A model generated the notes under the pieces. It was not told where the DNA came from, did no database searches, and saw nothing but the letters and a program-made list of their open reading frames with translations. The position numbers were made by a program, and so were the translations under genes. Shown one piece after another: positions 1 to 64,000 of a stretch of 64,000 nucleotides of DNA (the first letter of the stretch is position 1; the number at the start of each line of letters is the position of its first letter). This DNA comes from Chloroflexota bacterium (GTDB taxonomy: Bacteria > Chloroflexota > Anaerolineae > Anaerolineales > Anaerolineaceae), in contig CP069394.1 of the NCBI GenBank assembly GCA_016887485.1, forward strand, positions 2,294,001 through 2,358,000, written 5' to 3'.

Positions 1-761
1 ATATCGCCAAAAACCTTATCGATCGCAGATTGATTTTCGTCAGATATGTCTTCACGGAATGGGATTATTGTAAATAAATTGACTGATGCACGAGTTCTTT
101 CTCGAGTTATGGGATTATCACTACGAGCTATTTCGTTAAAAATTTCCTCTGTTACGCATAACTCAATTTCACTTGATAGCCATTCGCTTAGAAGAGCATT
201 GCTATCCTCTTTATTTCTAGAGTCTTTATAAATTAAGTCGTAGAAGATATTTGCATCAATAACCACATGGATCTTGTCATCAATTGATGAAAAAAAATCA
301 GCTGAAAACAAATCTGAATAACCATGATCATACAGGAAAATCGTTAATGTGCTTCCAGATTTACTTCTACCCTTTTTTTCTCCCTTTGCGATGAAGCCCA
401 TTTTCGGCCAAAAGCTATGAGCTTTCCAGTCTCGCCTGCAATGTACTCGAATCGCATAACTGTTTTGCTTTGAAATAACTTTTAAATGTTTAACTAACTC
501 CTTGGCATAGTTCTTACCTCTATACTCCTCTTTTATGCATAAATGAGTTATTGAAGTAAGTCTTAGTTTCAAGTTGTGGTTAAATAAGAGATATCCAACG
601 AAATTCTTTTTTTCATCAATTGCAACAAGAATTTTGTTCTCGATGGCAGCATTTTGGAAGGCCACCTTAGGCAAAAACCCCAAGGTGTCACTGTTCTTAT
701 CCCCTAAATCAATAACTGATTTTAGGTAAGGGGAGCTACTATTAATCCTGATTATTTCCAT
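1..761 (-). CDS. GNAT acetyltransferase-PIN nuclease fusion protein, 3'-truncated by the window edge
   Basis: Reading the minus strand from ATG at 761 gives 253 codons with no stop before the window edge, so the C-terminus is missing. The first ~135 residues look like a GNAT acetyltransferase: the acetyl-CoA loop EEYRGKNYAKELVKHL is followed by AHSFWPKMGF, the usual C-terminal GNAT motif. From about residue 165 a PIN ribonuclease domain begins with VVIDANIFYDL, which carries the first catalytic Asp, and continues with a helix containing TEEIFNEIAR, where the second conserved acidic residue is expected. PIN domains are metal-dependent RNases and are common as toxins. Whether the GNAT half controls the nuclease or modifies tRNA is not visible. 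No antitoxin-like gene lies upstream; the next gene (997) is a divergent housekeeping gene. The coding region is AT-rich relative to its neighbour. Confidence 0.8.
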   Translation of the reverse strand, partial: MEIIRINSSSPYLKSVIDLGDKNSDTLGFLPKVAFQNAAIENKILVAIDEKKNFVGYLLFNHNLKLRLTSITHLCIKEEYRGKNYAKELVKHLKVISKQNSYAIRVHCRRDWKAHSFWPKMGFIAKGEKKGRSKSGSTLTIFLYDHGYSDLFSADFFSSIDDKIHVVIDANIFYDLIYKDSRNKEDSNALLSEWLSSEIELCVTEEIFNEIARSDNPITRERTRASVNLFTIIPFREDISDENQSAIDKVFGD

Positions 762-908
762 GGCCCCAACTCGCTAATAGTATTATGAAAAAACATTATT
801 ATTATAAGGGATTTGCTATTAATCGGACCAGGAAAATCAGTATTATCCATGGGGCAATTAAGGAGGTAACAAACTGTTGTGTTGGCAGATTGTTGTTATA
901 TTTGTGGG

Positions 909-956
909 TATAATAAAATGTTAGGTGCTTTCCGTGGCGGAAATTGCATCGCCACG
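909..956 (+). promoter_or_regulatory. Candidate promoter -10 box and 5'-leader hairpin of the aldolase gene
   Basis: TATAAT at 909-914 is a consensus -10 box; the best -35 candidate, TTGGCA at 882-887, is 21 bases upstream, so the promoter is imperfect. Downstream, CGTGGCG (933-939) and CGCCACG (950-956) form a perfect 7-bp stem with a 10-base loop, which would fall in the transcript leader about 40 bases before the aldolase start. It is followed by only a weak T-rich stretch, so it may be an attenuator, a stabilising hairpin or an operator. Confidence 0.3.
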
Positions 957-996
957 TTATTTAGTCATATATTATTAATATTTCAAGGAGTTTAAG

Positions 997-1947
997 ATGA
1001 TCGTTACGACTAAAAAACTGTTTGAGCATGCGTATGGTAAATATGCCATCGGCGCTTATAACATCAACAACCTGGAACAGACCGTCGGTTTATTCCGCGG
1101 CAACCTGCAATCAAAAGCCCCCTTCATTATCCAGATCAGCAAAGGCGCTCGTTCCTATACCGATAAACTATTCCTCGAAGGCCTGATCCGCAGCGCTGAC
1201 GAAGTTTTCCCCGAGGCGATCTTCGCTGTGCATTTGGACCACGGCGACGAAGAAACCTGCTATGACTGCATCGACTCTGGCTTCTACAGCTCTGTGATGA
1301 TTGACGCAAGCCATGAATCTTTTGATGAAAATATTGCAATTACCAAGCGTGTGGTGGATGCTGCGCATGCCAAGGGTATTGTGGTGGAAGCGGAACTCGG
1401 TCAGTTAGGTGGCGTGGAAGAGCATGTCAAGGTGGACGAAGCCGATGCCAAGCTCACTAACCCCGCTCAGGCGAAGGAATTTATGGAACGCTCCGGTTGT
1501 GACTCGCTGGCCGTTGCAATCGGCACCAGCCACGGCGCTTTCAAATTCTCCGGCAGCCAGTCCCTGCATTTCGACGTCCTTGCCGAAATCCAGAAACAGC
1601 TCCCCGGCTTCCCGCTGGTCATGCACGGTTCCAGCTCCGTCCCACAGGAAGAAGTGGCTCGGATTAACGCTGCTGGTGGGGACATCAAAGGCGCGAAGGG
1701 CGTGGATGCCAGCCAATTCCGCGAAGCTGCCACATTGGGCGTGACCAAGATCAACATCGACACCGACGGCCGCCTGGTTTGGACCCGCGTGCACCGTGAG
1801 GTTTTCCGTGACCATCCTGAGGTATTTGACCTGCGCAACCCCGGCAAGATCTTCATGCAAGCCTATGCCGATTTCATTGCTCAGAAGAACGACTACCTTG
1901 GCAGCGCCGGCGAACTGGAAAGTGTTCGCGAATACCTCTCCAAGTAG
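997..1947 (+). CDS. fba: Class II fructose-bisphosphate aldolase
   Basis: This is the Zn-dependent aldolase of glycolysis and gluconeogenesis, which interconverts fructose-1,6-bisphosphate with dihydroxyacetone phosphate and glyceraldehyde-3-phosphate. The 316-residue protein has the class II signatures: AVHLDHG at 77-83 with catalytic Asp81 and Zn ligand His82, EAELGQLGG at 131-139, SHGAFKF with His179, VMHGSSS with His210, and the phosphate-binding NIDTDGR at 253-259. An AAGGAG ribosome site precedes the ATG. The flavodiiron protein gene follows after 8 bases, so the two are probably cotranscribed. A tagatose-bisphosphate or related ketose aldolase of the same family is the alternative. Confidence 0.93.
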   Translation: MIVTTKKLFEHAYGKYAIGAYNINNLEQTVGLFRGNLQSKAPFIIQISKGARSYTDKLFLEGLIRSADEVFPEAIFAVHLDHGDEETCYDCIDSGFYSSVMIDASHESFDENIAITKRVVDAAHAKGIVVEAELGQLGGVEEHVKVDEADAKLTNPAQAKEFMERSGCDSLAVAIGTSHGAFKFSGSQSLHFDVLAEIQKQLPGFPLVMHGSSSVPQEEVARINAAGGDIKGAKGVDASQFREAATLGVTKINIDTDGRLVWTRVHREVFRDHPEVFDLRNPGKIFMQAYADFIAQKNDYLGSAGELESVREYLSK

Positions 1948-1955
1948 GAGGATTT

Positions 1956-3152
1956 ATGAAGCCGATTGAGATCCGACCAGGGATCTGGTGGGTCGGGATT
2001 AACGACCGAGTGACCGATCTCTTTGAGGGCCTTTGGCCGATCCGAGAAGAAGGAATTTCCTATAATTCCTATCTGATCAAGGATGAAAAGACCGCGCTGA
2101 TTGATCTTTCCAAAGAAATGTTGAGCGACGACTATCTGGCCCAGTTGGCAGAAGTCTTCGATATCAGCACCCTGGATTATGTGATCATCAACCATATGGA
2201 GCCGGACCACAGCGGTGCGCTGACGCGGCTGCTGGAATTGGCACCGAATGCCAAGCTCCTGGGAATGCCCAAGGCGATTGACATGCTGGCTGATTTCTAT
2301 GGCCTGACGGAAAACACCGAACGCCTGAAGAACGGCCAGGAATTAAACCTGGGCGCAAATACGCTGCGATTCGTCTATACCCCGTTCGTCCACTGGCCCG
2401 AGACCATGATGACCTATCTGGTGGAGCAGAAAGTGCTCTTTCCCTGTGATGGGTTTGGCGGTTATGGCACGCTGGACGGCGCGATTTTTGATGATACCTG
2501 CGCCGATCTCGGTTGGTATGAGGCGGAATCCCTGCGCTATTTCACCAATATTGTGGCGGCATTCAGTAAGTCCGTGCTGTCCGCAATTGGCAAGTTTGCC
2601 GACACCCCGATTGAGGTGGTGGCGCCTTCACATGGTCTGATCTGGCGCAAGAACCCCGGCCGGATCGTTGAGCTTTATCAACGCTGGTCGGAGTATTACG
2701 GCTCCCCCGCTGAAGTTGGGATCACAGCCCTGTTTGGCACGATGTATCGCAACACCGAACATGCCCTGAGTGCGGCCCTGGAAGGGATCGCTTCGGAAGG
2801 CGTCCCGGTGACGGTGCATGATGTGCGCAAGGTTGATGTCAGCTATATTCTGCCTGATCTCTGGACCAAACGTGGTGTGCTGGTGGCTGCCCCGACTTAT
2901 GAAGGGCACATGTTCCCTGCCATGATGGATGTGCTGATGATGGCCGACCGCAAGCGCGTGAAGCATAAACAGGCGGCCTATCTTGGCAGTTATGCCTGGA
3001 GCGGCGGCGCAAAGAAAAGCTTTGACGAGATGGCGGCCAAGATGGAATGGGAAACCGTGAACGCTCTTGATTTCATCGGTGGTCCCCAGACTCTCGGCCT
3101 CGACCGTGCTCGTGAGTTGGGCGTGCAGCTGGCCCGTGCCGTGAAAGATTAA
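1956..3152 (+). CDS. Flavodiiron protein (FprA/rubredoxin-oxygen oxidoreductase family)
   Basis: Flavodiiron proteins reduce O2 to water or NO to N2O in the cytoplasm, protecting anaerobes. The 398-residue protein has the two-domain core: a metallo-beta-lactamase domain with di-iron ligands in HMEPDH (His80, Glu82, Asp84, His85), His146, Asp165 and His226, then from about residue 255 a flavodoxin domain starting ITALFGTMYRNTEHA. All canonical ligands appear present and there is no C-terminal rubredoxin extension. The ribosome site AGGAGG overlaps the stop of the aldolase gene, which supports translational coupling. O2 versus NO preference cannot be read from the sequence. Confidence 0.93.
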   Translation: MKPIEIRPGIWWVGINDRVTDLFEGLWPIREEGISYNSYLIKDEKTALIDLSKEMLSDDYLAQLAEVFDISTLDYVIINHMEPDHSGALTRLLELAPNAKLLGMPKAIDMLADFYGLTENTERLKNGQELNLGANTLRFVYTPFVHWPETMMTYLVEQKVLFPCDGFGGYGTLDGAIFDDTCADLGWYEAESLRYFTNIVAAFSKSVLSAIGKFADTPIEVVAPSHGLIWRKNPGRIVELYQRWSEYYGSPAEVGITALFGTMYRNTEHALSAALEGIASEGVPVTVHDVRKVDVSYILPDLWTKRGVLVAAPTYEGHMFPAMMDVLMMADRKRVKHKQAAYLGSYAWSGGAKKSFDEMAAKMEWETVNALDFIGGPQTLGLDRARELGVQLARAVKD

Positions 3153-3172
3153 TCCAACTTATTGTAAATATG

Positions 3173-3205
3173 CAACAGCCCCAGAAAACCTGGGGCTGTT
3201 GTTGG
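3173..3205 (+). terminator. Rho-independent-like terminator of the fba-flavodiiron operon
   Basis: A perfect 12-bp stem, CAACAGCCCCAG (3173-3184) and CTGGGGCTGTTG (3190-3201), has a 5-base loop, aaaac. The T-tail is weak. It lies 20 bases after the stop codon. Confidence 0.75.
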
Positions 3206-3264
3206 TTAATGGGAACGCATCTGCGCCTCACCGGGGGAACATGCGTAGATTTTTCCTGGGCTGG

Positions 3265-3741
3265 CTATTCCGCGATCGGCAGGTACAGGTCCAGGACGAA
3301 CTCGGTATCTGTTAGGTTGATGGGCAGGCTTCCCTCAAGCCACTGATGGTCACCGAAGTGATATTTGCTCTCTTCACACCAGGCGACCAGTTTCTCCCAG
3401 GTTTGACCGATCACTTCATATTTACCCTTAGGTACCACGCATTCCGTGACTGCATAGAGCCCTCCGGGAAAGTCTTTGAGTTCAACACCTTCTTCAGGCT
3501 CGACCTCATCCGGATCAACCACGATCCACACTTCATAGCCATAATTCGGGCTGCCTGGTGAGGGGTTCGGATTATTAAAACCAAACAGCCGGTGTTTTTC
3601 ACTATCTTCCAGAAGGCCTTTTTCTTTCGCCCAGGGTGTAAGCTTTCCCCAGGCGAGTTCTTCAGGGTTTTCACCAAAGCCCAGGAAGCTCGCCACATGG
3701 ATTGATTCCAAGGTCACAATACGGACATCTAACTCGTTCAT
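3265..3741 (-). CDS. GyrI-like effector-binding domain protein
   Basis: A 158-residue protein of the GyrI-like/AraC effector-binding (SOUL-like) type: N-terminal VRIVTLESIHVASFLGFG, then GYEVWIVVDPD, GGLYAVTECV and a C-terminal beta strand FVLDLYLPIAE. Such stand-alone domains bind small hydrophobic ligands or act as small-molecule hydrolases. The chosen ATG at 3741 has an AAAGGAG ribosome site; a longer reading frame reaches 3810 but has no such site. It is divergent from a WYL regulator at 3878, and free-standing GyrI-like proteins are often neighbours of such regulators, so regulation by it is plausible but inferred. Confidence 0.75.
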   Translation of the reverse strand: MNELDVRIVTLESIHVASFLGFGENPEELAWGKLTPWAKEKGLLEDSEKHRLFGFNNPNPSPGSPNYGYEVWIVVDPDEVEPEEGVELKDFPGGLYAVTECVVPKGKYEVIGQTWEKLVAWCEESKYHFGDHQWLEGSLPINLTDTEFVLDLYLPIAE

Positions 3742-3805
3742 TTGTGTACTCCTTTCATTTAATTTTTCTTCACGAAACATCTTCATTCGCCGGCAAATAT
3801 AGAAT

Positions 3806-3850
3806 AGCATAGAATCGCTGACATCTAGTGTCAGTCAAGTGTGTTATAGT
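3806..3850. promoter_or_regulatory. Divergent promoter region with an inverted-repeat operator candidate
   Basis: The 136-base gap between the divergent genes at 3741 and 3878 contains the inverted repeat CTGACA-N5-TGTCAG (3818-3834). It overlaps a possible minus-strand -35 TTGACT (3838-3833), with GATTCT 16 bases further on, and lies just upstream of TATAGT (3845-3850) on the plus strand. Its position fits an operator for the WYL regulator, but this is inference. Confidence 0.4.
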
Positions 3851-3877
3851 AAAAGTAACCTTATGAAGGAGGGTTGA

Positions 3878-4855
3878 TTGCGAGCTGACCGATTGTTATC
3901 CATCATGCTCTTGCTGCAGGGGCGCGGTAAAATGACGGCGCAGGACTTGGCAGAAGAGCTGGAAGTCTCGGAGCGTACCGTCTATCGGGATATTGATGCC
4001 TTATGCACGGCGGGTGTCCCGGTATACAGTGAATCCGGGCACGGCGGGGGTTATGGCCTGACGGAGGATTATCGATTGCACCTCACCGGGCTGAGCAAGG
4101 ATGAACTTCGCGCTTTGATGACATTGGGGAGCTTTGCGCCCCTTTCCGATCTTGGATTGCGGGATGAACTGCGGGCAGCTTTACTAAAGATCTCGGCCTC
4201 CTTACCGGAATCCAGCCGCTATGACGATGAGCGCATTCAGCGCTTTTTCCACTTCGACCAGACCTGGTGGCAGCAAAGCAGTGCCTGGATGCCCCATTTG
4301 CAAAAGGTGCAGGAAGCGCTCTGGCAGGATCGAAAACTTGAGATCCTCTACCGGCTGCCGCAGCCCCTCGAAGTCCGGCATCTGGTTTCACCGTATGGGC
4401 TGGTGGTGAAGGCAGGCCGCTGGTATCTGGTTTGTGAGCGTAATGGATCGGTCTTTGTTTACCGGCTGTCTGAATTGCTGGATGTGCAGCTGTCGGATGA
4501 GACTTTTACGCGGGTGGACGATTTTGATCTGGCCGCGTTCTGGTCAAAATGGTGCCAGCGGTATGAGGGCTTCCTGACGGTATTTACAGCGACTCTCGAT
4601 GTGGCCCCGGCCGTTTTCCCTTTGTTGCATAAAACTTTCGGCAGCCAGGTTGAGGAGCAACTTTTGGTGGCCAACCAAGCAGAAGCCGATGGCTGGCAGC
4701 GGATTGACGTGGCTTTTGAGTCCTTTGAGTCGGCCAGGGAGAAGGTCCTGGGGCTTGGCAGCGGGGTCAGGGTGATTGCCCCTCTGGCGCTGCGGTTGAG
4801 CGTGCAGGATTACGCACATCAGATCGTAAAACTCTATCAGCCCGACGGGAGTTAG
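3878..4855 (+). CDS. YafY-type transcriptional regulator (HTH_11 plus WYL domain)
   Basis: A 325-residue DNA-binding regulator. Residues 1-60 form a winged helix (TAQDLAEELEVSERTVYRDI), followed by the usual GGYGL wing. The C-terminal half is a WYL ligand-sensing domain: REL-like contacts around EILYRLPQ, then VSPYGLVVKAGRWYLVCE. Translation probably starts at TTG 3878, because GAAGGAGGG ends five bases before it. It is divergent from the GyrI-like gene, with a shared palindrome between them, suggesting it controls itself and that gene in response to a small molecule. Confidence 0.85.
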   Translation: MRADRLLSIMLLLQGRGKMTAQDLAEELEVSERTVYRDIDALCTAGVPVYSESGHGGGYGLTEDYRLHLTGLSKDELRALMTLGSFAPLSDLGLRDELRAALLKISASLPESSRYDDERIQRFFHFDQTWWQQSSAWMPHLQKVQEALWQDRKLEILYRLPQPLEVRHLVSPYGLVVKAGRWYLVCERNGSVFVYRLSELLDVQLSDETFTRVDDFDLAAFWSKWCQRYEGFLTVFTATLDVAPAVFPLLHKTFGSQVEEQLLVANQAEADGWQRIDVAFESFESAREKVLGLGSGVRVIAPLALRLSVQDYAHQIVKLYQPDGS

Positions 4856-4900
4856 CCCACTGCCCGGGGTTATTGATGGCACTGCCCCTTGAGAATGGGC

Positions 4901-4933
4901 TATAATTGGGTGCACATCCCCTGAAGAGGGGAT
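4901..4933 (+). promoter_or_regulatory. Candidate -10 box and small hairpin upstream of glnS
   Basis: TATAAT at 4901-4906 lies about 190 bases before the glnS start; no good -35 box is seen. It is followed by the small hairpin ATCCCC/GGGGAT (4916-4921, 4928-4933). The position suggests a long glnS leader. Confidence 0.3.
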
Positions 4934-4974
4934 TAGGTTAAATGTTTGATATCTATTTGCAGAAAATACCCCAT

Positions 4975-5047
4975 CCCGCCTGCGTTGCAGGCACCCTTCC
5001 CCCAAGGAGCGAAGCGACGCAGTCCCTGAAGCGAAGCGGAAGGGATG
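4975..5047. repeat. Dispersed intergenic repeat, inverted relative to the copies at 61.7-62.3 kb
   Basis: The stretch contains CCTTCCCCCAAGGAG, CGACGCAG and a purine-rich end AAGGGATGAG in the same order as the reverse complement of the right-hand repeat near 61997-62075. It also includes the short palindromes GCCTGCGTTGCAGGC and repeated GCGAAGCG units. It lies in the glnS leader and ends about 50 bases before the ATG. Confidence 0.55.
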
Positions 5048-5095
5048 AGTAAAGAAGTAATTTTAGTTTTTGGCATTATTTGAACGGAGAAACTT

Positions 5096-6784
5096 ATGAG
5101 TGAAGAAACAAACGCCCCCCGATCCAATTTCATTACCAATATTATTGATGAGCACCTCGAAAGCGGCCGGTTTGACACCGTGCACACCCGCTTTCCGCCG
5201 GAGCCGAACGGCTATCTGCACATCGGCCACGCCAAGTCGATCTGCCTGAATTTTGGCGTTGCCCAGGATTATGCCGGGCTGACCAATTTGCGCTTTGACG
5301 ACACCAACCCCACCAAGGAAGAGGTGGAATATATGGAGTCGATTGAGGCGGACGTGCGCTGGCTGGGGTTCAGCTGGGATGACCGGCTGTTCTATGCCTC
5401 TGATTACTTCGGCGCGCTCTATGAATATGCGGTGGAATTGATAAAGAAGGGCAAGGCCTTTGTTTGTGACCTCAATGCGGAAGAACTGCGCGAATATCGC
5501 GGCACCCTGACCGAATCGGGCAAAAACAGCCCCTACCGGGATCGCTCGATTGAGGAGAACCTGGACCTCTTTGAACGGATGAAGAACGGTGAGTTCCCGG
5601 ATGGCTCCCGCACGCTGCGTGCCAAGATCGACATGAGTTCCCCGAACCTGAACATGCGTGACCCTGTGATGTACCGCATTCTGCACGCCGAACACCCCCG
5701 CACGGGTGAGGCCTGGTGCATTTACCCGATGTATGACTACGCTCACTGCGTTTCCGACTCGCTTGAGAAGATCACCCACTCGATTTGCACCCTCGAGTTT
5801 GAAGATCACCGCCCGCTCTATGACTGGTTCCTGGATGAGTTGGGCATCTTCCATTCGCAGCAGATCGAGTTTGCCCGCCTGAACCTGACCTACACCGTGA
5901 TGAGCAAGCGTAAATTGCTGCAATTGGTAAAGGAAGGCTTTGTCAGCGGTTGGGACGACCCCCGTATGCCCACCCTTTCGGGGATGCGCCGCCGGGGCTA
6001 CACACCCGAAGCGATCCGGGCCTTTGCCGACACGATCGGCGTCTCCAAAGCCAACAGCCTGGTGGATGTGGAACTGCTGGAGCATGTGCTGCGCGATGAC
6101 CTCAATAACCGCGCCCGACGGGTGATGGCCGTGGTGGACCCGGTGAAGGTGGTCATTGATAACTATCCCGAGGACCAGGAAGAAGAATTTGAAGTGGCCT
6201 ATTTCCCCTGGGACCGCGAGAACAGCCCCACCCGGATGGTACCTTTTGGCCGTGAGATCTATGTTGAGCGCTCGGACTTCATGGAAGACCCGCCCAAGAA
6301 GTTCTACCGCCTGGCACTGAACGCCGAAGTGCGGCTGATGAACGCCTATTACATCACCTGTGTGGGCGTGGTGAAAAATGACGATGGCGAGATCGTTGAG
6401 CTGCACTGCACCTATGACCCCGAGTCACGGGGCGGCATGTCACCCGACGGCCGTAAGGTGAAAGGCACGCTGCATTGGGTCTCCGCCCGGCACGCGCTGG
6501 ACGCGGAGCTGCGGCTATATGATTACCTTTTCACCAAGGCGGACCCTTATGAGGTGGAAGAGGGCGGCCAGTTCACCGATAATATCAACCCCGACTCGCT
6601 GCAGGTGGTGACCGCCAAGCTGGAACCCGCGCTGCAGGATACCAAAGAGCACGAGCCCTTCCAGTTCATGCGCCAGGGTTACTTCTGCGCTGATGAGGAC
6701 TCCACGCCGGAGAAGCTGGTCTTCAACCGCACGATCTCCCTGGTGGATACCTGGGCGAAGATGGAAAAGGAAAAGACAAAGTAA
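5096..6784 (+). CDS. glnS: Glutaminyl-tRNA synthetase
   Basis: A class I aminoacyl-tRNA synthetase that charges tRNA-Gln directly. The 562-residue length fits GlnRS. The N-terminal Rossmann fold has the HIGH signature in [15 protein letters not shown] (HIGH at 42-45) and the KMSKS-equivalent VMSKRKL near 268-274. The anticodon-binding beta-barrels fill the C-terminal half ([30 protein letters not shown]). YDYAHCVSD with [11 protein letters not shown] is typical of GlnRS rather than bacterial GluRS. Many bacteria instead make Gln-tRNA by amidation, so this points to the GlnRS route. A strong terminator follows. Confidence 0.95.
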
Positions 6785-6792
6785 ACGTTTAT

Positions 6793-6825
6793 AGGGGCGG
6801 GCCACTGTGCCCGCCCCTGTTTTTT
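6793..6825 (+). terminator. Terminator of glnS
   Basis: AGGGGCGGGC (6793-6802) and GCCCGCCCCT (6809-6818) form a perfect 10-bp GC-rich stem with loop cactgt, followed by GTTTTTT. The stem resembles the dispersed GGGGCGGG units at 28.5, 61.7, 61.9 and 62.2 kb. Confidence 0.85.
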
Positions 6826-6856
6826 ACCCAAAGGAATTGACTAATAGGCGGGATAA

Positions 6857-7045
6857 ATGAAGAAGTTGTTTCTGGACTTTCTTAGAAACCTGGCAATAAT
6901 GACCGCATGTGTGGGGGCACTTTATCTCTTTGTTCGGGATGCTTTTGATTGGGTGTATGGGTGGTTGGGCTCCATCTATGGACCGGCGGCTCTCATCCTG
7001 ATGCTTGTCGTTATGGCCATTCCTGGAGATAAGGATTGGGAGTAG
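6857..7045 (+). CDS. Small two-helix membrane protein, family member 1
   Basis: A 62-residue hydrophobic protein: a short basic/aromatic start (MKKLFLDFLRNL), a first membrane helix (about 13-28), a Trp/Tyr-rich turn, a second helix beginning at GPAALILMLVVMAIP (about 42-56), and a charged tail. Two paralogs of 63 and 62 residues at 7322 and 7600 share the layout FL..FL.NL, a central aromatic segment, then GP.A.I....V..(I/L)P and a polar tail. This copy lies just upstream of tRNA-Met, outside the repeat-bounded island that holds the other two. No function is recognised; small membrane regulators or toxins have similar sizes but nothing specific supports that. Confidence 0.65.
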   Translation: MKKLFLDFLRNLAIMTACVGALYLFVRDAFDWVYGWLGSIYGPAALILMLVVMAIPGDKDWE

Positions 7046-7112
7046 GGAAAACTTTCCGGGTTGAGAGTCTGCCAATCAGGCGGAACAAGTGAGTCCAAAG
7101 AAATTTCCCTCA

Positions 7113-7121
7113 TGGTATAAT
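7113..7121 (+). promoter_or_regulatory. Extended -10 promoter of tRNA-Met
   Basis: TGGTATAAT (7113-7121) is an extended -10 box about 14 bases before the mature tRNA 5' end. No clear -35 is visible. Confidence 0.5.
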
Positions 7122-7135
7122 TTCCAAACTCAGCC

Positions 7136-7207
7136 GGGCCCGTAGCTCAGCGGCAGAGCAGGCGGCTCATAACCGCTCGGTCGTAGGTTCGAATCCTACC
7201 GGGCCCA
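7136..7207 (+). tRNA. tRNA-Met (anticodon CAT)
   Basis: A 72-base cloverleaf: acceptor GGGCCCG/CGGGCCC, D-arm GCTC...GAGC, anticodon stem GGCGG/CCGCT with loop CTCATAA (anticodon CAT), and T-arm GTAGG-TTCGAAT-CCTAC. The discriminator is A and no CCA is encoded. CAT could also be the lysidine-modified tRNA-Ile2; the elongator Met assignment is by general resemblance. The 3' part is repeated at 8784-8809, marking it as an integration site. Confidence 0.9.
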
Positions 7208-7210
7208 TGT
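7185..7210 (+). repeat. Direct repeat, left copy (attL-like, 3' end of tRNA-Met)
   Basis: Twenty-six bases from AGGTTCGAATC to CCCATGT cover the T-loop, acceptor 3' strand and three bases beyond the tRNA. They recur without mismatch at 8784-8809. The base on each side differs between copies, so 26 is the exact repeat length. Confidence 0.9.
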
Positions 7211-7321
7211 GAAAGTCAATTTCTAACAAATTCAGTGCGGGAATTTTTCTAAGTAATATCCTAAAAGAAAATATTTTAATTAATTTATTGTCTAAGGTGG
7301 TCTTTTATCATTAGGAGGGTA

Positions 7322-7513
7322 ATGTTGAAAGATTTTCTAAAAAAGTTTTTAATCAATCTTGGGTGTGTTGCCCTGATGTTTCTTATTCCATTAATTATTT
7401 ATCCGGAAATAATGAAGGCGGTTATTCAAGGCTACTTTATGATTTTTGGACCCTTTGCAATAATCTTTATTGTCGTCTATTCACTTCCGAGTAAGTGGAA
7501 GAGAGGGAAATAG
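7322..7513 (+). CDS. Small two-helix membrane protein, family member 2
   Basis: A 63-residue protein with an AGGAGGGT ribosome site just before the ATG. It starts MLKDFLKKFLINLG, has a first helix through about residue 28, a YPEIMKAVIQGY linker, a second helix after GPFAIIFIVVYSLP, and a basic tail KWKRGK. YPE..K....Y....GP.A.IF..V..LP is shared with the copy at 7600, and the same plan, less conserved, with that at 6857. Lys and Arg at both ends of the hairpin suggest both termini face the cytoplasm. Function unknown. Confidence 0.7.
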   Translation: MLKDFLKKFLINLGCVALMFLIPLIIYPEIMKAVIQGYFMIFGPFAIIFIVVYSLPSKWKRGK

Positions 7514-7599
7514 TATTTAAGTAAAGAAAAAGATGGTCCAAAGTCTTTGCGCATGTCTATAATAGAAAAAGCGTGTTATTTCTCTTGATGGAGGGTAAG

Positions 7600-7788
7600 A
7601 TGGATTTCTTAAAGGGATTCTTAAAGAATTTACTTCTCATTTTCGTGCTATTTTTAGTTGTTTATTTTATGTATCCAGAAGTGGTCAAGCAAATGCTTGA
7701 AGCATATTGGCTCATTCTTGGGCCGATGGCTTTAATATTTGTGATAGTTGCTGCGTTGCCGAAAAAGAGAACGAAAAGGAGTGATTAG
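7600..7788 (+). CDS. Small two-helix membrane protein, family member 3
   Basis: A 62-residue paralog of the protein at 7322: MDFLKGFLKNLL, first helix, MYPEVVKQMLEAYW, then GPMALIFVIVAALP and the basic tail KKRTKRSD. The ATG at 7600 is preferred over an upstream start because TGGAGGG lies five bases before it and the resulting length matches the other two copies. It lies 86 bases after the paralog at 7322. Function unknown; tandem copies suggest recent duplication. Confidence 0.7.
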   Translation: MDFLKGFLKNLLLIFVLFLVVYFMYPEVVKQMLEAYWLILGPMALIFVIVAALPKKRTKRSD

Positions 7789-7959
7789 TTACGAGTAATT
7801 TAGTACTTCACTACTTGATTTACTAGCTATGTTTTTTTGGAAGTTTATTTCCTACTTTATCCCTACTATACTTTCCTGGTTAACTTGGGTAATGGAAAAC
7901 ATAAATGGGATGAAAAAGAATTATTCTATTCATAGATTTTAGATGAAAGGGGCGGGGTC

Positions 7960-8715
7960 ATGACACTAATATTCAATGAGATCATCATTCAAAATGGATT
8001 AGCGAATTCTTTTATGATTGCTGCTGCAGACAGAAGAATAACTTTACCTGATGGAAGTCATAGAAATTGGAGGAAACTATTTAATATTCCATATCTACAT
8101 GGAGCAGTTTCCTATTATGGAATAGCTGAAATTCCCAAAAAAGGAAATAGAAATAATATTCCCTTTTCTTCATGGCTTCCAAATTTCATTAGAGATAATG
8201 CAGGCGTAGAAAGCATAAGGTCTTTTAGTTTCAACCTGTTTGATGAAATAAACCGATTAGTACCCTCTTCTCTAATTCAACGCTATGCATCTGGTTTTCA
8301 TATATGTGGATATGATAATTTAAGATATCCGGATTTTTGGTCTATAAAAAATTATCATAAATACGAAAATTTTATACATCAAGATATTGAGGCCACATAT
8401 AAAACACCTGTCAACGACCTTAGAACCGGAGATCTGCATAATATTGATTGGGAAGGGAATAGTCAATCTTCAGTGAATGCACATGTTATATATCGAAACG
8501 GAGATATTCGGGCTCATGGAATAATATTTTCGGAGGTTGGTAAAATTTATAATAATCTTTCTAATTTTACGGATTTTAACAAAATTAAGACCCCCCAAGA
8601 TTATAAAGATTTTGCAAAATTGAAATTCGAAATATTGTCTTATATATATAATAAAATGACCAAGAAGAAGATTATTGGGGGAACAATTGATGTTTTACTT
8701 TTAGAGAGGCCATAA
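7960..8715 (+). CDS. Unknown protein with proteasome-like (Ntn hydrolase) features
   Basis: A 251-residue AT-rich protein that I cannot assign to a named family. Several features recall proteasome beta/Ntn hydrolases. Thr2 would be N-terminal after Met removal. IAAADRRIT at 20-28 resembles the AAD.R.(T/S) strand. Lys39 in RKLFNI lies 15 residues after that Asp, close to the D17-K33 spacing in proteasomes. FHICGYDN resembles the internal GYD segment, and IIGGTIDVLLL near the C-terminus resembles the closing IGG..DV strand. The Thr-to-Asp distance (22) is longer than usual (16). Ribosome site: AAAGGGGCGGGG. It is the largest gene of the tRNA island. The fold call is inference; catalytic activity is unproven. 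Confidence 0.6.
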   Translation: MTLIFNEIIIQNGLANSFMIAAADRRITLPDGSHRNWRKLFNIPYLHGAVSYYGIAEIPKKGNRNNIPFSSWLPNFIRDNAGVESIRSFSFNLFDEINRLVPSSLIQRYASGFHICGYDNLRYPDFWSIKNYHKYENFIHQDIEATYKTPVNDLRTGDLHNIDWEGNSQSSVNAHVIYRNGDIRAHGIIFSEVGKIYNNLSNFTDFNKIKTPQDYKDFAKLKFEILSYIYNKMTKKKIIGGTIDVLLLERP

Positions 8716-8783
8716 ACTAATAGGGTTCCGTATAGTATCATTTCCATACAGTAATGGATATAAATTCTTATTCACTCGATCAA

Positions 8784-8809
8784 AGGTTCGAATCCTACCG
8801 GGCCCATGT
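8784..8809 (+). repeat. Direct repeat, right copy (attR-like)
   Basis: Exact 26-base copy of 7185-7210, isolated from any complete tRNA: the bases upstream are not a tRNA 5' half. It marks the right border of the island. Confidence 0.9.
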
Positions 8810-9204
8810 TTATCTTGTTGCTGAATAGCTTAATTGGTAAGTCCGGTATGCGCACCCTGTAGGATTTGTTATTTAATCAATATCAAAAAATCTAACTCTA
8901 GATTGCACCCGGAAGATTTTTCCATCTGTCTTTATAAAATTTTTTTGATTCTTACAAATAGTATCCTGTGTATCTTTCCCATCGGAGAATACCGGGATAT
9001 TTATTATTGATGATATAATTTTTTCATCGGGCATTATTTTATTGTTAGCGGAGGGATATAGATTTCTTAGGTTCTGTTTATCTTACTGAATCGCATTTAT
9101 TGTTATCTTCTATATGACCAATCCGGCCAATTACTCTTAAGTCTGTTAACGACCGTCAATGGTTGACAACACCGTTTTCAACTCAGCTAATATAGGAGAT
9201 TTAT
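8810..9204. other. Gene-free, AT-rich stretch with a tRNA-like fragment
   Basis: No credible gene. Bases about 8821-8866 read like a decayed tRNA 5' half (TAGCTTAATTGGTAAG resembles a D-arm), but no consistent anticodon or T-arm pairing follows. Near the right end TTGACA (9163-9168) with a poor -10 about 17 bases on (GCTAAT) may be the promoter of the gene at 9205. Confidence 0.3.
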
Positions 9205-11262
9205 ATGTCTGATCAAACTTTGGTAAACCGAGCAAACGCCCTGCTCCAGTCCGACCAACTTAGGCCGAAGGCCAAGGCTTTTCTATTGCTAAAGCTGTGT
9301 CAGGTGCACACTTTGCTGGCTTCAGAACATGCTGATGTTTACTGGCAGCAGTTGCAGCCTTTGCAGAAGCACCTGGGAAATGAAGACCAGGCTTTGCTGC
9401 AGGAGCTTAGATCGTCCGTAGAGGAGGAAGAGGACCCTACCAAAGGATTTGCCGGAGAAAAGATCGCTGAAATCAAGGCAAAGCTGGCTGAGCCTGGGTT
9501 AACGGAAGCGGCATTAAGAGAATTCCTCGATGCAATGGCGAAAACTGTTGAGAAGAGGTTCTGGCCAGGGGGGAAGCAGGCTGTCTGGGTATATCTTGTC
9601 CAGGTTTGGAAAACCATTGATCGTTCACAAGCGCTGGGATTGACCTCAAAGCTGTCTCGGCCAAAGCGGCAGCTGCAAGTGCGGCAGATGAATCAAGAGT
9701 CTCCTCTGAGCGTGGAGGAGTGGCAACGGTTGGCTGAAGAGAATTCTCAAAAAGAGGCAATTCGGATCATTGCCGCCATCCTTGATGACCCAAAAGTCAA
9801 ATTAACAGTTCCTGATGAATATATCGTTCCCGTTGTTTCAAGTTTGTCATTAAATATCTTAGATACATCAAAACTTGGCAGCACCCTCGATCAAATAAAT
9901 AAATTCTTAGTTATGGCCTTTACCGAGGATACAGTATCGCAGATATTTGATGCTCTTGGAGGAGCCGCAAGCACGTTCGCTAATTCGACGGCTTTGAACA
10001 ATCAATGGCCTGAGAAATTCCGAGCTGTCCTCAATCTGGTCATTCTGGGCGTTAAACTGGGCGTTATTACCAATGATAATGTCAGCAGTTTTGTCCAAAA
10101 TCTCCCCAAGTATATGGTTGATTTTGGTTATGTCACATGCTATGCGCTGATCTCGGACGGTGAAGATTTGCAATCCAATATGGCTGAGGCTATGAAGGTT
10201 GTGTCGAAAGCAGAACAAGCTGAGGCATGGTTTTTGGTCATCGCAACCCAACGTGGTTATGGTGGTCAAGCCTACGTTTTGGCCAAGGATTCTCCCAGGA
10301 AACAACAGCTGGTTCCTCGGATTTGCCGGGCATGGTTATCAAACTACCCCGAAGCAGCTGCAAAGGGTATTGATCCTGAAGATGTTAAAGATGATTTTGT
10401 TGCTCAAACGCTTATGAAGACGGACAAGAAGGAACGGGTCGCATTTTTACGTGAAATTACGCAGGAAGGTTCCCAGTCCTTACCAGGTGGTATGTGGGTT
10501 TCTGAGGCCCAGGTAGAAGAGAAAAAAGGATTCTGGGATTCTTTATTCAGCTCAGGAGCAACGTTAGATGAGATCATTGAAGAATATCTCAAACGTAACC
10601 CGCTATATGTCAGTTATCGTCCCATTACACCCGTAGACCAGCAGTTTAAAGAATTCTTACGGTTCAATGGACATGGTGAATATAACTACAGGGAACTTGA
10701 TCCAATTACATTGGAAAGCTTGATCTTATGGGCGGAGGATCATCCTCAGGAAGTTGAGCAACAATTAGCTTTGATGTGGCGTTCGATTGAGCCAGATAAT
10801 AACATCCTTAAAGTGAATTTCCTCCGGAATGCAATCTTTGAGCGTTGCACAACAGTTTTTGCCGCAGATCCCAATTCTTTCAATACAGGTTTCGTCAAGT
10901 GGCTGAAGGAAAAGTTAGTTGATAGCAGCCTTATCTGGCAAGCGGGGAAGACTCAGTACACGGTTCACTACCCGGAGACTGCCTTGGCAACCATGTGTCT
11001 GCGAGGCGCCATCGCCACCCAGAATTTATCTCCTTCTCGTCGCGATAAACTCGTGGAGATTGCCCTTACTCAACACCCATCGGTAGACAACCTGGGTGAA
11101 TTAGGCGCTCAACTTTATAACACAGGTAAAACCTTGTTGGATATTGAAATACCCTGGAAAACCAAATCTGAAATTGCGGATGGATGGCAGATGGGTATTG
11201 TGAAGAATGCGATACCTGAAATTTTACAGGAAGTGGCTCAAAGTAAGGTGTCTGGAGAATAA
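9205..11262 (+). CDS. Large hypothetical alpha-helical protein
   Basis: A 685-residue protein of unrecognised family with a TATAGGAG ribosome site. It has no signal peptide and no convincing membrane helix. It is rich in Leu, Ala, Glu, Lys and Gln with many amphipathic helices, suggesting a helical-repeat scaffold; the first 80 residues (LRPKAKAFLLLKLCQ...) look like a small helical bundle. A Pro/aromatic segment NPLYVSYRPITPVDQQF near residue 470 separates two helical halves. No catalytic motif is visible. It stands alone between the island and a hairpin terminator. Base composition is intermediate. Confidence 0.7.
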   Translation: MSDQTLVNRANALLQSDQLRPKAKAFLLLKLCQVHTLLASEHADVYWQQLQPLQKHLGNEDQALLQELRSSVEEEEDPTKGFAGEKIAEIKAKLAEPGLTEAALREFLDAMAKTVEKRFWPGGKQAVWVYLVQVWKTIDRSQALGLTSKLSRPKRQLQVRQMNQESPLSVEEWQRLAEENSQKEAIRIIAAILDDPKVKLTVPDEYIVPVVSSLSLNILDTSKLGSTLDQINKFLVMAFTEDTVSQIFDALGGAASTFANSTALNNQWPEKFRAVLNLVILGVKLGVITNDNVSSFVQNLPKYMVDFGYVTCYALISDGEDLQSNMAEAMKVVSKAEQAEAWFLVIATQRGYGGQAYVLAKDSPRKQQLVPRICRAWLSNYPEAAAKGIDPEDVKDDFVAQTLMKTDKKERVAFLREITQEGSQSLPGGMWVSEAQVEEKKGFWDSLFSSGATLDEIIEEYLKRNPLYVSYRPITPVDQQFKEFLRFNGHGEYNYRELDPITLESLILWAEDHPQEVEQQLALMWRSIEPDNNILKVNFLRNAIFERCTTVFAADPNSFNTGFVKWLKEKLVDSSLIWQAGKTQYTVHYPETALATMCLRGAIATQNLSPSRRDKLVEIALTQHPSVDNLGELGAQLYNTGKTLLDIEIPWKTKSEIADGWQMGIVKNAIPEILQEVAQSKVSGE

Positions 11263-11293
11263 GGCCGTTCACTACGTTTGATATGTCTAGGTT

Positions 11294-11322
11294 GATCCTG
11301 CCGTGGTTTCCGCGGCAGGATC
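11294..11322 (+). terminator. Hairpin after the 685-aa gene
   Basis: GATCCTGCCGTGG and CCGCGGCAGGATC pair over 13 positions (one G-T) around a TTT loop. There is no T-tract, so it may stabilise the transcript end rather than terminate strictly. Confidence 0.5.
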
Positions 11323-11345
11323 TTAAATCAAGGGAGGATACTTAA

Positions 11346-11573
11346 ATGCCTGAAAAGCAACGGCGCATCACCAATATCTTGTTATTCTTCATTCTTCTTT
11401 TCCTTCTGGCGCAGCTCGCAGTGGATCTTGCCCCCTACGTCATCACTGGGCGGATTTTCAATTCCATCTCTTTTTCCACCAGCAATTCTTCCACTTCTGA
11501 TGTTAGTTTCTCAACCCAGGAGTCTCAGGCTAGTTGGGAGAATCTCTTCTTCGGCGATACCCCCTCGCCATAA
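11346..11573 (+). CDS. Small single-pass membrane protein
   Basis: A 75-residue protein with a GGGAGGA ribosome site. Its basic N-terminus (MPEKQRRITN) leads into one strong membrane helix (about 10-33), followed by a Ser/Thr-rich outer tail ending in FGDTPSP. No family is recognised. The hydrophobic segment and good ribosome site support it being real, but it is short and other frames here are also open. Confidence 0.5.
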   Translation: MPEKQRRITNILLFFILLFLLAQLAVDLAPYVITGRIFNSISFSTSNSSTSDVSFSTQESQASWENLFFGDTPSP

Positions 11574-11872
11574 TGTGGGCATTGGCTATCCTTCTGGCTC
11601 AGGTGGAGGTTCAGGTGGGCGCGTTGGACCACGCTGCTGAATCGGGCTTTCACTGGCTGCCTTTCAACAAGTTGGAGCTGCAGTTCTATAATATCCGACA
11701 TGTGCAGCAGCACACCGGTGAGCTTTGCGAGCGTTTCGGCGCGCATGGCGAGGTGGAGGTAGGTTGGGTGGGGATGGGTTAGGCCAGGAGTTGACCCGTT
11801 TTTGTTATACTGTTTGTGACCCCTTATGATTGTCGTCATCAGCCTGGAAAGAATGGGGGCTAGGATAGGAGT
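11574..11872. other. Gene-free gap
   Basis: Several overlapping open frames exist on both strands but none has a ribosome site plus a protein-like composition. Near the right end, TTGTTATACTG (about 11803-11813) may hold a -10 box for the gene at 11876. Confidence 0.3.
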
Positions 11873-11875
11873 ATG

Positions 11876-13399
11876 ATGAAAGATAAGAATCACAATTTCA
11901 TCCTTGTGGGCCTGTTATTCATTTTTGGGCTGTTTGTGCGGCTGTACTTCTTTGTGGGCAACCATTTCCCTTTGCATGATGGCGGTTTCTTCTATGTCCT
12001 GATCCAGGAGCTGATATCGAACAATTTCAGCCTGCCCGCTTTTTCTTCCTATAACAACGCCAATATCCCCTTCCTCTACCCGCCTTTTGGGTTCTACTTT
12101 GTGGGCGGGATTGAGTTCCTGTTTGGTGTGGATCGCCTGCAGTTGATGCAGGTTGTGCCTCTTTTGGTCACTTCGCTGACCGTCCCGGCTTTCTATTTTC
12201 TGGCGTTTGAGATTTTAAAGAGGCGGGAGAAGGCATTTGCTTCTGCGCTGATTTTCTCTTTGCTGCCATACAGCTATAAATGGCTGATAATGGGCGGCGG
12301 GATCACGCGGTCCTTTGGGGCTTTGTTCGCGGTTCTGGCGTTGATTTTCTTGATCAGGTTTTTTCGAGAGGGTCGTTGGCAAGCAGGTGTGCTTTGTGCC
12401 TTATCATGCGGGCTGACGGTTTTATCCCATCCTGAATGGGCCTGGTTCTTGTTTTATTCCATCGGAATCTACCTGCTCGTCTCTCTTCTCAGCAAGCAGA
12501 AAAAGGTGCTGCTCCGTTCAGCTCTTATTTTGTTCGGGACGGCACTTGTGATTCTCCCCTGGGTTTTGAAAATTTATTCCCCTAAGGTTTTGCATCCCTT
12601 GCAGGATAGCGGCTTTTCAAGAGCTGGAGAAATCTTGAAATTCCTTATGCTCAGCTGGTCTGGTGAGCTTCTTTTCCCGGTTTTGACCGTCTTGGCGTTG
12701 ATTGGCCTGGGCCTGGCCATCAAGGAAAAAGCTTTGTTGATGGTTGTGTGGCTCCCTGCTGTCTTTATCCTTCAGGGCCGGGCGGCGAACCAAAAAGCAG
12801 TAATCCCCCTGGCACTCTTGGCAGGTATGGGCTTGGTCAGCCTGGCTGATTGGCTGAATACCCGACACCCTGGCTTTATTAAATCATTTGTATTTAAACT
12901 TCTGGGTGCCTTCGTCCTGATTTATACCGTGATCGGCAGTATGATCTCTGTTATCGGATATGCGCAACCATTAAGCGCTCAGGAATTGGAAAGCATCAGC
13001 TGGATCGGGCAAGCAACCCCAGCCAATTCGAATTTTCTGATGTTATCCGGGGAAGGGTGGGTTGAGGAAGATTATTCGGAGTGGATGGTCTCCTTGACCG
13101 GGCGGAACAGCGTCTCTCTGGTTCAGGGATATGAATGGATGCCGGATTTTTCGGGCAGGATCGCTAAATATGATCAGATCCAATATCAATATTCGCGGGG
13201 AATGGAACCTCTGATCACCTGGTTGCAGGAGAATGACATCGCCGTTGATTACCTGATTATTCCAAAGCTGAACACCTCCACCATCGGTAAGTCAAACGTA
13301 TTCGGGCTTCACTGGGAAGATGCCAGGGGGTATCCGGGTGTGGAAACCGCCTATGAAAATGACGAGATCCTAATTTTGGATATAACGGGAATAGAATGA
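11876..13399 (+). CDS. Multi-pass membrane protein, GT-C glycosyltransferase-like (1)
   Basis: A 507-residue integral membrane protein with about ten hydrophobic helices in the first 360 residues and a hydrophilic C-terminal domain of ~150 residues. FPLHDGGFFYVLIQEL after the first helix resembles the acidic first loop of lipid-linked-sugar glycosyltransferases (GT39/ArnT/PMT type), and FLYPPFGFY resembles the membrane-entry segment after it. The C-terminal part (WIGQATPANSNFLML, GEGWVEEDYSEWM) is like the extracytoplasmic domains of such proteins. ATG 11876 is preferred over 11873 because AGGAG is then at better spacing. A similar protein is encoded convergently at 13424. The substrate is unknown. 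Confidence 0.65.
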   Translation: MKDKNHNFILVGLLFIFGLFVRLYFFVGNHFPLHDGGFFYVLIQELISNNFSLPAFSSYNNANIPFLYPPFGFYFVGGIEFLFGVDRLQLMQVVPLLVTSLTVPAFYFLAFEILKRREKAFASALIFSLLPYSYKWLIMGGGITRSFGALFAVLALIFLIRFFREGRWQAGVLCALSCGLTVLSHPEWAWFLFYSIGIYLLVSLLSKQKKVLLRSALILFGTALVILPWVLKIYSPKVLHPLQDSGFSRAGEILKFLMLSWSGELLFPVLTVLALIGLGLAIKEKALLMVVWLPAVFILQGRAANQKAVIPLALLAGMGLVSLADWLNTRHPGFIKSFVFKLLGAFVLIYTVIGSMISVIGYAQPLSAQELESISWIGQATPANSNFLMLSGEGWVEEDYSEWMVSLTGRNSVSLVQGYEWMPDFSGRIAKYDQIQYQYSRGMEPLITWLQENDIAVDYLIIPKLNTSTIGKSNVFGLHWEDARGYPGVETAYENDEILILDITGIE

Positions 13400-13423
13400 A
13401 AGATCTAAAGCGCTAATTAATCT

Positions 13424-14947
13424 TCAATCCAGATAGTAATAATATATTCCACTGTCTTGATATTCGGAAATCTCTCCGGCATCAATGGAGAGGTCAAGTT
13501 CTGGAAGGGCGTTGACGTCAATCAGGACCAGGGCGCTTTGGCTGAAGTTTTCCCTGATGAGCTGGTTGATACAGTGCAGATCAGGGCAGGCTATAAGCGA
13601 TTCGTTGAAGGAAACCAGCCAGGCTTTTTCAGGTGCGAACTCGGTACCATACCACTCATTTAGCACGGTAGTCTGGGAGAGGTATGGCGCCCACTCGAAG
13701 AAGGTCTCGGCGCCGATCACGACCAGGTCAGCCTGGGTGGGATTGATCGCGTCAATATTCTCCAATAAGGCTATTTGATCATTGCTGAGGATGGTGTCGG
13801 GCGAGATCAGCTCCCGATTGAGGCAGAAATGGAGCGAGTCAACGGCTGCCAGGATGACAATCAGCGGCAGCAGGATGATGTAGGGCAGCCATTTTTTCCT
13901 GGGAGGCAGCTCACGGGCCTGGCGTTTCAGAATCATCAGGTCCAGGGCAAAACCGAGAAAGACCACCCCGATGATTCCCATGATCCAAAGCTCTCTGGGA
14001 ACCAGGCTGGCAAGGACCAGCAGGAGCAGGGTGCTGTATTGTCTGAAATAAATCAGGACACAGAGGGTGAAGATGAACAGCAGGGGGAATATGGCGGAAA
14101 TCGGCGCTCGAGAGAATTGATGGATGCTCAACAGGGCGTTGAGCAGGAAATTGATGTAAGCCGTATGCTGGCCGGTAAAACTCTCGATAAAGAATGCCAG
14201 CCCATGCTTCCAAAGCACAACCCCCCAATAAACGCTTGAGAGGATGACAGCTGTCCCGCCCAGAAGGAGGATATTAAGCAGCAGTTGTTTGATCCGTCCC
14301 TTTTCCTGTTTCAACAACTTAAGGAAGAAACTGAAAAAGATAAAGACGGAGACATAGGCGCTGGCGGGTGAAGCGGTGATGCAAAAAGCCCAGATGGTGG
14401 CTGCCAGAAAGAGCTTCTTTTTATCGTTTGGGCTTTGGGTGAATTCCCAAAAGGCATCCAGAAGGAGGATGATGAATAGGGCTCCAAAGCTCTCCGCCAG
14501 CCCCGCAGCCTCCACCTGATCCATAAAGCTGAGCGGGAGGATGGCATAGAGGGCGAGGGCTAGTAATCGTACTAAGGGGTTTTGGATGATTTTCTTGGTG
14601 AGGCGGAAGAAAGCGACCAGCGCCAGGAAGCCGACCAAAGGCGGGAGGGCATTCGTCACCAGGAATTTTGGCAGGCCCAGGGTGAAGGCGAAGAAGGCTT
14701 CAAAATAGAATGGAAGCGGGGGATAGGCAAATGGCAGCCCACCCAACGAATAATTGGGGATGGTGGTGGGCAGAGCATAGTGATTCAAAAAGATCTGACG
14801 GGAAAATTCAAGGTATAGGCCGCCTAAAGTCCAGGGGCTGGTGAATCCAACGACACCCAGGTGGTAAAGCCTGAGAAACGACCCAATGCTCAGGATCAGG
14901 AGCGAAGCGATGGTCATTAATTTGGGATTGCTTTTTTCATTAGCCAT
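13424..14947 (-). CDS. Multi-pass membrane protein, GT-C glycosyltransferase-like (2)
   Basis: A 507-residue relative of the protein at 11876, encoded convergently with only 24 bases between the stop codons. It shares the plan: first helix ending FLRLYHLG, a loop with LGGLYLEFSRQIFLNHYALP, the hydrophobic entry FAYPPLPFYFEAF, about ten helices, and a ~110-residue extracytoplasmic C-terminus (AINPTQADLVVIGAETFFEWAPYL) with Cys pairs. The ATG at 14947 is chosen to match the paralog's N-terminus; a start at 15019 would overlap the regulator's promoter region. In place of the acidic DGG of the other copy there is TLGG, so the typical catalytic acid may be missing. Confidence 0.65.
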   Translation of the reverse strand: MANEKSNPKLMTIASLLILSIGSFLRLYHLGVVGFTSPWTLGGLYLEFSRQIFLNHYALPTTIPNYSLGGLPFAYPPLPFYFEAFFAFTLGLPKFLVTNALPPLVGFLALVAFFRLTKKIIQNPLVRLLALALYAILPLSFMDQVEAAGLAESFGALFIILLLDAFWEFTQSPNDKKKLFLAATIWAFCITASPASAYVSVFIFFSFFLKLLKQEKGRIKQLLLNILLLGGTAVILSSVYWGVVLWKHGLAFFIESFTGQHTAYINFLLNALLSIHQFSRAPISAIFPLLFIFTLCVLIYFRQYSTLLLLVLASLVPRELWIMGIIGVVFLGFALDLMILKRQARELPPRKKWLPYIILLPLIVILAAVDSLHFCLNRELISPDTILSNDQIALLENIDAINPTQADLVVIGAETFFEWAPYLSQTTVLNEWYGTEFAPEKAWLVSFNESLIACPDLHCINQLIRENFSQSALVLIDVNALPELDLSIDAGEISEYQDSGIYYYYLD

Positions 14948-15030
14948 AATGTGAAAATGGTTTTCGCGATTGGGGGCTAAACAATACTTATATTGTAATC
15001 CAGCAAATTCTCCATTCATGAACTAATGTC

Positions 15031-15076
15031 TTGACATTTCATTTTGGGTAATCTATAATTACATAATATTTGTAAT
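15031..15076 (+). promoter_or_regulatory. Consensus sigma-70 promoter and Fur/PerR-type operator
   Basis: TTGACA (15031-15036) and TATAAT (15054-15059) are exact consensus boxes 17 bases apart. ATTACA-N7-TGTAAT (15058-15076) overlaps the -10 box and start site and resembles the AT-rich inverted repeats bound by Fur-family repressors. The Fur-type gene starts 20 bases downstream, so autorepression is likely. Confidence 0.8.
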
Positions 15077-15095
15077 GATTATAAAGTAGGTTAAA

Positions 15096-15542
15096 ATGAA
15101 TTCTGTTCAACACCTTATTGATACTCTAAAAACAGCCGGCTGCCGGATCACTCCCCAGCGCCGGAGGATTTGTGCTTATCTGGTTTCGCACGACACCCAT
15201 CCCACTGCGGCGATGATTTATGATGAGCTCAAGGAGGAGATGCCGTCGCTATCTTTGATGACGGTCTATAATACGCTGAATACCCTTTCAGATCTGGGCG
15301 CGATCCACGTGATCGGTCAGGCTGGGGATGACACGGTCCATTATGATGCGGACATTGATCCGCATATCAATGTGATTTGTGTCAACTGCCATACGATCAT
15401 GGATATTCCGAGCGATCATCTTGTGGAAATCCGCCAGGAAATTGATGAGCAAAGTGGTTTTAAGCTGATCGGCGCGAGAATGTCATTTTATGGCCTTTGC
15501 CCGGACTGCCAGGCGAAAGCAGAAAAAGAATCAGGGACCTAA
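15096..15542 (+). CDS. Fur-family repressor, PerR-like
   Basis: A 148-residue metal-dependent regulator. The N-terminal winged helix has CRITPQRRRICAYL and the recognition helix SLMTVYNTLNTLSDLG. Two CxxC pairs (Cys95/Cys98 in CVNC, Cys135/Cys138 in CPDC) form the structural Zn site. Candidate sensing ligands are His35, Asp84 or Asp86, His90 and Asp103; the position usually His after DPH is Asn92 (DPHINVIC), so the regulatory site may be altered. It is probably cotranscribed with the iron transporter at 15584 and autoregulated through the repeat upstream. Peroxide versus iron sensing cannot be fixed from sequence. Confidence 0.88.
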   Translation: MNSVQHLIDTLKTAGCRITPQRRRICAYLVSHDTHPTAAMIYDELKEEMPSLSLMTVYNTLNTLSDLGAIHVIGQAGDDTVHYDADIDPHINVICVNCHTIMDIPSDHLVEIRQEIDEQSGFKLIGARMSFYGLCPDCQAKAEKESGT

Positions 15543-15583
15543 CACCAACACATCGGCACACCAATACCATAGAGGAGTTTTGA

Positions 15584-16459
15584 ATGGAAATATCGCCTGA
15601 AATTAGACAGGAATTATTAAAGGCGCAAAAAACCGAGATCACCGAGTATCTGGTCTATCGGAATATTGCCAAAAGCATCAAAGACGAGAATAATCGCAAG
15701 ATCGTGGAAGAAATCGGGGCGGATGAAAAGCGGCATTCTGAGATCTGGAAGTCCTATACGGGCAAAGAGGTTCAGCCCAACCGCTTTCAAGTAGCTTTAT
15801 ACACGGTCATCTCCCGGTTTTTTGGGCTGACCTTTGGTCTCAAGCTGATGGAGCGGGGTGAAGAGCGCGCTCAGGTGAATTATGAGCTGATTGAGGACGA
15901 GATTCCCGAAGCGCGAGCTGTGATCCATGATGAAGACAGCCATGAAGAAAAGCTGCTGAACATGTTGGATGAGGAAGCTTTGGTCTATGCCGGGTCGGTT
16001 GTGTTAGGGCTGAACGATGCGCTGGTTGAGCTGACCGGTGCGCTGGCCGGGCTCACCCTGGCATTCCGCGATGTGAACACCATCGCCCTATCCGGATTGG
16101 TGACGGGCATTGCGGCCTCGCTTTCGATGGCGGCATCGGAATACCTATCGACCGGTTCAGAGGACACTGAGAAAAACCCCATCCGAGCGGCGATTTACAC
16201 CGGCATTGCCTATGTGGTCACGGTAGCCTTGCTGATCCTGCCTTTCCTGGTCTTGAATAATGCTTATGTTGCCCTGGCTATCTCGGTCACGACATCCGTG
16301 GTGATCATCGCACTATTCAATTTCTATATTTCGGTGGCGAAGGATTTGAACTTTGCGCATCGTTTCTTTGAGATGGCGGGCCTGAGCCTCAGCGTGGCGA
16401 CCTTCAGCTTCTTGGTTGGTTTTGTGCTCAGCAATGTGTTTGGTGTAGGCGGTGCATAA
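15584..16459 (+). CDS. mbfA: MbfA-type membrane ferritin (ferritin-like domain plus VIT1 transporter)
   Basis: A 291-residue fusion. The first ~135 residues are a ferritin/rubrerythrin-like four-helix bundle with helix motifs KTEITEYLVYRNIA, ADEKRHSEIW, NYELIEDEIPEA and HDEDSHEEKLL supplying Glu/His di-iron ligands. Residues ~145-291 are a VIT1/CCC1 membrane domain with about five helices (VVLGLNDALVELTGALAG, GIAASLSMAASEYLS). MbfA proteins export iron and protect against peroxide stress. Only 41 bases separate it from the Fur-family gene, and a terminator follows, so the two form one unit. GAGGAG precedes the ATG. Confidence 0.88.
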   Translation: MEISPEIRQELLKAQKTEITEYLVYRNIAKSIKDENNRKIVEEIGADEKRHSEIWKSYTGKEVQPNRFQVALYTVISRFFGLTFGLKLMERGEERAQVNYELIEDEIPEARAVIHDEDSHEEKLLNMLDEEALVYAGSVVLGLNDALVELTGALAGLTLAFRDVNTIALSGLVTGIAASLSMAASEYLSTGSEDTEKNPIRAAIYTGIAYVVTVALLILPFLVLNNAYVALAISVTTSVVIIALFNFYISVAKDLNFAHRFFEMAGLSLSVATFSFLVGFVLSNVFGVGGA

Positions 16460-16484
16460 AACCAAGTAAAAGTTATCAAAAATC

Positions 16485-16522
16485 AACAGCCTCATAGTCA
16501 CTATGGGGCTGTTTTTATTTTT
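16485..16522 (+). terminator. Terminator of the PerR-MbfA operon
   Basis: AACAGCCTCATAG and CTATGGGGCTGTT form a 13-bp stem (one G-T) around tca, followed by TTTATTTTTG. Confidence 0.85.
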
Positions 16523-16610
16523 GATTGTGTGGGGGTAATTTGGTTATGCTCTCTGATACAATAATGGTAATTCCAGTGAGCGATGACAAAATGTGGTAAG
16601 GGAGGGTGCT

Positions 16611-17423
16611 ATGGGGTTGATAAAACGAGGGTTCAATCTTGTGTTGGTGGGTTTAATTTTCATGATGACCGCCTGTACTTCCTCGAGCCCACAATCAGAT
16701 AATTCTACTGAATCGCCGGATTGGCAGGCTACGGTAACAGCGTTCAGGGATTTCGTCCGGGGGCAAAATCTCACAGATGATGATATCGTAAATGATATTC
16801 CTGATCCACAAGGGGATTTTGATCCGAATGAACTGCTGGAATATCTACCTCATTTGCACCTCAAACCTGGATATACATTGGATTATGTCTATTTTGAGGG
16901 GGCAATTAGCGGCGAACCATTCCTTTATGTTCGCAGGATTACCGACCCACCATTGGATAACGCCTGGGCCTATCTGGATCAAAGTGAGGAATGTGAGCAG
17001 GGAGCTAATCCAACCGCCTGCCACTATTGGTATTTTATTGAGACGGATGGCAGCGAAGAGGGGTATTTTGAGCTGGTGCTGTTGAAAATGATGGGCGGCC
17101 AATTTTATTTGTTTTGGCATTCATGTTATGACGATGTGGAGATTGTTGCCAGCGAAGAGCGGTTGATTGAATTGGTCAATTCGATCGGACGCGATGATTC
17201 AAGCATTGAGCTGACTGAAACTCAAAAGAGAGAAGCTTTGAAGATTGACCCCACCCCGCAAATCACCTTTGGGCCAGGAAGAGTCAAAGTTCGAGTAGTG
17301 TGGTTTACTCATTGGGGGGGATTTACGGAAACAATCTATACAATATCGACTCATTCACTAACGAAAATTATCCCGAGCTTTTCCAGGGCTCTTGTTAAGT
17401 ATGATTGTGGCATTATCTATTGA
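16611..17423 (+). CDS. Lipoprotein of a tandem paralog family (copy 1)
   Basis: A 270-residue exported lipoprotein: signal peptide with lipobox LIFMMTAC (lipidated Cys22), then a short Ser-rich linker. The globular part carries the signatures shared with copies 2 and 3: FDPNELLEYLPHLHLKPGYT, CHYWYFIETDGSEEGYFEL, MMGGQFYLFWH, VASEERL, a Trp-Gly-Gly strand (VVWFTHWGGF) and a terminal YDCGIIY. Several Cys are conserved (CEQG...CHY, DCG), consistent with disulfides outside the membrane. ATG 16611 is chosen because GGAGGG lies just upstream and the signal peptide is then compact. No known family is recognised. Confidence 0.75.
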   Translation: MGLIKRGFNLVLVGLIFMMTACTSSSPQSDNSTESPDWQATVTAFRDFVRGQNLTDDDIVNDIPDPQGDFDPNELLEYLPHLHLKPGYTLDYVYFEGAISGEPFLYVRRITDPPLDNAWAYLDQSEECEQGANPTACHYWYFIETDGSEEGYFELVLLKMMGGQFYLFWHSCYDDVEIVASEERLIELVNSIGRDDSSIELTETQKREALKIDPTPQITFGPGRVKVRVVWFTHWGGFTETIYTISTHSLTKIIPSFSRALVKYDCGIIY

Positions 17424-17468
17424 GAGTCGCGGATTTTTTAGATTGCAGCATTTCAAGGTGAGGGTGAT

Positions 17469-18434
17469 ATGAGACCAATTAATCGATATATCTTGATAAC
17501 AGTGACAATCTGTTTGCTCTTTTCGCTGACAGCCTGCAACCTGTTTGGGAAGGATACTACGCAGACGCCCACGGCGACCCAACCGACTGCGACCGCTACG
17601 GAGACTTTGCAGCCAACGGCGACATCAACGGTGACGCCGACCGCGACGCCAACGGTTACTCCGACCGCGGCACCGACCAGAACGCCGGTCACCAGGCTGG
17701 ATGATGGTGATGGCGGGCAGAACATGAACTACTGGCAAGATACGGTGACAGCCCTAAGGGTTTTGGTTGGTGAACAGCAGCTCCCGGATTATTATCTCGA
17801 TCCCGAGGCTCCTGTGACAGAGGAAGAGTTTGACCCAAATCTGCTTCTGGAACCTTTAACCCATCTGCATATGAGGTCAGGCTATACGTTGGATTTTGTC
17901 TATTGGATGAGTGATCTGGGTGGATACCCAATCATCTATGCCCATAAGACGACTGTTGCCCGTTTTGAAAGTATTGAAGCCTTCGATGCCGCATATGGCG
18001 AATGTAACATCGAAACTAACCCGGCATCCTGCCATTATAGCGATTTAATTGAGACGGATGGCAGTCAGGAGGGTTATTTTGAATTGAGCCTGGTGCAAAT
18101 GATGGGGGAACAGTTTTATCAATTCTGGCATGCCTATTACAATGACCTCCAAATTGTTGCCAGCCAGGAGCGGTTGGAAGAAATAATTGAAATGAATGCC
18201 AACGAAGATTTTGGCTATAAGTTAACTGAAGAGCAGATCAATGCTGCCCGGGAGATTGACTTCACGCCGGTTGTGGTGATTGATAGTGATTCAGTCACTG
18301 TCCGGTTCGTTTATTTTACCTATTGGGGTGGCTTCTACGATGTGACAGTCGAAATCCTTTTAACAAGGCCCTACCAATATGAATTGATCGAAGAAGATAA
18401 TGTTGTCCCATATGATTGCGGGGTCTTGTTCTAA
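17469..18434 (+). CDS. Lipoprotein of a tandem paralog family (copy 2, Thr/Pro-rich linker)
   Basis: A 321-residue lipoprotein with lipobox LLFSLTAC (Cys23). It is longer than its neighbours because of a Thr/Pro/Ala-rich stalk at about residues 34-76, built of TPTA- and TVTP-like units typical of Chloroflexota surface proteins. The globular domain matches copies 1 and 3: FDPNLLLEPLTHLHMRSGYT, ASCHYSDLIETDGSQEGYFEL, MMGEQFYQFWHAYY, VASQERL, FTYWGGFYDV and terminal YDCGVLF. It starts 45 bases after copy 1 and ends next to copy 3. The stalk presumably lifts the domain off the membrane or through the cell wall. Confidence 0.78.
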   Translation: MRPINRYILITVTICLLFSLTACNLFGKDTTQTPTATQPTATATETLQPTATSTVTPTATPTVTPTAAPTRTPVTRLDDGDGGQNMNYWQDTVTALRVLVGEQQLPDYYLDPEAPVTEEEFDPNLLLEPLTHLHMRSGYTLDFVYWMSDLGGYPIIYAHKTTVARFESIEAFDAAYGECNIETNPASCHYSDLIETDGSQEGYFELSLVQMMGEQFYQFWHAYYNDLQIVASQERLEEIIEMNANEDFGYKLTEEQINAAREIDFTPVVVIDSDSVTVRFVYFTYWGGFYDVTVEILLTRPYQYELIEEDNVVPYDCGVLF

Positions 18435-18478
18435 GCAGGGTTAATGGTATGGATTCTATTGGAGAAAAAGGGGTCGCA

Positions 18479-19312
18479 ATGAAAACCTCGAAACGTTGGG
18501 TCTTAATGCTTCTAACTGTGTGCATGCTCTTTTCGTTATCTGCGTGCAGTTGGCTGGGAATTGAAGGCAGGCTTAATCCCATCTCAACGCAAAAGACCGC
18601 CTCGGCCATCACGGCCCTGGTGCGCAGCCAGCCTTTCCCCGAACAATATTACGATGCCGTGATATATGATCCTGAGGTTGTATTTGATCCCAACCAGCTC
18701 TTGGAAGCCCTAACCCATCTGCGGATCAAACCGGGTTACACTTTGGATTTTGTCTATTACTTAGATTTTGGTTTCGATACCGGATATTCAATTGTCTATT
18801 CTCATAAAACAAGCGAGCCACGTTTTGAGACTGTTGAAGAATATCAGGCACAATTAGGCGAATGTGACCCTGATCTCAATCCGACTTCCTGTGAATGTAC
18901 GGATTTCATCGAAACTGATGGGACCAAGGCGGGCTATTTTGAGTTTGTTTTATTTGACATTATGCGATATCAGATTTATCGGATTGGTCATGCACAATAT
19001 GGTGAAAATGAAGTAATTACCAGCAAGGCGCGCTTGGATGTGTTGTCTGAGGAGATTGGGAGCCCACCTGAGGCCGGTAGCTATAGTTGGGGCAATCCTT
19101 TTACTGATCAGCAGAAACGGAGAATCCGGCAGATCGATCCCGTTCCAAGAGTCATTATTTTGGATGAAGAAGTGACCGTACGAGTGGTTATATTCTCAAG
19201 GTGGGGCGGTTTTTATGAAGTGACAGTGACCCTCGCGCCGGATATGCCGCACACGATTTTAAATATCGATTTAAAGAATTTAATTATGTATGATTGTGGC
19301 ATAATGTTTTAA
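18479..19312 (+). CDS. Lipoprotein of a tandem paralog family (copy 3)
   Basis: A 277-residue lipoprotein with lipobox MLFSLSAC (Cys23) and a short linker. It keeps FDPNQLLEALTHLRIKPGYT, CECTDFIETDGTKAGYFEF, a WGGFYEVTVT strand and terminal YDCGIMF, but MM..QFY.FWH of the other copies is replaced by IMRYQIYRIGHAQY, so it is the most diverged. The start at 18479 is chosen because AAGGGG lies upstream and the signal peptide then matches copy 2; an upstream in-frame start at 18416 would overlap copy 2. Function unknown. Confidence 0.72.
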   Translation: MKTSKRWVLMLLTVCMLFSLSACSWLGIEGRLNPISTQKTASAITALVRSQPFPEQYYDAVIYDPEVVFDPNQLLEALTHLRIKPGYTLDFVYYLDFGFDTGYSIVYSHKTSEPRFETVEEYQAQLGECDPDLNPTSCECTDFIETDGTKAGYFEFVLFDIMRYQIYRIGHAQYGENEVITSKARLDVLSEEIGSPPEAGSYSWGNPFTDQQKRRIRQIDPVPRVIILDEEVTVRVVIFSRWGGFYEVTVTLAPDMPHTILNIDLKNLIMYDCGIMF

Positions 19313-19368
19313 TCAAGGTTGTTGAATATAAGTATTTATTAAATCCGGCCATAGGCAGGAGCAAGGTT

Positions 19369-20223
19369 ATGGACATAAAACTAAAGCGATATGACGAGGC
19401 GGGGGCTTTCCTGGCGGCAGTGGGCGAGGAACTGTATGCCCAGACTGCGATCAACAACCTGATGCTCGGGATTTGTGAGCGTCTAGTGCAGGACCCGGCT
19501 GCCTATGATAATCCGCTTTTCATCTCAGTCCGTGGTCACTCCGGTGAACTGCTGCTGGCGGCTGTGATGACCCCGCCGCACAACCTGATTCTGGCGGAAG
19601 GGGTGGATTTTGGGTTGGGACTGCCCTCGTTGATCGAACACCTGCGAGAAAATAAAATTGGCATTCCCGGCGTGATCGGCTCTGTCGATTGCGCCGAGGC
19701 ATTTTATGAGCACTGGAAAAGCGTTACAGGGCTGGAGGGGGAGGTGGGGATGTACCAGCGGATCTATGAACTTCGCCAGGTCAACCTGCCGAAGATTCCT
19801 CCGGGACATTCCAGAGTGGCGTGGCCGGAGGATGCCCAACGGATTGCTGGATGGATCCAGGCGTTTGAAAATGAAGCGCTTGGCAAGGAGGAGCCCCTCA
19901 AGCCTGATTGGGCCGAGCGAGTAATTCATGAGGGGAAGATGTTCCTGTGGGTAGATGAGGGCCAACCGGTGGCGATGGCGATGAAAACCCGCCCGTTGAA
20001 GCATTCCATCACGGTCAGCGCGGTCTATACCCCGCCGGAACATCGCCAGCGCGGTTATGCCACCGCCCTGGTGGCGCGGCTCAGCCAGCACTTGCTGGAC
20101 ATGGGTTATGAATTCATTAATTTGTTCACCGATCTCGAAAATCCCACTTCCAATTCGATCTATCAAAAGATCGGCTATCGTCCGGTGATTGATTTCCGCT
20201 CCTACCGTTTCAAGCAGAATTAA
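19369..20223 (+). CDS. GNAT family N-acetyltransferase
   Basis: A 284-residue acetyltransferase. The C-terminal GNAT fold is clear: ITVSAVYTPPEHRQRGYATALVARL contains the Q/RxxGxA acetyl-CoA loop (HRQRGYATAL), and NPTSNSIYQKIGYRPVIDF is the closing motif. The N-terminal ~140 residues are a helical/beta extension typical of FR47-like two-part GNATs. ATG 19369 follows AGGAG; an in-frame start at 19294 overlaps the lipoprotein gene and lacks a ribosome site. The acceptor is unknown. A terminator hairpin follows at 20337. Confidence 0.82.
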   Translation: MDIKLKRYDEAGAFLAAVGEELYAQTAINNLMLGICERLVQDPAAYDNPLFISVRGHSGELLLAAVMTPPHNLILAEGVDFGLGLPSLIEHLRENKIGIPGVIGSVDCAEAFYEHWKSVTGLEGEVGMYQRIYELRQVNLPKIPPGHSRVAWPEDAQRIAGWIQAFENEALGKEEPLKPDWAERVIHEGKMFLWVDEGQPVAMAMKTRPLKHSITVSAVYTPPEHRQRGYATALVARLSQHLLDMGYEFINLFTDLENPTSNSIYQKIGYRPVIDFRSYRFKQN

Positions 20224-20336
20224 GAGAAACTCATCCCGGTTGATCTATTGCGGATGGATTGGATATTATCAAATTTGAAGTTCTACTCGATTTAGCCCTT
20301 AATGGCGTTGGTGGATTAACTATAAAACAAGGTTTG

Positions 20337-20370
20337 AAAAACGTCTGTTCATATTTAAACAGGCGTTTTT
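20337..20370 (+). terminator. Bidirectional-looking terminator
   Basis: AAAAACGTCTGTT (20337-20349) and AACAGGCGTTTTT (20358-20370) pair along 13 positions (one G-T) with an 8-base loop and T-tract. Confidence 0.8.
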
Positions 20371-20470
20371 AATCTGCCCAGGGAACAATTGGTAGTAGAC
20401 TTGTGATTGTAGTTGCTTTGTGATTAATTTTTACTGATTTAGTACGTGTTCCTTATTATGAAGGAAAAAT

Positions 20471-21706
20471 ATGACTGAAAATAAATTTGGGACAAAGATC
20501 AAATCGCTTCCCCGAAACGTCTGGGCGGTCAGTCTGACCAGCTTTTTTATGGATATATCCAGTGAAATGGTGATCAACATTCTGCCGCTGTTTTTGTCCA
20601 ATGTGCTGGGAGTCCAAACAAGCATCATTGGGATGATTGAGGGCATTGCAGAAGCCACCGCCAGCATCCTGAAGGTTTTTTCGGGCTGGCTGTCGGATAA
20701 GCTGGGAGGACGCAAGTGGATTGCCGTGGCTGGTTATGCCATCTCCGCCCTGGCGAAGCCCTTCTTTTATATTGCGGATACTTGGGGCGTGGTAGCCGGT
20801 GTTCGTTGGGCTGATCGGGTCGGTAAGGGCGTGCGGACTGCGCCGCGGGATGCTCTGGTGGCTGATTCGATTGAACCCAAGCAGCGCGGCCTGGCCTTTG
20901 GCTTTCACCGGGCTGCGGACACGGCCGGAGCTGTGCTTGGGCTCTTGATCTCGGCCTTGGTGATCTGGCTGGCCCAGTCCAATACGGTGAAGTTGGGCGC
21001 GAGCACCTTCAAAACGGTGGTCCTGATCAGTTTGGTGCCTGCGCTTATCGCTGTGCTCAGCCTGGTCATTGGGGCGAAGGACGTCAAGCGGGGTGAAGCC
21101 GTCAAAGCGCCCAAGATCACATTCAAAGGTCTGGGGAAACCTTTTCTGTTTTTCATGCTGATCGTGGGGATCTTTGATCTCGGTAACTCTTCGGATGCTT
21201 TCCTCGTGCTGCGGGCACAGGAACGCGGGATCAGCGTATTAGGCATTTTGATCATGCTGGCCGTTTTCAATATGGTCTATAGCCTGATATCCACCCCGGC
21301 AGGGGCTTTATCGGATAAGATTGGCCGGCGCAAGGTGATCATTGGCGGTTGGCTGATCTATGCCCTGATCTATTTGGGATTTGCCCTGGCCCAGCGCCCC
21401 TGGCATATCTGGGTCCTGTATGTGACCTACGGCATTTATTACGGTCTGGCTTATGGGACCGCGAAAGCGATGGTGGCCGACCTGGTTGCGCCGGAACTGC
21501 GTGGGACGGCCTATGGGACATATAACGCCATCCTTGGCATTATTGACTTCCCCGCTTCGCTGATTGCCGGTCTGCTCTGGCAGGGTGTTGGTGGGTGGAG
21601 CGGTTTTGGCCCATCGGCGCCATTCCTGTTTGGCAGTGGGCTGGCTTTCCTGGCAGCCATTTTAATGTTCTTCTGGAAACCAAAAGCGGTTGAAGTAACC
21701 GATTAA
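20471..21706 (+). CDS. MFS transporter
   Basis: A 411-residue major facilitator with twelve predicted helices. The loop 2-3 motif is GWLSDKLGGRK; the loop 4-5 region WADRVGKGVRTAPRDALVAD and the mirror loop ALSDKIGRRKV are typical of a widespread group of poorly characterised MFS proteins. FFMDISSEM in helix 1 is also characteristic of that group. AAGGA precedes the ATG. The substrate cannot be predicted; drug or metabolite efflux is possible. Terminators on both sides indicate a single-gene unit. Confidence 0.85.
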   Translation: MTENKFGTKIKSLPRNVWAVSLTSFFMDISSEMVINILPLFLSNVLGVQTSIIGMIEGIAEATASILKVFSGWLSDKLGGRKWIAVAGYAISALAKPFFYIADTWGVVAGVRWADRVGKGVRTAPRDALVADSIEPKQRGLAFGFHRAADTAGAVLGLLISALVIWLAQSNTVKLGASTFKTVVLISLVPALIAVLSLVIGAKDVKRGEAVKAPKITFKGLGKPFLFFMLIVGIFDLGNSSDAFLVLRAQERGISVLGILIMLAVFNMVYSLISTPAGALSDKIGRRKVIIGGWLIYALIYLGFALAQRPWHIWVLYVTYGIYYGLAYGTAKAMVADLVAPELRGTAYGTYNAILGIIDFPASLIAGLLWQGVGGWSGFGPSAPFLFGSGLAFLAAILMFFWKPKAVEVTD

Positions 21707-21732
21707 GAACTAACAATACTGATTTATTACCA

Positions 21733-21760
21733 TAAGACGCCTTAATAGGCGTCTTACCTT
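21733..21760 (+). terminator. Terminator of the MFS gene
   Basis: TAAGACGCC/GGCGTCTTA form a 9-bp perfect stem with loop ttaata, then CCTTTT. Confidence 0.8.
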
Positions 21761-21843
21761 TTAATATATTGACATTATTTTTCAATTGACTATACAATAA
21801 AGCTATTGAAATCTGGTTTTGAATATTCGGGGAGGAGGGCACG

Positions 21844-22785
21844 ATGACGATCTTCTGGACGATGTTCTGGCTGGGGTTTTTGGGGATTCCGCTGATATTG
21901 TTGTTGGGGACATTATTCATGGATAGTGGCTCAGCAGCATCCAATACTCATATCTGGGTTTATAAGGGTTCTAATCGTAAAGTCAAAGATGCTACCGTTG
22001 AGGAGGTCTGGAAGCGGCAGAATCCAGGCAAATCCTGGGATAAGCATCAATCCAATATTTATATTACCGTTACGATCATCCTTTGCGTGGGATTTTTGTT
22101 TTTATTAGCTAAACTGGCTGGGAGTATTTTTGCTCTGCCAACAGATCGGCCTGGGTTGAGGCTTTTTTGGCAGATCGGGGCACCCATTCTGGGCGCATTG
22201 ACAGCGGCAATATTTTATGGCCTCCAAACCCTCATCGAAAATTATAAATCCGGCTTTTTGAAAGCCCTTCATATTCTGGCATTGGTGTTGACGGCGGTTG
22301 GCGTGATTGGGGCTCTGGTGCTGACCTTCTTGAAACGCCCTTTGCCTATCTCCCAGCATTGGATCTGGGCCCCTGTTGGCGCCACAGCCTTTTTCCTGCT
22401 CGTGGACCAGATCTTAGGGGGTGCGAAGAAAGAAAGGGCCAGCAAGGGTGGCGGGAACCTTGAGGGCTGGGCCTATGAAGTTAAGTATATGGTTGCCAGC
22501 GGAATGGACATCAAGGATTTTCGAGCAATAATGGAATTTGCCATTTACCAATTGAAAGCAGGAGAATTGGACTGGAAAATCCAAAATGATAAATTCTTCA
22601 AGCAGACCGAGGATATCTTACTTGATCTTGTCCGGGGTAAATCAATGTCCATTTCGGATGACAAAATTTATTCCGCCAGCAGTGAGGTGACCAAGGCTGT
22701 TCAGGCTTTTTATTTCTACAGTGTGGAAAATTTCACCGGTTATGATATGCACCCAAGGATCAGAAAAGCGGTGACAAAGAAATAG
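21844..22785 (+). CDS. Multi-pass membrane protein with a C-terminal cytoplasmic domain shared with the protein at 23182
   Basis: A 313-residue protein. The N-terminal ~195 residues hold about five membrane helices (first helix FWLGFLGIPLILLLGTLF). From about residue 210 a soluble domain follows: AGELDWKIQNDKFFKQTE, ILLDLVRGKSM, VTKAVQAFYFYSV and MHPRIRKA. This region lines up with most of the small protein at 23182 (AGKLDPALEDKGFMQKTE, LLALLHG, VIAAAQVIYNYAV, IHPEIKGA), so the same domain occurs membrane-anchored and free, 400 bases apart. Ribosome site GGGGAGGAGG. No family is recognised. Confidence 0.7.
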   Translation: MTIFWTMFWLGFLGIPLILLLGTLFMDSGSAASNTHIWVYKGSNRKVKDATVEEVWKRQNPGKSWDKHQSNIYITVTIILCVGFLFLLAKLAGSIFALPTDRPGLRLFWQIGAPILGALTAAIFYGLQTLIENYKSGFLKALHILALVLTAVGVIGALVLTFLKRPLPISQHWIWAPVGATAFFLLVDQILGGAKKERASKGGGNLEGWAYEVKYMVASGMDIKDFRAIMEFAIYQLKAGELDWKIQNDKFFKQTEDILLDLVRGKSMSISDDKIYSASSEVTKAVQAFYFYSVENFTGYDMHPRIRKAVTKK

Positions 22786-23181
22786 GCCAGACCCAAAGGA
22801 CCAACAGTTCAATCACGAAAGGATTAATCCGCTGAACCCTACTGGGGAAGTGGGTGAATGACTTCCCTGGCAGGTGGTATTCGGGCGCGTAAATCTCTAC
22901 AATGGTTTTAACAGTCAGGATTGAAAAAGGGTTCTGGGGACTGACCAGGCTAACCAAAACTAGTGAAAACCAGTTTTCTCCTCTATGTTAGCGGAACCCA
23001 CGCCTTCAGGGAGCGTTACCTTAAGACGCTCCTTGTAGGTTAAGGAGAGAGCGCGAAAGCGCAGCAAATCTGAAGGCCGTTATGGTAGGATTAAAAATCT
23101 GAACCATAGCGGTTTTTGTTTTGCCACCTGGCGCACCCCTGTGGATTAGGTGAAATTTCCGAAAGGAAGGTGGAAATAATA
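22786..23181. other. Gene-free stretch of about 395 bases with one hairpin
   Basis: No credible gene. GGAGCGT (23010-23016) and ACGCTCC (23026-23032) form a perfect 7-bp stem that may terminate the gene at 21844 late or sit in the leader of 23182. Nothing else is evident. Confidence 0.35.
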
Positions 23182-23556
23182 ATGAAAGGTAAATCTGGCA
23201 ACCAAGTGGACCTGTTGACCTCGTGGGAGTTGATGGCGATCAATGTGCTATTAGCTGTTGAGCCCAAGGCGGATTTTGACGTGAATGCCGTGCAGGCAAA
23301 TATGCTGACCCTGATCGAGATGCTGGATGCCGGCAAGCTGGACCCGGCCCTGGAGGATAAGGGCTTTATGCAGAAGACGGAAGCGCTGCTGTTGGCACTG
23401 CTGCACGGGGACATGATTGACGTGGTCAACCCGGCCGTCTTTGGCGCGCGGCAGTCTGTGATCGCCGCGGCTCAGGTGATCTATAACTACGCAGTGGCCC
23501 GCGGGCTCTGGGCGATCCACCCGGAGATCAAGGGAGCGGCAGGGAAAGAGAAATGA
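23182..23556 (+). CDS. Small soluble helical protein sharing the domain of the membrane protein at 21844
   Basis: A 124-residue acidic, helical protein. ATG 23182 is chosen because AAGGAAGGTGG lies about ten bases upstream; an in-frame start at 23116 has no site. It aligns with the C-terminus of the protein at 21844 through LDAGKLDPALEDKGFMQKTE, LLALLHGDM, AAQVIYNYAV and IHPEIKGAA. Its stop overlaps the start of sfsA in ATGA, so the two are translationally coupled, suggesting related use, though no function is known for this domain. Confidence 0.72.
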   Translation: MKGKSGNQVDLLTSWELMAINVLLAVEPKADFDVNAVQANMLTLIEMLDAGKLDPALEDKGFMQKTEALLLALLHGDMIDVVNPAVFGARQSVIAAAQVIYNYAVARGLWAIHPEIKGAAGKEK

Positions 23557-24248
23557 AATTTGGCGAGCTGGTCCCGGCGACCTTCATCAAGAAGGGCAAC
23601 CGCTTCACCGCGGGTGTCTATCTTGAGAGTGGCGGCGCGACAACAGCCTATATCCCCACCACCGGAAGGCTCACCGGCGCGCTGCGGCCGGGATGCCGGG
23701 TCTGGCTGGAGGCGGCTGAGAACCCGGACCGCAAGACGCCCTACACGCTGGTGTTGAGTGAGCTGGCAGATGGGGGCTTATGTTCAGTGAACGCCTATAT
23801 GGCAAACTGGCTCTTCAGGGAAGCGGTGGAACTGGGGACGCTGGAGGCATTCCCCTATCCCCAAATTGAAGCGGAAGTGCCCTATGGACGCAGCCGGCTG
23901 GACTTCAGATTGTCGGATGGAGAAGCGGTCTGCTGGGTGGAGGTCAAATCCGTGACCTATGCTGAGGATGGGGTGGGGATGTTTCCCGATGCGCCGACCG
24001 GACGCGGGCGCAAGCACCTGGGTGAGCTGGAGAAGCTGGCTGCTGAGGGCCACCGCGCCGGTGCGGTTTTCATTGCCCAGCGTGAGGATGCCTGCCGCTT
24101 CGCGCCCTTCGAACGGATTGACCCGGACTTTGCAGCAGAGCTGCGGCGGGTGAGCGAACTGGGCGTGGAAGTGTTCGCCTTCCGCTGTGCTGTGAGTACT
24201 GAGGAGGTTGTGATCGCAGAGGAGATTGAGGTTACACTTTTACCCTAA
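23553..24248 (+). CDS. sfsA: SfsA family nuclease-like protein
   Basis: A 231-residue SfsA (sugar fermentation stimulation) protein. The N-terminal OB-like domain is followed by a restriction-endonuclease-like core: VPYGRSRLDFRL with the catalytic Asp, WVEVKSVT with the E-x-K pair, and the family signature FPDAPTGRGRKHLGEL. E. coli SfsA was described as a DNA-binding regulator of maltose genes; the fold argues for nuclease activity. It overlaps the upstream small-protein gene by four bases. Its GC content is high for the window. Confidence 0.92.
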   Translation: MKFGELVPATFIKKGNRFTAGVYLESGGATTAYIPTTGRLTGALRPGCRVWLEAAENPDRKTPYTLVLSELADGGLCSVNAYMANWLFREAVELGTLEAFPYPQIEAEVPYGRSRLDFRLSDGEAVCWVEVKSVTYAEDGVGMFPDAPTGRGRKHLGELEKLAAEGHRAGAVFIAQREDACRFAPFERIDPDFAAELRRVSELGVEVFAFRCAVSTEEVVIAEEIEVTLLP

Positions 24249-24284
24249 GCATATATGGAAAAAATAAATGGGAGTGGAATTAAG

Positions 24285-25034
24285 ATGGTTAATGATGAAC
24301 TAGTGAGCGAAATAACTCGTATCAATAATCATACAATAGGATTTAATTATAAATTTACTGAACAATCTGTATTAGCTAAGGAAATTACGATTTTAAATAA
24401 TGTTAATCAAGTGAACAATTCAATCGCGCTAATATCTATCCTATATGATGCAACTATTCAATATTTCTCAGGTTATGCCTTAAATATTATGAATGGTTTT
24501 CCGCTCTCCGCATTCTCTTGTATCCGTTCATTTCTTGAGACGGCTGCTATATGTTCTTGGTTATCTGATCCAAATATTATGGCTCTAGAAAGGTTGGCTA
24601 GACAGATCACTTATCGGATAAATGTTAGCAAATATTACGTTAAACCTTTCCGAAGCGAAGTTGATTACGAATCGTTACTTGAAGATAGCAAGACTTATTC
24701 AGAAGGTTTATTTAATGAATTACAAGTAGCAAGTTTCAAAAATGATAAATATAATATGCCTCAAATTTCAACGTTAATTGATGACCAGCTAGCTCAAAAG
24801 CCAATTTATTCATATCTATCAAATATTGTTCATGGGCATCATAGTGAGATAATTACATCTGCTGGTGAGGTTAAAAGCTCTATTAATATTCAAGATATGA
24901 AGAGAATTCCAATAGAAAGAAAAGTAAATCCTCAATTTGTTAATCAAATAGAAATTTGTATAAAGGACTCGTATATTATCCTTATTGAGAAAATGTGGAA
25001 TCTCTTTGGCTGGGACTTGAAATTAATTTTATAG
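24285..25034 (+). CDS. AT-rich hypothetical protein
   Basis: A 249-residue protein with composition and codon use very unlike sfsA just upstream, suggesting recent transfer. It contains hydrophobic helices (NSIALISILYDATIQYFSGYALN; FPLSAFSCIRSFLETAAICSWL) followed by a polar second half with YLSNIVHGHHSEI. Such His-rich helical proteins recall DUF5677-type orphans, but I do not claim membership. ATG 24285 is chosen because GGAG lies ten bases upstream; ATG 24255 is an alternative without a site. Neither neighbour gives a functional hint. Confidence 0.6.
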   Translation: MVNDELVSEITRINNHTIGFNYKFTEQSVLAKEITILNNVNQVNNSIALISILYDATIQYFSGYALNIMNGFPLSAFSCIRSFLETAAICSWLSDPNIMALERLARQITYRINVSKYYVKPFRSEVDYESLLEDSKTYSEGLFNELQVASFKNDKYNMPQISTLIDDQLAQKPIYSYLSNIVHGHHSEIITSAGEVKSSINIQDMKRIPIERKVNPQFVNQIEICIKDSYIILIEKMWNLFGWDLKLIL

Positions 25035-25211
25035 TAATGCGATTTTCTAAACGATATCTACATATAGCTTAGAAAAGTGATATTAGGTTTATGTACTTCA
25101 CTTGGTTATTACCACACTAAAACTTCTCTAGAAATTATCGAAGTTTAATAAATTTATCTCTGAATTTTTCTCCCTCTTTGCCCTTCACCTCTCACTATTC
25201 CCCATTATTCG

Positions 25212-25220
25212 TGATACACT
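25212..25220 (+). promoter_or_regulatory. Extended -10 promoter of mutS2 (leaderless layout)
   Basis: TGATACACT (25212-25220) is a TGn-extended -10 box ending nine bases before the mutS2 ATG. No ribosome site lies between, so the transcript probably starts at or next to the start codon. Confidence 0.5.
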
Positions 25221-25229
25221 TTCCATCGC

Positions 25230-27626
25230 ATGAACACAAAAGCGTTACATACCCTCGAATACTTGAAGATCATTGACCGGCTGGTGGACTATGCAGATTT
25301 TTCCGCCTCAGCCGATTTGGCGCGCCAGTTGACGCCCACCCCTGACCTGGAAGAGGCCAAGCTGCGCCAGGCCGCAACCCGCGAGGCGCGGCATATCCTC
25401 AGCCTGGATTCGGATGTTTCGTTCCAAATGGCACAGGATATCCGTCCGATGGTGGGACTGGCTCGGCGCGATGGGGTGCTGGAACCGGGGGATCTGCTCG
25501 CCATCCGCAATACCCTGATCGTGGCCCGCACCATCCGGCGCACGCTGGAGAATGTGGCCGCAGACGTCCCGAATCTGGTCAGCCTGGTGGATGGGTTACC
25601 GGTGGGGTTGGGGCTGGTGGACCTGATCGGCAAGACGATCTCGGACAGCGGTGAGGTGCAGGATTCGGCCTCGGAGAAGCTGGGTGAGATCCGCCGGGAG
25701 ATGAAGATCACCTTCGAGCGGATGATGGCCCGGATGCAGAAATACATCTCCGACCCCAATACGGCGAAAATGCTGCAGGAACCGATCATCACTCAACGCA
25801 ACGGCCGCAACGTGCTGCCTTTGCGGGCGGAATTCAAGGGGCGGATCAAGGCAGTGATCCATGACCAGTCGGCTTCGGGTGCAACCCTGTTCATCGAGCC
25901 GCTGGCTGTGGTGGAATGGAATAACCGCTACCGTGAGCTGGAGTTGGCCGAACGTGACGAAGTCCGCCGCATCCTGGCGGAACTGAGCCATTCGGTGGCG
26001 ATGTACGCGGACACTCTCAATATGATGGTGACGGTGCTGGCAGTGCTGGACCTGGCCTTCATGCGCGCCCGCTATGCCGATGACCTGGATGCCAGCGAGC
26101 CGCAGTTACGAGCTTTACCTGAAACACCAAAGGGTAAACACCCCGGCAGCACGATCCGGCTATACAAAGCCCGGCATCCGCTTCTGGACCCGAAAAAAGT
26201 GGTGCCGCTGGATATTGATCTGGATAAGGAAACCTATGCCCTGGTGATCACCGGGCCGAACACGGGTGGCAAAACTGTGACGCTCAAAACGATTGGCCTG
26301 TTGGTGCTGATGGCGCAATCCGGCCTGCAGATCCCTGCCCAATCCGGCTCGGAGTTAACCGTGTTTGAAGACGTCTTTGCCGACATCGGCGATGAGCAGT
26401 CCATTGAACAATCGCTTTCCACTTTCTCCGGCCATGTGACCAACATTGTGGAGATCCTCAAATCCGCTGACAGTCACTCGCTGGTGCTGCTGGATGAGCT
26501 TGGCGCAGGCACGGACCCGCAGGAAGGTTCCGCCCTGGCCCGCGCGGTGATGACCCACCTATTGGACCGCAGCATCACCAGCATGATCGCCACCCATTAC
26601 CCCGAACTGAAAGCCTATGCTCACGCCACGGAAGGCGTGTTGAATGCCAGTGTGGAATTTAACCTGAAGACTTTGCGCCCCACCTATCACCTGGTGATCG
26701 GCCTGCCGGGGCGTTCCAATGCGCTGGCGATTGCCGAGAGGCTAGGGCTGCCGGAGGAGATCATCGACTCAGCCCGGTCGGAGATCAACCCTGCGGACCT
26801 TAGGGCGGAGGACCTGCTGGATGAAATTCACCGCCAGCGAGACCTGGCGCGGCAATCCCGCGAGGAGGCTGACGAAGCCCGCCGCGAAGCCGAAGCGATC
26901 CGTAATGAGCTGGCGAACCGGCTGGATAAAATTGAGGATGAACGCTATGGCGTGCTGGAATCGGCCCGTGAAAGCGCCGAGAAAGACCTTGAGAGTTTGC
27001 GCGAGGAGATGGAGACGCTCCGCCGTCAACTGGTCAAAGCCCGCCAGCCGCTGGAGGCTGTGGACGAGGTGGAAGAGGTGGTGGAAGCGCTGGAAGAGGA
27101 AATCGCAGAGCCCGTTGTTCGCAAAACACCTTCAAAACCAGTGCGGAAGCCCAAAGGACCGTTACGCCTCGGCGAGAAGGTGCACCTGCGCTCAATTGAC
27201 CAGGACGGCGTCGTGACGGCTATTGGCGAAGATGAAGTGGAAGTGCAGATTGGTATGCTGCGCATCCGGGCGCGCCTGGGGGATGTGATCCGCAAGGGTG
27301 AGCCGGAACCTGAGACCGCGCCCAAGCCGAAAAAGCCCAAAGCCGGCCGGGTGATATTACCCAGTACTCAGGACTCGCCGGGCGTGGAGCTCGATATCCG
27401 CGGTCAGCGGGTGGATGAGGGGCTGGATGCCCTTGATCGTTATATTGAACGCGCCTATCTGGTAGGATTGCCATTTGTGCGGATCATCCATGGTAAGGGT
27501 ACCGGTCGCTTGCGCGATGCGGTCCGGGACGCCCTGACCGCTAACCCGCATATCAGCCGGATTGAATCCGGTGGACGGACGGAAGGTGGAGACGGCGTCA
27601 CCGTCGCGCATCTCAAGAACAATTAA
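25230..27626 (+). CDS. mutS2: Endonuclease MutS2
   Basis: A 798-residue MutS homolog lacking the mismatch-recognition domain, known for suppressing homologous recombination and rescuing collided ribosomes. The core and lever domains (1-320) precede the ATPase with Walker A GPNTGGKT at 342-349 and Walker B LLDELGAGTDP. A long charged coiled coil (about 515-625) leads to a KOW-like segment (LGEKVHLRSIDQDGVVTAI) and the C-terminal Smr nuclease domain, LDIRGQRVDEGLDALD and HGKGTG at 754-759. Both ends are intact. The start lacks a Shine-Dalgarno site, consistent with leaderless expression. A terminator follows. Confidence 0.96.
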   Translation: MNTKALHTLEYLKIIDRLVDYADFSASADLARQLTPTPDLEEAKLRQAATREARHILSLDSDVSFQMAQDIRPMVGLARRDGVLEPGDLLAIRNTLIVARTIRRTLENVAADVPNLVSLVDGLPVGLGLVDLIGKTISDSGEVQDSASEKLGEIRREMKITFERMMARMQKYISDPNTAKMLQEPIITQRNGRNVLPLRAEFKGRIKAVIHDQSASGATLFIEPLAVVEWNNRYRELELAERDEVRRILAELSHSVAMYADTLNMMVTVLAVLDLAFMRARYADDLDASEPQLRALPETPKGKHPGSTIRLYKARHPLLDPKKVVPLDIDLDKETYALVITGPNTGGKTVTLKTIGLLVLMAQSGLQIPAQSGSELTVFEDVFADIGDEQSIEQSLSTFSGHVTNIVEILKSADSHSLVLLDELGAGTDPQEGSALARAVMTHLLDRSITSMIATHYPELKAYAHATEGVLNASVEFNLKTLRPTYHLVIGLPGRSNALAIAERLGLPEEIIDSARSEINPADLRAEDLLDEIHRQRDLARQSREEADEARREAEAIRNELANRLDKIEDERYGVLESARESAEKDLESLREEMETLRRQLVKARQPLEAVDEVEEVVEALEEEIAEPVVRKTPSKPVRKPKGPLRLGEKVHLRSIDQDGVVTAIGEDEVEVQIGMLRIRARLGDVIRKGEPEPETAPKPKKPKAGRVILPSTQDSPGVELDIRGQRVDEGLDALDRYIERAYLVGLPFVRIIHGKGTGRLRDAVRDALTANPHISRIESGGRTEGGDGVTVAHLKNN

Positions 27627-27631
27627 AAGAC

Positions 27632-27660
27632 AAAGTCCTCACAAAACGTGAGGACTTTTT
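27632..27660 (+). terminator. Terminator of mutS2
   Basis: AAAGTCCTCAC (27632-27642) and GTGAGGACTTT (27648-27658) pair perfectly around aaaac, with a T-run. Confidence 0.88.
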
Positions 27661-27662
27661 GA

Positions 27663-27744
27663 TGCCGAAGGAGGGAATCGAACCCTCATACCCGTAGGTA
27701 CACGATTTTGAGTCGTGCGCGTCTGCCAGTTCCGCCACTTCGGC
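27663..27744 (-). tRNA. tRNA-Leu (anticodon CAA)
   Basis: A class II tRNA of 82 bases on the minus strand: acceptor GCCGAAG/CTTCGGC, anticodon stem CACGA/TCGTG with loop CTCAAAA (anticodon CAA), variable arm TACC-TACG-GGTA, and T-arm GAGGG-TTCGATT-CCCTC. The discriminator is A; CCA is not encoded. It converges with mutS2. Confidence 0.93.
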
Positions 27745-27834
27745 AAGTGAGACTCCATTTTAACCGTTCACGTGGGGGAGGTCAAGGTGAATAATGCGGG
27801 ATTCGTCAATGGACATGTTTAAGAAACCTGGATA

Positions 27835-28371
27835 TCAGTCCTGATATACTGCTTTGGCGGCTTTAACCCGCCGGTCCCATTCAGATAGGAATCGCTCATA
27901 TCCAGCTTTTTTGAAATCATTGCTATCAACAACCTTTGGTCGGCATGAGTTGTAAAATGCTTTGATAAGAGCGGAAAAATGGAGGATAGCCTCGCACCAT
28001 TCTTTCTCTGAAACAATATATTCTTTATCATCAAATAATAGTCTGATATTACCAAACTCATGGAGAACATCAAAATCTACGCCATCAAAGCACCCAGGAA
28101 TAATGGCATTCTCTGAGTGCTCATCTACAGCCATATAAAAACCACAACATGGGAAGATTTGGTTTTCGTGCAAGCTATCTTTGATGTAATCAGTTTCAAG
28201 CGTGCGGAGCAAAAATATAGCAGCTGCACTTACAGTAAAATCTTCAGTTTTACCATCAACTAGTGTGATCCCATTGACTTCAAGAAATATATTGCCATGC
28301 GCACATAAGTCTTTCTCATCATCTTTGGATCCACCAACCCAATGCATATTTCTTGGTTCTAAAATAATCAT
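27835..28371 (-). CDS. Hypothetical protein
   Basis: A 178-residue soluble protein with no recognised family. It begins MIILEPRNMHWVGGSKDDEKD and has a beta-rich first half (AHGNIFLEVNGITLVDGKTEDFTVS), then AAIFLLRTLETDYI, CCGFYMAVDE and a helical C-terminus with WCEAILHFSALIKAFYNS and YERFLSEWDRRVKAA. The overall style resembles immunity-type proteins of polymorphic toxin systems, but no toxin gene is adjacent and this is only an impression. AGGGAGGAA supports ATG 28371. Confidence 0.65.
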   Translation of the reverse strand: MIILEPRNMHWVGGSKDDEKDLCAHGNIFLEVNGITLVDGKTEDFTVSAAAIFLLRTLETDYIKDSLHENQIFPCCGFYMAVDEHSENAIIPGCFDGVDFDVLHEFGNIRLLFDDKEYIVSEKEWCEAILHFSALIKAFYNSCRPKVVDSNDFKKAGYERFLSEWDRRVKAAKAVYQD

Positions 28372-28497
28372 CTCTATTCCTCCCTGTTGGGACAATTCTG
28401 GTGTCAATCTTAAACTGGATTGTGGGAGGGGTCAAGCAAGTAGGGTGCGCTCCGAACTTGAGCGCACCAAAAAGAAGAGGTGCTAAGGTAAAATTTA

Positions 28498-28523
28498 GTG
28501 CGCACAAAAAAGTGCACACCCTA
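28498..28523 (+). repeat. 26-base direct repeat, copy 1
   Basis: A perfect 26-base match to 28700-28725, itself nearly palindromic (GTGCGCAC-aaaaaa-GTGCACAC). A degenerate version starts at 28442 (AGGGTGCGCTCC). It lies in a 508-base gene-free gap. Confidence 0.75.
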
Positions 28524-28528
28524 TGATC

Positions 28529-28623
28529 AATGTGGGTAGGGGCGACCCTGCCCGCTTCCCCTGGGAGTAGTGGTCGTTCGTAAAAGCATTCTTTTTGGGG
28601 CGGGCACGGAGACCCGCCCCTAC
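28529..28623. repeat. Inverted GC-rich repeat pair (GTAGGGGCG...CGCCCCTAC)
   Basis: GTAGGGGCGACCCTGCCCGC on the left resembles the reverse complement of GGGGCGGGCACGGAGACC plus CGCCCCTAC on the right, giving a MITE-like arrangement about 95 bases long. Related units occur at 6793, 61673, 61925 and 62232. Confidence 0.5.
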
Positions 28624-28699
28624 GGTCAAAATTAAAATATTGATTTATTTAAAAGATACGCTTGCTTAGTAATTAATTTGGTTCTGCAGGATAAATTTG

Positions 28700-28725
28700 G
28701 TGCGCACAAAAAAGTGCACACCCTA
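28700..28725 (+). repeat. 26-base direct repeat, copy 2
   Basis: Identical to 28498-28523. The two copies flank the GC-rich inverted pair at 28529-28623, which could mark an inserted unit of about 200 bases. Confidence 0.75.
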
Positions 28726-28879
28726 CGTTCTAAGCTGGTTTGAAGGAGGGGTCAAGGGAAATGGAAGCTTGTGAAACCTCCTGCCAAATCCGCTGTTCTC
28801 AGGTATCATTGGGGGTACATAAAACGGTTTATTTTCTCCGTTGTCCACCTGGGCAGGGGAGTTTTTGATGGAGTGAAAG

Positions 28880-29953
28880 ATGGAATTAGGCATTATCGGT
28901 TTACCCCAATCCGGCAAGACCACGCTCTTTAACGCACTAACCCGCGGCGACGTGCCCACAGGGATCAGCGGCGGTAAGGTGGAAGTGCACACCGCTGTGA
29001 TTGACGTCCCGGATGAGCGCGTGGACCGGCTGACGGAGATGTTCAAATCCAAGAAGATCGTCTATGCCAAGGTGACCTATGCAGATGTGGCCGGGCTCGA
29101 GGGCAAGGCTGCGGAGGGCGGCATTTCCGGTCCGCTGCTCAACACCCTGGGCCAGATGGATGGCTTCATCCATGTCGTGCGCCAGTTCGACAGCCCCCTG
29201 GTCCCGCACCGGGATGGCAGCATTGATCCCAAGCGTGACCTGGCGAATATGGAAGCCGAATTGATCATCAATGACTTGATCCTGGTGGAACGCAAGCTCC
29301 AGCGGCTGGAAGAGGAACGCAAACGGGGCGGCGTGGGGCGGGACAAGGCTGTGGTGGCACGGGAGACGGAACTCTTTGAGAAGCTGCAAGCGCTGCTGAC
29401 CGAGGAAATCCCCTTGCGCAACGAGACCTTCACCGATGATGAGGAGTTCATGATCTCAAGCTATGGTTTCCTCAGTAAGAAGCCCCAACTGATCGTCGTC
29501 AATCACGCAGAGGATCAGACCCCTATCGAGATTGAGACGCCTTTTGCCAGAACCACAGTGGTCAGTATGCCGGCCAAGCTGGAGATGGATATCGCCCAGC
29601 TGCCCGCTGAAGAGGCGGAGATCTTCCTGGTGGAGTATGGCATTGAAGAACCTGGGTTGAACCGGTTCATCAAGCTGTCCTATGACCTTCTGGGATTGCA
29701 GTCGTTCTTCACCGCTGGCGATAAGGAAACCCATGCCTGGACGGTGGCGCGTGGGGCGTTGGCGCCTGAGGCTGCCGGTGTGATCCATTCCGATATGCAA
29801 AAAGGATTCATCCGCGCCGAAGTGGTCTCGTATGATGACCTGATCACCCTGGGCAGCTTTGCAGAAGCCCGTAATCAGGGACGGCTGCGCGTGGAAGGCA
29901 AGAAATATGTGATGCAGGATGGGGATGTGATCGAAATCCGCTTCAATATTTAG
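28880..29953 (+). CDS. ychF: YchF/OLA1-type P-loop ATPase
   Basis: A 357-residue Obg-family protein that binds ribosomes and prefers ATP over GTP in studied members. Walker A is GLPQSGKTT at 7-15; switch and G3 are in ADVAGLEGKAAEGG. DGFIHVVRQF and the coiled coil (LQRLEEERKR) follow. The G4 position reads VVNHAED where most YchF have NVxE, and the C-terminal TGS domain (about 270-357) includes FFTAGDKETHAWTV and the closing GKKYVMQDGDVIEIRFN. The protein is complete. It is most likely a single-gene unit; repeats flank it on both sides. Confidence 0.93.
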   Translation: MELGIIGLPQSGKTTLFNALTRGDVPTGISGGKVEVHTAVIDVPDERVDRLTEMFKSKKIVYAKVTYADVAGLEGKAAEGGISGPLLNTLGQMDGFIHVVRQFDSPLVPHRDGSIDPKRDLANMEAELIINDLILVERKLQRLEEERKRGGVGRDKAVVARETELFEKLQALLTEEIPLRNETFTDDEEFMISSYGFLSKKPQLIVVNHAEDQTPIEIETPFARTTVVSMPAKLEMDIAQLPAEEAEIFLVEYGIEEPGLNRFIKLSYDLLGLQSFFTAGDKETHAWTVARGALAPEAAGVIHSDMQKGFIRAEVVSYDDLITLGSFAEARNQGRLRVEGKKYVMQDGDVIEIRFNI

Positions 29954-29979
29954 CGATTAACAAGAATTATCAACTCGTA

Positions 29980-30083
29980 GGTCACGCATGGTGAGGCAGA
30001 GCCGAACCTGCGTGACTTTTTAATTGCTTGATGGAAAATTCAATATTGCGCGGATTAGTCACGCTTCCAGCGAGACCTACGAA
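29980..30083. repeat. Dispersed GTAGGTCACGC repeat fragments
   Basis: GTAGGTCACGCATGGTGAGG (about 29980) and GTCACGCTTCCAGCGAGACC (about 30056) match parts of the large repeat at 61.78-61.86 kb and 62.09-62.16 kb. GTCACGCA and TGCGTGAC can also form a hairpin here. Confidence 0.55.
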
Positions 30084-30104
30084 GGCTTAAATAAATAAAT
30101 TAAT

Positions 30105-30133
30105 GGCCGCATCTGACTCATGCGGCCTTTTTT
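30105..30133 (+). terminator. Strong terminator hairpin
   Basis: GGCCGCAT (30105-30112) and ATGCGGCC (30120-30127) with loop ctgactc and six T. Confidence 0.85.
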
Positions 30134-30248
30134 CTGTCACACGAGGTCCGGGTGACTTAGCTGGTTTGGGTTGGATGCCAGGCCAGCCAAAATGAGAGGA
30201 TCAAAACCGTGGCGAGATAGATTTACAAAGACTTATGGTTATTTGCTT

Positions 30249-30277
30249 TTGTTTGTCGGTCAAATCCATTCTATAAT
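30249..30277 (+). promoter_or_regulatory. Candidate promoter of pcrA
   Basis: TTGTTT (30249-30254) and TATAAT (30272-30277) are 17 bases apart, about 130 bases before the pcrA start. Confidence 0.5.
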
Positions 30278-30409
30278 GACAGTGTTATTAGATTTGTGAT
30301 AGTGTTTTAAGATTCAACAAATAGATTGCTAAGTCTTTATTCCGGGTTCTCAATTGCACCCCAAGTTCCGTTGACGCAGCTCTGTGGCAACGGTAGAATT
30401 TTGGTCATC

Positions 30410-32611
30410 ATGGCAGATATACTCAACGAACTCAATCAACAACAAAAGAATGCTGTCGCCGCGCCGTCAGGACCGGTTTTGGTTTTGGCTGGGCCAGGCT
30501 CCGGAAAGACCCGGGTGCTGACCTATCGCGTGGCTTATCTGATCGCTGTGCTGGGCGTTCAGCCCTATCAAATCCTGGCGGTCACCTTCACCAATAAGGC
30601 GGCCCGCGAAATGGAAAGCCGCGTGGCGGGATTATTAGGCAATAAGGCGGATGGCCTTTGGCTGGGCACATTCCACCGGATATGCGGTCGAATTTTGCGC
30701 CGGGAAGCTTCCTACCTGCCCGTGGATCATAACTTTGTGATCTTCGATTCCGATGACCAGCTCACATTGATCAAACGGGTGATCAAAGAGAAACGCCTGA
30801 ACGATAAGGACTATCGCCCGCGTCAGGTGCATTCCCTGATCAGCAAAGCCAAGAATGACCTCTTGGGACCGGATGAATTCCCTATTGAGGGCTATCGGGA
30901 TGAAGTCATCGCAGAGATCTATCAGGCCTATCAGGCCTATCTGATCGCCAGCAACGCGATGGATTTTGACGACATGCTGCTCTATGCCGCCACGCTGCTG
31001 GAAACCTATCCGGAAGTGCGTAAAAAGTATGCTCAGCGCTTCACACATATCCTGGTGGACGAATTCCAGGATACCAATATGGCGCAGTATAAGCTGCTCT
31101 CTCACCTGGCATCTTTCCACAAGAACATCTTTGTGGTTGGCGATGAGGACCAGTCAATTTATCGTTGGCGCGGTGCAGACTATCACAATGTGGAAAGGTT
31201 CATGAGGGACTATCCCGATGCGGGCAAGATCCTCCTGGAACAGAATTACCGCTCCACTCAGAAGATATTGGATGGTGCGGTCGCGGTGATCAATGAGAAC
31301 GCCAACCGGACCCAGAAGAAACTCTTCACGGACCGCGGCTCTGGTGAGGCGATTGTGGTTAAGGAAGCCTATGACGACAAGGCTGAGGCGGAATATGTGG
31401 TGGAAACCATTGACCGTCAGGCTCGTATGGGGCTGGCTAATGAATCGGATTTCGCGGTCATGTATCGCACCAACGCCCAATCCCGCCAACTGGAAGAAGC
31501 CTTTCGCCGGGCGAACATGCCCTGCCGGCTGGTTGGCACCCAGCGGTTTTACGGCCGCCGGGAAGTGAAGGATGTGATCGCTTACCTGCGGCTGATCTAT
31601 AACCCTCGGGATGAGGTCAGCCTGGCAAGGGTGATCAATACGCCGCCCCGCGGGATTGGTTCTGTGACCGAACAGCAGCTCAATGCGGTTGCTCGCCAGG
31701 CCGAGATGAGCAGCGGGGAAGTGCTGCTGGCGATGAACACCGAAAAAGGAGCGCCCTTTGTGGAAGCGCTGGAACGCTCTGCCCAGCGATTGTTGCCCTT
31801 CAGCAAGCTGCTGCGGGGTTGGCGAGAGAAGCTGAACCGCATTACATTGGGCGAGCTGTTTGATGAGATCGTGCTGGATACGGACTATGAAAGCTACATC
31901 GCCGATGAAAGTGAAGAAGATCAGGACCGCTGGGGCAACGTCTTAGAACTGCGTCAGGTTCTGTTGGAGTATGAGGATCGGGATTTGGCGGAATTTCTGG
32001 AAGCGATGGCTTTGATGGCCGACCAGGATACTCTGCCCGATTCGTTGGATGCGCCCACCTTGATGACCCTGCACGCCGCCAAGGGGCTGGAATTCCCCCA
32101 GGTCTTCATCATTGGCCTGGATGAACAATTTCTGCCGCACAGCCGGTCCAAGGATGATGCTGAATCGATGGCGGAAGAGCGCCGCTTGTTCTATGTGGGG
32201 ATGACCCGGGCCAAAAACCGGCTTTACCTCACCCGGGCGCTCAGGCGGAGAACCCCCTATGGCAGCTATGAGGATATGATTCCTTCCCGCTTCCTTGAGG
32301 ATCTGCCGGAGGAACTAATCAAGGGTAAATTCACCCACTCCTATGACACGACGGAGACCTACGATCGGTCTTCTTACCAATGGGAAACGCCTTTTGGTTC
32401 GACCAGCGGACGTAAGAAGCCCACACCACCGAAAGCGGTTGAACAGCGATTCCAGCCAGAGATGCAGGTGATGCATCCCACCTATGGAAAAGGTGTGGTT
32501 CGAAAGAGTATATTAGAGTATGGGGATGAGACGGTTGAAGTCTATTTTGAGGGTTTGGGGTTGAAAGCGCTGGTGGCCTCAATGTCCAGCCTGCAGATCC
32601 TCGAGGATTGA
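30410..32611 (+). CDS. pcrA: ATP-dependent DNA helicase PcrA/UvrD
   Basis: A 733-residue superfamily 1A 3'-5' helicase for nucleotide excision repair and removal of recombinase or polymerase from DNA. Motifs in order: Q-motif LNELNQQQKNAV, Walker A GPGSGKT at 28-34, TFTNKAAREM, Walker B VDEFQDTN, GDEDQSIYRWRGA, EQNYRST, TLHAAKGLEFPQVFI and EERRLFYVGMTRAK. The C-terminus carries the Tudor-like RNA polymerase-binding segment (MHPTYGKGVVRKS). ATG 30410 is chosen to match the family N-terminus; an in-frame TTG at 30326 would add an atypical extension. No clear ribosome site precedes the ATG. Confidence 0.95.
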   Translation: MADILNELNQQQKNAVAAPSGPVLVLAGPGSGKTRVLTYRVAYLIAVLGVQPYQILAVTFTNKAAREMESRVAGLLGNKADGLWLGTFHRICGRILRREASYLPVDHNFVIFDSDDQLTLIKRVIKEKRLNDKDYRPRQVHSLISKAKNDLLGPDEFPIEGYRDEVIAEIYQAYQAYLIASNAMDFDDMLLYAATLLETYPEVRKKYAQRFTHILVDEFQDTNMAQYKLLSHLASFHKNIFVVGDEDQSIYRWRGADYHNVERFMRDYPDAGKILLEQNYRSTQKILDGAVAVINENANRTQKKLFTDRGSGEAIVVKEAYDDKAEAEYVVETIDRQARMGLANESDFAVMYRTNAQSRQLEEAFRRANMPCRLVGTQRFYGRREVKDVIAYLRLIYNPRDEVSLARVINTPPRGIGSVTEQQLNAVARQAEMSSGEVLLAMNTEKGAPFVEALERSAQRLLPFSKLLRGWREKLNRITLGELFDEIVLDTDYESYIADESEEDQDRWGNVLELRQVLLEYEDRDLAEFLEAMALMADQDTLPDSLDAPTLMTLHAAKGLEFPQVFIIGLDEQFLPHSRSKDDAESMAEERRLFYVGMTRAKNRLYLTRALRRRTPYGSYEDMIPSRFLEDLPEELIKGKFTHSYDTTETYDRSSYQWETPFGSTSGRKKPTPPKAVEQRFQPEMQVMHPTYGKGVVRKSILEYGDETVEVYFEGLGLKALVASMSSLQILED

Positions 32612-32625
32612 GAACGGATCGAAAG

Positions 32626-34152
32626 ATGAAAAAGTCCAGTCTACATCTGATAGGGGTATTGTTGGTGTTAATGCTGGTCAGCCTGGCTTGCCGGCTGACA
32701 ACGGCAACCCCGGCTTCCTGGTCCGGCACGCCCACGGCTGAGGCCCGCAAGGCGACCAATGACGCGATCAATGCCACCCAGCAGGCTGCCATTGGGGAAG
32801 AGGTGCCCCTGCTGACCCCCACGGCAACAGAGGTCGTTGCGACGACCACGCCCCGCCCAACCGTCGCGGTCGATGGCCCCTGGCTAGTCTTCCCGGCACC
32901 TGACGATCCGGGCCTGCTTTTGGCTTATGATGTGGACGCCGGCGTGACTTTGGAGATCTCCCTGCCTGCGCCAATCTATACCTCCGACCTGATCAATGGA
33001 CTTTCTCCTGATGGACACACCTTGATCGTCCGGGCGGGCTCGCCTTTGAACACAGATGAATTTGCGCTCTATCAGATTGACCTCCCTTCCACCACGGTCA
33101 CCAAGCTGACACCCTTGCTGAGCCTGGTTGTGCAGCGGAAGATCGTGAATGAGGAAGGCACCCGTGCTTTTGACACCCTGCGAGCGGTCACCCGCGAGGA
33201 TGGGCTGGCCTGGTCACCGGATGGGCGATACCTGGCTTTTACCGCCGCTTTGAACGTCACCTCGAGTGATCTCTATCTCTGGGATTCGACCACAGGCAGT
33301 ATTGAACGGCTGAATGGGCTCTATTCCCACAGCGCGTCACCTTTCTGGTCCCCCAGCGGCAACTGGTTGATCACTCAGGAATTGGGCGATTACACGGAAG
33401 AAACCGGGTGGCGTTCGGAGGTTGTGACCGGGGTGAGCGTTCCCGGATTTGATAACCAGAACTCACTCTATCTGCCATCTCCCGGCAGCCAGGGAGAGGT
33501 TTTCATTGGCTGGCTGAACGCCCAAACGATGATGAGCTATTCCCAGACGGCGGATGGACCGTTCGAGCTGCGTCAGGTCAATGTGGATTCGCTGGCGGAG
33601 AGCGTTCTGCTGGGTGGGGCGTTCCGTTTGGCGGCTCTTGACCCCAATGCGCCATCCTATGCTTTTATCTTGGATGAAAGCCAGGCTGTTGAGAAGAATA
33701 TGTTGAGCGGGGTCTATCTGGTGGCAGCCGGCAGCGCGGTTAGGTCACTGCAGATGGTGGGGGATTGGTCCGGGCTATATGCTGAACCGAATGACCTGTT
33801 CATTGCGGTGGGCGTCAAAGGGCTGATCGGCTTTTCAGCCAATGGCAGCGGTTTTTCGCTTTCGGATGAGCGGATGGCGAGTGTTTCCCCCAGCGGGAAC
33901 TGGATGGTGGCCTGGGGCACGGAGGAGGGTGGTGAAAGCGGTGCCCGGCTTTATCAGAGTACCAGAGGCACGATCCTGCAAACCCTGACGGACCTGCCGG
34001 TTCGGGATGTGGTTTGGCAGCCTGATTCAATGGCGTTCTATCTGACCACTGAGGATTCGATCTATCGGATGGCATTTCCGCAGCTATCACTGGAGTTTAT
34101 CGCCGGTGGCTTTGATCCGGAGAACCTGCCTGTGATCACCTGGGTGGAATGA
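32626..34152 (+). CDS. Beta-propeller lipoprotein
   Basis: A 508-residue lipoprotein: signal peptide with lipobox LMLVSLAC (Cys22), Thr/Pro-rich linker (PTATEVVATTTPRPT), then a repeated beta-sheet region with TolB/WD40-like propeller units: LAWSPDGRYLAFTA, FWSPSGNWLIT, VSPSGNWMVAWG and VVWQPDSMAFYLTT. Such proteins bind partners outside the membrane; none is identifiable. It starts 14 bases after pcrA and may be cotranscribed. Fragments of its 3' end occur twice downstream (39830-40027 and 41959-42074), joined to nadK 5' sequence, so this gene flanks the insertion hotspot. Confidence 0.82.
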   Translation: MKKSSLHLIGVLLVLMLVSLACRLTTATPASWSGTPTAEARKATNDAINATQQAAIGEEVPLLTPTATEVVATTTPRPTVAVDGPWLVFPAPDDPGLLLAYDVDAGVTLEISLPAPIYTSDLINGLSPDGHTLIVRAGSPLNTDEFALYQIDLPSTTVTKLTPLLSLVVQRKIVNEEGTRAFDTLRAVTREDGLAWSPDGRYLAFTAALNVTSSDLYLWDSTTGSIERLNGLYSHSASPFWSPSGNWLITQELGDYTEETGWRSEVVTGVSVPGFDNQNSLYLPSPGSQGEVFIGWLNAQTMMSYSQTADGPFELRQVNVDSLAESVLLGGAFRLAALDPNAPSYAFILDESQAVEKNMLSGVYLVAAGSAVRSLQMVGDWSGLYAEPNDLFIAVGVKGLIGFSANGSGFSLSDERMASVSPSGNWMVAWGTEEGGESGARLYQSTRGTILQTLTDLPVRDVVWQPDSMAFYLTTEDSIYRMAFPQLSLEFIAGGFDPENLPVITWVE

Positions 34153-34312
34153 GGGGGACGAACGGGGGGATAAACGGTCAATTCCCTATAGGCCATAATT
34201 TTACACTTTTTCCACGAATAGTTACCCCTACCTTGTTCTTTCAAGTAAATAAAGAGTTGCAGTTAATGGGTATATCCCTGAAACCAGGTCTTAAAATACC
34301 ACAGAATCACTA

Positions 34313-34363
34313 TTGACTTATACTATTTTTATGATATACTTCATATATAATGAAGTATATCAT
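34313..34363 (+). promoter_or_regulatory. Promoter overlapped by a 33-base perfect palindrome
   Basis: TTGACT (34313-34318) and TATACT (34335-34340) are 16 bases apart. ATGATATACTTCAT (34331-34344) and ATGAAGTATATCAT (34350-34363) are perfect 14-base inverted arms around ATATA, covering the -10 box and the start site. This is the strongest operator-like signal of the accessory block; the winged-helix protein at 35214 in the same operon is the obvious candidate binder. Confidence 0.8.
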
Positions 34364-34384
34364 ACAGCAAAAGAGAGGTAACCC

Positions 34385-35200
34385 ATGTTTTTTGAAAGAA
34401 AAACCAAAGATTCTAGCGTTCTGAAGATAATCTTGTTCCCAATTGGATTGATCGCTATATTTTTAACTGTAGCCTCACTGGCTGGATTTGGTCCTGCCTT
34501 ATATATGATTGGTGTAATGTACTTTTTTATATCAGTGATGCCTTTCATCACCTTCCTGAGGACACGGAATGCCGGGTTTTTGGCAGTGACCTTATTTTCG
34601 ATTTTTACGTTTCTGGTTTGTGTCAGCGCTCCTTCTGCCATTAAAGATAAAAGCCAGATAGATCTAATTCCCCTTTTCCTGGTTGGTATGTATATCTCCT
34701 TGATGGTGGTCGCTTACCTAACCTTCAACAGGAAACTCCGCTGGAGAGGACAGGAGATCTTTGAGCTGGCTGCACTTCCCATAGAAGATACCGGGGATAG
34801 CTTCTCTGCCCGTCCCCGTCCAACCGGACAGGTACCCATCAGTAAAACCGAAATGATCCGGTTTGTTGATTTTATGACCAAAAATTTACTTGCCTTCGCT
34901 TTTCGAGAAGACAACCGGGTCATTTTTGTGCTGGCCTTACCCGGAAAGGATACTCCTTATTTGCTTGGTTTAAAAAAGGATTATCTAGAGGATACCTGGG
35001 TCGCGATTGATTTTGACGGCAATATATCGGTAAATATTACTGAAAAAGATTATTTACTCTTCAAAATGGATTTGGATTTCGATCAACTCTGCCAATCCCT
35101 AGGAAATCTGATTCGTGAATTTCTGGAATTATCCAAAAACGGACAGGAATCTCAAATCATTGAAAAAATGAATGCCCTGCGTTTAAACCCTTTCATGTAA
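34385..35200 (+). CDS. Membrane protein with a cytoplasmic C-terminal domain, paired with a winged-helix protein
   Basis: A 271-residue protein with four membrane helices in the first ~125 residues (FPIGLIAIFLTVASLAGFG, LYMIGVMYFFISVMPFI, FLAVTLFSIFTFLVCVSA, LIPLFLVGMYISLMVVAYL). The cytoplasmic domain of ~145 residues contains SKTEMIRFVDFMTKNLLAFAF and LPGKDTPYLLGLKKDY. Ribosome site AGAGAGG. It is followed after 13 bases by the winged-helix gene, and both lie behind the large palindrome. A membrane sensor acting with its regulator is a reasonable hypothesis; no known family is recognised. Confidence 0.68.
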   Translation: MFFERKTKDSSVLKIILFPIGLIAIFLTVASLAGFGPALYMIGVMYFFISVMPFITFLRTRNAGFLAVTLFSIFTFLVCVSAPSAIKDKSQIDLIPLFLVGMYISLMVVAYLTFNRKLRWRGQEIFELAALPIEDTGDSFSARPRPTGQVPISKTEMIRFVDFMTKNLLAFAFREDNRVIFVLALPGKDTPYLLGLKKDYLEDTWVAIDFDGNISVNITEKDYLLFKMDLDFDQLCQSLGNLIREFLELSKNGQESQIIEKMNALRLNPFM

Positions 35201-35213
35201 CATGAGGTGCTTG

Positions 35214-35807
35214 ATGGATTATCAAACTGCTGCAAAATTAGGAGCTTCCCTTTCAAAAGAGTACGCTGAGGATTTTTTTAAGCTATTGGCAAACTATCAG
35301 GATATTTCAGCCTCCGAAGCTGCCTCCAGACTCAATTTACATATACGGACAGCCCAGGATTTCCTGGATGCTCTAACAGACCTTGAGATAGTTAAGAAAA
35401 CTGAAGTTTTTGAAAAGAAGAGACCTTACTTTCGCTTCACACTGATCAAACCAAAAATATATCTCGAACTGGATCTGACTGAATTCGAAAAGGATAACCC
35501 GGGGGAAGGTTTAACCCGCTTAGTGCGTGAGAAAAAAGACAAAGACGCGAACTTTTCAGTAGCTCGCTCTGGTGATAGCTTCAGCGGTGTTACGATCTGG
35601 GAAGGTGCAGGGAGGGAGCGAAAAGAACACAAGATCAGCCTGACAACTCCCCAGGGGAAATTTCTATTCCACCTGCCTTTTCCCAAGGCAAGACCGATGA
35701 CAATTGCTGATATCATGGAGAAATCCGGTGTAGAACCAGATTATTCCACAGAAATTCAGGATATCGTAGATGAATTAATTCGGTTAGAAGTCATTGAAGT
35801 TCTCTGA
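35214..35807 (+). CDS. Winged-helix DNA-binding protein
   Basis: A 197-residue protein. Residues ~10-75 form a winged helix (ISASEAASRLNLHIRTAQDFLDAL; wing VFEKKRPYFRFTL), resembling MarR/ArsR-type readers. The rest is a beta-rich middle (SLTTPQGKFLFHLPFP) and a second small helical unit TIADIMEKSGVEPDYSTEIQDIVDELIRLEVIEVL that looks like another winged-helix half. GAGGTG four bases upstream supports ATG 35214 over ATG 35202. Being last in an operon under a perfect palindrome, autoregulation is the simplest role. Confidence 0.7.
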   Translation: MDYQTAAKLGASLSKEYAEDFFKLLANYQDISASEAASRLNLHIRTAQDFLDALTDLEIVKKTEVFEKKRPYFRFTLIKPKIYLELDLTEFEKDNPGEGLTRLVREKKDKDANFSVARSGDSFSGVTIWEGAGRERKEHKISLTTPQGKFLFHLPFPKARPMTIADIMEKSGVEPDYSTEIQDIVDELIRLEVIEVL

Positions 35808-36362
35808 AAGAGGCGCACCGGAAATCTCCAATTGCCAGGTGACAAGACAAAGGCAAAAAACTCCTACTTAGGAGCATGAGACATGAGAAAAAACAAATTG
35901 ATAATGAACAATATTCACCCCTGAGTCTGCCATTGAAGCATGATCTCAAATGCATCTCTTTTTAACACCCCACAGTAAAAGGGTTCAAAATTACAAGGAT
36001 CAGACCAGATCCTGGACCTGATATGACCTTTAGGCAGTTCGAACCAACAACTGAGTGGATAAAGGCTAGTCATCGACTCGGATATTAAAATAGGATCCAA
36101 TCAATCGGGATACCTTTTTTCCAAATATGACACCCAATGTAATTCATTTTCCGATTCTGCAAGTCAACCTGTTCTGATCAAGGATTGCCAGTTTCGTTAA
36201 ACAAACCTTCAATGACAACTGGATAAGCCTTTCCAAGATACAAGAGCGTATATCTTGTTATTATCCTAACCACATCACATGGGCTCGACACGCGCCCTTC
36301 GAATGGTCCGAACCGCTAACCGAGCGCAAATCAAAATATTTCTAATATTATCGAAATTCCTT
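35808..36362. other. Gene-free stretch of 555 bases
   Basis: AT-rich with short open frames lacking ribosome sites. CTCCTA-ct-TAGGAG (35861-35874) is a small hairpin preceded by six A, so on the minus strand it looks like a weak terminator. Nothing else is seen. Confidence 0.3.
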
Positions 36363-37022
36363 CTATTCCACAACCAGCAGCGGTTCAAGCTCAAGCAGAT
36401 CCTTGGTGAACAACTCCAGGTCAATCAATCCGGTTTCAGGGTCCCGCGCAAGGCCCGAAATAATCAGTTCCAGCCGGCGGGGCAGGCTGAGGGCTAAATC
36501 GGCGTCCACTTCCTCGATAAAGGGTTGCAGGTCTTCAAGGTTATCCTGGGTATCCGCCAGCGCTGCCTGAGCACCCTCTATATTTTCTAAGAAAAGTTCG
36601 ATACGGGCGGTGTTGACATCCACCAAAACCTGGTAGAATTTCATATTTGCTCTGGCAGCAATTAATTCCTCTTCCAGGGCGACAATCTCATTCTCGGCGT
36701 CTTGATTGGCGGTTGTCAGGCGAGCGTTTTCTTGCTCAAGGTCGTCCAATTCCAGATTTGCCTGTTCCAGTTCGACTTTGGTTTGCTCCAGCTCTTTGGA
36801 AAGGGGACTGTAACGGACAAAATGGTTTGTGAGAAAACCAGCAAAAAAGATGGCAGCGACAATCGACAAGCCGATCAGGCCCTTGCGTAAAAAGCGCACA
36901 AATTTACTAGGGGGTTGTTTTTCGGACCTTTTATCCTGGTCTTGTTTTTTAACTTCGGCCGAATCCGATGTTACCGGTTCAGGCTGTGATTCCGGTTGGA
37001 AGGCTTCGCTTTTCTCGTCCAT
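36363..37022 (-). CDS. Single-pass membrane protein with a periplasmic/extracellular coiled coil
   Basis: A 219-residue protein: a charged, disordered cytoplasmic start (~45 residues), one membrane helix (GLIGLSIVAAIFFAGFL), then a long Leu/Glu coiled coil (LEQTKVELEQANLELDDLEQENARL) and a helical C-terminal domain ending ELEPLLVVE. No enzymatic motif. The design resembles small structural or regulatory envelope proteins. Ribosome site AGAGAAGGA upstream on the minus strand. It is part of the accessory block; neighbours give no clue to function. Confidence 0.65.
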   Translation of the reverse strand: MDEKSEAFQPESQPEPVTSDSAEVKKQDQDKRSEKQPPSKFVRFLRKGLIGLSIVAAIFFAGFLTNHFVRYSPLSKELEQTKVELEQANLELDDLEQENARLTTANQDAENEIVALEEELIAARANMKFYQVLVDVNTARIELFLENIEGAQAALADTQDNLEDLQPFIEEVDADLALSLPRRLELIISGLARDPETGLIDLELFTKDLLELEPLLVVE

Positions 37023-37312
37023 TTCTTTTTTCCTTCTCTAGTATTGAGCTTTAATAAGAAAATTAATACCCAAAAATTAACAGGGGTTATTAATATGCGT
37101 AACAGTTGTGAAACTAAAGTGAAATTACTTTTTAATTGTACCTGCGATTATATGTAATTTGTAAGCCCGGTACCACTTCGGGTAGTTCTACCTAAGAACG
37201 AACGAATAAGACATTGATTTCATTTGTTTAAAAAAAGTGATACGAGCTGAGAATATTTGATCATGGGTTAACACTGATTTTCCATTTTTTAATAAATTAT
37301 TGTGACTCCAAT

Positions 37313-38485
37313 TCAGAACCATTTCCATCTAGCCTTGTCAACAGCTCGGCCTTTCCATGTGATGCGTCCTTCCAGGGTATGGATCAAGGAGCGAAAAGCA
37401 ACGCAAATGTTTGCAAGGACTGTGTAAGGATAGAAGAAAGAAAGATAGAACGGGATTTTCATTTCAAGATACGGAATAAGCCAAAGCAGATAGGATAATG
37501 CTATACAAATCATTAGGACATAAGGTTGAGCCTTAAGCGTTCCACAAAAGACCAGTAATGCCATCACAAACAATGGCTCCCAAAACATAATGAATAGCCA
37601 TAGGTAAGTGAACAGGTAAGGAAGTAAACGATAACCGGAGGCTGCAAATAGATTTTTTGTGAATCCGTTTACTGCTTCTCGGCTTGAATGATACATCCGG
37701 CAGGCAATCAAATCGGCCACATAAGTCACTCTCCAACGCAGCCCTTTTTCGTTAATTCTTCGAGCTAAACTGATATCATCTACGACAGAAGAGATAATGC
37801 CATCATGTCCACCAATATCCAAGTAGGCTTCACGGCGGAATAACATCATCTGTCCAACTGCGACAGAAAGAAAAGGCACCTTAAGTTGATAGGCTAATAA
37901 TAGAGGGACAAAGGAAAGGAACGCCCAGGAAAAGAATGGCACCAGTGCCTTTTCGCCCAAGGTATGAATTTCTTGCTTGGGAAAACCAGTAATTAAATCT
38001 GCTTGCGCACCTAATAACGCAGTGACAACCGTTTTTAATGTATCTGGTCGGGCGACCGTATCGGCATCTGTAAAAAACAACAACTCACCTTGTGCCTGAT
38101 GGGAAAGCTGACTGCATGCCCAGTTTTTCCCAACTTGACCATGAGTGGGTTGCACCCCAAGTATGATTCGCAGGTTGGGTTCGGAAAGTGCAATCGTTTC
38201 TAGGATGGCTCTTGAGGCATCGTTTGATTGATCATCAAGCACAATTACCTCAAAGGAAGGATAATCCTGTCCAAGGTAAGATTGAACACAACCGGCTATG
38301 CAACTCTCCTCGTTGCGAACTGGGATAAGAATGGAGACCACAGGAAATTTCTCTGTTGGAGAATAACGCCGGATGCGGTGAGTGATCCAAATATTGCTTA
38401 ATAGAATCAGCAAAAGGACCAACTGAAAGAAGATAATATGGTCGATTAAGGTGACCGTTAAATAATCAACCAATATTGAAATCAT
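37313..38485 (-). CDS. Membrane-bound family 2 glycosyltransferase
   Basis: A 390-residue GT2 enzyme. An N-terminal helix anchors the catalytic domain, which starts VVSILIPVRNEE and has the nucleotide-binding DDQSND (84-89), the metal-binding DAD (140-142) and the acceptor-side VVDDISLARRI (234-244, a change from the common ED). Four C-terminal helices follow (LFTYLWLFIMFWEPLFVMALLVF and others). This layout fits transferases acting on lipids, such as carotenoid or hopanoid-type glycosyltransferases. It overlaps the plsY-like gene by four bases (ATGA), linking it to lipid synthesis. Confidence 0.82.
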   Translation of the reverse strand: MISILVDYLTVTLIDHIIFFQLVLLLILLSNIWITHRIRRYSPTEKFPVVSILIPVRNEESCIAGCVQSYLGQDYPSFEVIVLDDQSNDASRAILETIALSEPNLRIILGVQPTHGQVGKNWACSQLSHQAQGELLFFTDADTVARPDTLKTVVTALLGAQADLITGFPKQEIHTLGEKALVPFFSWAFLSFVPLLLAYQLKVPFLSVAVGQMMLFRREAYLDIGGHDGIISSVVDDISLARRINEKGLRWRVTYVADLIACRMYHSSREAVNGFTKNLFAASGYRLLPYLFTYLWLFIMFWEPLFVMALLVFCGTLKAQPYVLMICIALSYLLWLIPYLEMKIPFYLSFFYPYTVLANICVAFRSLIHTLEGRITWKGRAVDKARWKWF

Positions 38486-39090
38486 GATTTTTTATTCGAG
38501 AACAACTTTGATATCCATGGGCGAAGGTGGATGCCCTTGCGCAGATCATTTCGGTGAGTCCATCCCAGGATAAGAACTTCACCGAACCAAACGGCAAGGA
38601 AAAGTGGCTCAGGCAGCCAAAGAAAGAGTACCGCCAAGATTCCACTCAACCCAAGGATTGCAGACCAACCTGGAGGCGTAAAAAGCGCTATCCCTATCAC
38701 TGCCCCCAGAACCGCTGGGATGGATAGTTTCCAAATGGTTAGCCCTATCCAGACACCCAGAGCGGTCGCCAATGCTTTACCGCCATGGAAACGGAGGAAA
38801 GGTGAAAAAACGTGCCCAAGGATTGGCGCGACCGCAATCAGCAGCATGGGCAGACCTCGTATTCCAAAATTAAAATAAGCCCAACCGACCGGAACAGCGG
38901 CTTTGCTGACGTCTAACACCAAAGCTAAAAGACCGACCCATTTATTTCCAGTCTTGAAGGCATTAGCCGCACCCGGATTGCCATCACCAAACTTTCTTAC
39001 ATCCTCGCCAAGCAGGATCTCTCCTAACCAAACTGAAAACGGAAAAGAGCCGAAAAGAAATGCCAGGGGGATAAAGGCATAGGGAAGCAT
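38482..39090 (-). CDS. plsY: Glycerol-3-phosphate acyltransferase PlsY-like
   Basis: A 202-residue membrane acyltransferase that makes lysophosphatidate from acyl-phosphate. The three PlsY motifs are visible: GSFPFSVWLGEILLGEDVRKFGDGNPGAANAF in the first loop, GHVFSPFLRFHGGKALATALG in the second (HGGKA where most have KGGKG), and ILGWTHRNDLRKGI in the third. About six helices. The altered second motif and the location in an accessory block suggest a second, specialised copy, cotranscribed with the GT2 gene to build a glycolipid; that role is inference. Confidence 0.85.
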   Translation of the reverse strand: MLPYAFIPLAFLFGSFPFSVWLGEILLGEDVRKFGDGNPGAANAFKTGNKWVGLLALVLDVSKAAVPVGWAYFNFGIRGLPMLLIAVAPILGHVFSPFLRFHGGKALATALGVWIGLTIWKLSIPAVLGAVIGIALFTPPGWSAILGLSGILAVLFLWLPEPLFLAVWFGEVLILGWTHRNDLRKGIHLRPWISKLFSNKKS

Positions 39091-39346
39091 GTAAGACGAT
39101 CCTTTTTTGAGCCGACCTAAATGCTAAAAAAACAACTTCTTAATTTATTGTAATATGGAATGGCGTAATTATCGCATGGTATGCTGATAAATCATGGGAT
39201 TATTATTATTAATTAATTGGACTAATAACCCTGACCTGTGGGAAGGTCGAGCTTTTGCCCGAGCGGTTATGCTTTCAAATTAATTTTAATTGTCTTTCTT
39301 TTCTAATATTACAGCACAGGATCAGCCCTTTGCCTTCAAGCCTATT

Positions 39347-39775
39347 CTAAACTGACCCCCGCATCATACACCAAAATGATAACTGATATTTTGGTATGCA
39401 AGCCGTATGTAAAAGGTCAAAACCATGTTTCTGATAGTACCGAACATTTTTCTCATCATGGGTTTCGAGATAGATTGGCATTTTTTGGGCATCGGCCTGG
39501 GCCAAAAGTGGTTGCATGAGCGCTGAACCAATGCCTAGGGATTTTTTGGCGGGCTCAACAGCCAGACCCCACAGATAATAATGCGGGCGGTTTTTCATTA
39601 ACGCGATGTGTGTAGCGCCAACAAAATTCTCACATTCCATGGAGCGCATATAGTTGCGAAGGCCCAGGCGCCCTTGATATTGAGCGTGAGCGTGGCAGCA
39701 CTCTAACCCACAACCAGCCTGTTTTGTCCGCTTACTGAAAACGGCCATAATTTGGGCGATATGTCCCAACTGCAC
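39347..39775 (-). CDS. GNAT acetyltransferase, 5'-truncated (probable pseudogene)
   Basis: The C-terminal ~100 residues of this 142-codon frame are a typical GNAT: FVGATHIALM, LWGLAVEPAKKSLGIGSALMQPLL (acetyl-CoA loop), MPIYLETHDEKNVRYYQKHGF and LSFWCMMRG. The N-terminal ~70 residues expected for this kind are missing. Instead the frame runs into the nadK-like promoter sequence of the composite scar (from about 39735), so the first ~15 codons are antisense to that scar and have no ribosome site. The scar thus appears to have cut off the 5' end of the gene. Confidence 0.6.
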   Translation of the reverse strand: MQLGHIAQIMAVFSKRTKQAGCGLECCHAHAQYQGRLGLRNYMRSMECENFVGATHIALMKNRPHYYLWGLAVEPAKKSLGIGSALMQPLLAQADAQKMPIYLETHDEKNVRYYQKHGFDLLHTACIPKYQLSFWCMMRGSV

Positions 39776-40027
39776 CCATCCCCCAAAAGATCGCCGTTTT
39801 GGCCAATCCAGTCATTGACTAATGTTGGACTCTATCAGATTGAACTCGCGGGCTGGCTGAACCCCTAATTCATGGTGAACTTTTAATGGACAGCGGATGG
39901 AGCGGTGGGGTTACGGCAGGTCAAAGTGGTTTCGATCTATCGGGTCGCGTTTCCGCAGCTATCGCTGGAATTTATCGCCGATGGATTTGACCCGGAGAAT
40001 CTGGCCGTGATCACCTGGGTGGAGTGA
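39735..40027 (+). pseudogene. Composite scar A: nadK promoter and 5' end joined to the 3' end of the beta-propeller lipoprotein
   Basis: 39735-39818 matches the nadK start region: GGCCATAATTTGGGCGATATG, then the first codons (ATG at 39761) nearly base for base except one lost C, a frameshift. From 39830 it matches the lipoprotein gene: CTCTATCAGATTGA (as at 33067), GGCTGGCTGAAC (as at 33508), and from 39932 the final ~96 bases with about 12 differences by eye, ending at the equivalent TGA. Homology continues past the stop. It is not translatable as either protein. Confidence 0.85.
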
Positions 40028-40161
40028 GGGGAGTATCAAGCGGATAAATATTTTTTTCCACCTTGGCAAACAGAATATTAATCCTGATCAATAGGACTTA
40101 ACTATTTTTGTCAGGACTGAAAAAATTAATCAAGAAATTTTGCCCTCATAATTTAAGAAAA

Positions 40162-40815
40162 TTATTTTCCCGTAAATGGTATTTGATACTGCGCTGGATT
40201 AAGAATACAAATGACGATTTTCCCGTTTCGAAGATGGAGTAACGCCGTTCCATTTACGCCATCCCCCCATTCCCAGGCGAAAGCAAGTGTATTATCCCCA
40301 ATCATTAAGGGATCCCCAAGAATAATGAACTCCTGACTACGGTCACCATGTATTGTTGCCAAACGGATAAATTCTTGCTCATCTACTCGATCAGCCAAAT
40401 GACTGGTATCATCCGTCATTATGGCGTCATGGACATTGGATGCCGTTGTCAATACACCGTCATCAGTAAAAAGCGCTCTCACCTGTTCATAATCCCCACT
40501 TTCAAAAGCAGCCTTGAAATTAGAAATAATTAATTCTGATCCATTAGAATAATTAGCGGTTTCTTGTTCCGTTGGCTTCACAATCTCTTCACATGATTGT
40601 GTTGTTTGAACAATGGGTGTTGATGATCTTGCATCTAATAACTCATTTTCTAACGTTTTCACTCGGTTCCGCTCAGAATATCCCCAAATCAGTGATCCAG
40701 CAAATAAAACCGACGTTATAAAGGAAAAAGCTAAGATCCAACGATTCGGTCTTCTTTTTTCCTGCTGTTTGTTAGTAGAAGGGTCAGAAATCTCATCAGG
40801 ATTATTTGCAGGCAT
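40162..40815 (-). CDS. Membrane-anchored protein with an NTF2/SnoaL-like domain
   Basis: A 217-residue protein: cytoplasmic polar start (~25 residues), one membrane helix (WILAFSFITSVLFAGSLIWGY), a short coiled linker (RVKTLENELLDA), and from about residue 95 an SnoaL-like alpha+beta cone: IISNFKAAFESGDYEQVRALFTDDGVL, then AFAWEWGDGVNGTALLHLRNGKIV. Such domains bind small ligands or serve as scaffolds. AAGGAG precedes the ATG on the minus strand. Role unknown. Confidence 0.68.
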   Translation of the reverse strand: MPANNPDEISDPSTNKQQEKRRPNRWILAFSFITSVLFAGSLIWGYSERNRVKTLENELLDARSSTPIVQTTQSCEEIVKPTEQETANYSNGSELIISNFKAAFESGDYEQVRALFTDDGVLTTASNVHDAIMTDDTSHLADRVDEQEFIRLATIHGDRSQEFIILGDPLMIGDNTLAFAWEWGDGVNGTALLHLRNGKIVICILNPAQYQIPFTGK

Positions 40816-41394
40816 CTCTACTCCTTAAATACACTAAATTGTCAATAAAAGGCTTTTTATTCCGAAAAGATATGAATTGCTTGGCCCGAGAACAGTTAGG
40901 AAGCAGCTTTAGAAAATGCGGTGAATTTATTTGGGATGGGAAGCAAGGATTTCGTCAATATTAATTATATAAAGAAAAAATAGGGAAACGCAAGCCTGTA
41001 AAATAAAAAGGAAAGGAAACCATTCGGAAAAAGTATCAACCCATTGGGATTGTGTTCTCGGATTTTAGAAAAAGAGAATCAGATAGTCCTCTTGGGGATC
41101 AAGTTATCATAACCAATATGTGATAACATAAAAATGATAAGAATTTAGCCAAGTTGTGCAGTTTGGGCCATAGACAATATCTTCTTATATAAGGATCGCC
41201 GGTATTGGTGATCGACCTTCCATTATCTTTCACCAGGCATCTCCCTAAAAATTCCCTTGCAGAGTCCTTTGCACAACCAATGACTATATTGGTCTAATAA
41301 TGCCCACATACTTATAGATTAAGCCTCTATTACTATAAATAATTAGCGTCTTACAAGCAGGAAAATTATCCTCAAACTGGTGGAAGGATTAGAA
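40816..41394. other. Gene-free AT-rich stretch with one inverted repeat
   Basis: No credible gene in 579 bases. GTTATCA (41103-41109) and TGATAAC (41121-41127) form an inverted repeat with an 11-base spacer that could be a regulator site for the HEAT-repeat gene. Confidence 0.3.
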
Positions 41395-41802
41395 ATGTCC
41401 CCAAGTGAAAATGTTAGCGAACTGGCGAAAGCGTTATCTCATCAGGAGCGGAGTGTTCGGATAAATACTGTCCTTGCGCTTAAAAAGATTGGCAATTCAG
41501 ATGTTGTCGATCCACTGATCGAAGCCATGAAAGATCAGGATTTTGGTGTACGGGCTTTTGCTGCAGAAGCTCTTGGAGAAATCGGAGATCTGAGAGCGTT
41601 AGAGCCACTGATACATGCTTTGAATGACGCGAATTATGGCGTTCGACGAGATGCAGCGACAGCACTTGGTGCATTAGGTGATGAGCGAGCAGTAGAGGCA
41701 CTCACAAGAGCCATGAAACGTCACGATACTGGTTTTTGTTACGAAGATGACCGTGTCTATGAGGAAACAAAAAAGGCTCTGGAAAAAATCCAGGGGAATT
41801 GA
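41395..41802 (+). CDS. Small HEAT-repeat (PBS-lyase type) protein
   Basis: A 135-residue protein of about three and a half HEAT-like repeats: VRINTVLALKKIGNSDVVDPLIEAMKD, VRAFAAEALGEIGDLRALEPLIHALND, VRRDAATALGALGDERAVEALTRAMKR, and a partial last unit. These form a helical solenoid for protein binding; related repeats occur in phycobilisome lyases and in many uncharacterised proteins. ATG 41395 follows GGAAGGA; the in-frame GTG at 41380 overlaps that site. It is near-complete and GC-richer than its surroundings. Confidence 0.82.
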   Translation: MSPSENVSELAKALSHQERSVRINTVLALKKIGNSDVVDPLIEAMKDQDFGVRAFAAEALGEIGDLRALEPLIHALNDANYGVRRDAATALGALGDERAVEALTRAMKRHDTGFCYEDDRVYEETKKALEKIQGN

Positions 41803-41859
41803 ACACCGTTTATTCAGAGTGTGTCCTGCTGTGTGAGAAAATTCACGCCCATTTGGTTC

Positions 41860-42074
41860 ACCTACTGAAAACGGCCATAATTAGGGCAATATGTCCCAAC
41901 TGCACGCGTCACCCCAAAATAACGCCATTTTAGCGAATTTGGTCATTGATTAATTTGGGCTCTAGTAGATTGCCCCCCTCTGGCTGATTACACACTCAAA
42001 CGATGATGAGCTATTCCTAGGATGCCGGTGGCTTTGACCCGGAGAATTTGCCCGTGATCACCTGGGTGGAGTGA
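41860..42074 (+). pseudogene. Composite scar B: second nadK 5'-lipoprotein 3' relic
   Basis: Same build as scar A but more decayed. CTACTGAAAACGGCCATAATTAGGGCAATATG (ATG at 41891) matches the nadK promoter/start. The junction GTCATTGATTAAT...GGGCTCTA parallels scar A (GTCATTGACTAAT...GGACTCTA), and ACGATGATGAGCTATTCC and the ~50-base end to TGA at 42074 match the lipoprotein gene. The shared junction shows both scars descend from one rearranged sequence. Confidence 0.8.
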
Positions 42075-42125
42075 GGGTGTTATCCGAGCGGATAAATTCG
42101 CTTCTCCTATATGGCTAATAATTTT

Positions 42126-42380
42126 CTAAAAATATTCGCCTTCTTCCGGAGTGAAATCTAAAGAATCGCCAAATGCTTGAATGTCGACAATAGGTGTTAC
42201 CCAGCACCTGCAATTATCACATTCTGACATCAAACTCTCAACCTCATCAAGAAGAAATTCCTTTTCTGATCTAGATCTACAAATGTCACAAACGAAGTCG
42301 TCATTGACAGTATGCCACTTTACAGACCTAATGCATCCCCCTTCTCTCCATTCATTCACTAAATCATGCAATTCTGGCAT
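42126..42380 (-). CDS. MuF-like zinc-binding mini-protein
   Basis: An 84-residue protein with VKWHTVNDDFVCDICRSR followed by ECDNCRCWVTPIVD. This Cys pattern (CxxC ... CxxCxC) and the wording strongly recall the C-terminal segment of phage head morphogenesis (Mu gpF/SPP1 gp7) proteins, where the NCRC motif closes a zinc-binding unit, here without the rest of that protein. GGGAGT lies before the ATG on the minus strand. It may be a phage-derived fragment kept as a small protein; function unknown. Confidence 0.6.
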   Translation of the reverse strand: MPELHDLVNEWREGGCIRSVKWHTVNDDFVCDICRSRSEKEFLLDEVESLMSECDNCRCWVTPIVDIQAFGDSLDFTPEEGEYF

Positions 42381-42450
42381 TTTGACTCCCTACTTAAAAT
42401 ATGAGGGTTAGGAAATGATATGAGTTGAGAATGTTAGACCAAACAACAAT

Positions 42451-43161
42451 TTACATCATGTGTTGATTATAATCTGTGGATGAATTCGCCCCCGTAATTA
42501 TATCTTTAGGATCTAGGCGTATACATCCAGCATCTTCAGGAGAAAATTCTCTTGGCCAATTGGTTTTACTATCATAAGTCGCATTCTTCCAGCAAGTCTT
42601 ACTGTTGTAGATTGCATCTGTAAAATCTGTCCCCGACAGGTGAGATTCTTCAAAAGATGCACCTTCAATATGTGCCCTGATAAATTTACACCCTTCCAGG
42701 TGAGCCTCATCAAAGACAGCATTAATAAGAATAGCTTCTACAAATATCGCTCTTTCGAGGTGGGCTTTCTTTAGGACTACATTTTCAAAATTTACCTTAC
42801 TCAAATCTATTTCTTTTAAAACAGAATATGACAATTGCGCATTAACCATCGAGCCATCAGTTAACCATTCCTTATTTTTGGCCTGATAGTATGCATCAAT
42901 TGAGAAGTATTTTGAGGGGTTGCCTAGATTTCTAAGTATTCTGCGTTTTTCCTCCCGCTCAAGGTATTTATGAGTAATGAAATCAAGGACAAGGATTGTA
43001 AAACCCATACCAATAAGTTCCGGATGAACATTAACAAGAAGATCTTGCCAATCTAAATTATTAGAAAAAAGCGTACAAAAATATGGACTTAACCCAAAGC
43101 CGAGGAGAACAAATCCTAAGAAAGCAATTATCCATTTCCAACAATTCGAATTACTATTCAT
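42451..43161 (-). CDS. Pentapeptide-repeat membrane protein
   Basis: A 236-residue protein with two N-terminal membrane helices (WIIAFLGFVLLGFGL; ELIGMGFTILVLDFI), a basic coiled segment (KYLEREEKRRIL), and about fifteen pentapeptide units from ~105 to 185 (VNFEN VVLKK AHLER AIFVE AILIN AVFDE AHLEG), which stack as a four-sided helix. C-terminus is polar. The frame is AT-rich. Pentapeptide-repeat proteins range from gyrase protectors to membrane-associated adaptors; the membrane anchor favours the latter. Confidence 0.78.
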   Translation of the reverse strand: MNSNSNCWKWIIAFLGFVLLGFGLSPYFCTLFSNNLDWQDLLVNVHPELIGMGFTILVLDFITHKYLEREEKRRILRNLGNPSKYFSIDAYYQAKNKEWLTDGSMVNAQLSYSVLKEIDLSKVNFENVVLKKAHLERAIFVEAILINAVFDEAHLEGCKFIRAHIEGASFEESHLSGTDFTDAIYNSKTCWKNATYDSKTNWPREFSPEDAGCIRLDPKDIITGANSSTDYNQHMM

Positions 43162-43214
43162 AACAACCCCTTTAGAATTCTATCCAATAATGCTATCGAG
43201 ATCGGTTTTTTAAA

Positions 43215-43418
43215 CTATTGTTTTGTCTCGCTTTTAAGATATTCGACCAAATCATCCTCATGTCCCAACCTACTAGCAATTATTTCAGACGAATTTATGA
43301 TCATTTCAGTAGGGTCAAACTCTGCAAGTTGTTTGATTAGATCGATAGCTAGTCTCTTAAGCTCTTCCCTAGATATCTGCTCAAAAAACATTTGCATTTC
43401 AATACTTAAATCATCCAT
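43215..43418 (-). CDS. Small acidic hypothetical protein
   Basis: A 67-residue helical protein (FFEQISREELKRLAIDLIKQLAEFD; HEDDLVEYLKSETKQ). No clear ribosome site and no known family. It follows the XRE relic on the same strand and may be part of that former gene cluster. Confidence 0.45.
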   Translation of the reverse strand: MDDLSIEMQMFFEQISREELKRLAIDLIKQLAEFDPTEMIINSSEIIASRLGHEDDLVEYLKSETKQ

Positions 43419-43437
43419 TCGTATTGTTACAATTTCT

Positions 43438-43600
43438 TCATAAAATGGTGGGGGATAAAAATAAGTTAAAAAGCTTCTTCAAATGGAATGTGAGTAAACC
43501 TAAAGTACTTGTATTCGGTTCAGATTTCCCATTCTCAATATCCGAAAACGTTTGTTGATGAAAAAACTATATTCCACATAGCCTACTAAATTATATATCC
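43438..43600 (-). pseudogene. XRE-type helix-turn-helix regulator relic
   Basis: On the minus strand 43560-43438 reads HQQTFSDIENGKSEPNTSTL and continues LGLLTFHLKKLFNLFLSP to a stop, which is the recognition helix and following part of an HTH_3 domain. Upstream bases to ~43600 give GYVEYSFF in a different frame, so the start of the domain is frameshifted and no start codon remains. It is too short for a functional repressor. Confidence 0.6.
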
Positions 43601-43738
43601 TTTTTCTCTTGCCGTTCCCAAAATGTCGTAAACATTAATTATTCTTACGTACATTGCCCAATCGAAAAATGCTCAAAGATTAGCCCGTCTAGGCTTTAAC
43701 CTCCACCCATGCAATTTGGTCCGCCAACTAAAAGCGGC

Positions 43739-43744
43739 TATAAT
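43739..43744 (+). promoter_or_regulatory. -10 box of nadK (leaderless layout)
   Basis: TATAAT ends nine bases before the nadK ATG with no ribosome site between, implying a leaderless transcript. The same segment is preserved as CATAAT in scars A and B. Confidence 0.5.
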
Positions 43745-43753
43745 TAGGGCGAT

Positions 43754-44641
43754 ATGTCCCAACTGCACTCATCCCCCCAAAAGATCGCCGTTTTGGCCAA
43801 TCCGGTCATTGCGGATTCCCTCCTGCTGGCAGAAGATGTTGCCGAATTCCTGCGCGCTGAGGGTGCCGAGGCTGCTGCCGGTTCGTTGAACGATCCGGAC
43901 CTGCGCCAGGCTGTTCAGGCACAGGAATTTGACGCGCTGATCGCTCTGGGTGGGGATGGCACGATGCTGCGGGCCGGTCACCTTTGCGCTCCGGCGGGGA
44001 TTCCCCTGTTGGGGATCAATGTGGGGCATTTCGGTTTCCTGGTGGAGGTCAAGCGGGAGAGCTGGCGCGATATGCTGCCCAAGCTGCTCTCGGGCGATTT
44101 CCGCTATGAAGAGCGGATGATGATTCTGGCGCGCTGCTCCCGACAGGGCTTTGAAGAGACCGCTTTTGACGTGATCAATGATGTGGTGGTGGCCCGGGGA
44201 CGGCATGTGCGCCCAATTGAGGTGGAAGCTGACCTGGAAGGCGCCCGAATCGCCAGATATAGCGCAGATGGGCTGATTGCGGCCACGGCTACCGGCTCCA
44301 CGGCCTATGCCCTGGCTGCCGGCGGACCCATCCTGCCGCCCGAATCGCGTAATATCCTTCTGGTACCGGTTGCGCCGCACTTATCCGTGGACCGCGCTGT
44401 GGTTTTGGCGGAAGGCGCGTCAATTTGCATCACCGTCCGCACAGAGCATGAGGCTGTGGTCAGCGTGGACGGGCAGGAGCCCCTGACGATGGCCAGCGGC
44501 GACTGTGTGCAGGTGCGGGCCCATGAGAAGTCCCTGCATATGATCCGCTTTCAGGACCCCGGTTATTTTTATCGCAACCTCACAGCCTATATGGAACATA
44601 ACCCCTTATTAAGTGTAAAAGCCAATGGAAAATTCAACTGA
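43754..44641 (+). CDS. nadK: NAD kinase
   Basis: A 295-residue ATP-NAD kinase that makes NADP. Motifs: LIALGGDGTML (GGDGT with the catalytic Asp), PAGIPLLGINVGHFGFL, DVINDVVVARG (NE/D motif), and YSADGLIAATATGSTAYALAAGGPIL, which carries the conserved active-site residues. It lies upstream of a zinc-ribbon membrane protein with a 17-base overlap and recN, so the three likely form one operon. The start region is duplicated in two scars upstream, and the intergenic space before it is where the accessory block sits. Confidence 0.95.
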   Translation: MSQLHSSPQKIAVLANPVIADSLLLAEDVAEFLRAEGAEAAAGSLNDPDLRQAVQAQEFDALIALGGDGTMLRAGHLCAPAGIPLLGINVGHFGFLVEVKRESWRDMLPKLLSGDFRYEERMMILARCSRQGFEETAFDVINDVVVARGRHVRPIEVEADLEGARIARYSADGLIAATATGSTAYALAAGGPILPPESRNILLVPVAPHLSVDRAVVLAEGASICITVRTEHEAVVSVDGQEPLTMASGDCVQVRAHEKSLHMIRFQDPGYFYRNLTAYMEHNPLLSVKANGKFN

Positions 44642-45155
44642 ACCCAAAATCACCCCTGAAGAACCGGAAGTCACGCTGCGGTGCAATAAATGCGACCGGC
44701 CGATCACGCCCTCTGAGGCGGTCCTGACCCCGACTGGTTACCGCTGCAAGGATTGTGTCAACCAGCAGCAAAAGGTTTTTGACACCAGCAAGCCTTTGGA
44801 TTATGTCTGGGCGTTTATCGCCACGGTGGTCATCTCCTTTCTCGGGAGTCTGTTGGGCACATTCGTCGGATTTTATATCTTCCTCCTGGCCCCAGCCGCA
44901 GGCGTGGCAGTGGCGGAGGTGGTCCGGCTGATCGTCCGTAAGCGGCGCAGTACGAAATTATTCAAGCTGGTCAGGATTGCCGTGGTTTTGGGCGCTCTGC
45001 CCCTGTTTCTGATTGGCTTGCTCAATGTTATCGTTACCCTGGGTGAAGGGACTTTTTCGCTCTACAGCGTGCTTCCTTTTGCTTATCAGATGCTCTACAT
45101 GATCCTGGCAGCGCCATCCGCCTATTACCGGCTTTCCGGCCGTCGCCGTCCCTGA
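44625..45155 (+). CDS. Zinc-ribbon membrane protein
   Basis: A 176-residue protein. The N-terminal ribbon has two Cys pairs (LRCNKCDRPITPSEAV and YRCKDCVNQQ) that should bind Zn. Three to four membrane helices follow (YVWAFIATVVISFLGSLLGTF, FYIFLLAPAAGVAVAEVVRL, VRIAVVLGALPLFLIGLLNVIV). It overlaps nadK by 17 bases and is followed after 22 bases by recN. Function unknown; conserved position beside nadK/recN might be informative. Confidence 0.8.
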   Translation: MENSTEPKITPEEPEVTLRCNKCDRPITPSEAVLTPTGYRCKDCVNQQQKVFDTSKPLDYVWAFIATVVISFLGSLLGTFVGFYIFLLAPAAGVAVAEVVRLIVRKRRSTKLFKLVRIAVVLGALPLFLIGLLNVIVTLGEGTFSLYSVLPFAYQMLYMILAAPSAYYRLSGRRRP

Positions 45156-45162
45156 TGAATTT

Positions 45163-45171
45163 TGGTAGAAT
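45163..45171 (+). promoter_or_regulatory. Extended -10 box of recN (leaderless layout)
   Basis: TGGTAGAAT (45163-45171) ends six bases before the recN ATG. A separate recN promoter inside the operon is likely. Confidence 0.45.
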
Positions 45172-45177
45172 CAACTT

Positions 45178-46905
45178 ATGCTGACTGAACTTCGCATTGA
45201 AAACTTCGCCATCATCCAAAAACTATCTCTGGAATTTTCCCGGGGCTTGGTGATCTTCACGGGTGAGACCGGCGCTGGCAAATCCATCATTTTGGACGCG
45301 CTGGAAGCTGTCCTCGGCGGGCGGGCGGAAACCAACACCATCCGCACCGGGGATGACCGCGCCCAGATTGAAGCGACGTTTTTCCTGAACCCGGCCATTC
45401 GCGAGCCTGTTCAGCGGCTTTTGGAAGCGGAAGAACTGCTGGATGACCCCGAGTATGTGACCCTTTCCCGTGAAATTCGAAATGAAGGCCGCAACACCGC
45501 CCGGATTAATGGTCGTGTGGTGACGGCTGCGCTCCAACGGGAGATCGGTTCCTATTTGGTGGATATTCACGGGCAGTCCGAGCACCTCTCGCTGCTCCAG
45601 GTCCGCAGCCATCTGCATCTGCTGGATAGCTTCGCAGACCTGGCACCGGAATTAGCCGATTATCGACAGACCTATACCCTGCTGATGGAAGTGCGCCAGC
45701 AGCTGGCAACCCTCCGCCTGAGCGAGCAGGATGCCGCCCGGCGGACGGACATGCTCACTTTCCAGATTCAGGAAATTGACGCCGCTAAATTGAAGGCAGA
45801 CGAGGAAGACGAATTGCGCCAGGAGCGCACCCGCCTGGCAAATGCCGAGAGCCTGGCCAGCCATGCGCAGAACGCGCTGAGCCTGATCGAGGATGATAAC
45901 CCCGAGGTTCGCGGGATCAGTGAGCTCTTGGGTGAGGTGACGGCTTCGCTGCAAAGCCTGGCCCGGATCGATTCTTCCACCACCGCTTATCTTGAAACCG
46001 CCGAGACCAGCCTGGCAGCTTTGCAGGACCTGGCTTTGGAATTGCAGAACTACGCTGAGAATATCGAATTCAACCCCCGCGCCCTCGACCGGATTGAGGA
46101 GCGGATCGACCTCATCAATAACCTGAAGCGAAAATATGGCAACAGCCTGGAAGAAGTGATCGCTTTTGGTGAACGGGCGAGGCGTGAACTGGATTCCATC
46201 ACTCACGCTGAAGAACGGTTAGGTGAGTTGGAAAGCCAGGAAGCTGAACTGTTGGAAGTCCTGGCGCAAAAAGCCGGGGTCCTGAGTGACCGCCGCCATG
46301 CAGCCGCCGAACAACTGGGCGGGCTGGTGGAGGTGGAGCTGGATGACCTGCGAATGGCGAATGCCCGGTTCCAGGCCGCCATCGAGACCCGCCCGGATGA
46401 ACAAGGCATTCCCCTTGGGGATGGCAGCCGGGTGGCTTTTGACAGCACGGGATATGACCGGGTAGCATTTATGGTGGAGACTAACCCCGGTGAAGGCTTC
46501 AAGTCGCTGGTAAAAGTTGCCTCCGGTGGTGAGACCTCCCGCTTGATGCTGGCCCTTAAGGATGTGTTGGCTAATGCGGACCAGGTGCCGACCCTGATCT
46601 TTGATGAGATTGACCAGGGCATTGGCGGCCGGGTTGGGATGACTGTTGGTGAGAAGCTGTGGAGCCTTTCCCGTCAGCACCAGGTGATGTGCATCACCCA
46701 TCTGCCGCAATTAGCGGCATTTGGCGAACAGCACTTGAAGGTCACCAAGCAGATGGTGGATGGCCGGACGATCTCGGATGTGCTTACCCTTTCGGGCAGA
46801 GACCGGCAAGAGGAACTGGCCCAGATGTTGGGGCCGGTGAGTGAAGGAACCCTGCATTCGGTGGAGGAAATCCTTCAGCTTGTGCGGGAACGCACTGAGA
46901 AATAA
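45178..46905 (+). CDS. recN: DNA repair protein RecN
   Basis: A 575-residue SMC-like ATPase for double-strand break repair. N-terminal MLTELRIENFAII leads to Walker A TGETGAGKS. Coiled-coil arms span about 160-370, with a central hinge segment, and the C-terminal half has the ABC signature VASGGETSRLMLALK and Walker B LIFDEIDQGIGGR, then the D-loop/His-switch region VMCITHLPQLAAF. The protein is complete; the start lacks a Shine-Dalgarno site, as in other leaderless genes here. Last gene of the nadK operon, followed by a terminator. Confidence 0.95.
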   Translation: MLTELRIENFAIIQKLSLEFSRGLVIFTGETGAGKSIILDALEAVLGGRAETNTIRTGDDRAQIEATFFLNPAIREPVQRLLEAEELLDDPEYVTLSREIRNEGRNTARINGRVVTAALQREIGSYLVDIHGQSEHLSLLQVRSHLHLLDSFADLAPELADYRQTYTLLMEVRQQLATLRLSEQDAARRTDMLTFQIQEIDAAKLKADEEDELRQERTRLANAESLASHAQNALSLIEDDNPEVRGISELLGEVTASLQSLARIDSSTTAYLETAETSLAALQDLALELQNYAENIEFNPRALDRIEERIDLINNLKRKYGNSLEEVIAFGERARRELDSITHAEERLGELESQEAELLEVLAQKAGVLSDRRHAAAEQLGGLVEVELDDLRMANARFQAAIETRPDEQGIPLGDGSRVAFDSTGYDRVAFMVETNPGEGFKSLVKVASGGETSRLMLALKDVLANADQVPTLIFDEIDQGIGGRVGMTVGEKLWSLSRQHQVMCITHLPQLAAFGEQHLKVTKQMVDGRTISDVLTLSGRDRQEELAQMLGPVSEGTLHSVEEILQLVRERTEK

Positions 46906-46911
46906 CAACAG

Positions 46912-46936
46912 AAAATCGCCAATTTGGCGATTTTTT
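46912..46936 (+). terminator. Terminator of recN
   Basis: AAAATCGCC (46912-46920) and GGCGATTTT (46926-46934) with a 5-base loop and T-run. Confidence 0.85.
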
Positions 46937-47021
46937 GTTTGTCAGCGTGATTTTTAGTTTACAATAGATGAAGCCGAAAAGAGGTCACTTCACACCACAA
47001 CTCCTCAGGAAGGAGAGAGCT

Positions 47022-48278
47022 ATGCCAAGTCTTAATGATGTACTTGCGGTGATCTTGGGAGGTGGTCAGGGTAAGCGCCTCTACCCGCTAACCATGCTGC
47101 GTTCCAAACCCGCTGTCCCGTTTGCCGGAAAATATCGTTTGATTGATATCCCCATTAGTAACTGCATCAACTCCAATATTTTCCGAATTGCTGTCCTGAC
47201 TCAATTTAATTCCGTTTCCCTCCACCGGCATATCTCCGGTACCTACAATTTTGATAATTTCCATGTCGGGGGGGTCCAGATTTGGGCTGCCGAACAAACT
47301 ATGGAGCATACGGAATGGTATCAGGGCACTGCAGACGCCGTCCGCAAACAGTTGTTTCAAATTCAGATGTCCCCGTCCAAATATGTTCTGATCCTGGCCG
47401 GTGACCACCTTTACCGGATGGATTATTCCAAGATGGCGCAATGTCACTGGGATAATAAAGCCGATGTCACCGTGGCTGTGCAGCCGATCGGCAGGGAGCA
47501 CGCCTCCTCGTTTGGCATTCTGAAGTGTAACGAACAAGGTCAGATTGTTGATTTTGCTGAGAAGCCCAAAGATGCCGCTGTATTGGATTCATTTGTCTCT
47601 CGTGATGACCCCGAGAAACCCTACCTGGCCTCAATGGGCATTTACTTCTTCAACCAGGACACGCTGGTAAAGACACTGTCCTTGCGCCAGGGCGGCCAAA
47701 ATTTTGATGATTTTGGCTATGACATCATCCCTCATTGCGTCAAGAATGGCCTGAAGGTTCAGGTCTATGAATTTGAAGGCTATTGGCGTGATATTGGGAC
47801 GATCCGCTCGTTTTATGAAACTAACCTGGAAATGACTCGACCCAAACCGCCGTTTGATATCTATGACCAATCCCTCAGGCTCTATACCCATGCCCGTTTC
47901 CTGCCTGGATCACAAATGGCCAATTGTAAAATGCATGATGTGTTGATTGGGGAGGGCTGCAACATTCAGGATGCGACCATTGAGCATTCGATTATAGGTC
48001 TTAGGAGTATGATCAAAGGTGACACCCGGATCAAGGATTCGATAATGATGGGGGCGGACTACTACGATGATTCCGGTGATATCCCGATGGGTATCGGTGA
48101 GAATTGCGATATCGAAGGCGCGATCATTGATAAAAACGTTCGGATGGGTGCTAATGTGGTGATCAGGCCCTTCCCGCTGGGTACGGAGCTGGAGACGGAT
48201 ATGTACTCCGTCAAGGATGGCATCGTGGTGATCCCCAAACGGGCCATTGTCCCTTCCGGCACCCGGATTGAACCCTAA
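47022..48278 (+). CDS. glgC: Glucose-1-phosphate adenylyltransferase
   Basis: A 418-residue ADP-glucose pyrophosphorylase for glycogen synthesis. The N-terminal nucleotidyltransferase starts VILGGGQGKRLYPLT, with SKPAVPFAGKYRLIDIPISNC, GDHLYRMDY (metal/catalytic Asp), FAEKPKDA and the sugar-binding YWRDIGTI. The C-terminal left-handed beta-helix (about 290-418) is intact. ATG 47022 follows AAGGAGAGAG; an in-frame ATG at 46968 lies just after TACAAT (46960-46965), the likely -10 box, so it is in the leader. A terminator follows. Confidence 0.95.
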   Translation: MPSLNDVLAVILGGGQGKRLYPLTMLRSKPAVPFAGKYRLIDIPISNCINSNIFRIAVLTQFNSVSLHRHISGTYNFDNFHVGGVQIWAAEQTMEHTEWYQGTADAVRKQLFQIQMSPSKYVLILAGDHLYRMDYSKMAQCHWDNKADVTVAVQPIGREHASSFGILKCNEQGQIVDFAEKPKDAAVLDSFVSRDDPEKPYLASMGIYFFNQDTLVKTLSLRQGGQNFDDFGYDIIPHCVKNGLKVQVYEFEGYWRDIGTIRSFYETNLEMTRPKPPFDIYDQSLRLYTHARFLPGSQMANCKMHDVLIGEGCNIQDATIEHSIIGLRSMIKGDTRIKDSIMMGADYYDDSGDIPMGIGENCDIEGAIIDKNVRMGANVVIRPFPLGTELETDMYSVKDGIVVIPKRAIVPSGTRIEP

Positions 48279-48306
48279 TCCAGATAACCTCTGATGAAAT
48301 AGAAAG

Positions 48307-48335
48307 AAAGACGCTCAAAAAGAGCGTCTTTTTTG
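48307..48335 (+). terminator. Terminator of glgC
   Basis: AAAGACGCTC and GAGCGTCTTT around aaaaa, then TTTT. Confidence 0.85.
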
Positions 48336-48366
48336 TTTTCGGGTGTTAATTGATTCAAGCAACCCC

Positions 48367-48375
48367 TGCTATAAT
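48367..48375 (+). promoter_or_regulatory. Extended -10 box of the DUF89 gene (leaderless layout)
   Basis: TGCTATAAT (48367-48375) ends seven bases before ATG 48383. Confidence 0.5.
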
Positions 48376-48382
48376 AATCCGC

Positions 48383-49234
48383 ATGAAAACATACCTTGAT
48401 TGTTACCACTGTACCCTGCGCCAGGCCCTGCAGGCCGCTCGCATGGCTGACGCTAACCCTGAACAGCAACATCAGGTGGTTCAGGAAACTCTTTCCATTC
48501 TCCAGTCTTTTCCACCTGGTGAGACCCCGGCTGAAATCGCTTCGGAAGTACATGCTTTAGTGCGGGAATTGACCGGGAAAGATGACCCTTATATGAGGGT
48601 CAAGCGGGAATCCACCGAGAAAGCTTTGTCCCTGCTGCCGGAATTGCGTCGGATCGTGGCGGAGGCGGATGATCCTTTGGAATCAGCCGTGCGGATGAGC
48701 ATCGCCGGGAATATCATTGACTTTGGCCCCGGCCCGGAATATGATCTTTGGGAAGTGGTGGAACGTGTTCAGAAGCAGCCTTTTGCGGTTGACCGGATGG
48801 CAGAACTGAAGGCGGCGATTGAGTCAGCCAGTTCAATTCTCTATTTGGGTGATAACGCCGGTGAAGCGGTCTTTGATAAGGTGTTGATTGAAATGCTGGA
48901 TAAGCCGGTTACCTATGTGGTTAAAGGGGGCCCGGTTTTGAACGATGTGACCTTGCAGGATGCTTTGGATGCTGGTCTTGATGAGGTGGCCGAGATCATT
49001 GACAATGGCAACCGGATTATTGGGACCGTCATCTCAGCCGGCAGTCCGGCTTTTCTGGAACGCTTCAACAATGCGGAGTTGATTCTTTCCAAAGGCATGG
49101 GAAACTATGAGACCCTTTCCGCAGTGGAAGCGCCAATCTTTTTCCTGCTGCAGGTTAAATGTACGGTGGTTGGTGCGGACCTGGGCGTGCCCAATGGCAG
49201 TGTGGTGGTGGCAACCGGCCCGCAATCGGCCTGA
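48383..49234 (+). CDS. DUF89/ARMT1-type damage-control phosphatase
   Basis: A 283-residue member of the DUF89 family of metal-dependent phosphatases that hydrolyse damaged or excess phosphometabolites. The start has CYHCTLRQALQAAR, the N-terminal Cys motif of bacterial/archaeal subfamily I. The catalytic core has GDNAGE (Asp/Asn metal ligands), VKGGPVLNDVTLQD and LSKGMGNYE, and the closing VVGADLGVPNGSVV. ATG 48383 is chosen because it starts with MKTYLDC and lies seven bases after the -10 box; an earlier in-frame codon at 48350 would start before the promoter. Confidence 0.85.
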   Translation: MKTYLDCYHCTLRQALQAARMADANPEQQHQVVQETLSILQSFPPGETPAEIASEVHALVRELTGKDDPYMRVKRESTEKALSLLPELRRIVAEADDPLESAVRMSIAGNIIDFGPGPEYDLWEVVERVQKQPFAVDRMAELKAAIESASSILYLGDNAGEAVFDKVLIEMLDKPVTYVVKGGPVLNDVTLQDALDAGLDEVAEIIDNGNRIIGTVISAGSPAFLERFNNAELILSKGMGNYETLSAVEAPIFFLLQVKCTVVGADLGVPNGSVVVATGPQSA

Positions 49235-49299
49235 GTGGGTCTGAACCATTAGAGGTTTAATCAGATATAATTATATGGATTTGCGCCCGCATCAAAACA

Positions 49300-49320
49300 A
49301 CCCTTAGATTATCTTAGGGT
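49300..49320 (+). other. Short hairpin upstream of the P-type ATPase
   Basis: ACCCTTAGA and TCTTAGGGT pair with one mismatch around TTA, about 60 bases before the ATPase start. It may be the terminator of the DUF89 gene without a T-tract or an element of the leader. Confidence 0.35.
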
Positions 49321-49380
49321 AACAAAAACGCTGGTGGGTAAAATTATTATTTGAATTTTTACTTACAGGAGTATTCATAT

Positions 49381-52248
49381 ATGAACGAAGACAGTCTCGT
49401 TTCAGAAAAGACCACCGGAAAGGGTGTGTCCATTTCCTGGCATTCCATGTCCAACGTGGACGTTTTAGAGAAGCTCGAAACGCCGTTGGAGGAAGGGCTT
49501 TCAACTGAGGAAGTTAAGGCACGCCAGGAAAAATATGGCCTCAATGAGTTAACCGAGGCGCCCCCCACAACCTTTTGGGAGATGCTTTGGGCTCAGATTA
49601 ACAGTTTTGTGATCTACATGCTGCTGGCGGCATCGATTATTTCAGCTCTGCTGGGTGATTATGTGGAAGCTATCGCTATTCTGGCGATTGTGGTTCTCAA
49701 TGCCATCATGGGCATCATTCAAGAAAGCCAGGCTGAAGCTGCTTTGGCGGCATTGAAGAAGCTGGCCGCCCCCGAATCTTCGGTTTTGCGCGATGGGCAC
49801 AGGATTTCAGTCCCCGCCGCCCAATTGGTGCCGGGCGATATTGTTTTCCTGGAAGCAGGCAACTATATCCCTGCGGATGTCCGTCTGCTTGAAGCTGTGA
49901 ACTTGCGGGTGGATGAGGCTTCGCTGACCGGTGAATCGCTGCCGGTTGAGAAGAACGCCCAAACCCGTTTGGAAGCGGATATCCCGCTGGGCGACCGGAA
50001 AAACACAGCCTTCATGGGCACCCTGGTCAATTATGGCCGCGGTAAAGGTGTGGTCGTTTCCATCGGTATGGAAACTCAGTTGGGTATGATCGCCACCATG
50101 CTCCAATCCGTTGAAAATGAAGAGACACCACTTCAGCGCCGGCTGGACCAACTTGGCAAAGTGCTGGGTTGGGGTTCGCTGGCGGTTTGTGGCCTGGTCT
50201 TTGTGATCGGTGCGGTTCGTTTTATTGCTGATAGTGGTTTTGGCAACATCTTAAGCCCCGCTGCCTTGGAGGAGTTCACTAACCTCTTTATGATCGCCGT
50301 CTCCCTGGCGATTGCGGCCGTGCCTGAAGGTCTTCCCGCTGTGGTGACCATCAGCCTGGCACTGGGTATGCGCGAGATGGTTCGCCGCCACGCCCTGATC
50401 CGCAAACTTTCCTCGGTTGAGACCCTGGGCTCCGCCACCGTGATCTGCTCCGATAAGACCGGTACCCTCACTCAGAATGAGATGACCGTGACCCGCATCT
50501 GGTCAGGTGACCAATTCGTGGACGTGACCGGCAGTGGGTATGCTCCAAAAGGTGATTTCACGGTCAATAATGAAAAAGTCTCGCTGGATAAATATCCAGC
50601 GGTTAAAACCTCGCTCTGGTTGGGCACCCTGAATAACGACTCTCAGCTGGAACACGCCGGTGAACAGGATGGTCAGGAGACCTTCCGGATGATCGGGGAC
50701 CCCACCGAAGGCGCTATCCTAGTGGCTGCTTTGAAAGCTGGCGCTTCGGCTAAGGCTCTGAATGTCGCCTATCCCCGCCAGCAGGAGATTCCTTTTGACT
50801 CTACCCGCAAACGGATGGTTACGATCCATTCCGTTGAAAAGCCGGAAGATAGCGATATTTCACCTCTGGCGGAAGATGAAAAGCGTGAATGGCATATCAT
50901 CGCCGTCAAGGGTGCGCCGGATGTCGTTTTGAACCTCTGTTCCCATATTCAAACCATGACTAATGGCGACGAGAAGCTGACTGATGATCGCCGCAAGCAA
51001 GTTTTGGCTGCTAATGACGCCATGACCGGCAGTGCGCTGCGCGTGTTGGGCGTTGCTTATCGGATGCTTCCGGTTTTACCGGATGAAATCAACAGCGAAG
51101 AGCTGGAAAAGGACCTCACTTTCGTTGGCCTGATCGGCATGATTGATCCTGCCCGGACAGAGGTCAAGGAAGCTCTTAATACTGCTCGTGACGCCGGCAT
51201 TCGCACGATCATGATCACTGGTGACTATCCCAATACCGCCCGTGCCATTGCAGAAGAAATTGGTCTGCTCCAGGCTGGGCATAAGGTGATGACCGGTGCT
51301 GAGATCAATCATCTCTCAGATGAGGAAATGATCCAGAACGTGATGGAAACCGATGTCTATGCCCGGGTCAGCCCTGAGCATAAGATGCGTATTGTGGATG
51401 CCCTGCGAGCCAATGATGAAGTGGTCGCTATGACCGGCGACGGCGTCAACGACGCCCCTGCCATCAAACGGGCCGACATTGGCGTGGCAATGGGGATCAC
51501 GGGCACGGACGTGGCCAAGGGCACAGCCGACATGGTCCTGACCGATGATAACTACGCCAGCATTGTTTCCGCCGTGGAACAAGGCCGGGTGATTTACAGC
51601 AACATCCGTAAGTTTGTCTATTACCTGCTTTCCTGTAATGCTGCTGAGATCATGGTGATCTTCCTGGCGACATTATTCGGCTGGCCTGTCCCGCTGACAG
51701 CGATCCAGCTCCTGTGGCTCAACCTGGTGACGGATGGCGCCCCAGCGCTTGCTTTGGGCACTGAACCGGGCGACCCCGATATCATGGATCAGCCCCCACG
51801 ACCGACCAACGAGCCGATCATCAATAAATTCATGCTGGTTGGCATTGTGGTGCAGACGATTGCGATCACAGCCGTGACTCTGGGCGCTTTTGCTCTTGGA
51901 TTAAACCAGGGGAGCCTTGAGTTTGCGGAGACGATGGCTTTCGTCACCCTCAGTATCTCAGAATTGTTCCGGGCTTTTACTGCACGCTCTGAGTATTACC
52001 CGCTGTTGAAGATTGGTTTGCTAAAGAACAAATTGATGAACTGGGCGGTGCTGGGTTCACTGGTGCTCATTATGCTGGTGATCTACATCCCCTTCCTGCA
52101 GCCCATTTTCAATACAGCAGCACTGGGCTGGGCGCAATGGCTGGAAATCCTCCCATTGATCCTGGTGCCATCGGCTGCGGCTGAAGTGACCAAGTTTGCC
52201 ATGCAGAAGAAGATCCAGAAGGCTCGCGAAGAACGTTTGGCGCAATAA
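49381..52248 (+). CDS. P2-type cation ATPase (Ca2+-transporting type)
   Basis: A 955-residue membrane ATPase. Order: N-terminal cytoplasmic segment; M1-M2 (ending in [19 protein letters not shown]); actuator domain with TGES in [12 protein letters not shown]3-M4 with the cation-binding PEGLP ([17 protein letters not shown]); phosphorylation site DKTGTLT with Asp358; nucleotide domain with GDPTEGA; hinge [20 protein letters not shown]; then about six more helices with NAAE and [13 protein letters not shown]. These residues match SERCA/PMCA-like bacterial pumps. AGGAG precedes ATG 49381. A terminator follows. Confidence 0.92.
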
Positions 52249-52267
52249 GCCTTACCCATTTGAAACC

Positions 52268-52300
52268 AAAGGCTGTCAGTGAAAACTGGCAGCCTTTTTA
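52268..52300 (+). terminator. Terminator of the P-type ATPase
   Basis: AAAGGCTGTCAGT and ACTGGCAGCCTTT (13 pairs, one G-T) around gaaa, with T-run. Confidence 0.85.
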
Positions 52301-52411
52301 GCTTAAAATCAGCAGTATTTTAAGGCCTCGGATTGAACCGCTTTTCGATACGGCTTATAATGAGATGAATATTGGGAGTGACCCAAAATCAATACCAGGA
52401 GAGTCGTTTGT

Positions 52412-53050
52412 ATGGATAAATTTATCGCTGTTGCGGGAAATATTGGCGTGGGAAAATCCACTCTTGTAAGGTTGATCAGTGATGAACTGGGTTGGTCGCC
52501 TTTTTTTGAGCCAGTTGCTGAGAACCCCTATTTGGCGGATTTCTATGACGATATGCAGTCCTGGGCGTTCCATTCCCAAATCTATTTCCTGATGCGGCGT
52601 CTGCGGATTCACCGGCAGTTGATGAACCGCCCCGGCTCGGTGATCCAGGATCGCAGCGTGTATGAGGACGCTGAAATCTTTGCTCATAACCTGTTCTTGC
52701 AGGATTCCATTACCGATCGTGATTATCAAACCTATCAGGAACTCTATAAGGTTCTGGTGGAGTTTCTGCCGCCACCGGATCTGGTTATCTATTTGAGAGC
52801 TTCTGTGCCCACACTCCTGGACAGAATCGCAATGCGGGACCGTTCATTTGAGCGGACGATCAGTGCAAACTACCTGGCGGATTTGAATGACCTTTATGAG
52901 GAGTGGGTGGAGAACTTTGATCTCTGTCCGGTTCTCACCGTCCCTTCTGATGATCTGGATTATGTCGCCAAACCCCAACACCTGGCACTGGTCATCGAGA
53001 AAGTGCAGGAGATTCTGATCGGCAAGGAAGAAGTCCGTTTCGATCTGTAA
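52412..53050 (+). CDS. Deoxynucleoside kinase (dGK/dAK family)
   Basis: A 212-residue kinase of the salvage pathway that phosphorylates deoxynucleosides. P-loop GNIGVGKST at 9-17, substrate-site EPVAENPYLADFY, QIYFLMRRL, and the DRS motif in DRSVYEDAEIFA, followed by DLVIYLRAS and a lid RDRSFERTIS. ACCAGGAG upstream. A single-gene unit bounded by terminators. Whether it prefers dA, dG or dC is not decided. Confidence 0.9.
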   Translation: MDKFIAVAGNIGVGKSTLVRLISDELGWSPFFEPVAENPYLADFYDDMQSWAFHSQIYFLMRRLRIHRQLMNRPGSVIQDRSVYEDAEIFAHNLFLQDSITDRDYQTYQELYKVLVEFLPPPDLVIYLRASVPTLLDRIAMRDRSFERTISANYLADLNDLYEEWVENFDLCPVLTVPSDDLDYVAKPQHLALVIEKVQEILIGKEEVRFDL

Positions 53051-53080
53051 CAATTTGTTGTATTCAATGCAAATTAATCA

Positions 53081-53116
53081 AAAACAGACGCGTCCGAGCG
53101 TCTGTTTTATTTTTTG
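53081..53116. terminator. Bidirectional terminator
   Basis: AAAACAGACGC (53081-53091) and GCGTCTGTTTT (53098-53108) with a 6-base loop and T/A runs on both sides, between convergent genes. Confidence 0.88.
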
Positions 53117-53138
53117 ATTTATATTGATTATGCTGATT

Positions 53139-53465
53139 TTATTCCGTTAGTTCAGGAATCTCCGCCGAGTCGTTCTCATTCTCCCCCACTGGGGGCAATT
53201 CCTCGCCGCGAGGGGTAACGACCAGTTTGATAGCCGTCCGAACTTTGCCGTCAATCTCAACATCAACAAATTCGGGGACGCAGATAATATCAATACCATC
53301 GTTTACGAGATACCCTTTGGCAAGGATGATTGCTTTTACAGCCTGATTGACTGCGCCAGCACCAATAGATTGAACCTCTGCGTATCGGTGTTCACGCATT
53401 ACACCTGCAATTGCCCCTGCTACGGCAGCGGTTCTGGAATTAGCTGATACTTTTATGACGTTCAT
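53139..53465 (-). CDS. spoVS: SpoVS family protein (Alba-like)
   Basis: A 108-residue protein whose first ~86 residues match stage V sporulation protein S: VIKVSANSRTAAVAGAIAGVMRE, VQSIGAGAVNQAVKAIILAKGYL and DIICVPEFVDVEIDG, followed by TAIKLVVTPR. The acidic tail (GENENDSAEIPELTE) is an extra. SpoVS has an Alba-like fold and is widespread in non-sporulating Chloroflexota and Deinococci, where its role is unclear. Single-gene unit. Confidence 0.93.
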   Translation of the reverse strand: MNVIKVSANSRTAAVAGAIAGVMREHRYAEVQSIGAGAVNQAVKAIILAKGYLVNDGIDIICVPEFVDVEIDGKVRTAIKLVVTPRGEELPPVGENENDSAEIPELTE

Positions 53466-53667
53466 AATCTGTTTCCTTGAATGTGTGTCATTCGAGCCTT
53501 GTGCGAAAAAGTTCTTGAATGAGTGGGGAATACCATTGCCTATTTTCGATTTTACAGGATTTTTATATTTATATCAAGAACCCATATATTCTTTATAAAA
53601 TTCAAGAATTGTCAAACAAAGGGTTCGAAAGCCGCGATTTTTATGTTTCCTTTGCTATAATATTGGG

Positions 53668-54801
53668 CTATTCCACCGGTAACTGGTAGACACGATAGCG
53701 TTTATAAATCCAGCCGCCCATCCGTTCAGCCAGCATGGGGGTCTTGGGGTTGTCGATGGAAGTGAGCGACAGGTCCACCCATTCATAGCCTTTGGCCCGG
53801 GCGCGCTTCAGCATCTCCGAGAAGAGCATCAGGCTGACACCGGAGCCCCAGTATTCCGGCAGCACCAAGACGCTTTTGATCGCCAGGCATTTTGGCGTCA
53901 GGTTCTTATAACGCAGCAGTTTCAGGGTGTCCCAGGGATAGCGCAGGCCATTTAGGTGGTGCAGGATTTCATTGAGGTTGGGGATGCCGGGGAAAAACCC
54001 CACCGTCTGATCGCCTACATCGGCGAAGAGTACCAGCTCAGGGTCGGCATATTTGCGGAACGGCTCCAGGGTGTCATTCAGGGCTTCCCGATCCCAGCCC
54101 ACATAGTCCACCAGGTGGGAGAGGGCCTTGTTGAGCAAATAATGCACCCGGTCTGCTTCCCGGTCCCATTCTTCCAGGCGAGCTTCCCGAATCACCGCGA
54201 CGCCGCGTTCCTTGGCTTTTTCGGCGAGTTTGTGGAGCAACTGGAATTCACGGGTGTCTTTAGTGATGTCCACCGCAAAGGCGATATTATCCGGTCGGTA
54301 GGGTGTGAAGCCGTAATTGACCACTAAATCCTCATAATAGGCTGGGGTGTGACCGCAGCTGATGGCTGGGGGCCGGTCACGGCCTTCGATCAGCACGCCA
54401 TAGGCGGAATCATAGTCCTGGTGAAAGGGACCAATCATCTGGGTCAGGTTATGCTCCTTTGCCCAGTCCCTAACACAATCGAAGAGGGCGTTTGCAACAC
54501 CCTGATCATTGATGCATTCAAAGAAACCAAACATGGCATCCGAACGGTCGCGGGATTCGTTGGAGGAGTGGTCTTCCGCTGCCATGATTGTCCCGGCCAG
54601 CTTGTCGTCCTTATAGACCAGGAAGAAATCTGCTATGCCGTGCTGGTAGAATGTGCCCTTTTCTGGGTCAAGCTGTTTCATGCGGTCAGGCACGAGGGGC
54701 GGCACCCAGAGGGGGTCATCTCTGTAGATCTGCCAGGGAAAAGTCGCATATTGGCGGCGTTGGTGATGGGTTGACACTTTCTGAATGGATATTTGGCTCA
54801 T
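53668..54801 (-). CDS. GNAT-like acyltransferase
   Basis: A 377-residue protein with two fused acyltransferase-like halves. The N-terminal half begins WQIYRDDPLWVPPLVPDRMKQLDP, a motif of a widespread family of uncharacterised GNAT-fold proteins, and contains FGFFECINDQ and GPFHQDYDSAYGVLIEG. The C-terminal half has AIKSVLVLPEYWGSGVSLMLFSEMLKRA (acetyl-CoA loop) and the DLSLTSIDNPKTPMLAERMGGW closing motif. It overlaps the upstream transporter gene by four bases (ATGA), so both are expressed together. Confidence 0.78.
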   Translation of the reverse strand: MSQISIQKVSTHHQRRQYATFPWQIYRDDPLWVPPLVPDRMKQLDPEKGTFYQHGIADFFLVYKDDKLAGTIMAAEDHSSNESRDRSDAMFGFFECINDQGVANALFDCVRDWAKEHNLTQMIGPFHQDYDSAYGVLIEGRDRPPAISCGHTPAYYEDLVVNYGFTPYRPDNIAFAVDITKDTREFQLLHKLAEKAKERGVAVIREARLEEWDREADRVHYLLNKALSHLVDYVGWDREALNDTLEPFRKYADPELVLFADVGDQTVGFFPGIPNLNEILHHLNGLRYPWDTLKLLRYKNLTPKCLAIKSVLVLPEYWGSGVSLMLFSEMLKRARAKGYEWVDLSLTSIDNPKTPMLAERMGGWIYKRYRVYQLPVE

Positions 54802-56165
54802 AATGACTCCTGTTGATCTGTTTGGCTGCGGCGCACTTCGAGTTCCTGAACGACATCATGGTACTCATCCCTGGAGAGGGGGTAGAGGACGGCAAAGATG
54901 ATCCCGCCCACCAGCAGCAGCGCCGGGATCGGGCCCACCACCATCCGGATGCCCGTGATGGTGGATTCGGGCTGAACGGCGGCATTAGGGATATAGCCGC
55001 TGAGGTCCAGCACCGCCAGCGCCAGGGGGACGGCAATCGAATTGGCGACCTTGCTGGCCAGGGTGACGAGGCTGTAGAACATGCCTTCATGGCGTTCACC
55101 GGTCTTCAATTCATCCACTTCGATAGCATCCGGGATGATTGACCAGGGCAGCACATGGGCCGCGCCCACGCCCAGCCCGGCCAGGACGCAAAGCCCAAGC
55201 AGGTAATAGAGTGAACTGGTAGCGGAGACGGTAATCAGCAGGACCTGTACAACCGCCCAGAACGCGATGCCATAGATATAGGCTTTACGTTTGTTGAATT
55301 TCTTGGAGACCCAGTCCCAGAGTGGCAGGGAGATGATGGCTGTGACGAAGATCGTGGCCATGATGATCTCGCTCATATTTTCCCGCTGGACGACATATTT
55401 GATATAAAAAAGCAAGTTGGCTTCGATGATCGCCATGCTGGTCCAGGTGAAAAGATAGATCACGGCGCTGAAAATGAAGGGCCTGTTTTTGACTGCGGCT
55501 TTGAGCGAGTCTTTGAGTTTGGGACGCTCAAGCTGGGTGAAATAGGGACGCTCACGCGTCCCAAAAAAGACCAGGATCAGGGGGGCGGCTGAGGCGATGC
55601 CAAAGATCAGTCCCATCTGAAAAACATTGCCGGCGTTGCCTGGGGCCATCTGGCCGATGATCATCATTGGGACTACGAAGGAGATCAGCCCGCCGAGGAT
55701 GGAAAAGAACATCCGGTAGCCGGTCAACTCGGTGCGTTCATCGTAGTCCTCGGTCAGCTCGGGGGTCAGGGAGAAATAGGGCATGCTGACAAAGGTGACA
55801 ATCCCATCATAGAGGATGTACATCATTGTGTAGAAGATCAGCAGTGCCGTGTGGGAATCGAAGGCGGGTTTGAACCAGAGGAAGGCAAAGACCACGGCAA
55901 ATGGGATCGCGCCGAAGAGTAGGAAGGGACGTCTTCTCCCCCAACGGGTGCGAGTCCGGTCTGAGAGGTAACCGATCAGGGGATCGTTGATATAATCCCA
56001 ACTTTTTCCGATGAATAGGGCGATGGCTACGATGCCCGGCGTTAGCCCGACCACATCTGTCAGGAAAATGGGGAAATAGGCGGCGACAATGGTGCTAGTC
56101 ATGCTAAAGCCGACATCGCCGAAGCCATAGATAAGTTTTGTCAGTCGGGAGAGTTTCTTCATCAA
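54798..56165 (-). CDS. GPH-family sugar:cation symporter (1)
   Basis: A 455-residue MFS transporter of the glycoside-pentoside-hexuronide family: YGFGDVGFSMTSTIVAAY at the start, SWDYINDPLIGYLSDRTRTRWGRRRPFLLFGAIPF (family loop), FVSMPYFSLTPELTEDYDERTELT, and GVGAAHVLPWSIIPDAIEVDE in helix 10 with the conserved D. Substrate likely a sugar or glycoside taken up with H+ or Na+. It overlaps the GNAT-like gene and resembles the gene at 56298. Confidence 0.88.
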   Translation of the reverse strand: MMKKLSRLTKLIYGFGDVGFSMTSTIVAAYFPIFLTDVVGLTPGIVAIALFIGKSWDYINDPLIGYLSDRTRTRWGRRRPFLLFGAIPFAVVFAFLWFKPAFDSHTALLIFYTMMYILYDGIVTFVSMPYFSLTPELTEDYDERTELTGYRMFFSILGGLISFVVPMMIIGQMAPGNAGNVFQMGLIFGIASAAPLILVFFGTRERPYFTQLERPKLKDSLKAAVKNRPFIFSAVIYLFTWTSMAIIEANLLFYIKYVVQRENMSEIIMATIFVTAIISLPLWDWVSKKFNKRKAYIYGIAFWAVVQVLLITVSATSSLYYLLGLCVLAGLGVGAAHVLPWSIIPDAIEVDELKTGERHEGMFYSLVTLASKVANSIAVPLALAVLDLSGYIPNAAVQPESTITGIRMVVGPIPALLLVGGIIFAVLYPLSRDEYHDVVQELEVRRSQTDQQESL

Positions 56166-56191
56166 TAATCCCTGATTTTCCCTTGTAAATA

Positions 56192-56226
56192 AAAAACCCT
56201 CTGGCAGGTTGAACCTGCCAAAGGGT
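56192..56226 (-). terminator. Terminator of the second GPH transporter (minus strand)
   Basis: ACCCT-c-TGGCAGGTT and AACCTGCCA-a-AGGGT pair on the minus strand, with a run of A at 56191-56196 giving a U-tail. Confidence 0.8.
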
Positions 56227-56297
56227 CGGTTTGAAATTTATCGTTGGTGCAGTTTGTGATCGGTCAGGATATGCAAACGCGTTCTCCAGGGAAAGTT

Positions 56298-57701
56298 CTA
56301 GGCGACTTCTTCCGCACCGGCGATAGGCTTTTCTTCGGCTTTGGCCTGTTTGCGGGCTTCACGACGGATGCGAAGTTCCTCAACGATCTTGTGATGCTGT
56401 TCCCGAGAGAGGGGATAGAAGAGGGCGAAGACGATCCCACCCACCAAAAGGATGGCTGGAATGGGGCCAATCACCAGACGGATACCGAGAAGGGCACTGT
56501 CGGGTTGGACTGCCGCTCCGGCCTGGTAACCGGTGGCCTGCAGGACGAGTAGGGAAGCCGGTCCGGCGATGGAATTGCCGATCTTGCCCAGCAGGGTGAT
56601 CAGGCTGTAGAACATACCCTCATGGCGTTCGAAGGTCATCCATTCATCCCATTCAATTGCGTCTGGGATGATGGCCCAGGGAAGCACCTGTGCAGCACTG
56701 ACGCCAATACCAGCCATGACACATAAAATCATGATGATCCAGAAGGGTGTCTGCGGGGTGACCATGATAAGCACGATCATCACCACGGCCCAGAAGGACA
56801 CACCGATGATATAGGCCAGCCTCTTATTCCAGTGCTTGGCTGCCCAGTTCCAGATTGGCAAAGCGAAGATGGCGGTGACAAAAATACTTGCCATGATTAA
56901 GCTGCTCTGGCCCTGGCGTTCGAGTATGTATTTGATGTAGATCAGCAGGTTGGTTTCCAGCACCACGATCGTCATCCAGGTCAGCAGGTAGATGCCTGCG
57001 CCGAAGATGAAGGGGCGGTTCTTGAAGGCAGCTTTGAGCGAAGGGATCAGCTTGGGTTGTTTCTCAAGCATGTATTCCTTTTTCTCTCGTGTACCAAAGA
57101 AGACCAGGAATAGGGGGGCAGCAGCGATGGCGGCTGCGATCAGACCCATAACCATCACCTTTTTGGTGTTGTCAGGAACCATTGAGCCGATCACCAGCAT
57201 TGGGAAAACATAAGCTACCAGGCTGCCGAGGATGTTGAAGAGCATCCGGTAGCTGGTCAGCTTGGTCCGCTCATCATAGTCTTCGGTGAGTTCCGGGGTC
57301 AGGGCATAGTAGGGCATGTAAACGATTGTGGCCATGGCTTCATAAATGATATAAGCCACTGAATAATAAATGATGAGACCTGTTTGGCTGAAATTTGGGC
57401 TGAGCCAAAGCAAGACAAAGGAGAGACCGAAGGGGATGGCACCAAAGAGCAGGAAGGGACGCCGGCGACCCCATTTAGAGCGTGTTCGGTCTGAGAGGTG
57501 GCCAACAATTGGGTCGTTGACATAGTCCCAACTCCGGCCGACAAACAAAATGACCGCAGCGAGAGCGGGTGATAAGCCGATGACATCCATCATGAAGATG
57601 GGAAATAGCGAGCTGATGATGGAGTTGTTCATACTGAAACCGAGGTCACCTGTTCCATAGATGATCTTGGTCAGAAACGGCAGCTTGTCCTTCTTGTCCA
57701 T
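56298..57701 (-). CDS. GPH-family sugar:cation symporter (2)
   Basis: A 467-residue paralog of the transporter at 54798 with the same marker segments: TGDLGFSMNNSIISSLFP, SWDYVNDPIVGHLSDRTRSKWGRRRPFLLFGAIPF, YMPYYALTPELTEDYDERTKLT and GVSAAQVLPWAIIPDAIEWDE. ATG 57701 follows AGAGAGGA; an in-frame start at 57734 lacks a site. A hairpin terminator separates it from the first transporter, so the two are separate units, presumably for related substrates. Confidence 0.88.
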   Translation of the reverse strand: MDKKDKLPFLTKIIYGTGDLGFSMNNSIISSLFPIFMMDVIGLSPALAAVILFVGRSWDYVNDPIVGHLSDRTRSKWGRRRPFLLFGAIPFGLSFVLLWLSPNFSQTGLIIYYSVAYIIYEAMATIVYMPYYALTPELTEDYDERTKLTSYRMLFNILGSLVAYVFPMLVIGSMVPDNTKKVMVMGLIAAAIAAAPLFLVFFGTREKKEYMLEKQPKLIPSLKAAFKNRPFIFGAGIYLLTWMTIVVLETNLLIYIKYILERQGQSSLIMASIFVTAIFALPIWNWAAKHWNKRLAYIIGVSFWAVVMIVLIMVTPQTPFWIIMILCVMAGIGVSAAQVLPWAIIPDAIEWDEWMTFERHEGMFYSLITLLGKIGNSIAGPASLLVLQATGYQAGAAVQPDSALLGIRLVIGPIPAILLVGGIVFALFYPLSREQHHKIVEELRIRREARKQAKAEEKPIAGAEEVA

Positions 57702-57904
57702 GTGAGTAGTCCTCTCTGGTGCATGATGATTCATAATTACAACACTAAGGGTGCCTTCAAGTTGTGAAAGAATTGATGATTAATCTCTCGTTCAACAAGG
57801 TATTATTCTGGCTGTTGAATGCAATCCTTAAATAAAAGAAACAACATGATTGTAAATCAATCCATCCATTTCCGCAATTCGCTGGACTCTTGGACGGATG
57901 CGTT

Positions 57905-57940
57905 AAATAAAGAAGGCTGCCCGTTTTATAACGGGCAGCC
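57905..57940 (-). terminator. Terminator downstream of the Gly-rich secreted protein gene (minus strand)
   Basis: GGCTGCCCGTT and AACGGGCAGCC form an 11-bp stem around ttat with TTCTTTATT on the minus strand. Confidence 0.8.
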
Positions 57941-57963
57941 AGGGTCTTAGGTAATTGTTCGGC

Positions 57964-58671
57964 TTACCGACGACCGCCGTTGCCGCCGCCACGCTGACCA
58001 CTACCACTATTGGTGTTGCCAGCCCAGAGGGGGGTACCGTCATCGGTGCGGATGGTGATGCTCTCACCGGTTGTCAGATTGGTCATCTGGCCGATTTCGA
58101 GCAGACCGTCATCATAGAAACCGAGGAAGGACACGCTGTCGCCAACATTGAGGGTGAAACCCATGTCGGTGATGTAGCTGAGGGTGCGGCCGTCGAGATC
58201 GAAGACCGTGCCATCATCCAGAACGATCACAACCAGGTAGGAGGAGACCGATTCGACTGTACCATTGAAGGTGAGCCATTCGTCCACATCGGCAATACCG
58301 TCACCGGTGCCGTCGTGGGGAGCGTCCACGGGTTGGTTGCCGTTACCGACACCAATGCCATAGCCGGAGCCATCTTCGGGGCCGTCCACGTAACCGGTAC
58401 CATCACCGGGGCCGTAGCCAATGGCATCGCCAGCACCATAGCCGTAGGCTTCGCCGTCAGCGATGCAATCATCAACGCCACCATCGAGAACTTGATTTTG
58501 AATCTCTTCGGTGTAACCATTCCTGTTGCCACCATACCCTAATTCGGCGCTCTCATTGAGAGCCAGGGGTTCGGTGTCGAGTCCTTTAGCCAGTGTGCGG
58601 TTGACCGCTCCAAATACCAGCAGTCCAAAAGCCGCTGCTATCAATACGCCTACAAAAACTTTTTTAACCAT
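57964..58671 (-). CDS. Secreted Gly-rich protein with an OB-fold-like domain
   Basis: A 235-residue exported protein: signal/anchor helix (VFVGVLIAAAFGLLVFGAV), a Gly/Asp/Tyr-rich region of about 70 residues (GYGAGDAIGYGPGDGTGY), then a beta-rich domain (FNGTVESVSSYLVVIVLDDGT, LNVGDSVSFLGFYDDGLLEIG) and a Gly/Arg-rich tail ending GGGNGGRR. The beta domain resembles the OB-like domain of small secreted metal/nucleic-acid-binding proteins. It lies 44 bases downstream of the cytochrome-b-like gene in the same direction, opposite the two-component system. Confidence 0.7.
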   Translation of the reverse strand: MVKKVFVGVLIAAAFGLLVFGAVNRTLAKGLDTEPLALNESAELGYGGNRNGYTEEIQNQVLDGGVDDCIADGEAYGYGAGDAIGYGPGDGTGYVDGPEDGSGYGIGVGNGNQPVDAPHDGTGDGIADVDEWLTFNGTVESVSSYLVVIVLDDGTVFDLDGRTLSYITDMGFTLNVGDSVSFLGFYDDGLLEIGQMTNLTTGESITIRTDDGTPLWAGNTNSGSGQRGGGNGGRR

Positions 58672-58715
58672 TGTGTAACTCCAGTTCTTCTAAGATATTG
58701 TTATTGATTCTGGAT

Positions 58716-59348
58716 TTAGATTGATTCTTCAACAGGCTCCAGAATGGCCTGGCCGGTTTGCTTATTAGTTTTATGGGTGCCAAACATCTTGCCGGTAATA
58801 TTGGTGATCCACTTCCAGTGCAGGACAATGTGCAGTAATGCTGTCGCAGCGAAGGTCACGCCGCTCCAGGTATGGATCATGTCCCAGGCGGTCTTATTGA
58901 ACAGGAAGCTTGTTGCTGTTTGGCCACTGGATGGGTTGAGCATGAAGTAGACCCCGGAAAGGCTGCAGATCAGGAAGCTGAGTGCGATGGTGATATCCAA
59001 CAGGATGTTATAGGTCAGGCGAAGGCCGAACCCGTTCCGCTTTTTAGTGATGACCTGCCAGGTCCGAACAGCGGTCCCTTTAATCCAGGTCCAGTGGATG
59101 ATGACATGCAGCAGAGCTACCATGATCGCCAGAGTGCCTGTCCAGGTGTGGAGCAGATCCCAGGTTTGCTTGGAAAAGATCAGGGTCATGTTGTAATATG
59201 GATTACGACCACCCTGATATCCTGTGTTGGGATAGATCAGGAAGTAGATGCTTGTGAGGATAGCCAATATTGCGCTGATCCCGAGGCCAGCATCCAACCA
59301 CCAATTTTGGCGGAGTTTTGGCGTTAATGTTGATTTTCGTTTCTTCAT
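58716..59348 (-). CDS. DUF4405 cytochrome b-like membrane protein
   Basis: A 210-residue membrane protein with two repeated halves of two helices. The repeats carry WDLLHTWTG with LLHVIIHWTWI and WDMIHTWSGV with LLHIVLHWKWI, so four to six His are placed to bind b-type hemes, as in DUF4405/FdnI-like proteins. Probably transfers electrons in the membrane. AGGAG precedes the ATG. It is divergent from the response regulator with 128 bases between, sharing regulatory sequence. Confidence 0.85.
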   Translation of the reverse strand: MKKRKSTLTPKLRQNWWLDAGLGISAILAILTSIYFLIYPNTGYQGGRNPYYNMTLIFSKQTWDLLHTWTGTLAIMVALLHVIIHWTWIKGTAVRTWQVITKKRNGFGLRLTYNILLDITIALSFLICSLSGVYFMLNPSSGQTATSFLFNKTAWDMIHTWSGVTFAATALLHIVLHWKWITNITGKMFGTHKTNKQTGQAILEPVEESI

Positions 59349-59402
59349 AGTTCACTCCTAAACGTTCAAATCTTACGTTCTTTATGATAGATGGCACTGT
59401 TG

Positions 59403-59470
59403 GAGAAGCAATGGAGAAGATGTGAAGAAGTTGTGAAGATAAAACACCCGGGAACCGAAGGGGCTATAAT
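59403..59470 (+). promoter_or_regulatory. Response-regulator promoter with paired direct repeats
   Basis: GGAGAAG at 59403 and 59414 and TGTGAAGA at 59422 and 59433 are two pairs of direct repeats each 11 bases apart, as bound by OmpR/PhoB-type dimers. They lie 24 bases upstream of TATAAT (59465-59470), which has a poor -35, fitting positive autoregulation. The -10 ends six bases before the ATG. Confidence 0.6.
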
Positions 59471-59476
59471 AATGTC

Positions 59477-60166
59477 ATGACCACAGTATTGATCATAGAA
59501 GATGAAAAAGAGCTGTCCAATGTCCTGAAAGCTTATCTGGAGCGCAGCGGCTATGACGTTTTGGTTGCCAATCGCGGTGACCAGGGGCTAGCGCTTTGGG
59601 AATCCAATCACCCCGATATGGTTTTACTCGATTTGAACCTGCCCGGAATGGATGGGATTGACATTGCCAGGAAGATCCGCCAGACGGATGACACCCCACT
59701 GATCATTACCACCGCCCGGGTGGAAGAGCTGGATCGGCTGTTGGGGCTTGAGATGGGTGCGGATGATTACATTACCAAGCCATTTTCCCCGCGGGAGGTG
59801 GTAGCCCGGGTGAAGGCCGTGCTGCGGCGGGTGCAGAAGCCTGCTGCAGAGCCTGTTGGCACATTGCAGATCAATGATCTTGAGATTGACCCGCAGGAAT
59901 TCACCGTCACCCAGGCGGGCGAGGTTTTGGACCTGACGCCGACTGAATTTTCGATCCTGGCAACCCTGGCGGAACATCCCGGATGGGTTTTCTCCCGTTT
60001 GCAGCTGCTGGAGGCCTGTCAGGGCGTGGCTTATGAAGGTTATGAACGCAGCATTGACGCGCATATCAAGAACCTGCGCAGCAAGTTGAACGATGACAGC
60101 AAGGACCCTCAATATATTGAGACGGTCTTTGGCAAGGGGTACCGCTTTAAGAAAGAGAGTAAGTAA
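59477..60166 (+). CDS. OmpR/PhoB-family response regulator
   Basis: A 229-residue regulator. Receiver domain with acidic pair Glu8/Asp9 in IIEDE, phosphoacceptor Asp52 in VLLDLNLPGMDG, Thr79-type switch in IITTAR and Lys in DYITKPF; winged-helix output from about residue 125 with LDLTPTEFSILATLAEHPG, RSIDAHIKNLRSKL and YIETVFGKGYRF. It starts without a ribosome site, as a leaderless gene. The sensor kinase begins two bases after its stop. Confidence 0.95.
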   Translation: MTTVLIIEDEKELSNVLKAYLERSGYDVLVANRGDQGLALWESNHPDMVLLDLNLPGMDGIDIARKIRQTDDTPLIITTARVEELDRLLGLEMGADDYITKPFSPREVVARVKAVLRRVQKPAAEPVGTLQINDLEIDPQEFTVTQAGEVLDLTPTEFSILATLAEHPGWVFSRLQLLEACQGVAYEGYERSIDAHIKNLRSKLNDDSKDPQYIETVFGKGYRFKKESK

Positions 60167-60168
60167 TT

Positions 60169-61602
60169 ATGCGTTGGCGGCTGCTTGGCTCCTTTGCACT
60201 GATCATTTTAATCGCCCTGGGTACAGTGGCGGTGGTGGCGCGGTATACAACTCAGCAGGAAGTGGAAACCTTCCTGATCCACGGCGGCCAGATTGGGTTG
60301 GAAAACCTTGCCGCCAATTTGGAAGATTATTATGCCGAAAATAGCAGCTGGACTGGGGCGGAGGATGTATCCACAACCGGCTCAGGCGCGAATACCACCA
60401 GCGGTACTGGGAGTGGGCGCGGCCAGGTTGGGCGTTCGGGCACGGGGGCCACTGGTGCCAATGAGAATGCTGCTGGCAACCCCTCTGCGGGGGTCAATGC
60501 CAATGATCATGTTGTGACGGACCCCGCTGGAACGGTAGTGCTGAGTCCCGATGAGATCGAAGTCGGCACCCAGGTAACTGAAAATATGCTGTCGCAATCC
60601 ATTGTCCTGGAAGTGGATGGTGAGGTTGTGGGTTATCTCATCCCTGATGGCGGGATTGCGGATCTGCCGGATGATTTTGATGAGCTGCTGATCGAGCGGG
60701 TGAACAACGCCTCGCTTTTGGCGGCGGGCATCTCCGGTGGGATCGCTATTGTCCTCGCGTTGATTCTCTCCTCGTTGATCCTCCGGCCGGTGCATGGGCT
60801 GACCAAGGCCGCGAACCAAATGGCGGAAGGCGATCTATCCCAGCGGGTGAAGGTTCGCGGGGGCGGGGAACTGGCATCACTGGGAAAATCTTTCAATAAA
60901 ATGGCTGTATCATTGGAAGACGCTGAAGACCGGCGTCAATCGATGACCGCTGATATTGCCCATGAATTGCGTAATCCTCTTGCTATCCAGCGGGCGCATC
61001 TTGAAGCCCTGCAGGATGGTGTGTATCCGCTGACCCTTGAGAACCTTGCCCTGATCGGCGCGCAAAACCACCAGTTGACCCGTTTGGTGAACGATTTACG
61101 GACGCTGGCTTTGGTGGATGCCGGGGAACTTTCCCTGAACATGCGCAATGTGGACCTCAACGCGATGTGCAAGGACCTGGCAGCCCGGTTCCAGCCCCAG
61201 GCGGATGGTAAAAAGGTTGGGATTGAATCGGTCTGTCCATCCGGATTAATGATCGCTCTGGGTGATAGGGAGCGTTTGCAACAGATCCTTGATAACCTGA
61301 TGCAGAATGCCATGCGGTATACTCCTGAGGGCGGCATGATTGAGATCAGCCTGCAACGTCAGGGCCATTCCGCGATCTTTGCGGTGCATAACAACGGACC
61401 AAGTATTCCCAATGATGTGCTGGAGCATCTCTTCGAGCGCTTCTATCGCGGCGATAAAGCCCGTGACCGGGCCAGCGGTGGGACTGGTTTGGGATTGGCC
61501 ATTGCACGCAAACTGGCTGAGGCGCACGGCGGCTCTTTGATCGGTGAGAACCATCCGGCAGGTGGGGTGGTTTTCAAGCTTGTGCTGCCTTTGAATGAGT
61601 AG
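60169..61602 (+). CDS. Sensor histidine kinase
   Basis: A 477-residue kinase. First membrane helix 5-25; an outer sensor region of about 160 residues containing a Gly/Ser/Thr-rich stretch (TTGSGANTTSGTGSGRG) of unusual low complexity; second helix (ASLLAAGISGGIAIVLALILSSLILRP); HAMP; HisKA with His265 in ADIAHELRNPLAIQ; and HATPase with NLMQNAMRYTPEGG, NNGPSIPNDVLEHLFERFYR and GGTGLGLAIARKL. Its partner is the regulator just upstream. The stimulus is unknown; the neighbouring heme protein suggests a redox-related one. Confidence 0.94.
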   Translation: MRWRLLGSFALIILIALGTVAVVARYTTQQEVETFLIHGGQIGLENLAANLEDYYAENSSWTGAEDVSTTGSGANTTSGTGSGRGQVGRSGTGATGANENAAGNPSAGVNANDHVVTDPAGTVVLSPDEIEVGTQVTENMLSQSIVLEVDGEVVGYLIPDGGIADLPDDFDELLIERVNNASLLAAGISGGIAIVLALILSSLILRPVHGLTKAANQMAEGDLSQRVKVRGGGELASLGKSFNKMAVSLEDAEDRRQSMTADIAHELRNPLAIQRAHLEALQDGVYPLTLENLALIGAQNHQLTRLVNDLRTLALVDAGELSLNMRNVDLNAMCKDLAARFQPQADGKKVGIESVCPSGLMIALGDRERLQQILDNLMQNAMRYTPEGGMIEISLQRQGHSAIFAVHNNGPSIPNDVLEHLFERFYRGDKARDRASGGTGLGLAIARKLAEAHGGSLIGENHPAGGVVFKLVLPLNE

Positions 61603-61625
61603 GGTGATTTTATTGAAATTTACAA

Positions 61626-61651
61626 GGATGGCGGTAAGCCGTCCGTTTTTA
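61626..61651 (+). terminator. Terminator of the two-component operon
   Basis: GGATGGC and GCCGTCC (one G-T) around ggtaa, followed by GTTTTTAT. Confidence 0.7.
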
Positions 61652-61723
61652 TAAATAAAATGTAATATCGTAGGGGCGGGGCTATTTACCCGCTCTATTA
61701 AGTAGTTATTTTTTTTGAATTTT

Positions 61724-61968
61724 CCCCTCATCCGACGCTCTGCGTCACCTTCCCCCCAGGGGGAAGGCTTGTTCAGTTTTCGTAGGTCACGCTTCCAGCA
61801 GGACGAAAAAAGTCCCGCAGGTTCACCCTTGCGGCTTCACCATGCGTGACCAACGTTTAAAATTTATCATGTCACGTGCGCGGCTTTGCCGCGGCACATG
61901 ACCTACAAGGGTTTCGAGTTGCTATAGGGGCGGGGACTGCCTGCCTCCCTTGGGAGCTGTATCCGCCC
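61724..61968 (+). repeat. Large intergenic repeat, copy 1
   Basis: Contains in order a CCTCATCCGACGCTC box, a GGGGGAAGG box, GTAGGTCACGCTTCCAGC, CTTGCGGCTTCACCATGCGT, a palindrome GTCACGTGCGCGG-ctttg-CCGCGGCACATGAC, CAAGGGTTTCGAGTTGC and a GGGGCGGGGACTGCCTGCC end. The same order recurs at 61997-62274. Confidence 0.8.
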
Positions 61969-61996
61969 AGTAGAGGGTTTGATTAAACAAGGATAT

Positions 61997-62274
61997 TTCC
62001 CTCATCCGACGCTCTGCATCACCTTCCCCCTCCCCAAAAAGGGGCTGCGTCGTTTTACTCCTTGGGGGGAAGGCTTAAGATGTTATTAGTAGGTCATGCT
62101 TCCAGCGTGACAAAATTAGTCGTGCAGGCTCAACCTTGCGGCTTCACCATGCGTGACCAACGTTCAAAATTTATCATGTCACGTGCGCGGCTTTGCCGCA
62201 GTACATGACCTACAAGGGTTTCGAGTTGCTATAGAGGCGGGGACTACCTGCCTCCCTTGGGAGCTGTGCCCGCC
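61997..62274 (+). repeat. Large intergenic repeat, copy 2
   Basis: A near copy of 61724-61968 with small differences and an extra ~35-base piece (ACTCCTTGGGGGGAAGG) in the first part. Together they form a tandem repeat with a ~275-base period filling the gap between the kinase and the MFS transporter. Fragments occur at 4975-5047 (inverted) and 29980-30083. Confidence 0.8.
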
Positions 62275-62280
62275 TTTTTA

Positions 62281-63483
62281 TCAAGCTATTTCCGCAGTAA
62301 CCGGTTCCGGTTTGAAGACCACCTGCAGCAGTGGCAGGATCAGCAGATTCAACCCCAGCAGCACCAGGAAGGTGACTCGGTAGCCGAATGCATCCGCCAG
62401 TGCACCGGAGAGGTACATGCCAATCCCCTGGCCGATATTGGTGAAGGCCATCAGGATGGCATACATGGAAGCTGCGATTCGGGGGTCCACCATACGCATC
62501 GCCACCGCAAAATATTCCGTCTGATATGCGCCATAGGTCACGCCGAAGAAGATCACCACCGTAATGGCCACGACAAGCCCAAATTCCGGCCCGATGAGGA
62601 AGGCAACACAAAGGATCGACAAGCTCAGCAGGATCACAGCCACCCATAAGCCAGGTTTGGGCTGGAATTTGCGCAATAACCAGCCGCCCAGCACACTCCC
62701 GCCAACAATACCCACACCCCAGAGCGATGTGATGAAGCCAGCCGTGGTCAGGCTGATGCCCAGCTGCTCCTCCAGAAAGGGATTGATCAGCTGATTGACG
62801 CCCAGAATGATCACAAACATCAAAGTTCCCAAACCGGCGGCCAGGAAGGTCTTGCCATTAAAGGCTTTGAATGCTCGCCACTCAAACCGTTTTTCGACAT
62901 CTCGATCCTCTTCACGGATGGCCAGGACTAGTGGGGTTGGCAAGAGCGTTAGGGCTGCCAGAGTCCAGAAGACCGCTTGCCAGGAGACGTTTTCCGCCAG
63001 GAAGCCCACCGCAGATGCGGCGATGATCACACCAATGGCCCGCCCACCGACCATAAAGCCTTGAATGGTGCTCTGTTCTTTCGGTGGGGTGGTATCCAAT
63101 GCCAGACCGTCTGTACAGGTGTCATAGAGCGCCATGCCCATTTGCAGGGTGAAGGCGATTGCCACATATCCCCAGAAATGTTGGCCGGGGTCAATGAAAG
63201 GTGTGAATACCAGACAAAGTAATTGGACTATTAAGCCAATCACGATGTAGGGTTTACGATGTCCCATCCCAAAGAGGTTAACCCGGTCGGAGAGAATGCC
63301 CAGTCCAATCTTTAGCACGAAAGGCAGCAGGGCAATGAAACCAAAAACGCCCACTTCAGTCATGTTCAGTCCATGACTGAGCAGGTAAAGGGCGTTGAGT
63401 GCGGCGAAGAAACCTTGAATGGTTCCTTGGGTGAAATAGAGCGAGCCGAAGGTTAGATAGCGAAGTCCTTTGTTCCTGGGCAT
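62281..63483 (-). CDS. MFS transporter
   Basis: A 400-residue major facilitator with twelve helices: GSLYFTQGTIQGFFAALNAL, GLGILSDRVNLFGMGHRKPY (loop 2-3), QMGMALYDTCTDGLALD (helix 4-5), EEDRDVEKRFEWRAFKAF (central loop), GVNQLINPFLEEQLGISL. AmpG-like or metabolite transporter. GGAGG precedes the ATG on the minus strand. The substrate is not evident. Confidence 0.85.
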   Translation of the reverse strand: MPRNKGLRYLTFGSLYFTQGTIQGFFAALNALYLLSHGLNMTEVGVFGFIALLPFVLKIGLGILSDRVNLFGMGHRKPYIVIGLIVQLLCLVFTPFIDPGQHFWGYVAIAFTLQMGMALYDTCTDGLALDTTPPKEQSTIQGFMVGGRAIGVIIAASAVGFLAENVSWQAVFWTLAALTLLPTPLVLAIREEDRDVEKRFEWRAFKAFNGKTFLAAGLGTLMFVIILGVNQLINPFLEEQLGISLTTAGFITSLWGVGIVGGSVLGGWLLRKFQPKPGLWVAVILLSLSILCVAFLIGPEFGLVVAITVVIFFGVTYGAYQTEYFAVAMRMVDPRIAASMYAILMAFTNIGQGIGMYLSGALADAFGYRVTFLVLLGLNLLILPLLQVVFKPEPVTAEIA

Positions 63484-63633
63484 GATTCCTCCATATGTGA
63501 CGAATAGATTGGATAGGTCCGGGATGAAAAAAATGATTTTTTGATTGAAAGAGGGCTAAATTGTGGATTGACTCATCAATAATAGCATGATTTTTGCTAA
63601 ACGGAAAATTCTTCGATTTTTTACCCGTGTTAT

Positions 63634-63664
63634 AAAAAAAAGAGACTCTGGCTACAGAGTCTCT
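63634..63664 (-). terminator. Terminator of the gene at the right edge (minus strand)
   Basis: AGAGACTCTG and CAGAGTCTCT form a perfect 10-bp stem around gcta, with a run of eight A on the left giving a U-tail on the minus strand. Confidence 0.85.
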
Positions 63665-63691
63665 CAATGAGCACGTGAAACTTGCTGTGGT

Positions 63692-64000
63692 TTAGCCTTT
63701 GAGCATTGAATCCAATTCACCCAGGTCCACTCGAGAGGTCAGGTCAATGCTGAGGGGTGTGGCGGAGACTTTTTTCTCGACCAGCAGGGCATAGAGGTCG
63801 CTGCCAGGTTCCAGCTGGGAGAAATCCGTCAGGATATCATAACCCAGTGGGCCGGGCTCCATCAAATTCGGCCGATCAACCGGTTTGGGGAGGTAATACC
63901 GCAGGCGTGACTGGCGCGTCCATTCGAAGGGGGTTTCGGGAGTGGCGCCATAAGGGACATCAATTTTGATGATATCCACATCTTTTGGCAGGGGGGTGTG
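63692..64000 (-). CDS. Unknown protein, 5'-truncated by the window edge
   Basis: The frame is open to the edge (…PLPKDVDIIKIDVPYGATPET), so the true start is outside; 102 codons are visible. The residues (PFEWTRQSRLRYYLPKPVDRPNL, LVEKKVSATPLSIDL) suggest a beta-rich soluble protein, ending in an acidic helix (LGELDSMLKG). No family is recognised. A terminator follows directly. Confidence 0.6.
   Translation of the reverse strand, partial: HTPLPKDVDIIKIDVPYGATPETPFEWTRQSRLRYYLPKPVDRPNLMEPGPLGYDILTDFSQLEPGSDLYALLVEKKVSATPLSIDLTSRVDLGELDSMLKG

Follow-up and report, generated by a model that had tools for sequence, protein, structure and literature searches.

A probable tRNA-like secondary attachment site in three copies would account for an accessory gene block between a lipoprotein gene and nadK in an Anaerolineaceae genome

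In a 64,000-nt stretch of the Chloroflexota contig CP069394.1 (hereafter the window; Table 1), an accessory block separates a lipoprotein gene, Lp, from nadK, in the order Lp, cargo 1, scar A (39701-40049), cargo 2, scar B (41851-42097), cargo 3, nadK. How did three sets of genes come to be lodged at a place that is not a tRNA gene and holds no recombinase gene? The original prediction, whose order and coordinates of these parts hold, described an accessory hotspot left by tandem duplication of an Lp-nadK unit and deletion inside the copies. Our analysis of the sequence suggests, with a probability of roughly 0.78, that three copies arose of a secondary attachment site resembling a tRNA, each of which took in cassettes of its own, the primary site being tRNA-Met(CAT) behind glnS. 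As predicted, the block is AT-richer than its surroundings, with a GC content of 0.415 compared to 0.533 and 0.538 in the flanks.

The two sequences dividing the block are indeed composites of the nadK start and part of Lp, with E values of 2e-17 to 1e-33 for the main matches. Scar A aligned with the nadK promoter and start (E 1e-33, 100/118) and with Lp in three pieces (E 1e-33, 9e-11 and 0.003), and scar B with nadK (E 6e-25, 81/98) and with Lp in two pieces (E 2e-17 and 1e-7). Both scars pass from nadK, up to 43811, into Lp from about 33055, and they agree in a further joint (about 33085 to 33508) and in derived bases such as a -10 box altered from TATAAT to CATAAT, confirming their predicted descent from one rearranged ancestor; scar B retains less of Lp and is, as also foreseen, the more decayed. 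In either scar nadK codon ~20 is joined to Lp codon ~145, as in a simple tandem duplication, and the Lp and nadK frames are both intact. Given that a ~1.2-kb duplication ending inside these two codons produces the joint in a single step without damage to either gene, the predicted tandem duplication stands, whereas duplication of the whole unit followed by inner deletions is not needed. Each scar represents the novel joint created by one such duplication, whose ends lie within both genes, and this joint was later copied again. With scar A as query against its own genome, six places were found at E <= 1e-7, every one in the nadK-Lp locus (scar A, scar B twice, Lp twice and nadK), and four further places outside the locus had E values of 0.49-0.91.

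Table 1 Features of the window, with evidence or remarks
Feature	Coordinates	Strand	Evidence or remark
tRNA-Met(CAT), proposed primary site of the cassette family	7136..7207	+	behind glnS (5096-6784)
Cassette at primary site	7208..8772	+	71-aa and 251-aa frames
Second copy of tRNA 3' half with arm	8749..8812	-	E 1.1e-7; tRNA-half-plus-arm profile E 3.7e-6
Intact lipoprotein gene (Lp)	32626..34152	+	short TolB-like stretch (TIGR02800 E 2.9e-7, 29.8 bits vs cut-off 343)
Left half of Lp-nadK spacer, copy W	34153..34169	.	
Cassette end (attachment arm), left edge of cargo 1	34158..34206	+	E 1.5e-5; tRNA-half-plus-arm profile E 8.2e-5
Cassette 1a	34175..36010	+	membrane protein 34385-35200, winged-helix protein 35202-35807, third-gene remnant
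tRNA(CAT) 3'-half attachment relic	36011..36065	+	tRNA-half-plus-arm profile E 1.4e-8
Marginal attachment relic	36276..36326	+	E 0.35, not significant by itself
Cassette 1c, coiled-coil membrane protein	36363..37022	-	
tRNA(CAT) 3'-half attachment relic, long variant	37158..37224	+	tRNA-half-plus-arm profile E 1.2e-6
Cassette 1d, GT2 glycosyltransferase and PlsY-like acyltransferase	37313..39090	-	
Marginal attachment relic	39233..39281	+	E 0.49, not significant alone
Cassette 1e, GNAT acetyltransferase without N-terminal part	39347..39667	-	
Right edge of cargo 1, tRNA(CAT) 3'-half remnant	39686..39719	+	P 0.0007 over window
Scar A, nadK' part	39721..39817	+	alignment; CATAAT promoter plus about 19 frameshifted codons
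Scar A, 'Lp part and left spacer half	39818..40043	+	alignment
Cassette end, left edge of cargo 2	40037..40088	+	E 0.047; tRNA-half-plus-arm profile E 0.003; weakest of three
Cargo 2	40049..41850	.	membrane protein, weakly SnoaL-like (40162-40815 -); HEAT protein (41380-41802 +)
Scar B, nadK' part	41851..41948	+	alignment
Scar B, 'Lp part and left spacer half	41949..42091	+	alignment
Cassette end, left edge of cargo 3	42085..42136	+	E 0.011; tRNA-half-plus-arm profile E 0.0018
Cargo 3	42097..43710	-	MuF-like fragment 42126-42380 (below Pfam cut-off), pentapeptide membrane protein 42451-43161, 67-aa frame 43215-43418
Right edge of cargo 3, weak tRNA 3'-half remnant	43683..43713	+	P 0.013 over window
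Right spacer half with nadK promoter	43714..43753	+	TTGGTC-17-TATAAT, read by eye
Intact nadK	43754..44641	+	

Lp and nadK are adjacent in all 15 same-genus relatives, with 54-90 nt, including the stop codon, from the last Lp codon to the first aligned nadK residue. The junction is filled in just 1 of the 16 genomes of the genus, consistent with an accessory cargo and not with a genus-wide hotspot; arrays were observed instead behind glnS and tRNA-Met(CAT), in all five genomes of the genus inspected there (the present one and the relatives G007, G010, G012 and G013). For one cassette the same element was found at the tRNA gene of relatives: in G010, cassette 1a, which comprises the membrane protein gene memA and a winged-helix gene, is flanked by two tRNA(CAT) 3'-half repeats, each about 50 bp long, of which one has diverged. 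Its DNA, 90% identical to that of G013 as well, displayed 90-92% identity to G010, in comparison to 68-72% for pcrA, nadK and recN and 79-80% for glnS. Judging by its sequence, this one cassette was recently transferred. The G013 site beside it is without the tRNA half, and no attachment site was found with the memA of 67% identity on a JAGHAU contig. The G012 array holds distant relatives of two more cargo genes.

The first G010 element encodes a tyrosine recombinase (PF00589, E 6.7e-9) together with a Rep_trans replication initiator (E 1e-12). The recombinase scored 22.9 bits against the integron-integrase model (cut-off 265) and 52.1 against NF040815 (cut-off 220), and no match of its type was found in the present genome, so the intI of an integron was not recovered here. 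Blastn returned no plasmid relatives of the integrase-Rep stretch, and no recombinase family was detected in the 10 cargo proteins scanned. Since such an initiator could allow circles to persist, a circle carrying nadK'::'Lp and cassettes, resembling a prime plasmid, might have arisen by imprecise excision and re-entered Lp-nadK twice by homologous recombination, with different cargo each time. This would yield the same order of parts and the one joint common to both scars, but it requires more steps, no further scar copy was found in this genome and no exact match to the joint in viral contigs, and we consider it rather unlikely.

The cargo edges lend support to the tripled-site reading. Each of the three cargos opens with a cassette end of the tRNA-Met(CAT) family, of the kind seen in G010 and G013, and does so at one and the same position in the spacer; this reason for the common start base had been missed in the original prediction. 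When both strands of the window were searched with a profile built from five G010/G013 sites, the three best matches were the left edges of cargos 1, 3 and 2 (E 1.5e-5, 0.011 and 0.047, respectively; next match, E 0.18). Those sites had been located with a 12-mer taken from the nadK-Lp locus itself, so a clean test leaves it out. Scored by the arm alone (best of three placements), the left edges of cargos 1, 3 and 2 (arms W, B and A) ranked within the top 0.00002, 0.00008 and 0.001 of plus-strand window positions, respectively; with arm HMMs lacking the 12-mer, W was listed first (E 0.18 and 0.35), and neither A nor B was among the 14 best matches. Left ends were found at all three cargos, arm A being the weakest. 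The right ends comprise one good, one weak and one absent: the remnant at cargo 1 shared no better than second rank in the window with a stretch near 26751-26828 that is unrelated, and before scar B a window-wide test found no tRNA half (P 0.92).

We further observed tRNA-fragment relics between the genes of cargo 1, two clear and two marginal, using a tRNA-half-plus-arm profile of 10 sites from five other genomes, for which three shuffles gave best E values of 0.74-3.1. The relic at 36011..36065 matched at 25/30 (E 9e-5) in a targeted comparison and was the best in the window outside masked tRNA places. Chance gathering of accessory genes in a neutral stretch, after the Lp-nadK duplication and decay of the original model, starts from real scars and a real adjacency, and once duplicated, the region from Lp to the nadK promoter should be under no constraint; however, it predicts neither three cargos with the same start base and the same family of end sequences nor tRNA-fragment sites between cargo genes, and it is in our view very improbable. 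Isolated matches to the attachment model also occurred at G001:C140, with no tRNA on the contig examined, and at G013:C6:236208, which looks like chance.

In contrast to the sister relationship of scars A and B, no relation was seen between arms A and B (P 0.50-0.58), and each arm resembles a known cassette end in another genome, suggesting that cassette insertion probably came after the duplication. Similarity beyond the spacer at the cargo edges was not convincing (best P 0.01-0.03 among 12 comparisons). Entry of one large cargo, followed by tripling of the whole unit and loss of different genes from the copies, would explain identical edges without three insertions, but the unrelated arms and the absence of residual similarity above shuffles among the three cargos make it very improbable. 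An 11-nt match at the left edge of cargo 1, at one point read as a nadK promoter remnant, was dropped after the cassette-end homology appeared.

Compared with the tRNA anticodon stem-loop, the best of three rebuilt empty spacers and the native, untouched spacer of the nearest relative, G009, each gave P 0.001. Rebuilt spacer W-A matched moderately (P 0.011), A-B showed no match (P 0.13), and the insert-free spacers of G011, G013 and G015 gave P 0.03-0.05. We propose that the short spacer from Lp to the nadK promoter resembles the tRNA-Met(CAT) anticodon stem-loop in the lineage of this genome and G009, and that an illegitimate ~1.2-kb tandem duplication (nadK codon ~20::Lp codon ~145) added a spacer copy without harm to Lp or nadK. 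Some of the Lp portion would then have been lost from the joint and its promoter box altered by mutation, with recombination afterwards producing the third spacer copy. A tyrosine recombinase of the family, from elsewhere, would insert cassettes in circular form into every copy of the spacer, at its CCGAGCGG core immediately upstream of the nadK promoter. Cargo 1 would have grown as further cassettes entered at the attachment site it carried itself, and the tRNA-fragment relics separating its cassettes would be what these insertions left behind. We infer the recombinase, its action in trans, the circles and the placing of duplication before insertion.

In those loci of relatives that were inspected, the coiled-coil gene is a regular chromosomal gene, and no attachment site was found beside it in the loci of 8 other genomes. 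As a tentative generalization, a stem-loop that happens to look like a tRNA, lying in a protein-gene spacer, might come to serve recombinase-free cassettes as an attachment site, and might be multiplied as a landing place when its spacer is duplicated in tandem, giving an integron-like block able to capture a gene of resident chromosomal type such as this one. If true, the model would explain foreign genes at a non-tRNA spot without a recombinase gene in the block, as recombinase-free passengers of a tRNA look-alike site, and would offer a testable route for the founding and then the growth of new islands, as well as a sequence profile with which to search a little-studied group for cassettes of this sort. 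More space for foreign genes would be gained simply by duplicating an attachment site while sparing both flanking genes.

PADLOC matches of the cargo were only partial (the winged helix to Csa3, 2.8e-4; the coiled coil to LmuB/JetC, 1.6e-4 or weaker; the HEAT repeats to HEAT-ARM_XIII, 2.4e-11, covering 103 of 1972 positions), and a defence role is therefore not claimed. A phage origin was likewise set aside: no memA relative was found, and the viral contigs contained neither the exact scar joint nor the 25-nt attachment sequence.

None of the papers in the collection searched brings together Anaerolineaceae, integrase, genomic island and tRNA, and the titles and abstract openings retrieved on secondary attachment sites or duplicated attB describe no tripled tRNA-like site. 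Tycheposons carry cargo adjoining tRNA genes, including tRNA-Met, with a tyrosine recombinase. They span 4-200 kb (PMC10872708), unlike the present cassettes of about 0.2-2 kb, none with its own recombinase; being made of such small pieces away from a tRNA, the block is not a tycheposon. As in additive flexible genomic islands, cassettes appear to have been added one at a time, whereas those islands involve another tRNA and phylum and the present block lies away from a tRNA (PMC5217437, PMC10872708). CIMEs keep attachment sites, have lost integration genes and accrete in tandem at a target gene such as a tRNA (PMC5704250); the block likewise lacks a recombinase of its own and seems stacked in tandem via insertion into a neighbour's site, but its stack lies in a protein-gene spacer, with a landing site probably tripled by an unrelated tandem duplication. 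SGI1 has a secondary attachment site between sodB and purR that harbours tandem arrays (PMC2297512), a second, intergenic site between two chromosomal genes comparable to ours; those arrays are copies of one island, whereas the present cassettes differ from one another, bring no recombinase into the block and occupy a site resembling a tRNA anticodon stem-loop.

The accessory block between the lipoprotein gene and nadK is best read as a group of cassettes that lack a recombinase and belong to a tRNA-Met(CAT) family, sitting in a tripled, tRNA-like secondary site, and we put the probability of this reading at a little under four in five. The lipoprotein gene directly precedes nadK, free of cargo, in 15 of 15 same-genus relatives, the adjacency that the original prediction named as support; the two were not found side by side in G018, which belongs to another genus. 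The cargo is AT-richer, as had been noticed (GC 0.415, versus 0.533 and 0.538 in the flanks), and the factual observations of that prediction stand.

Coordinates of the features discussed, in window positions
Feature	Position	Strand	Remark
tRNA 3'-half copy	8749-8812		profile match
Internal repeats	17017-18945		149 and 263 bp, 66-75% identity
Stretch similar to tRNA(CAT) 3' half	near 26751-26828		score 26
Lipoprotein gene	32626-34152	+	
Left edge W (cargo 1)	34166		profile match
Remnant of third cassette gene	from about 35880		
Internal match	36011-36065		profile match
Internal match	36276		marginal, E 0.35
Internal match	37158-37224		profile match
Internal match	39233		marginal, E 0.49
Scar A	39701-40049		
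Left edge A (cargo 2)	40037		profile match
Scar B	41851-42097		
Left edge B (cargo 3)	42085		profile match
nadK -10 box and start codon	43739-43756		
nadK	43754-44641	+	
Repeat pair	61759-62274		210 bp, 89% identity

The window (G000:C1:2294001-2358000) belongs to a contig of 2.7 Mb. Each scar consists of the nadK promoter and first ~19 codons followed by the later part of the lipoprotein gene (Lp), with significant alignment to both genes (scar A, E 1e-33 for each; scar B, E 2e-17 for Lp and 6e-25 for nadK). Two joints are common to the scars, nadK(43811)::Lp(~33055) and Lp 33085::33508, as are, with the nearest relative G009 as outside reference, two derived bases on the nadK side and one on the Lp side. 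The -10 box TATAAT, kept in the true nadK, became CATAAT through one change common to both scars. Private changes are also present in each, and G009 agrees with scar B alone at two nadK sites and with scar A alone at one Lp site. The common joints and derived bases are most simply explained by a single ancestral joint, later copied once more, which bears out the earlier claim of one rearranged ancestor. Read by eye, the nadK::Lp joint has almost no bases common to both partners. The tandem duplication proposed earlier is retained, but the smallest sufficient event would be one of ~1.2 kb with its ends inside both genes, leaving Lp and nadK intact and making the joint in one step rather than by deletion within the copies.

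The link to tRNA-Met(CAT) comes from the membrane protein/winged-helix pair of cargo 1 (memA-wHTH), which has 90% DNA identity to copies in G010 and G013, compared with 68-72% for pcrA, nadK and recN and 79-80% for glnS. Both copies are located elsewhere than beside nadK. On either side of the G010 pair, the 3' half of the tRNA-Met(CAT) gene behind glnS is repeated (47 and 51 bp), and these repeats terminate in CGAGCGGATAA(A), nearly the same as the cargo start sequence after the Lp spacer (B exact, A and the G010 site at 9059 with one mismatch, W with two). The G013 cassette holds a third gene of 282 aa without a Pfam family (L060 6272-7120), the start of which persists as a remnant in the window.

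A 52-nt profile built from five G010/G013 sites, themselves located via a 12-mer from this locus, placed the three left edges as its top three window matches. When the 12-mer was excluded, + strand scores, each taken as the best of three placements, put W in the top 0.00002, B in the top 0.00008 and A in the top 0.001 of window positions. Two arm-only HMMs placed W first (E 0.18 and 0.35), with arms A and B absent from the 14 best window matches of both. In pairwise comparisons (nine per arm, P values uncorrected), arms W and B each matched G013_8956 (P 0.001) and arm A matched G013_10005 (P 0.004), with no match between arms A and B (P 0.50-0.58). End model R1, trained with the three G000 sites included, found only the three left edges below E 1 in G000 when run over 16 genus genomes (best 150 of 1555 first-look candidates scored).

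A tRNA-half-plus-arm profile, built on 10 sites (some located by R1) from five other genomes, matched the tRNA itself and the places marked as matches in the table at E < 0.5. Within the island all its matches point the same way. The four internal matches, all intergenic, divide cargo 1 into the memA-wHTH pair, a piece of 0.2 kb, the coiled-coil gene, GT2-plsY and a truncated GNAT gene. The latter is cut at about the cargo 1 right edge; frames in relatives are 207 aa (G028) and 223 aa (G037), and similarity begins only at residue 16 of 121 tested. With masked tRNA places excluded, this edge ranked among the best matches to the tRNA half in the window, with a score of 26, after 28 for 36011, and tied with the stretch near 26751. 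At the other right edges, the match was weak for cargo 3 (P 0.013) and absent for cargo 2 (P 0.92). The tie and the arm-only HMM result slightly reduce our confidence in the overall reading. In many attachment repeats (L161, L162, L103, L059) the tRNA T stem contains an additional GC-rich insertion of ~12 nt (like CGCCCTGCGGGC); it was found in G007, G010, G012 and G013 repeats, and in degenerate form in the 36011 and 37158 relics.

The glnS-tRNA-Met(CAT) locus was surveyed in five genus genomes, four of them picked up through model or cassette matches, and is followed by tRNA 3'-half copies in each (G007, one; G010 and G012, five each; G013, two near the tRNA; the window, one). Across 60 other genomes, the cargo 3 pentapeptide protein has its best match (31%, E 6e-20) in the G012 array, which also contains HEAT-repeat genes; better HEAT matches sit outside such arrays. 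The first G010 element encodes a Rep_trans protein and a tyrosine recombinase with matches in 18 of 61 genomes, G010 counted, and none in G000. A scan of 15 recombinase loci (flanks up to 1.5 kb) detected tRNA-Met(CAT) at four (G010, G019, G028, G039), tRNA-Asn at one (G025), tRNA-Gly at one (G049) and no tRNA at nine; a longer stretch placed tRNA-Met(CAT) about 1.9 kb from the G018 recombinase.

Once the flanks of each cargo are joined, the rebuilt empty spacers measure 55-56 nt between the stop and start codons, or 58-59 with the stop codon, versus 54-90 in relatives by the same counting. The B-N spacer, CCGAGCGGTT-TGGTCCGCC, resembles the tRNA sequence CCGAGCGGTTATGAGCCGCC (P 0.001; 0.0016 against the window), as does the native G009 spacer (P 0.001; 0.003 against the window). 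W-A gave P 0.011 and A-B no significant likeness (P 0.13); three of the other 14 relatives' spacers reached P 0.03-0.05. Anticodon stem-loops are described in a passage of PMC8371274 as a known site of tyrosine recombinases. The overall pattern suggests that a recombinase may have acted in trans and that the duplication probably preceded insertion.

The coiled-coil gene is present in 12 of 15 same-genus relatives. Across eight relatives' loci (seven of the genus and G020), its immediate neighbours are common to five, a sixth (G012) has in common a block of genes 2-3 kb away, and none has an attachment site nearby. In G000 its only match lies in the accessory block, so a gene of a resident type has been captured or replaced. 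For the weakly SnoaL-like protein, the 60 other genomes contain no relative.

The nadK -10 box lies ~9 nt upstream of the start codon and, by eye, with similar spacing in the 15 relatives, which suggests that the nadK mRNA is leaderless or nearly so. Two further sets of repeats occur elsewhere in the window, as listed in the table.
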